This document shows positions 1 through 20,849 of a DNA stretch of 20,849 nucleotides, one piece after another. The notes under the pieces were generated by a model. That model was not told the origin of the DNA, searched no databases, and was given only the letters and a program-made list of their open reading frames with translations. The stretch's first letter is position 1, and each line of letters opens with the position of its first letter. The stretch covers positions 1-20,849 of the IMG/VR virus record IMGVR_UViG_3300005941_000067; one strand, given 5' to 3'. Position numbers and translations under genes: made by a program. The DNA comes from a virus.

Positions 1-1
1 C

Positions 2-1402
2 CTTAAAGTTAAAATTGAGGAAATAACTGAAACCATTAAAACATTCATAAAAGATATAGCAAATCCAGATGTTAGTTTTAGCGAAGCATTAAAAAAATTG
101 TTTAAAGGCGATGGAAAAGATGGAAAGAAAATAGATGTTGGTAAAATGTTAGGTGAAGCGGTCGCTGCAGCTTGGGAAAATATTGATCTTAATATACCAT
201 GGGGCGCACTATTTGTTGGCGGATTAGCAGGAATAGGAGCTGCAATAGCGGCACCAGTACTTGCAGTACCTGCAGGTATAGCGGTCGCAATAACAGCATT
301 CTTTGGAGCACAAGCACTTAAGAATTTAGTATCAGGAGCATGGGATCTATTAGTTGCAGGTTTTACTTTTGGAGCAGATGTTGTAAGTTCTCTAACATCT
401 GGCATAGGCGGGTTGTTTACTAGCGCCTGGGAAACTGTTAAAGGATGGTTATCCTTTGGTCCAGATAATACATTTAGTATAAGTGCCCTTGGAACTAAAG
501 CATGGGAAACTGTTACAGGTTGGTTTGGGTTAACCGGATTAGACTTTAGCATCTCTGCATTAGGAACAGTAGCATGGGAAGCAGTAAAGACTTGGTTTAG
601 CTTTGGCACTGAAGTAGCGTATAGTATAGGATCATTAGCACTTACAGCATGGAATACTGTTACAGGTTGGTTTGGCTTTGGCGAAGGCGAAGCAGCGTAT
701 AGTATAGGAACATTAGCAACTTCGGCCTGGAATACTGTAACAGGGTGGTTTGGCTTTGGAGACATGGAAATGCCTAGTATAAAAAGTATGTTCCAGACAG
801 TTATTGACAAAGTTAAAGGCTTCTTTACCTTTGACTTTAAAATGCCTAACTTCAAATCGTTTTTACCAAAATGGATGGGCGGTGAAGGCAAAACTTTATC
901 AGACGCAGGTGATGCTGCAGGTACAGGCGTAACAACACAAATGGCTGTAGCACAAGCACCAAGTGTAAGCATGCCTACAGAAACAGGATCAGCACTTAGT
1001 AACTTAGCAACAGTGAGTTATGCTACTTTAAATGCAGAATTAATGAATTTAAAAAGCAACATGGATAATATTGGTAAAATTGATGGCTTCAAAACTACCA
1101 TTGCTAGCCTAAATGAGCTTGACAAAGGCGGAGTTTCCAAGTATAATGATGCAGTAAAGGATTTAAATGAGACATTTAAAGATTTGAATAAAACATTGTC
1201 AGAAGATAACAAAGGATTATTTGGCGGTGGAACAGGTGTTGCATCTGCAGACGTACTTAAAAGTCAAGCTATGTCCGGAAATAGCAATAATGAGTTAAAT
1301 ACAACTATGCAATTATTGCTCGCAGAAATGAAACAAGTTAATGAAAATACTGGTTCTAAATTGCCTAAAGCAATAAGAGAGACCGGAACCGCGCACAGTT
1401 AG
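2..1402 (+). CDS. Probable tail tape-measure protein, 3' part (5' end outside window)
   Basis: The frame is open from base 2, so the first in-window start-like codon (TTG at 98) is probably not the real start and this is the C-terminal part of a longer protein. Residues near nt 215-325 form a long Gly/Ala-rich hydrophobic stretch that could span a membrane. It is followed by at least five tandem repeats of 24-26 residues with the pattern AW-x-x-V-x-x-W-F-x-F-G (nt 425-763), then amphipathic segments. The C-terminal tail near nt 1297-1380 (LLLAEMKQVNENT) is like the ends of phage tape-measure proteins. Tape measures run through the tail tube, set its length, and commonly carry hydrophobic segments and Trp/Phe-spaced repeats, which fits. 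The gene ends 8 nt before the portal gene; in T4 that place is held by tail tube gene 19, so the position is unusual. It could instead be another membrane-active virion protein. The function is inferred from composition and repeats, not from a firm family match. Confidence 0.55.
   Translation, partial: LKVKIEEITETIKTFIKDIANPDVSFSEALKKLFKGDGKDGKKIDVGKMLGEAVAAAWENIDLNIPWGALFVGGLAGIGAAIAAPVLAVPAGIAVAITAFFGAQALKNLVSGAWDLLVAGFTFGADVVSSLTSGIGGLFTSAWETVKGWLSFGPDNTFSISALGTKAWETVTGWFGLTGLDFSISALGTVAWEAVKTWFSFGTEVAYSIGSLALTAWNTVTGWFGFGEGEAAYSIGTLATSAWNTVTGWFGFGDMEMPSIKSMFQTVIDKVKGFFTFDFKMPNFKSFLPKWMGGEGKTLSDAGDAAGTGVTTQMAVAQAPSVSMPTETGSALSNLATVSYATLNAELMNLKSNMDNIGKIDGFKTTIASLNELDKGGVSKYNDAVKDLNETFKDLNKTLSEDNKGLFGGGTGVASADVLKSQAMSGNSNNELNTTMQLLLAEMKQVNENTGSKLPKAIRETGTAHS
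425..763 (+). repeat. Five tandem Trp-rich coding repeats (72-78 bp period)
   Basis: Copies are marked by GCN-TGG codons with TGG at 428, 503, 575, 650 and 728, giving spacings of 75, 72, 75 and 78 bp. A degenerate earlier copy has TGG at 341. Each unit encodes an Ala-Trp, a Val three residues later, then Trp-Phe and a Phe-Gly end, joined by an SIxxL-type linker. The last two copies are the closest to each other at DNA level, which suggests recent duplication. Confidence 0.85.
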
Positions 1403-1410
1403 GATAATAT

Positions 1411-3156
1411 ATGAGTTGGAAAAAATATTTTACACCAGTACCAACTGGTAATAACACAGAAGGCAGTTATAGTCCCTTTAGCGGTCGTGGTGGCAGTATG
1501 AATGCTGGGCCTGCAAAATCTAACTATAGTTCCTACTTACCAGACGTATATGTTGGAAGTCCAAATCGTGTTGAACGCTACGGACAATATCATACAATGG
1601 ACATGGACAGTGAAGTTAATGCTGCTCTTGACATCCTCGCTGAATTCTGCACACAACAAAATACTCAAAATAGAACTCCGTTTATAACTGACTTTAAAGC
1701 AAAAGCAACAAATAGCGAAATTACAATTATTCAGCAATACTTACAACAGTGGTGTAAGTTACAAAACTTCGAAACTAGAATGTTCCGCATTTTACGTAAC
1801 ACGTTTAAAATGGGCGATGCATTTTTTATTAGAGATCCTGAAACTAAAAAATTGTTTCATGTTGATCCTGCTAAGTTAACAAAAATTATTGTCAACGAAA
1901 GTGAAGGCAAGAAGCCCGAACAGTATGTAATTAAAGATTTTAATTTAAATTTTGGAGAAATGGTAGCAACTACACCTTTCCAAACTAACGGAAACGTTAC
2001 TGGCGGCGGAGAAGGGTATTTAACTGGCGGTGCAAGAGGCATGGTTGGTAATGTTAATACACAAAATGCTGCAGGTGGTAGATTCCAAAATGCAGATAAC
2101 GAAATAGCTGTTGATGCAGAGCATATGGTACATTTAAGTCTGTCAGAAGGTTTAGATATGAATTATCCTTTTGGTAATTCATTATTAGAAACAGTATTCA
2201 AAGTATATAAACAAAAAGAATTACTCGAAGATGCAATTATTATATATCGAGTACAAAGAGCGCCTGAAAGACGTGTATTTTATGTTGACGTAGGTAACAT
2301 GCCTAGCCATTTAGCTATGCAATTTGTTGAAAGAGTAAAAACTGAAATACATCAAAGACGTATTCCGTCGCAAACAGGTGGAGGAACTAATGTAATTGAC
2401 AGTAGTTATAATCCTTTAAGTATAAATGAAGACTACTTCTTCCCACAAACAGCTGAAGGTAGAGGATCAAAAGTTGAAACACTACCAGGCGGAACTAATC
2501 TTGGAGAAATTGATGACCTTAGATATTTTACTAATAAGCTCGTACGCGGTTTACGAATTCCTAGCAGTTACTTACCTACCGGCGCTGACGATGCAAGTAG
2601 TCAGTACAATGACGGTAGAGTAGGAACAGCATATATTCAAGAATTACGTTTTAATACATATTGTGAAAGACTACAAAATTTATTAATCGAAGATTTTAAT
2701 CAAGAATTTAAAAGATATCTTTTAGAAAAAGGTGTAAACATTGATACAGCAATGTTTGATCTTAGATTTCAACCACCACAGAACTTTGCAAGTTATAGAC
2801 AAAGTGAAATTGACAATGCTAGAGTACCAACATACTCACAAATGAGTCAAATACCTTATATTTCAAATCGTTTTGCAATGAAACGATTCTTAGGCATGAC
2901 AGACGAAGAGCTTGCTGAAAACGAGCGTCTGTGGAGAGAAGAAAATGACGAAACACTATCACCTGGTCCAGGTGATGCAAGTGGAGAATTGAGAGGAGCC
3001 GGAATAAGTTCAGCAGGGATCGATGCAGATTTAGGTGGCATAGAAGATGTAGCAGATGATACAGCAGACCCTGATGTAGGCGCTGATGCAGAAGCACCCG
3101 AAACAGCAACAGGTGCACCAGGCACTGACGCCCCAACAACTGACCAAACGGTATAA
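1411..3156 (+). CDS. gp20: Portal vertex protein gp20 (T4-type)
   Basis: This is the portal of the unique head vertex: a dodecameric ring through which DNA is packaged and to which the tail joins. It also nucleates scaffold assembly. The 581-residue protein opens with MSWKKYF, the usual start in marine T4-like portals. It carries the family signatures YRVQRAPERRVFYVDVGNMP (near nt 2247-2306), an ETLPGGTNLGEIDDLRYF segment (near 2475-2530) and LRIPSSYLPTG in the conserved clip/wing region. A Gly-rich insertion lies near nt 1990-2095, and the C-terminal tail of roughly 60 residues is low-complexity, acidic and Ala/Pro/Thr-rich. T4 gp20 is about 524 residues, so the extra length sits mainly in these two places. 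AGGA at 1401-1404 lies 6 nt before the ATG and supports this start. The gene order 20, small gene, core, 21, 22, 23 confirms the assignment. Confidence 0.96.
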   Translation: MSWKKYFTPVPTGNNTEGSYSPFSGRGGSMNAGPAKSNYSSYLPDVYVGSPNRVERYGQYHTMDMDSEVNAALDILAEFCTQQNTQNRTPFITDFKAKATNSEITIIQQYLQQWCKLQNFETRMFRILRNTFKMGDAFFIRDPETKKLFHVDPAKLTKIIVNESEGKKPEQYVIKDFNLNFGEMVATTPFQTNGNVTGGGEGYLTGGARGMVGNVNTQNAAGGRFQNADNEIAVDAEHMVHLSLSEGLDMNYPFGNSLLETVFKVYKQKELLEDAIIIYRVQRAPERRVFYVDVGNMPSHLAMQFVERVKTEIHQRRIPSQTGGGTNVIDSSYNPLSINEDYFFPQTAEGRGSKVETLPGGTNLGEIDDLRYFTNKLVRGLRIPSSYLPTGADDASSQYNDGRVGTAYIQELRFNTYCERLQNLLIEDFNQEFKRYLLEKGVNIDTAMFDLRFQPPQNFASYRQSEIDNARVPTYSQMSQIPYISNRFAMKRFLGMTDEELAENERLWREENDETLSPGPGDASGELRGAGISSAGIDADLGGIEDVADDTADPDVGADAEAPETATGAPGTDAPTTDQTV

Positions 3157-3159
3157 ATA
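3152..3159 (+). promoter_or_regulatory. T4-type late promoter, exact TATAAATA
   Basis: An exact TATAAATA overlaps the gp20 stop codon. By T4 geometry (8-mer at about -13 to -6) the +1 would fall on the A of the next ATG at 3165. It shares the extended TAAATACTA with the sites at 4793 and 17734. Confidence 0.65.
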
Positions 3160-3164
3160 CTATT

Positions 3165-3410
3165 ATGATACTACGTGAATTATTTTATTTTGATAAAGAA
3201 ACATTAGAACCAGTCGAAGATTCATCTTACGACCCAGACCTTGACGATTCAGTAGTTAAGAAAAGCGATACTCGCAAAACAAGACTAACATTATCCCAAA
3301 TTAACCGCGTCCGCAAAGCAGCCGACATACATACTAAAGAGTCTAGTAAAGAACTTGACTTTATAAAGCAAATGTATGGAATTCCAGCTGTTGAAGCCGG
3401 CGGGGTGTAA
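3165..3410 (+). CDS. Small conserved protein in the gp67 position
   Basis: This 81-residue protein begins MILRELFYFDKETLEPVED and contains a DTRKTRLTLSQINRVRKAAD segment and a C-terminal KELDFIKQMYGIP. From memory, similar short proteins lie directly after gp20 in marine T4-like phages. By place and length it matches T4 gp67 (about 80 residues, prohead core), but it is mixed-charge rather than strongly acidic, so orthology is not claimed. A role in head assembly is inferred from position only. No Shine-Dalgarno is visible; the start is 5 nt after a late promoter core and 8 nt after the gp20 stop. It would therefore be read from a leaderless transcript or by coupling to gp20. Its stop overlaps the next start (TAATG at 3408-3412). 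Confidence 0.8.
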   Translation: MILRELFYFDKETLEPVEDSSYDPDLDDSVVKKSDTRKTRLTLSQINRVRKAADIHTKESSKELDFIKQMYGIPAVEAGGV

Positions 3411-4135
3411 TGGCGAAGTTAGATAAGTCACAATATACAAAAGAACAATGGCGCAGAATAAAAGAAGCTCGTCGCCAAGAAAAAGCCGCGGCTAAACTTC
3501 AGCAACAACAAACTGTTACTCCGTCTGTTAAAGAAATACACGAATCGTTTCAGCCTAACACAGCATTTGTACTAGGCAACGGTGTAAGCAGAGCCTCAAT
3601 TGATCCAGAAGATTTAAAAAAGTTAGGTAAAGTTTACGGGTGTAATGCATTATATAGATCATTCGAAGCAGATTGCCTAGTTGCAGTTGATGTTAAAATG
3701 ATTCTAGAAATTAATAAGTCAAGATATCAACACAAAGTTCCTGTTTGGACAAACCCTAACAAAAGTTTTCAAAACATAAGTGGATTAAATTATTTTTCGC
3801 CTAGCAAAGGCTGGAGTAGTGGACCAACAGCACTATGGTTAGCAAGCCAGCATGGATTTAAGAACATATATATCTTAGGATTCGATTTTCAGGGCATAGA
3901 TAACGAAAAATTTAACAATTTGTATGCTGATACCATGAATTATAAGAAATCTACAGAAGGACCTACGTTTTACGGTAACTGGATGCGTCAAACTAGATCG
4001 GTGTTTAAGGACCATACTGATATCAATTACCACAGAATAGTAACTGACAAAAGTTATATTCCAAAAGACCTTAAAGAAAATACTAACCTTAGTAATTTAC
4101 ATATAGATAAGTTTAAAGAACAATTTAGTTTGTAA
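3410..4135 (+). CDS. GT42/MptE-like Rossmann-fold protein, copy 1
   Basis: This 241-residue protein has a basic, helical N-terminal extension of about 45 residues (EQWRRIKEARRQEK) and then a compact domain. Its landmarks are AFVLGNGVSR, YGCNALYR, VAVD, a KGWSSGPTALWLA segment and IYILGFDF. In that order (GN-G-S, CN-x-x-Y, S-S-G, a hydrophobic strand ending G-F/I-D-F) they resemble GT42 sialyltransferases of the CstII type and, more loosely, DUF115/MptE-like proteins. Both are nucleotide-binding Rossmann-like folds. The substrate is unknown; a glycosyltransferase acting on a virion protein or the host surface is inference. Where copy 2 has His in TYYHNW, this copy has Gly189 (TFYGNW), so activity may differ. 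It overlaps the preceding gene by 1 nt and ends 1 nt before copy 2. Such a gene inside the capsid cluster is unexpected. Confidence 0.75.
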   Translation: MAKLDKSQYTKEQWRRIKEARRQEKAAAKLQQQQTVTPSVKEIHESFQPNTAFVLGNGVSRASIDPEDLKKLGKVYGCNALYRSFEADCLVAVDVKMILEINKSRYQHKVPVWTNPNKSFQNISGLNYFSPSKGWSSGPTALWLASQHGFKNIYILGFDFQGIDNEKFNNLYADTMNYKKSTEGPTFYGNWMRQTRSVFKDHTDINYHRIVTDKSYIPKDLKENTNLSNLHIDKFKEQFSL

Positions 4136-4136
4136 T

Positions 4137-4730
4137 ATGAAAGCAAATACAGCATTTGTTATAGGTAATGGTGTAAGTAGATCAGCAATTGATCTTAACT
4201 TACTTAAAAAACACGGAACAGTGTATGCATGTAATGCTGTATACCGAGATTATGATCCTGATTACTTAGTTGCTGTTGATCCTAAGATGGTATTTGAAAT
4301 AAATGAATCGCAATACCAACACAAGTATAATAATGTATGGACAAACAAGCATAAACGATTTGAAAATCTTAATGGATTTAATTATTTTGAAAAATCACTT
4401 GGTTGGAGTAGCGGCCCAACAGCATTAAGCCTAGCAAGTGAACACAAAAACAATATTATATACATGCTAGGATTTGATTATATGGGTGTAGACAGCGGGA
4501 AACTTTATAATAACATATATGCTAACACTAAAAACTATATGAATAAAACAGATAGAGCAACTTATTATCATAACTGGTTGCGACAAACTGAAGATGTTTT
4601 TAGAAAAAATCAGCAAATAAAGTACTGTAGAATAATATTACCAGATAATTTACAGACTCACAAACTAAATAGTTTTGTCAATTATAGTACAATGTTGATT
4701 GACGATTTCCGAGTAAAATTGGGAACCTAA
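4137..4730 (+). CDS. GT42/MptE-like Rossmann-fold protein, copy 2
   Basis: This 197-residue paralog of the preceding protein lacks the basic N-terminal extension and starts almost directly with the fold (MKANTAFVIGNGVSR). It keeps YACNAVYR, YLVAVDPKMVFEIN, a GWSSGPTALSLASEH segment, IYMLGFDY and a C-terminal NWLRQTEDVFRKNQQIKYCR. By eye this order parallels CstII-like GT42 sialyltransferases, whose C-terminal half has a catalytic His; His145 in TYYHNW is a candidate equivalent. No Shine-Dalgarno is evident and the start is 1 nt after the upstream stop, so translation is probably coupled. The pair looks like a tandem duplication that has diverged: similarity runs over the full shared domain at both protein and DNA level. 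Whether it is an enzyme or a binding protein cannot be decided from sequence. Confidence 0.78.
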   Translation: MKANTAFVIGNGVSRSAIDLNLLKKHGTVYACNAVYRDYDPDYLVAVDPKMVFEINESQYQHKYNNVWTNKHKRFENLNGFNYFEKSLGWSSGPTALSLASEHKNNIIYMLGFDYMGVDSGKLYNNIYANTKNYMNKTDRATYYHNWLRQTEDVFRKNQQIKYCRIILPDNLQTHKLNSFVNYSTMLIDDFRVKLGT

Positions 4731-4749
4731 CCTCACATTTTACAAAAAA

Positions 4750-4770
4750 GCTCGTTTTGAGCCTGTTTTA
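4750..4770 (+). terminator. Weak possible terminator after the GT-like pair
   Basis: A 4-bp stem GCTC/GAGC (4750-4753 and 4759-4762) with loop GTTTT is followed by a T-containing tract. The stem is short and the T-run interrupted, so it may only slow RNA polymerase or be chance. Confidence 0.25.
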
Positions 4771-4790
4771 GCACCTATTTTCAACTATAT

Positions 4791-4798
4791 AGTAAATA
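4791..4798 (+). promoter_or_regulatory. Late promoter AGTAAATA before the prohead core gene
   Basis: AGTAAATA shares the TAAATACTA extension with the sites at 3152 and 17732 and lies in a 113-nt intergenic gap. The predicted +1 near 4804 gives a leader of about 40 nt that includes a TTACC-ATA-GGTAA hairpin (4811-4823) and the ribosome site TAGGAG (4832-4837). Confidence 0.6.
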
Positions 4799-4843
4799 CT
4801 AGTGACAGCCTTACCATAGGTAAACATTTTATAGGAGACAAAA

Positions 4844-5761
4844 ATGGCAGATCAAAATAAGTTTGAAAGTATGCTAGAAAAGCTCGTCAACGAAGACAGA
4901 GCTGGAGCAGAAGAATTATTTCACGAAATCGTAGTTGAAAAATCAAGAGATATCTACGAATCATTATTAGAAGACGACTTAGCAGAAGTTGAAGAAACAG
5001 CTGCTGAAGTTGAAGAAGCTACTGACGAAGAAGTCGATGAAGCTACTGACGAAGAAGTTGATGAAGCATCTGAAGATGACGATGCTGAAGAAGTTGCAGA
5101 AGACTTTGACCTAGACGAATTTGAAGTAGAAGCAGACCCAATGGAAGCAGACCCAGCAGATGACATGATGGGCGACATTGAAGATGCAATGGACGGCGAA
5201 GAAGATAGCGGCGAAGAAGAAATTGAAGATAGAGTTGTTGATTTAGAAGACGCATTAGACGATCTTAAATCAGAATTTGAAAAAATGATGGCTGGCGACG
5301 AAGACGAAGCTGGTGATGAAGACGAAGCTGGCGACGAAGACGAAGCTGGTGACGAAGATGACGATTCAGAAGAAGAGTCATTTAACTTTGAGTCAACTGA
5401 CGAAGAAGTTGAAGAAGCTACTGACGAAGAAGTTGAAGAAGCAGATGATGAAAAATCAGAAGCAGAAACAATGCGTGAGTATGTTGAAAAAGTAACACCT
5501 AAAATGGGCGACAATGGCGCAAATGCTAAGTCGGTTGTAGCTGGTGCTAACAACATGGGCGGAGAAGCTGGAAACATTGCACAAGGCGGTGAAGAAAGTG
5601 GACGCACAGCAGATTCAGCAAAAGAAGAAGATGCAGGCAATGTAAATAAGCCAGGCGGAAAAGCTTCTAAATCTTTAAAAGGTGATTCAAAAGGCCACGG
5701 CGCAGAGAAGAAAAGCGCAGGCGAAACTGCAGACAACAAGAAATCTGTTGTTGGCAAGTAA
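4844..5761 (+). CDS. Acidic prohead core protein (gp67/gp68-like)
   Basis: This 305-residue protein fills the gp67/gp68 position just before the protease gene. Residues 1-45 (FESMLEKLVNEDRAGAEELF, then an IVVEKSRDIYESLLE segment) resemble the N-terminal helical part of T4-type prohead core proteins. Residues about 45-210 are almost entirely Asp/Glu/Ala/Val with short tandem repeats. The last 90 residues are Gly/Lys/Ser/Asn-rich and basic. Such proteins fill the prohead core with gp22 and are cut to peptides by gp21, which favours sites of the (L/I)-x-E type. A strong TAGGAG at 4832-4837 fits the ATG at 4844, and a late promoter lies about 45 nt upstream. T4 core proteins are much shorter (about 80 and 141 residues), so the acidic region here is expanded. 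Confidence 0.82.
   Translation: MADQNKFESMLEKLVNEDRAGAEELFHEIVVEKSRDIYESLLEDDLAEVEETAAEVEEATDEEVDEATDEEVDEASEDDDAEEVAEDFDLDEFEVEADPMEADPADDMMGDIEDAMDGEEDSGEEEIEDRVVDLEDALDDLKSEFEKMMAGDEDEAGDEDEAGDEDEAGDEDDDSEEESFNFESTDEEVEEATDEEVEEADDEKSEAETMREYVEKVTPKMGDNGANAKSVVAGANNMGGEAGNIAQGGEESGRTADSAKEEDAGNVNKPGGKASKSLKGDSKGHGAEKKSAGETADNKKSVVGK
5018..5065 (+). repeat. Two tandem 24-bp repeats encoding ATDEEVDE
   Basis: Two nearly identical 24-bp units (5018-5041, 5042-5065) encode ATDEEVDE. Related copies (TDEEVEE, ATDEEVEE) recur at 5396-5440 downstream of the 18-bp array, so the acidic region was built from at least two duplicated modules. Confidence 0.85.
5291..5362 (+). repeat. Four tandem 18-bp repeats encoding AGDEDE
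   Basis: Four in-frame 18-bp units encode AGDEDE three times and a variant AGDEDD. Units differ only at a few synonymous third positions plus the end of the last copy. Copy number is likely to vary between relatives. Confidence 0.9.
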
Positions 5762-5776
5762 ATTAGGAAAATCTGA

Positions 5777-6400
5777 ATGAAAAACCTACGAGAGACATTG
5801 ACATTTGACCAAGCTAATATGGTTATTGAGTCTGCTAACGAGGGAAAAGACTTATACCTTAAGGGTATTTGTATACAGGGCGGGGTGCGTAATGCTAACC
5901 AACGTGTATATCCTGTAAAAGAAATTGGCAGGGCTGTCAAAACTCTCAATGATCAAATACAAGGAGGATATAGTGTTCTCGGAGAAGTTGATCATCCAGA
6001 AGGACTTAATATTAACCTAGACCGTGTATCACACATGATTGAATCAACATGGATGGACGGCGCTAATGGTTACGGAAAGATGAAAATTTTACCAACCCCA
6101 ATGGGACAACTAGTTAAAACAATGCTGGAAAGCGGAGTTAAACTAGGTGTTTCATCGAGGGGCTCTGGTAACGTATCAGAAGACGGGTCCGGTGAAGTAT
6201 CGGACTTTGAAATTATTACTGTGGACGTTGTGGCTCAGCCTAGCGCCCCAGGAGCATATCCTACACCAATCTACGAGCATTTAATGAATGCACGTGGAGG
6301 AATGGCAGCATATGAATTAGCACAGGCAACAAAACAAGACCCCAAGGCACAGAAATACTTAAAAGAATCGCTGATTAACATAATCAGTCGACTCCAATAA
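5777..6400 (+). CDS. gp21: Prohead maturation protease gp21
   Basis: This is a serine protease of the T4 gp21/herpesvirus assemblin-like fold that digests the prohead core and trims the capsid protein during maturation. Its 207 residues match the usual size (T4 gp21 is about 212). The motifs GEVDHPEG (residues 69-76, candidate catalytic His73) and GVSSRGSG (124-131, candidate nucleophile Ser126 or Ser127) are the family hallmarks. They are followed by a SDFEIITVDVVAQPSAPGA segment that closes the active-site core. The N-terminal region (FDQANMVIES, then RNANQRVYPVKEI) is also typical. AGGA at 5765-5768 supports the ATG. It sits 15 nt after the acidic core gene and 12 nt before the scaffold gene, so the three are probably one operon. 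Catalytic residues are assigned by motif, not by structure. Confidence 0.95.
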   Translation: MKNLRETLTFDQANMVIESANEGKDLYLKGICIQGGVRNANQRVYPVKEIGRAVKTLNDQIQGGYSVLGEVDHPEGLNINLDRVSHMIESTWMDGANGYGKMKILPTPMGQLVKTMLESGVKLGVSSRGSGNVSEDGSGEVSDFEIITVDVVAQPSAPGAYPTPIYEHLMNARGGMAAYELAQATKQDPKAQKYLKESLINIISRLQ

Positions 6401-6412
6401 AAGGAGATTAAT

Positions 6413-7504
6413 ATGTTGGATGCATTAAAAACACTTTTTGAAAACGATGTAGTTTCAGAAGATGTGCGTCAACAAATTCAAGAAGCATGGGACCAAAGGG
6501 TGATCGAAAATCGCCAAGCGGTAACAGCAGAACTACGTGAAGAGTTTGCACAAAAATATGAGCATGATAAGTCAACTATGGTTGAAGCTATTGACTCATT
6601 AGTAAGTGAAAAACTAGCAGAGGAAATTTCAGAATTCACTGAAGACCGTAAACAACTAGCAGAAGCAAAAGCAAAATATGCAGTAGCAATGCGTGAAAAC
6701 GCAACGTTAATGAAAGATTTTGTTATTGATCAGTTAGGTGCAGAGGTATCCGAGCTACACGAAGACCAAAAAGCTATGGCTGAAAACTTTAGCAAATTGG
6801 AAGAATTTGTCGTCGAGCAACTTGCACAAGAAATTGCAGAATTTGCAGAAGATAAAAAAGACTTAGCAGAAACCAAGGTTAAACTTGTAAAAGAAGCTAA
6901 ATCACACTTCGCTAAAGTTAAAACAGACTTTATCGAAAGAAGTGCTACTAAGGTATCTGAAATTGTTGAATCAACACTTAACAGTGAGATTGGACAACTT
7001 AAAGAAGATATCGAAGAGGCACGAAGAAACGACTTTGGTCGTAAGTTGTTTGAAGCATTCGCTAGCGAATATTCAAATAGCTACCTAAACGAAAAGTCGG
7101 AAACTGCTAAACTAATGCAGGTTATTGGTGTTAAAGACCAGCAACTAGCAGAAGCAAAGACGTTTGCGACAAAGGCAAAACAATTAGCTGAATCAGTTAC
7201 TGTTGAAAAGCAGAGACTAATTGAATCAGCAAAAAGAGCAAGTGTTCTAAACGAACTGACTGCACCTTTATCGAAAGACCAAAAGGACATAATGTCAGAT
7301 CTACTGGAATCCGTTCAAACTCCAAAACTACGTGCGGCGTTTGATAAGTACTTACCTACTGTTATTGACGGTAATACTCCAGCTAAAAAGAAGGCGCTTA
7401 CAGAAGGCAAAGAAATCACAGGCAATAGAGAAGAAATGACAACAAACAGTAGACAAGCAGAGGACAATAATGTCGTTGACATTCGTCGTCTAGCTGGATT
7501 ATAA
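6413..7504 (+). CDS. gp22: Prohead core scaffold protein gp22
   Basis: This is the main scaffold inside the prohead, around which gp23 assembles and which gp21 later degrades. The 363-residue protein is almost wholly helical and charged. An internal duplication is visible: LAEEISEFTEDRKQLAEAK (near nt 6613-6670) and LAQEIAEFAEDKKDLAETK (near nt 6820-6880), each followed by a long Lys/Ala-rich coiled segment. The C-terminus NNVVDIRRLAGL is a signature end of gp22 in marine T4-like phages and is probably the contact to the capsid protein. T4 gp22 is about 269 residues, so this one is longer, partly because of the duplication. A strong AAGGAG at 6401-6406 fixes the start. The stop overlaps the TATAAATA just before gp23. 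Confidence 0.93.
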   Translation: MLDALKTLFENDVVSEDVRQQIQEAWDQRVIENRQAVTAELREEFAQKYEHDKSTMVEAIDSLVSEKLAEEISEFTEDRKQLAEAKAKYAVAMRENATLMKDFVIDQLGAEVSELHEDQKAMAENFSKLEEFVVEQLAQEIAEFAEDKKDLAETKVKLVKEAKSHFAKVKTDFIERSATKVSEIVESTLNSEIGQLKEDIEEARRNDFGRKLFEAFASEYSNSYLNEKSETAKLMQVIGVKDQQLAEAKTFATKAKQLAESVTVEKQRLIESAKRASVLNELTAPLSKDQKDIMSDLLESVQTPKLRAAFDKYLPTVIDGNTPAKKKALTEGKEITGNREEMTTNSRQAEDNNVVDIRRLAGL

Positions 7505-7507
7505 ATA
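7500..7507 (+). promoter_or_regulatory. TATAAATA at the gp22/gp23 junction
   Basis: An exact late-promoter 8-mer overlaps the gp22 stop codon and touches the gp23 Shine-Dalgarno AAGGAG (7507-7512). With T4 geometry +1 would be about 7513, after the Shine-Dalgarno, so a transcript from here would have only a 6-nt leader. It may be a real promoter for a strongly expressed gene or a chance match created by stop plus ribosome site. Confidence 0.4.
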
Positions 7508-7518
7508 AGGAGATAATT

Positions 7519-8694
7519 ATGTCAGAACTACTAGAAAGTCGCTGGCAGGAAACCAAAGGCGCACTTCTTGAAGGCTTAAACGGCAACAAGAAAAGCGTGA
7601 TGGCTGCTACACTTGAGAATACTCGTAAGTATTTGTCAGAGAGTGCAACAGCTGGTGCAAGTTCCGCCGGTAACGTCGCAACCTTAAATCGTGTGATCCT
7701 TCCAGTGATCAGACGTGTAATGCCAACCGTTATTGCTAACGAGTTAGTTGGTGTACAACCTATGACTGGACCAGTTGGTCAAATCCACACATTGAGAGTA
7801 CGTTATGCAGATGCAGTAAACTCAACTAATGGTACAGACACAGCAGCTGGTGACGAGGCGTTAAGCCCATTCAAGATTGCTGAAGCGTATTCAGGTGCTT
7901 TAGATGATAAAGCAGCTGCTACATCAGCGTTAGAAGGCTCAGCTGGTAACAGACTAAGCATTCAAATCTTGAAGCAAACTGTAGAAGCGAAATCCAGAAA
8001 GCTATCAGCTCGTTGGACTTTTGAAGCTGCTCAGGATGCACAATCACAGCACGGTATTGATGTTGAAGCAGAAATTATGGCTGCATTAGCACAAGAAATT
8101 ACTGCTGAGATTGACCAAGAAGTAATTGCTAGTCTTTACAGCCTAGCAGGATCTGCAGAGTCAGACGTACAGTATGACCAATCAGGTGTTAGCGGAACAG
8201 CTACATTTGTTGGTGATGAGCACGCCGCTTTAGCAGTGATGATAAACAGAGCAGCTAACAAAATTGCTCAGCGCACAAGACGTGGCGCTGGTAACTTTGC
8301 TGTTGTTTCACCACATACCTTAACAGTATTACAAAGTGCTACTACTTCAGCGTTCGCAAGAACAACTGAAGGTTCTTTTGAAGCACCTACTAATACTAAG
8401 CTAGTTGGTACATTAAACAATGCAATGAAAGTATATGTTAACACATACGCTTCAGACGCAACTGATGTATTAGTTGGTTATAAAGGTTCAAGTGAATCAG
8501 ACGCAGCTGCATTCTATTGCCCATATATTCCATTAATGAGCAGTGGAGTTGTATTAGACCCAGACACATTCGAACCTGTTGTGAGCTTCATGACACGTTA
8601 CGGATATGTTGAGTTAAACAACACAGCATCATCTCTTGGTAACGCAGCTGACTACTTGGCACGTGTAAGCGTAGCTAACGTAAGCTTCAGTTAA
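7519..8694 (+). CDS. gp23: Major capsid protein gp23
   Basis: This HK97-fold protein forms the hexamers of the head. Family signatures are VGVQPMTGPVGQIHTLRVRY (about residues 76-95), RKLSARWTFEAAQDA (about 160-174) and RTRRGAGNFAVVSP (about 252-265), followed by FYCPYIPLMSSGVVLDP and a C-terminal VSFMTRYGYVELNN. It has 391 residues against 521 in T4, so the insertion domain and central loops are short. The N-terminal 41 residues end in LSE (39-41), a good (L/I)-x-E prohead-protease site, shortly before the conserved segment; mature protein may start at Ser42. LLE6 and LLE18 also fit that rule. AAGGAG at 7507-7512 supports the ATG. A strong terminator follows within 50 nt. No gp24 vertex gene follows in the window. 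Confidence 0.95.
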   Translation: MSELLESRWQETKGALLEGLNGNKKSVMAATLENTRKYLSESATAGASSAGNVATLNRVILPVIRRVMPTVIANELVGVQPMTGPVGQIHTLRVRYADAVNSTNGTDTAAGDEALSPFKIAEAYSGALDDKAAATSALEGSAGNRLSIQILKQTVEAKSRKLSARWTFEAAQDAQSQHGIDVEAEIMAALAQEITAEIDQEVIASLYSLAGSAESDVQYDQSGVSGTATFVGDEHAALAVMINRAANKIAQRTRRGAGNFAVVSPHTLTVLQSATTSAFARTTEGSFEAPTNTKLVGTLNNAMKVYVNTYASDATDVLVGYKGSSESDAAAFYCPYIPLMSSGVVLDPDTFEPVVSFMTRYGYVELNNTASSLGNAADYLARVSVANVSFS

Positions 8695-8717
8695 GTTTTA
8701 CTAATAGTAAAAGCACT

Positions 8718-8745
8718 AAACAGGACCTTCGGGTCCTGTTTTTTT
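8718..8745 (+). terminator. Strong intrinsic terminator after gp23 (UUCG tetraloop)
   Basis: A perfect 7-bp GC-rich stem, CAGGACC (8721-8727) with GGTCCTG (8732-8738), is closed by a C(TTCG)G tetraloop and followed by seven Ts (8739-8745). Upstream As (8718-8720) can pair with the first Ts. This is a textbook factor-independent terminator that closes the head operon. Confidence 0.95.
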
Positions 8746-8748
8746 ATG

Positions 8749-8756
8749 ACTAAATA
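8749..8756 (+). promoter_or_regulatory. Late promoter ACTAAATA before the 135-residue gene
   Basis: ACTAAATA starts 3 nt after the gp23 terminator and ends 5 nt before the ATG at 8762, the same spacing as the 3152 site. Predicted +1 falls on the A of the ATG, giving a leaderless mRNA. Confidence 0.55.
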
Positions 8757-8761
8757 TTAGT

Positions 8762-9169
8762 ATGAAGGACGAATACATTCCTATAATGTATGATATCGTA
8801 CAAGATACTTCACTTAACACTGGAGTACAACTTCCTGTTGAAGTAGAACACTACATTGTTGCATTACTAGCTTCGCATGTTGATAAACCAGACTTTCTTC
8901 CAAGAACACTTGCTGAGTCGTATCTAACTATTTCTAATTATAGAGATGCAAAAACACTCGGTGACACATGCTTATTTGTTGCAGGAATTTTTCCTGACTA
9001 TAAATTAAATTCTAAGTACGTAAGTGATGTAGGAAAGTCTAGTTACATACACGCATCAGAAACTATACGTAACGATTTATTTAAAACATTAGGAATACAT
9101 TTTGACTTCCTTAGTCAATTTTTAAATAGCGTTCAAGATAAGAACTCTTTGAGAACTAACTTCTTTTGA
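8762..9169 (+). CDS. Conserved protein of unknown function, 135 residues
   Basis: No function is recognised. The protein starts MKDEYIPIMYDIVQDT. It has a helical segment VEVEHYIVALLASHVDKPDF, an AESYLTISNYRDAKTLGDTCLFVAGIF core, then YVSDVGKSSYIHASE and an amphipathic C-terminus. The E-x-Y-I-V-x-L-L and L-G-D-x-C-L-F-V-x-G-F/I-F patterns look like a small cytosolic family that I recall in bacterial genomes, so it may be host-derived; this is recollection without a search. The gene is isolated between the gp23 terminator and another late promoter, so it is its own transcription unit. No Shine-Dalgarno is present; the ATG is 5 nt after a promoter core. Met9 (nt 8786) is an alternative start. 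The stop TGA overlaps the next promoter. Confidence 0.75.
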   Translation: MKDEYIPIMYDIVQDTSLNTGVQLPVEVEHYIVALLASHVDKPDFLPRTLAESYLTISNYRDAKTLGDTCLFVAGIFPDYKLNSKYVSDVGKSSYIHASETIRNDLFKTLGIHFDFLSQFLNSVQDKNSLRTNFF

Positions 9170-9175
9170 TAAATA
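9168..9175 (+). promoter_or_regulatory. Late promoter GATAAATA for the virion-protein operon
   Basis: GATAAATA overlaps the TGA stop of the preceding gene, and the same 8-mer recurs at 17732. Predicted +1 is near 9181. No other core is seen before 12118, so it probably drives the five genes from 9271 to 12110. Confidence 0.65.
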
Positions 9176-9180
9176 CATAT

Positions 9181-9270
9181 GTCAAATAGTGTGCCGCAAG
9201 GCGGACTTATGCTGTACCAACAGCGTAGCCCATAGAACGGGCATAGGACTACTATTATAGGAGAAAAAAA
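9181..9270 (+). promoter_or_regulatory. Structured 5' leader of the virion-protein operon
   Basis: This leader of about 90 nt can fold into three successive hairpins. They are GCC-GCAA-GGC (9193-9202, a GNRA loop) or the competing CCGC/GCGG, GCTGT-ACCA-ACAGC (9211-9224, extendable to 9207-9228 with wobbles) and GCCC/GGGC (9228-9242). They are followed by an unpaired A-rich ribosome site (TAGGAG 9258-9263). The role may be mRNA stability or translation control. No known riboswitch or tRNA is recognised. Confidence 0.5.
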
Positions 9271-9720
9271 ATGGGAAGACCACTAAACAAAAGATTATTC
9301 GGAGCACCAACAGCTGGTGGGAGCGAAATCAAAATAAACTTTCATAATGGCACAGCCGTTAAAGAAGGTTATATCGTAAAGCAAGTAGGATCAAAAAAGT
9401 TTGTATGTGAAGAAATCGGTACAGGCGGAGAATTTACTTGTACGCTAACAACTGGTAAATTGCCAGCGGCATTAGCGGCAGGTGAAATGGCTATTTCATT
9501 CAAAATGGACGATGCAGAAACATACACAGTAAGTAAAATTGCTGGACGTAAAGTTACTTTGTCAGCACCAAGTGCAACAGGCAGTAATGCTTATGATGGC
9601 AAGAGTGTTCCATGGAACTTTGCAACATCTACTACAGATGGCGCAGCACAAGTTGAAGAAGCTGGTGATGATAACACATTAATCGGATCTGATGACGACG
9701 ACTTTACAGAAGACGCATAA
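9271..9720 (+). CDS. Virion structural protein (MGRPLNKR family)
   Basis: The 149-residue protein opens MGRPLNKRLFGAPTAGGSEI, an N-terminus I associate with an abundant structural protein of marine T4-like phages. The middle (EGYIVKQVGSKKFVCEEIG, FTCTLTTGKLPAALAAGEM) looks like short beta strands with two Cys. The tail is acidic (DDNTLIGSDDDDFTEDA). A strong Shine-Dalgarno (TAGGAG 9258-9263) and a dedicated leader suggest high expression, as for a head decoration or tail surface protein. Exact location in the virion is unknown. It is first in a tight operon with the genes up to 12110. Confidence 0.75.
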   Translation: MGRPLNKRLFGAPTAGGSEIKINFHNGTAVKEGYIVKQVGSKKFVCEEIGTGGEFTCTLTTGKLPAALAAGEMAISFKMDDAETYTVSKIAGRKVTLSAPSATGSNAYDGKSVPWNFATSTTDGAAQVEEAGDDNTLIGSDDDDFTEDA

Positions 9721-9731
9721 GGATTAACTTA

Positions 9732-10094
9732 ATGAAACAACCAATAAATGTTTTTTGGAACCTTTATAATCTGTTAAAAGATTTGGTTGTTTCTGTAAAG
9801 ATTGGTAGCTCTAAGGCAGATCCTTATGGTTCTGTTTTAGAGCAACTTAGCAGTACACAATTTAAAGTTACTGACAATGAAGGAAATGAAGGTGTGTGTG
9901 AATTAGTTGATAAAACTATAGATCAGTTAAATGACAACGAGATGTCTTTAACTGGAGTTATACTACAAAGTTCTGCATTTATTTTCATTGCATCAATTGT
10001 TGATAATATAATGATAGATTATAAAAATAACAGATACAGTTGGGACATTCATAATGACTCTACTGCAAATATATTAATTTTAACAGGGACCTAA
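9732..10094 (+). CDS. Small virion-associated protein, function unknown
   Basis: The 120-residue protein is predicted to be mostly beta (VVSVKIGSSKADPYGSVLEQ, STQFKVTDNEGNEGVCELV). Its middle FKVTDNEGNEGVCELV is loosely like the FVCEEIGTGGEFTCTL part of the preceding protein, so the two may share a fold. AAGGA at 9719-9723 precedes the ATG. It lies 11 nt after the previous stop and 3 nt before the next gene, in the same operon. Structural role is inferred from context only. Confidence 0.65.
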   Translation: MKQPINVFWNLYNLLKDLVVSVKIGSSKADPYGSVLEQLSSTQFKVTDNEGNEGVCELVDKTIDQLNDNEMSLTGVILQSSAFIFIASIVDNIMIDYKNNRYSWDIHNDSTANILILTGT

Positions 10095-10097
10095 CAA

Positions 10098-11189
10098 ATG
10101 GCAAGATATTCTAAAATAGACGGTGATTATATCCTAGCTGTTACAGACGGCGGAGAAATAAAACTTGACGTAGGGCCAAATAGCAGTGGCGGTACTGTTC
10201 GAATTACAGGTGACTTAGTTGTTGAAGGAGAAACTACAACTATTCAAACATCTGAAATGAAAATTGAAGATAGAATTATTACACTTAACCAAACAAGTGC
10301 TGCTATATCATCTGTTCCTGGTAGAGTAGCAGGCCTTGAAGTATATAGAGGATCAGCTGATGAAGTTTACTTTGTATTCGACGAGGACGTTGAAAATGGA
10401 CCAGGCAACTTACTTGGATACGGTGCATGGGCGGCTAGAAAAGTAGTTCCGTCAACATCAGGTTCAACGTTATTAGGACTTCAAACAAACAGCATTGATA
10501 CTAAAGGTGCTAGTTTATATCTTATAAACCAAGGCAGTGGTGCTATTGTTACCGTTGAAGGTTGTGTTGATTATCATGAAAACATATATCCTTACGTAAC
10601 ACCAGGCGGTAATGACATTGATGTTAACGCAGCTATTACAAAGCCCGATGGACTTGTTAATGCACAAGGCGTTGCAGATTATACACAATCATTCTTCCAA
10701 GGTAGATTCCAAGATAAAATTCAAGAAGGCGTAACTACAACATCATCAGTTGAAGTATTTGACATTGAAGTTGCAGGAGCATTAGATCCTACTAATGTAG
10801 GATACCGAGCAGAAAGCCAAATTGAATTTGAATTAGATGGCACAGTAGTAAGTAGATTTTTTGGCGACAGAGTACAATTACAACACGTTAAAATTACTGA
10901 TACTACAATATCAACTACTTCAGCAAGTGACTTAATATTAAAGGCTCCTGGAACCAATAATATAAGAATAGATGATATACTACACTTAACACCAGGACCG
11001 TTTGAAAATGATGCTAATTTGGGAGTTGACGGCGATACAACAAAACCTGACTACCCAACATCAGGAATTAAAGTGTATGCTGATACCGAATCAGTTGGCG
11101 GAACAGGCTTACATTTTGTAAATAGTAATAACAAAGCAGATGAAGTAATTAGTCGTAATAGGGCTATATTATATTCAATGATATTTTAG
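10098..11189 (+). CDS. Fibre-like virion structural protein
   Basis: The 363-residue protein starts MARYSKIDGDYILAVTDGGE and continues with GGTVRITGDLVVEGETTTIQ and MKIEDRIITLNQTSA. This is a beta-rich pattern common in tail fibre and baseplate-associated proteins of marine T4-like phages. Near nt 10905-10975 it has ITDTTISTTSASDLILKAPG, a degenerate form of the repeat module that dominates the two giant proteins downstream (ITTTxSNxDLELRAxGTG). The C-terminal segment (PTSGIKVYADTESVGGTGLHFVNSN, in two parts) resembles fibre tips that end in a trimeric beta domain. AGGGAC (10084-10089) is a weak ribosome site, and coupling to the gene 3 nt upstream is likely. Confidence 0.72.
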   Translation: MARYSKIDGDYILAVTDGGEIKLDVGPNSSGGTVRITGDLVVEGETTTIQTSEMKIEDRIITLNQTSAAISSVPGRVAGLEVYRGSADEVYFVFDEDVENGPGNLLGYGAWAARKVVPSTSGSTLLGLQTNSIDTKGASLYLINQGSGAIVTVEGCVDYHENIYPYVTPGGNDIDVNAAITKPDGLVNAQGVADYTQSFFQGRFQDKIQEGVTTTSSVEVFDIEVAGALDPTNVGYRAESQIEFELDGTVVSRFFGDRVQLQHVKITDTTISTTSASDLILKAPGTNNIRIDDILHLTPGPFENDANLGVDGDTTKPDYPTSGIKVYADTESVGGTGLHFVNSNNKADEVISRNRAILYSMIF

Positions 11190-11199
11190 AGGACAGACA

Positions 11200-11586
11200 A
11201 TGGCAATACATAACGTAGAAATTGGTAGCGATCATGATGGAAACGGGCGTACTAGCCTATTACCAAATAGTAACCCAAGCGGAGCAGCAGACTACCGCGT
11301 TCCAGTAGGAAAAAAATGGGCCATTACTACAATACTATTTTGTAATACAGGAATAGCAGATCCTGACACACCAAATAGTGATTTAACATTTTTAAGTTTA
11401 CACTTTGTAAAAGGTGGAGATCCAGCAGGAGATAAAAACTTAGTTCTTAACGCTATTCCTATACCAGGTGGCGAAACATTTACGTTTGATACTGAAAAGA
11501 TAATTTTAGAAGAAAACGATTTAGTATATGCACTTACTACATCACCAGAAGTAATTAGTGCAACAATTAGTTATTTGGAAGTGTAA
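11200..11586 (+). CDS. Small virion protein, jelly-roll-like
   Basis: This 128-residue protein has alternating beta segments (YRVPVGKKWAITTILFCNTG, TFLSLHFVKGG, NLVLNAIPIPGGETFTFDTE, LVYALTTSPEVISATISYLEV). A core such as VPVGKKWAI...FCNT with a late PGGETFTFDTEKIIL resembles small beta-sandwich phage structural proteins that sit on fibres or baseplates. GAGGA at 11189-11193 supports the start. Its stop overlaps the next start by one base (TAATG). Beyond a structural role, no function can be assigned. Confidence 0.65.
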   Translation: MAIHNVEIGSDHDGNGRTSLLPNSNPSGAADYRVPVGKKWAITTILFCNTGIADPDTPNSDLTFLSLHFVKGGDPAGDKNLVLNAIPIPGGETFTFDTEKIILEENDLVYALTTSPEVISATISYLEV

Positions 11587-12110
11587 TGAGATACATTCGT
11601 AGGCAAAGCACAAATACAAGAGGACTTGTAGGCAAAGGAGTTAACTACACTGTAGATGACGAAGTTCGTCTTGACAGTGCTAATGCTGTACTAGTACCAA
11701 AAGGCTCTACAGCAGAACGTCCTACATATCCAAACAACGGACACTTTCGTTATAATACAGACACAAATAGATTTGAACAATACGAAGACAATGCTTGGCG
11801 TAATATTAGATATTCAGAACCATCACGTACTGGAATAAAAGTACAAACTCTTGGTATTGGTGATGCTTCAGAAGATATGTTTGGTGTACTAGATAGCGGA
11901 GATGTAAACTTTCCTGTTCCAGTAGCACCACAAAATATTTTAGTATTTGTTGAAAACGTTTTCCAACTTCCAGCTAATGAACACGGTGTTGGCGGAAACT
12001 ATGATATTGTACAAAATCCAGCAGGTAAACCAGCAGGGTGGTATGTAGCATTTAGTGAAGCACCGCCAGTAGGTAAACCTGTAACAGTTATCCATAACTT
12101 CGACAAATAG
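11586..12110 (+). CDS. Virion structural protein with TAERP/RYNT fibre motif
   Basis: The 174-residue protein contains PKGSTAERPTYPNNGHFRYN, then TDTNRFEQYEDNAWRNI. This is a motif widespread in phage fibre and tail-associated proteins, where it precedes a tip or chaperone-like end. A second domain follows (APQNILVFVENVFQLPANE, YDIVQNPAGKPAGWYVAFSE, KPVTVIHNFDK), as in structural proteins I recall from marine T4-like phages. The same TAERP/RYNT motif occurs at the C-terminus of the next, giant protein, so the two may be attached to each other or share an origin. It overlaps the preceding stop by 1 nt and is the last gene of the operon begun at 9168. Confidence 0.78.
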   Translation: MRYIRRQSTNTRGLVGKGVNYTVDDEVRLDSANAVLVPKGSTAERPTYPNNGHFRYNTDTNRFEQYEDNAWRNIRYSEPSRTGIKVQTLGIGDASEDMFGVLDSGDVNFPVPVAPQNILVFVENVFQLPANEHGVGGNYDIVQNPAGKPAGWYVAFSEAPPVGKPVTVIHNFDK

Positions 12111-12117
12111 CTTTTCC

Positions 12118-12125
12118 GCTAAATA
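12118..12125 (+). promoter_or_regulatory. Late promoter GCTAAATA before the first giant fibre gene
   Basis: GCTAAATAC lies in the 40-nt gap after 12110. Predicted +1 is near 12131, giving a leader of about 20 nt that just includes AAGGA (12134-12138), 12 nt from the ATG. Confidence 0.6.
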
Positions 12126-12150
12126 CTGTATATAAGGAACTAATTGCAGT

Positions 12151-15100
12151 ATGGCACAACTCGGTAGAATTTCAGGACCAATATTAAAGGACAACCTTTT
12201 ACGTGAAGGTGTGGATATTGCTTTTGAAACAGACTTACTTTATATTGATGTAAACAATGATAAGATCGGTATTAGAAATAATACTCCAGGGTCTGATCTT
12301 CATTCCCCTAACATACGAACAACTAATATAATCGTTGATACCCTTGCTCAAATAGATGATATAACAATACAACCGGCGGGTAATATAACACCATCATTTG
12401 GCGACATAAATTTTAATCCGACACGAAGTGTTGTTGTTCCAGGAACACTAAAGACAGTAGATGTTAAGATATCTAATAATTATATAGCTACTAACGGAAC
12501 TAATCAAAACTTAGAACTTCGTACTAATGGTGTCGGAACTGTTGAAACAAATGGTTTATTAGTAAATGCTAATTTACATGCAACTGGGGATATTACAGCA
12601 GACGGAAATATTACATTAGGTAGTGACGATACTGATAACATAGCATTCAATGCAGACATTATTAGTAATATTATTCCAGACCAGAACGAGACATTTAATT
12701 TAGGCCAAAGTAACAAACGATGGAATAACATATATACTAAATTAGTTAACGGCGAAGAAGTTGGCGTAAGCGGAGCATTGATTGCAGGTGTTAATCCAAC
12801 TTTAGATGTAGGTAATAGTTACTATGTTACTAAAAACGGTGACGATTCAAATGCTGGTATACACACATACGAAGCATTTTTAACTCTTAAATATGCTTGT
12901 TCTCAAGCAACAGCAGGCGATACTATTATTGTGTTTGCTGGTGAATACGAAGAAGCATTTCCAATAGAAGTTCCTGCAGGTGTTACTATTAAAGGTAACG
13001 ATTTTAGAAATACAATTATTAAACCCACTGTAGCAACTAATAATAATGACTGCTTTTTATTAAATGGTGAAGCAACAGTTATACACCTTACAATTAAAGA
13101 CTTTTATTACGATAGCGTTAACGACGAAGGGTATGCATTTAGATTTGCTAATAATGCAACTATTACTTCAAGAAGTCCGTACATACAAGACATCACAGTA
13201 ATTACAAAAGGTAGTGTTACAAGTGCAAGCGATCCTAGAGGATTTACTCAAGGAGACGCAGGTAAAGGTGTTCTAGTAGATGGAGCAAGTGTATTAAACA
13301 CAAGTCAAGAAGCAAGCATGTTGTTCCATAGTTGTACATTTATTACGCCAGGTGTTGATGCACTTACTATAACCAATGGCGTTAGGGTTGAATGGTTAAA
13401 CTCGTTTACATATTTTGCAAACAGAGGATTATATGCTGTCAACGGAAGTACAGGACATTTAAGTACAGACGGAAGTACAGTTAAATTTGGTGGCGAAATA
13501 CGTTCAATTGGATCAGCAAACGTATACGGTAACTTTGGTGCTGTGTCTGACGGTGCTGATTGTTTAATGTACTTAATACAACATAACTTTGGATATATAG
13601 GTGCAGGCAAAGATGTTACTAATGACACAGGACTTGCTCTACAAGCACAAGAAGTTACAGAACTAAATTCAGGAAAAATATATTATAGCTCAACTGATCA
13701 GTTAGGCAACTTTAGAATAGGCGATTCGTTTTTTGTAGATTTTGAAAACGGAAATACTACAGTTGATTTAGATAGTTTAACAGCAAACGCATTACGAGGG
13801 TTAACTGTTACAACAAACGACGAATCAACAATATTAGCAGGAACATCAATTAGTACTGGCAATTTAAGATTTTTAGGAAATGATATTATTTCATTCCAGG
13901 GCGCAATTAATATTGATTCACAATCAGGTGCTATTAATTTAACTGGAAATACGTTAGTTGATGAAGATTTAGATGTTACTGGTAATCTAAGTTTTGGAGG
14001 GGCATTAAATGTTTTAGGTAACGAAGGCAATGACACATTAGATCTTAATGTAGACTTTGATCAAGACTTTAACCCACACACTACTGGAAACTTTGATTTA
14101 GGTAAATCAAACAAACTTTGGAACACTGTATTTTCGTCAAAAGCTGATATCCAAAATATTACAATACAAGATAACTTTATTACTACAGTTGATTCAAACA
14201 CCGCCTTAGAGCTACGAGCAAGCGGCACAGGCAACGTTTTAGTTAGTGGTAACAATGTACAAGTAAACAACGATCTTGCTGTTAGCGGGCTTACAACGCT
14301 GTCTAACACGGGGATTACAGGCACATTAACACATATAGGAAATTATGTACAAACAGGCGATGCTTCGGTTACTAACTCAACAGTAACAGGGCATATTGAT
14401 GTAAGTGAATCAGCACAATTTGAAGAAATATTAATTGATGATAACTTCATTACAACTACTACATCAAACACTGATTTAGAACTACGTGCAAATGGCACAG
14501 GCGAAGTACTAATACCAAATAACAATGTTACTATAACTAATAACTTAACTGTAACTAATGATATTAATAATACTGGCGATGTTGATGTAACTACTACTAC
14601 TGAATTTAATACTGCCATTGTTGATGACATTACTATAGTTGGTAATGAAATTAAAACTAATAACGGAAATAGAAATTTAGAATTCCGTGCTGCTGGCAGC
14701 AACTCAAACTATAAAGTACGTCTACTTGACGATGTTGAAATGGGCCAAGCATTAACGGTTGACACATTATTAGATGTAAACAATATAACTGTTAACGGAA
14801 CTATTACACATACTGGCAACAGAACTCAAACAGGAAATTATACATTATCAGGAGAACTACTTACTCCTGAAATACGTATTGAAGATAACTTTATTACAAC
14901 TACTAATTCAAATGCAGATCTTGAATTAAGAACACATTCAGGCAACATTACAGTAACAGGTAATGATGTAGTAATTACAAACAACCTAACTGTTAGTACA
15001 GACACTGACATTGATGATGTTACATTAACAGGCTTATTAACTGTAAACAGTCCTTATAATCAAACTGGAACTACAGCGATTTCAGGACAAGTAGCACTTA

Positions 15101-17709
15101 ACAATACAATATTATTAGATTCTAATATAGTATCAGTTACAGCAACAGATACTGATTTAGATCTACGTGCAAATGGCACAGGTGAAGTAACAATGCCATT
15201 TAACGATGTTGAATTTAGACAAGATTTAACAGTAAATGGTACAACAACACTTAACGGCTCATATGTTATAAACGGTGAAATGACCCATATTGGTGATATT
15301 AACCAACAAGGTAATTTCTATCTTAGCGGCGAACTTATTAGTGACGAATTAAAAATTGAAGACAACTTCATTACAACTGTTACATCAAATAGTGATTTAG
15401 AACTACGTGCAAGCGGCTCTGGTAATGTTACTATACAAAGTAACGATGTAACACTTGCTCAAGACTTAACTGTTTCTGCATTAACAACTTTACAAGCAAC
15501 TGATATAACCGGACTACTTACTCAAACAGGTAATAGAAACCAAACAGGAAACTATTCTTTATTGGGAGAATTTAACGGTCCTGAAATTTTAATCGAAGAC
15601 AACTTTATTACAACTACAACAGGTAATACAGACTTAGAATTAAGATCAGCTTCCAGTCCAATTACATTTAATGACAATTTACAGATACCAAACAATTTAA
15701 CTATTAACGGAACTAGTACATTAGAAAATACTAATATTGACGGATTGCTTACTCTTAACGGAACATGGAATCAAACAGGTACTAGTAATATTACTGGTAA
15801 TGTAGATATTGATGATTTTAGAATAAGCGGATCAACTATTGAAACAACAACTTCGTCGGCAGACTTAGAACTGTTAGCAAACGGATCTGGGCTAGTTAAA
15901 TTTGGTATTAATGATGTTGACTTTGATCAAGATTTAACAGTTAACGGAACAACAACAATAGGATTGTTCCCTACATTTTCATATGTAGATGTTAATGGTC
16001 TATTAACCCATGTCGGAAACACTACGCAAACTGGTAACAAACAAGTAACAGGTAATGTTACAGTAACACAAGACTTAGATGTAAGTTCACAAGCACAATT
16101 TGAAGAAGTACTAGTTGCTGGTAATGTGATAGCAACTACTACAACAAATAGTGATTTAGAGCTACGTGCAAATGGCACTGGTGATGTTATTTCTCAAAAT
16201 CAAATTACAGTTAGTAATGATGTAAGTGTTGCAAGCATTACAACCGGTGATATAAATGTTACACAAGATATTAATTTAGATGATATTGTTGTAAACAGTA
16301 ATAATATACAAATTAACGACAACTATATTGAAACCACAATATCAAATAGTGATCTAGAATTACGTGCTACAGGTAAAATCAATATCCAAGAAAATATTAC
16401 CTTAGGACAAAACTTAACCGTAACTGGGGTTACTGATTTACAAGATACTAATATTACTGGGTTGTTAACACGTATCGGTAATACAAATCAAACAGGCAAT
16501 GCTGTTATTAACGGCAATGTAACTGTATCATCAGATTTAGAAATTAATGCTAAAGTTGCATTTGAAGAAATTGTTATAGATGATAATATTATTACAACTA
16601 CATCTAGTAATGCTGATTTAGAACTTAGATCAGCAGGAACAGGCAGTATTATTGTTCCTAACAATAATGTTGATATATCAAATAATTTAATAACTAACAC
16701 GTTAAATTCTAAAGGAATTAATATCAACAATACGTTTGCTTTAGAAAATATGGTTAGTAGTACTGATATTGATATTTTTGATAATGTTATTACTACTACT
16801 AATTCAAATAGTAATTTAGAACTACGTGCAAGCGGCGCAGGCTTGGTATATCTACAAGAGTTAGGATTTAATAATAACATTATTGCATCGGTATCTAGTA
16901 TTAAATTACAAGCCCCTAATGTAATTATTAATAGTACAGGATCTTTACAAATTCCTGTAGGCAACGAATCTGAAATATTACTTGCATCGGCAGGATCAAT
17001 AGATGGTGGTACAGCTTCGATAACAGGAGCAATAATATCAGGTGGTAATGCATCAACAGTGTTTACAGTAAATGATGTAGTTTATAATTCAGCTGGTGCA
17101 GCATCGGGCGGAAGTAACTTAGGAAACCCCGGCACATTTAGATATAATACAACTGATAACGTATATGAAGGTTTTGATGCATCAGTGATATCATTTGGTC
17201 AAGTAGCATCTGATGATAGAAATACTAAAGTAAGTATACATCCTACAACAAACATAATAACATTTACAGCCAATACTGCATCTGTCGGTACTATTGATTC
17301 TACTGGATTACATGTTGATGAAATTCAAGTTGATGATATTAATATTCAAAGTAATACTATTTCAACTAATAATACAAACGCCGATCTTGACTTAGTAGCA
17401 AACGGAACCGGAAATGTAAGATTAGAAAATATAGATATTGATTTTGGAGTATTAGATATAGATGTAATCGGTGGCACTGGAACGCATACTGTAATATTTC
17501 CAGGCAATCGAGCTGTTAAATTTCCGTCAGGAACAACAGCAGAACGTCCAGCAAGCCCATTATTAGGTCAGACAAGACATAACAGTACACTCAATGAATT
17601 AGAAACTTGGATTGGTACTAAATGGCAAAACTCTGCAGGTGAGTTTGATGCTATATCAGCGCAAGAGATGGAAGACGAAGCTCTCGTACAGACTCTAATC
17701 TACGGCTAA
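12151..17709 (+). CDS. Giant repetitive fibre protein with pectin-lyase-like domain, paralog 1
   Basis: This 1852-residue protein is probably a trimeric fibre or baseplate spike for host contact. Residues 1-70 (MAQLGRISGPILKDNLLREG, FETDLLYIDVNNDKIGIR) match the N-terminus of the next gene and are likely the attachment domain. Residues about 223-530 form a DUF1565/pectin-lyase-like beta helix (SYYVTKNGDDSNAG, FLTLKYACSQATAGDTIIVF, FPIEVPAGVTIKG); such domains can bind or cut polysaccharide, but no catalytic residues are evident. Residues about 660-1760 carry 13 copies of a module with DDNFITTTTSNTDLELRANG-type cores and LTHxGNxxQTGN linkers; one earlier core lies near residue 118. The C-terminus has a RYNT motif (nt 17137) and a TAERP motif (nt 17536-17549). 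Composition is very rich in Asn, Thr, Asp and Ile. The start is supported by the paralog and AAGGA at 12134-12138. Confidence 0.88.
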   Translation: MAQLGRISGPILKDNLLREGVDIAFETDLLYIDVNNDKIGIRNNTPGSDLHSPNIRTTNIIVDTLAQIDDITIQPAGNITPSFGDINFNPTRSVVVPGTLKTVDVKISNNYIATNGTNQNLELRTNGVGTVETNGLLVNANLHATGDITADGNITLGSDDTDNIAFNADIISNIIPDQNETFNLGQSNKRWNNIYTKLVNGEEVGVSGALIAGVNPTLDVGNSYYVTKNGDDSNAGIHTYEAFLTLKYACSQATAGDTIIVFAGEYEEAFPIEVPAGVTIKGNDFRNTIIKPTVATNNNDCFLLNGEATVIHLTIKDFYYDSVNDEGYAFRFANNATITSRSPYIQDITVITKGSVTSASDPRGFTQGDAGKGVLVDGASVLNTSQEASMLFHSCTFITPGVDALTITNGVRVEWLNSFTYFANRGLYAVNGSTGHLSTDGSTVKFGGEIRSIGSANVYGNFGAVSDGADCLMYLIQHNFGYIGAGKDVTNDTGLALQAQEVTELNSGKIYYSSTDQLGNFRIGDSFFVDFENGNTTVDLDSLTANALRGLTVTTNDESTILAGTSISTGNLRFLGNDIISFQGAINIDSQSGAINLTGNTLVDEDLDVTGNLSFGGALNVLGNEGNDTLDLNVDFDQDFNPHTTGNFDLGKSNKLWNTVFSSKADIQNITIQDNFITTVDSNTALELRASGTGNVLVSGNNVQVNNDLAVSGLTTLSNTGITGTLTHIGNYVQTGDASVTNSTVTGHIDVSESAQFEEILIDDNFITTTTSNTDLELRANGTGEVLIPNNNVTITNNLTVTNDINNTGDVDVTTTTEFNTAIVDDITIVGNEIKTNNGNRNLEFRAAGSNSNYKVRLLDDVEMGQALTVDTLLDVNNITVNGTITHTGNRTQTGNYTLSGELLTPEIRIEDNFITTTNSNADLELRTHSGNITVTGNDVVITNNLTVSTDTDIDDVTLTGLLTVNSPYNQTGTTAISGQVALNNTILLDSNIVSVTATDTDLDLRANGTGEVTMPFNDVEFRQDLTVNGTTTLNGSYVINGEMTHIGDINQQGNFYLSGELISDELKIEDNFITTVTSNSDLELRASGSGNVTIQSNDVTLAQDLTVSALTTLQATDITGLLTQTGNRNQTGNYSLLGEFNGPEILIEDNFITTTTGNTDLELRSASSPITFNDNLQIPNNLTINGTSTLENTNIDGLLTLNGTWNQTGTSNITGNVDIDDFRISGSTIETTTSSADLELLANGSGLVKFGINDVDFDQDLTVNGTTTIGLFPTFSYVDVNGLLTHVGNTTQTGNKQVTGNVTVTQDLDVSSQAQFEEVLVAGNVIATTTTNSDLELRANGTGDVISQNQITVSNDVSVASITTGDINVTQDINLDDIVVNSNNIQINDNYIETTISNSDLELRATGKINIQENITLGQNLTVTGVTDLQDTNITGLLTRIGNTNQTGNAVINGNVTVSSDLEINAKVAFEEIVIDDNIITTTSSNADLELRSAGTGSIIVPNNNVDISNNLITNTLNSKGININNTFALENMVSSTDIDIFDNVITTTNSNSNLELRASGAGLVYLQELGFNNNIIASVSSIKLQAPNVIINSTGSLQIPVGNESEILLASAGSIDGGTASITGAIISGGNASTVFTVNDVVYNSAGAASGGSNLGNPGTFRYNTTDNVYEGFDASVISFGQVASDDRNTKVSIHPTTNIITFTANTASVGTIDSTGLHVDEIQVDDINIQSNTISTNNTNADLDLVANGTGNVRLENIDIDFGVLDIDVIGGTGTHTVIFPGNRAVKFPSGTTAERPASPLLGQTRHNSTLNELETWIGTKWQNSAGEFDAISAQEMEDEALVQTLIYG
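14140..17420 (+). repeat. Coding array of DLELRAxGTG fibre modules
   Basis: Thirteen in-frame cores encoding D/N-L-E-L-R-A-x-G-T-G or variants lie near 14201, 14470, 14671, 14911, 15151, 15391, 15628, 15859, 16150, 16340, 16613, 16810 and 17381. Most spacings are about 190-290 bp, with one larger gap before the last; an extra core is at 12505. DNA conservation is strongest over GATTTAGAACTACGTGCAAA. Between cores, N-L-T-V and L-T-H-x-G-N-x-x-Q-T-G-N segments alternate. Confidence 0.85.
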
Positions 17710-17731
17710 CAATCCCCTTTTAACCTTAATT

Positions 17732-17739
17732 GATAAATA
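17732..17739 (+). promoter_or_regulatory. Late promoter GATAAATA before the second giant fibre gene
   Basis: TTGATAAATACTA closely matches the 3152 and 9168 sites. It sits 23 nt after the stop of paralog 1, with predicted +1 near 17745. No convincing terminator is seen between the two genes. Confidence 0.7.
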
Positions 17740-17744
17740 CTATT

Positions 17745-17856
17745 AATGCAAGTACAGCGACCATTGTACTGCAGGAACAAACTGTGGTTAACCAGCAAAG
17801 AGTCATAAGACTGAAAATTAGGCTAGAGGGACAGGATCCCCGTTAAAGGAGAAAAG
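17745..17856 (+). promoter_or_regulatory. Structured 5' leader of the second giant fibre gene
   Basis: This leader of about 112 nt holds a strong hairpin AGTACA/TGTACT (17751-17756 with 17765-17770) extended by GC pairs to 17748-17772 with one bulge. Further on are AGTC-ATAA-GACT (17801-17812) and GGGA/TCCC (17828-17831 with 17837-17840), the last ending 5 nt before the ribosome site AAGGAG (17846-17851). It does not resemble a tRNA or a known riboswitch. Its organisation, not its sequence, is like the 9181 leader. Confidence 0.5.
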
Positions 17857-20849
17857 ATGGCTGTAGGTCGCATATCGGGTCCGCTTTTGAAGTCCAATCT
17901 CATACGTAATGGTGTGGATTTGGCCTTTGAGACAGACTTATTATATCTAGATGTAAATAATCAGCGTATTGGTGTAAGAACTGCGTCACCAACCCACGAT
18001 CTCACTGTTAACGGGACAACAAGAACAACAAACCTAATAGTTGATACATTGGCTACAATTGGCAATGTAAGTATTAGCGGACAAACTATCGAAACAGACG
18101 GTGATTTAAATCTAGTCACTGTTGGAACAGATAGTGTTGTATATCAAACACGTTTAGAAGTAAATGGTGTAGGTATTGATAACAACACTATTAGCACACT
18201 CAATTCAAATGCAAATTTAGAACTTCGTCCAAACGGATCAGGCACAGTTGAAATATTTGCTGATACAAATGTTACTGGAAATATACACGCAACTGGAAAT
18301 ATCTCAGCAGACGGTGATATAGTTTTAGGTAATGCTGACACAGATAGCATTAATTTTAATGCAGACGTAAACAGTAATATTATTCCAGACCAAACTGATT
18401 TTTATGACTTAGGATCTGATACTAAGCGTTGGAACGATGTTAAAGTTAAAAACATTGTTGCTGATACTGTTGATACAGGCGACTTAATAATTAATGGTGT
18501 TGATTTAAGTGTTAGACCTGGAAACACTTATTTTGTTTCAACTAATGGTAGTAACACAGCAACTGGCACACATCAACAAGATCCGTTTTTAACACTAGAC
18601 CATGCTGTAACTGTAGCAACAGCAGGCGATACTATCCATATATACCCAGGAACGTATGAAGAAACATTTCCTATAACAGTTCCTGCAGGTGTAACAATCA
18701 AAGGCGAAAACATTCGCTCAGTATTTTTACATCCACCAAGTTCAAATAATTCGCAAGACTGTTTTTTATTAAACGGTGAAACTACAATACAAGATTTAAC
18801 AATCGGTAATTTCTATTACGATTCTGGTAACAATACAGGACATGCATTTAGATTTGCTCCAAATATGAATGTTACTTCAAGAAGTCCTTACATTAAAAAC
18901 ATAACAGTAATAACCAAAGGTTCAGTAACTACAACAGAAGATCCAAGAGGATTTAATGAAGGCGATGCAGGACGTGGCGGCTACTTTGATGGCGCTGCAG
19001 CAAACGCTAATTCAAAAGAAGCAAGTATCTTATTTCACTCAGCAACATTTATTACTCCGGGAGTTGATGCAATATCAGCAACTAATGGTACTAGAATGGA
19101 ATGGTTAAACTCATTTACATACTTTGCTAACCGTTCAGTTTATGCATTTGATAGTAACCAAGGTTTATATAATGACGGTAAAACACGAGTACGCTTAGGA
19201 GGAATAAGCGGAACGTTTGCGGCAGGTAACACAGTTACATTTACATCAACTGATAACTCAAGTATAGCAAACGCAACTATTGAAAGTATTGAAGGCGATA
19301 CAATTGTAGTTGATGGTAAATTTACTGGACTACAGGATTTTGATACAACACCTGCAAGTATTACAAACGGATCAGGCGCAACAGCAACAAGTATTGAAAA
19401 TTATGATCTAAAAGACTTTGGCGCAGAAATACGTATGATCGGTAGTGCTAGTGTTTACGGCAACTACGGATTGTACGGAGATGGACCAGGTGTTATTGTT
19501 TATGCTATTGGTCATAATTTAGCATATATTGGTAACGGTAAAGAAGTTACTAATGATCCTGGAACAGTAATACAAGATAACGAAGTTACAGAACTTAACG
19601 ATGCTAAAATTAGATACAACTCAGTTGACCATGAAGGTGACTTTAGAGTTGGTGATTTGTTCTTTGTTGATCAGCAAACAGGTACAGTAGACTTTACAGT
19701 TTCAGACTTTACTATTAACACTACTAATGGCGTTTCGTTTATAGATGGCGGCGGCACTACTTTTGTTGATGGAACTAAAATTGAAACAGGTAATTTTAGA
19801 CTTAGTGGAAACACTATAGAATCATTAACTGGCGCAGTTAACTTAACAGCAAGTAACAATCAAATTAATTTAAATGACAATGTTAGTATTACTGGTAACT
19901 TAGATGTAACTGGCAATGTTACTATTGGCGGAAATATTACTATTGGTGATGATGCAAATGACACTATTCAAATTGTTGCAGGTATTGATAGTGACATTGT
20001 TCCTAGTGCAACCAGCACATATAATTTAGGTACAGACTTAAAACGTTGGAACAACATAAACGTTAATAGAGCCGTTATTGACGATATCACAATTGAAACA
20101 AACTTCATTACAACTACAAATAGTAATGCAGATTTAGAATTACGAGCAAGTGGTACAGGCGAAATATTAGTACCAGACAATAACGTACAGATTGATAATA
20201 ACTTAACTGTTGACGGAACTACTACACTACAAGATACAAACATTACTGGTACACTTACCCATGTTGGTAACTTAACACATACTGGTGATTCAAGTGTTGA
20301 TGGTAATCTAACTGTAACAGGAAAACTAGATGTAACACAGTACGCACAGTTTGAAGAAATACTAATTGACGATAACTTTATCACAACTACAACTAGTAAC
20401 GCAAACTTAGAACTACGTGCAAACGGAACTGGCGAAGTAATAGTACCAAGTGCTAATGTTACAATTACAAATGACTTAACCGTTGATAACGATATTGATG
20501 CCAATAATTTAACTACTACAGGAACAGTTACTGCAGGCGCATTTACTACTGGTCAAATAAATATTAGTAACTATGTTGTTCAAACTGTAAGTAGTAATGA
20601 TTTAGAATTAAGTGCTAATGGATCTGGAGTAATTAAAGTTGCTTACAATGATGTTGATATCACAGGCACACTTGATGTTACTGGATTAACAACTACATCA
20701 GACTTAACTATAAACGGAACGCTAACACATACCGGTAATGTTTCCCATACAGGCAACTACGATATTACCGGAACTTGGACTAACCAAGAGATAAGAATTA
20801 TTGGCAATGTAGTTGAAACAACTACTACAAATACAGATTTAGAACTACG
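17857..20849 (+). CDS. Giant repetitive fibre protein with pectin-lyase-like domain, paralog 2 (3' end outside window)
   Basis: The frame opens at ATG 17857 and has no stop to the window end: 997 full codons plus two bases. The N-terminus (MAVGRISGPLLKSNLIRNGV, FETDLLYLDVNNQRIGVR) is plainly paralogous to the 12151 gene. A pectin-lyase-like domain starts near residue 222 (NTYFVSTNGSNTATGTHQQD, TAGDTIHIYPGTYEETFPIT, VPAGVTIKG). Compared with paralog 1 it has an inserted segment of roughly 75 residues (nt about 19190-19415) before a conserved FGAEIRMIGSASVYGNYG. The repeat array begins near 20080 with DLELRASGTG-type cores at about 20133, 20406, 20600 and, cut by the window edge, 20837; one more core is at 18214. 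The start is supported by AAGGAG (17846-17851) and by the paralog. A fibre or host-recognition role is inferred. Confidence 0.88.
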   Translation, partial: MAVGRISGPLLKSNLIRNGVDLAFETDLLYLDVNNQRIGVRTASPTHDLTVNGTTRTTNLIVDTLATIGNVSISGQTIETDGDLNLVTVGTDSVVYQTRLEVNGVGIDNNTISTLNSNANLELRPNGSGTVEIFADTNVTGNIHATGNISADGDIVLGNADTDSINFNADVNSNIIPDQTDFYDLGSDTKRWNDVKVKNIVADTVDTGDLIINGVDLSVRPGNTYFVSTNGSNTATGTHQQDPFLTLDHAVTVATAGDTIHIYPGTYEETFPITVPAGVTIKGENIRSVFLHPPSSNNSQDCFLLNGETTIQDLTIGNFYYDSGNNTGHAFRFAPNMNVTSRSPYIKNITVITKGSVTTTEDPRGFNEGDAGRGGYFDGAAANANSKEASILFHSATFITPGVDAISATNGTRMEWLNSFTYFANRSVYAFDSNQGLYNDGKTRVRLGGISGTFAAGNTVTFTSTDNSSIANATIESIEGDTIVVDGKFTGLQDFDTTPASITNGSGATATSIENYDLKDFGAEIRMIGSASVYGNYGLYGDGPGVIVYAIGHNLAYIGNGKEVTNDPGTVIQDNEVTELNDAKIRYNSVDHEGDFRVGDLFFVDQQTGTVDFTVSDFTINTTNGVSFIDGGGTTFVDGTKIETGNFRLSGNTIESLTGAVNLTASNNQINLNDNVSITGNLDVTGNVTIGGNITIGDDANDTIQIVAGIDSDIVPSATSTYNLGTDLKRWNNINVNRAVIDDITIETNFITTTNSNADLELRASGTGEILVPDNNVQIDNNLTVDGTTTLQDTNITGTLTHVGNLTHTGDSSVDGNLTVTGKLDVTQYAQFEEILIDDNFITTTTSNANLELRANGTGEVIVPSANVTITNDLTVDNDIDANNLTTTGTVTAGAFTTGQINISNYVVQTVSSNDLELSANGSGVIKVAYNDVDITGTLDVTGLTTTSDLTINGTLTHTGNVSHTGNYDITGTWTNQEIRIIGNVVETTTTNTDLEL
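20080..20849 (+). repeat. Fibre module array continuing beyond the window
   Basis: This is the same module family as in the upstream paralog: ID-D-N-F-I-T-T-T, D-L-E-L-R-A-x-G-T-G and L-T-H-x-G-N segments recur at about 200-270 bp. The last copy is cut off at the window end. Confidence 0.8.

Follow-up and report, generated by a model that had tools for sequence, protein, structure and literature searches.

What do two adjacent genes that look like sugar-transferring enzymes do inside the head cluster of a T4-like phage? The DNA that raises this question, called the window below, is a stretch of 20,849 nt (virus record IMGVR_UViG_3300005941_000067, positions 1 to 20,849). A first-pass annotation had placed at 3410-4730 a pair of paralogs with GN-G-x-S, CN-x-x-Y, SSGP and GFD motifs, coupled to each other and to the preceding gene, and had guessed by eye that they were GT42/MptE-like. 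The span proved exact, and the two copies, A and B, share 53% identity across an alignment of 192 columns (E 7e-70); both show the landmarks GNGVS, CNALY/CNAVY, SSGP and GFD. They lie within the T4-type head cluster as claimed, flanked by the gp67-position gene and the core gene (Table 1), where "gp67 position", "core" and "scaffold" are labels that we assign from the T4 gene order. The coupling was likewise found: the TAA of the 81-aa gene and the ATG of copy A share 1 nt in a TAATG junction, and copies A and B are 1 nt apart. The 81-aa gene has a homologue in PA5oct (E 1e-9), whose annotation calls it a structural protein and carries the remark ESI-MS/MS, and the Pfam and PHROG searches named no family for the core-position gene.

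Table 1. Coordinates of the genes and signals at the head locus of the window
Feature	Position	Strand	Support
Portal gene (gp20, T4-type), upstream neighbour	1411-3156	+	Pfam Portal_T4 E 1.2e-110; PHROG 213
Promoter box TATAAATA, T4-late-type, ahead of the small-A-B unit	3152-3159	+	
81-aa gene ("small"), gp67 position, opens the unit	3165-3410	+	PHROG 13986 (function not assigned)
Copy A, 241 aa, predicted CstII/Maf fold, basic N-terminal helix	3410-4135	+	AF2 pLDDT 92.1; PHROG 30607 E 1.1e-28
Conserved basic extension of copy A, residues 1-34, helix 11-34	3410-3511	+	45 of 84 A2 rows
Copy B, 197 aa, predicted CstII/Maf fold, without extension	4137-4730	+	AF2 pLDDT 94.2, pTM 0.91; PHROG 30607 E 2.5e-32
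Hairpin, terminator-like, GCTC-GTTTT-GAGC and T-rich tail, closes the unit	4750-4762	+	
Box GTAAATA, resembling a late promoter, of the following (prohead core) unit	4792-4798	+	
Non-coding 20-nt element TGACAGCCTTACCATAGGTA, near-invariant, ahead of the core gene	4803-4822	+	
Prohead-core-position gene, very acidic	4844-5761	+	Net charge -92 (open frame of 308 codons)
Prohead protease, gp21 type	5777-6400	+	Peptidase_S77 E 3.5e-26
Scaffold-position gene	6413-7504	+	PHROG 10922 E 2e-81 (function not assigned); T4_CASP only E 0.07
Major capsid protein gp23	7519-8694	+	Pfam Gp23 E 4.3e-99

Fold and sequence relationships of copies A and B

The AlphaFold models of both copies are confident and consist of one domain each, with an additional helix in copy A. 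The top structural match of both predicted models is the Maf flagellin glycosyltransferase 5mu5 (Z 12.8 for A and 12.9 for B; 168-170 residues, rmsd 3.5-3.6), and the models also match CstII (Z 10.6 and 10.7 over 175-176 residues) and CstI (Z 10.0 and 10.2). Close behind CstI and CstII come HPPK/MptE, thiamin pyrophosphokinase and the division regulator SteA (Z 8.7-9.7), while the reductoisomerase, dehydratase and dehydrogenase matches are lower (Z 5-7). The MptE-type HPPK (PDB 8sd5) shares the same Rossmann core but falls below Maf and CstII (Z 9.7 over 134-135 residues), and its alignment is confined to residues 48-211 (A) and 3-167 (B).

The sequence profiles point in the same direction. 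A profile search of solved structures with 30 diverse members yielded nine matches with E below 0.001, all of them GT42 sialyltransferases; the best is CstII (E 1e-5), aligned across the GNGxS, CN, SG and GxD region that the two families have in common. PHROG 4603, annotated as alpha-2,3-sialyltransferase, matches 13 of the 30 diverse members, and PHROG 30607, the family of the pelagimyophage HTVC008M-type proteins, matches all 30 (best E 3.1e-160). The Pfam models score under their curated cut-offs, with 18.3 and 19.1 bits for PF06002 (CstI/CstII; cut-off 25) and 20 and 12.8 bits for PF01973 (Maf/DUF115; cut-off 34.6). NCBIfam matched neither copy. Against the predicted viral structures of BFVD, copy A finds first of all uncharacterised proteins of phages (best E 1.2e-11); names of the DUF115 and MptE-like kind come lower in the list, and no function was gained. 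No T4 structural family was found for A or B with Pfam or PHROGs, and the predicted fold is of the Rossmann type. The two confident models and the profile search thus agree with the original guess, and at the level of predicted structures we regard the relationship to Maf/CstII-type Rossmann enzymes as established.

The motifs of A and B are not due to chance, as judged from the family alignment, because 20 positions are conserved to at least 95% in alignment A6, whose 30 rows were chosen for diversity. Ten positions are invariant in all 30 rows (G10, N11, S14, R15, N33, R37, D114, N125, N126 and Y134 in B numbering), and both window copies retain all 24 family positions checked. Judging by dN/dS (0.08-0.11 for A and 0.12-0.18 for B), purifying selection acts on both copies.

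GT42 enzymes use a His, His188 in CstII numbering, as the general base. The family has no conserved His, the best His column reaching 74% in alignment A2 (84 rows) and 34% in A6 (30 rows), so that His188 is without a counterpart; placed by eye on the CstII sequence, the corresponding region seems to be Asn-Trp. The phage protein is also shorter than CstI and CstII. The GT42 assignment therefore holds for fold and profile relationship but not for strict membership: with the catalytic His missing and the curated cut-off not reached, the sequences of A and B are not those of canonical GT42 enzymes.

Placement, inheritance and the probable transcription unit

Of 99 loci retrieved by similarity, 94 have the gene at the window's site (type I), a share among the nearest relatives, near-copies included, rather than among all phages, since this sample keeps the best 80 relatives per aligned scan out of at least 581 confirmed. 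Its type I ORFs comprise 84 distinct last-150-residue stretches. The sample fetched by the capsid protein is less biased, yet its order follows resemblance to the capsid protein of a Vibrio phage; here the gene stands at the window's site in 24 of 46 informative loci (80 loci in all, with 5 partial and 29 non-informative), the status "none" meaning that it was not seen within the stretch examined. In a sister group the gene lies downstream of the capsid gene; both sister groups link it to the head and virion operon, each at a site of its own, whereas the pelagimyophage relatives lie in the replication/recombination region, outside the head operon. Typing left 18 of 220 family ORFs unplaced.

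The first-pass annotation had raised the idea that the pair is fixed at this locus. A single gene is regularly present there, but the pair as a fixed unit was rejected, because two copies occur only in the window and in 10 fetched loci; the remaining type I loci examined are single-copy (L010 is incomplete). The pair is a local duplication particular to the window's own clade.

The gene appears to have travelled with the capsid gene for a long time. On a capsid tree of 110 distinct rows (from 124 usable loci, leaving out those with an MCP frame below 370 residues or an unclear status), the type I state requires 2 changes, against 36.7 when shuffled, and across 84 loci the distances within the family track those of the capsid protein (rho 0.80; none of 999 permutations as high), with a weak correlation within type I (rho 0.32). 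A recent random insertion was rejected on the grounds of placement, tree and distance correlation. A four-row group nested within the type I clade lacks the gene at the window's site, so the gene is not indispensable there.

The unit formed by the small gene and the family gene is bounded, in about half of the loci, by late-type promoter and terminator-like sequences. The box TATAAATA, which we take to be the T4 late promoter consensus, precedes the small gene in 47 of 96 distinct type I upstream stretches, in 0 of 20 of type II and in 3 of 22 without the gene, against a background rate of 0.008 per 80 nt; the exact box is thus missing from about half of the type I loci. A hairpin like that of the window closes the unit in 53 of 96 distinct type I spacers and is missing from 43, whereas 30 shuffles gave a mean of 3.4 and a maximum of 7; RNAalifold did not predict this hairpin, which rests on the excess over shuffles. 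Taken alone, the window shows no enrichment of TATAAATA (2 sites against 3.6 expected), and its terminator-like sites at 3000-5000 on both strands (2 against 1.1 in shuffles) are not above chance. The late, head-linked expression proposed at first is supported by the conserved operon order and by these signals, all read from sequence. Given its inheritance with the capsid gene across a widespread group known from contigs, and its frequent possession of a late-type promoter and terminator of its own, the gene probably has a part in building or protecting the virion.

Possible functions of the head-operon protein

The predicted models resemble in shape enzymes that attach sialic-acid-type sugars, and these phages may accordingly glycosylate their virions or the surface of the host. 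The explanation that we favour, tentatively and with a little under an even chance of being right, is a minimal Maf/CstII-like transferase that would modify a virion protein during assembly, perhaps with host CMP-Kdo. The gene, a regular head-operon member in a large clade of T4-like phages known from environmental contigs, would encode a small single-domain Maf/CstII (GT42-like) Rossmann enzyme. Its product would probably appear late, together with the head proteins, from a small transcription unit of its own, and would most likely transfer an activated ulosonic-acid-type sugar, for which we infer host CMP-Kdo or a related CMP-sugar as a candidate donor. By analogy with Maf on flagellin, the sugar would be attached in the cytoplasm, to a Ser or Thr residue in a virion protein that self-assembles. 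A phage-encoded supply of CMP-sugar was considered and rejected: among 19 long records, which may be fragments, CTP_transf_3 occurs in one and NeuB in none, so that a host donor, perhaps host CMP-Kdo, would be needed. We consider it possible, though somewhat doubtful, that this large clade of T4-like phages puts an ulosonic acid (e.g., Kdo from host CMP-Kdo) on the capsid or another virion protein during assembly, by means of a transferase that is regular in its head-morphogenesis operon.

Maf, the closest structural match, also acts on a self-assembling protein, as may be the case here. According to PMC11339370, one studied Maf enzyme can transfer sugar from CMP-Neu5Ac or CMP-KDO onto Ser/Thr of flagellin, with mass shifts of +220 Da for Kdo and +291 Da for Neu5Ac, and Maf has three domains, unlike the phage protein with its single domain of about 195 residues, which is moreover phage-encoded within a head operon. 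In the literature surveyed here, few cases of glycosylated tailed-phage virions are reported. According to PMC11256854 and PMC12619734, both citing Freeman 2023, capsid glycans are reported in mycobacteriophages; in PMC11256854, phage glycosyltransferases of Che8 and Rita are thought to decorate the major capsid protein, as a candidate parallel, whereas the genes in Maravista lie near the genome 3' end, outside the head operon. In titles and the openings of abstracts, with subscription journals mostly outside the coverage, we found no description of such a gene in a T4-type head cluster. If an ulosonic acid is indeed added during assembly, virion glycosylation would be coupled to T4-type head assembly through a catalytic centre unlike that of GT42. 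The gene offers a small version of the Maf/CstII fold in one domain and a way to test for a modification of the capsid or the host surface, and PHROG 30607, which has no listed function, gains a probable enzyme class.

The head operon might instead serve only for timing, with a late-made glycosyltransferase altering LPS or another host-surface glycan against superinfection or re-adsorption of progeny. Lipooligosaccharide is an acceptor for CstI and CstII, and one solved GT42 relative (9c08) is named a lipooligosaccharide sialyltransferase. Pelagimyophages, which have relatives of the gene, carry glycosyltransferases read as likely host O-chain modifiers in PMC7029224. However, the same paper puts 63 of 162 LPS-related proteins in the tail-fibre variable region and others in small, scattered clusters, and the present gene is tied to the head or virion operon at both of its sites, so that we judge a host-surface role unlikely.

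A non-enzymatic assembly factor, retaining the transferase fold as a scaffold or prohead-core component, would account for the regular position among head genes, the tight coupling to the gp67-position gene and the absence of the GT42 His, and the acidic core protein could be a binding partner of the basic N-terminal helix. Yet the strictest conservation falls on GNGxSR, CN, SSGP, GFD and NN-Y, the parts that align with CMP-sugar enzymes, the gene can be absent or relocated, and the helix occurs in only 64 of 137 type I ORFs (0 of 59 type II, 0 of 6 pelagimyophage-type and 0 of 18 unplaced). The acidic core as a partner specific to extension carriers was rejected, because all groups have an acidic core protein (median -18 to -28 per 100 residues), which therefore does not discriminate between them. 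This role appears improbable.

We give little credence to a diphosphokinase of the MptE/HPPK or thiamin-pyrophosphokinase type, even though Foldseek ranks the HPPK of Methanocaldococcus jannaschii first for copy A (E 2.8e-4) and the MptE-like Pfam model matches the same copy (E 6e-4). Sequence profiles lead to GT42 enzymes, with no diphosphokinase match up to E 10 among solved structures, and at E 0.01 CST-I matches more members than MptE-like does (21 against 5 of 84; 3 against 2 of the 30 diverse members). Since PF01973 also covers Maf (PMC11339370), the MptE-like Pfam model cannot separate Maf from a diphosphokinase.

T4 Alt and the T4 internal proteins are packaged and delivered with the DNA, and the product of copy A could likewise be an internal head protein that modifies a host target after injection; its basic extension is conserved and found only on copies beside the prohead core gene. 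Sites cut by gp21 follow the consensus [IL]xE, which is present in only 23 of 45 extensions, and a gp21-type cleavage site was not convincing. No other convincing extension-bearing ORF was found in 258 sequences, which are parts of phages (best E 0.036), and a capsid-targeting signal common to other proteins was rejected on this basis. With more than half of the type I ORFs, copy B among them, devoid of the extension, packaging has a very small probability.

A DNA-modifying glycosyltransferase is the most doubtful reading. The thymidylate-synthase family includes the T4-type hydroxymethylases, and genes of this family occur in 1 of 15 long type I records, against 3 of 4 others (possible fragments), while in the main clade the gene is head-linked. 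In its favour, phage-enzyme DNA glycosylation is known (PMC7029224), and the pelagimyophage relatives have uvsY and uvsW as neighbours on either side or are found near gp59 and gp32; of the four copies in HTVC008M and Mosig, three are longer (about 267-281 aa, with an insert), and the fourth has 185 aa.

The spacer ahead of the prohead core gene

Downstream of the unit, the spacer carries further conserved signals. For the 20-nt element TGACAGCCTTACCATAGGTA, RNAalifold reported no covariation, and an Rfam search of 4650-4900 gave no match up to E 1. TAAATA, contained in the late-promoter-like box, is present in all 94 distinct type I spacers and in 43 of 45 small-to-core stretches of other types. 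For the 20-nt element, GACAGCC occurs in 73 of the 94 type I spacers and in 0 of the 45 others.

A gene pair related to CstII and Maf

In the T4-type head cluster of the window, a virus record of 20,849 bases, the portal gene is followed by a small gene of 81 aa (gp67 position), the paralogous ORFs A and B, an acidic gene at the core position, the S77 prohead protease, a gene at the scaffold position and gp23. The first-pass annotation had proposed a GT42/MptE-like pair between the portal and prohead-core genes, and A and B occupy exactly the interval it named (3410-4730). They are 53% identical and spaced by 1 base, and A begins on the last base of the stop codon of the 81-aa gene.

Coordinates of the genes and elements discussed
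Feature	Record	Position	Remark
ORF A	window	3410-4135	241 aa
ORF B	window	4137-4730	197 aa
20-nt element	window	4803-4822	TGACAGCCTTACCATAGGTA, non-coding
Protease/gp23	window	5777-8694	
Freshwater-2 RNA	window	9190-9273	RF02980, cis-regulatory, 72.3 bits
ORF at 3' limit of this RNA	window	9271-9720	
ORFs with homologues after type II genes	window	10098-11586	
First giant gene	window	12151-17709	
Second giant gene	window	17857-20847	
Pelagimyophage-type relative	L013	6004-6834	
Pelagimyophage-type relative	L108	5956-6816	
Pelagimyophage-type relative	L015	7992-8837	
Pelagimyophage-type relative	L107	5965-6909	
CTP_transf_3 gene	G005	2544-3131	minus strand, E 5e-29

Single-sequence searches of A and B gave sub-threshold scores for Pfam CST-I (18-19 bits, cut-off 25) and MptE-like (20 bits for A and 13 bits for B, cut-off 34.6). 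Both proteins match PHROG 30607, annotated as of unknown function, strongly and PHROG 4603, annotated as alpha-2,3-sialyltransferase, more weakly. The AlphaFold2 models were confident (A: mean pLDDT 92.1, pTM 0.79, alignment of 84 family rows; B: pLDDT 94.2, pTM 0.91, 47 rows). With Foldseek alone, HPPK ranked first for A (E 2.8e-4) and two sialyltransferases for B (E 1.3e-3). A structural second look placed the Maf glycosyltransferase on top (Z 12.8 for A and 12.9 for B, 168-170 residues, rmsd 3.5-3.6), followed by CstII and CstI (Z 10.0-10.7), archaeal HPPK (Z 9.7), thiamin pyrophosphokinases (Z about 9), the division regulator SteA (Z 8.9, B model) and human sialyltransferases (Z 7-8). When solved sequences were searched with a profile of 30 diverse members, nine fell at E <0.001 (best 1e-5), and every one of them is a GT42 sialyltransferase. 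Because the fold comparisons are joined by a profile search that finds GT42 alone under this threshold, there is good support for homology between the family and the CstII/Maf superfamily, and the GT42-like assignment made by eye holds. Judged from the models, the nearest known likeness is Maf.

Twenty positions are conserved at 95% or more in the diverse 30-row alignment, including GNG-SR, CN--YR, the Asp of G-D, NN and Tyr134, and 24 of 24 checked family positions are kept in both A and B. SSGP reaches this level in the 84-row alignment and, as a whole, does not in the diverse one. CstII uses a His base; no conserved His was found in the family alignments, and this base thus has no counterpart there. 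The family protein is also a single domain, lacking the outer domains that PMC11339370 describes for Maf.

Placement and inheritance

Among environmental contigs fetched as nearest relatives (the best 80 of at least 581 per scan), the family gene adjoins the small and/or core gene (type I) in 94 of 99 loci, a count that includes near-copies and contigs that end early and show one neighbour only. As to whether the pair is fixed at this locus, one family gene is and the pair is not, the two-copy state being seen only in the window's clade. When loci were instead fetched by their capsid protein, 46 of 80 cover the site: the gene is present there in 24, lies downstream of gp23 (type II) in 3 and is missing from the stretch examined in 19. 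A further scan recovered type II in many contigs, the gene preceding, contig permitting, homologues of a set of window ORFs. Altogether, 220 family ORFs in 258 sequences comprise 137 type I, 59 type II, 6 pelagimyophage-type and 18 unplaced copies.

Four jumbo T4-like isolates with near capsid proteins (66-71% identical), Vibrio phage 2.275.O, Phosso, GAP32 and PA5oct, showed no family gene between the small and core genes. In protein searches of 50,697 phage records, the sole relatives at E 0.001 were those of the pelagimyophages HTVC008M (two accessions) and Mosig. Head linkage does not hold throughout the wider family: pelagimyophage-type copies, longer than those of the window, lie near replication genes, between uvsY and uvsW (HTVC008M, L108) or near gp59 and gp32 (Mosig, L107). 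Type I head clusters also occur on L099 (153 kb) and L100 (335 kb), titled Neomarinimicrobiota MAG, which are probably phage contigs that were binned with a bacterium.

On a capsid tree of 110 proteins, a quick tree with several weak branches, type I requires 2 changes versus 36.7 in shuffles, and type II and absence 5 each. With the jumbo isolates as root, type I is one group enclosing a four-row group without the gene at the site; the type II sister group also takes in 12 rows in which no such gene was seen. Distances in the family correlate with those between capsid proteins across 84 single-copy loci (rho 0.80), within type II (0.77) and within type I (0.32), with 0 of 999 permutations as high in each case. 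Values of dN/dS are 0.08-0.11 (A) and 0.12-0.18 (B). Against L006 and L020, synonymous divergence of A/B is about 2 to 8 times that of protease/gp23, which suggests recombination inside the head cluster.

Transcription signals and proposed role

Sequence signals suggest that, in many type I phages, the small gene together with the transferase-like gene forms a separate late unit in the head cluster. Of 96 distinct type I stretches, 47 have TATAAATA, the T4 late promoter consensus, just 5' of the small gene (0/20 type II; 3/22 without the gene); it precedes the family gene itself in 0 of 186. Of 97 distinct small/family junctions, 31 show a 1-base overlap and 25 a three-base gap; 15 have no start inside the range scanned. 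A terminator-like hairpin follows the family gene in 53 of 96 type I spacers, versus 3.4 in shuffles. TAAATA precedes the core gene in 94/94 type I spacers, and also in 43 of 45 matching stretches of other types.

Between the late-promoter-like box and the core gene lies a 20-nt element, near-invariant though the adjoining family proteins differ by about half. Of 94 distinct type I spacers, 73 contain its GACAGCC, as against none of the 45 others, and an Rfam search there gave no match; it looks like a putative conserved 5' leader or binding site.

For a late enzyme made together with head proteins, the simplest role would be to glycosylate one of these proteins; the main rival is modification of the host surface. 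A basic N-terminal helix, present in 64 of 137 type I copies, might tether the enzyme to the very acidic core, a link that does not separate the groups. In one studied case, according to PMC11339370, Maf adds Neu5Ac or Kdo to flagellin Ser/Thr. Among the 19 long records searched, sugar-donor genes were rare. Most Gram-negative bacteria contain CMP-Kdo. The sole CMP-sugar-synthetase-type gene (CTP_transf_3) in these records is on G005, a phage that also has a type I gene (L038).

Virion glycosylation as such has been reported for mycobacteriophages (PMC11256854, PMC12619734). The literature searched, judged by titles and abstract starts, yielded no description of a gene of GT42/Maf type within the head cluster of a T4-like phage.

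Elsewhere in the window, a freshwater-2 RNA lies downstream of gp23, and two consecutive giant repeat-rich genes have similar N-termini, the start of the first matching baseplate wedge and tail fibre PHROGs.
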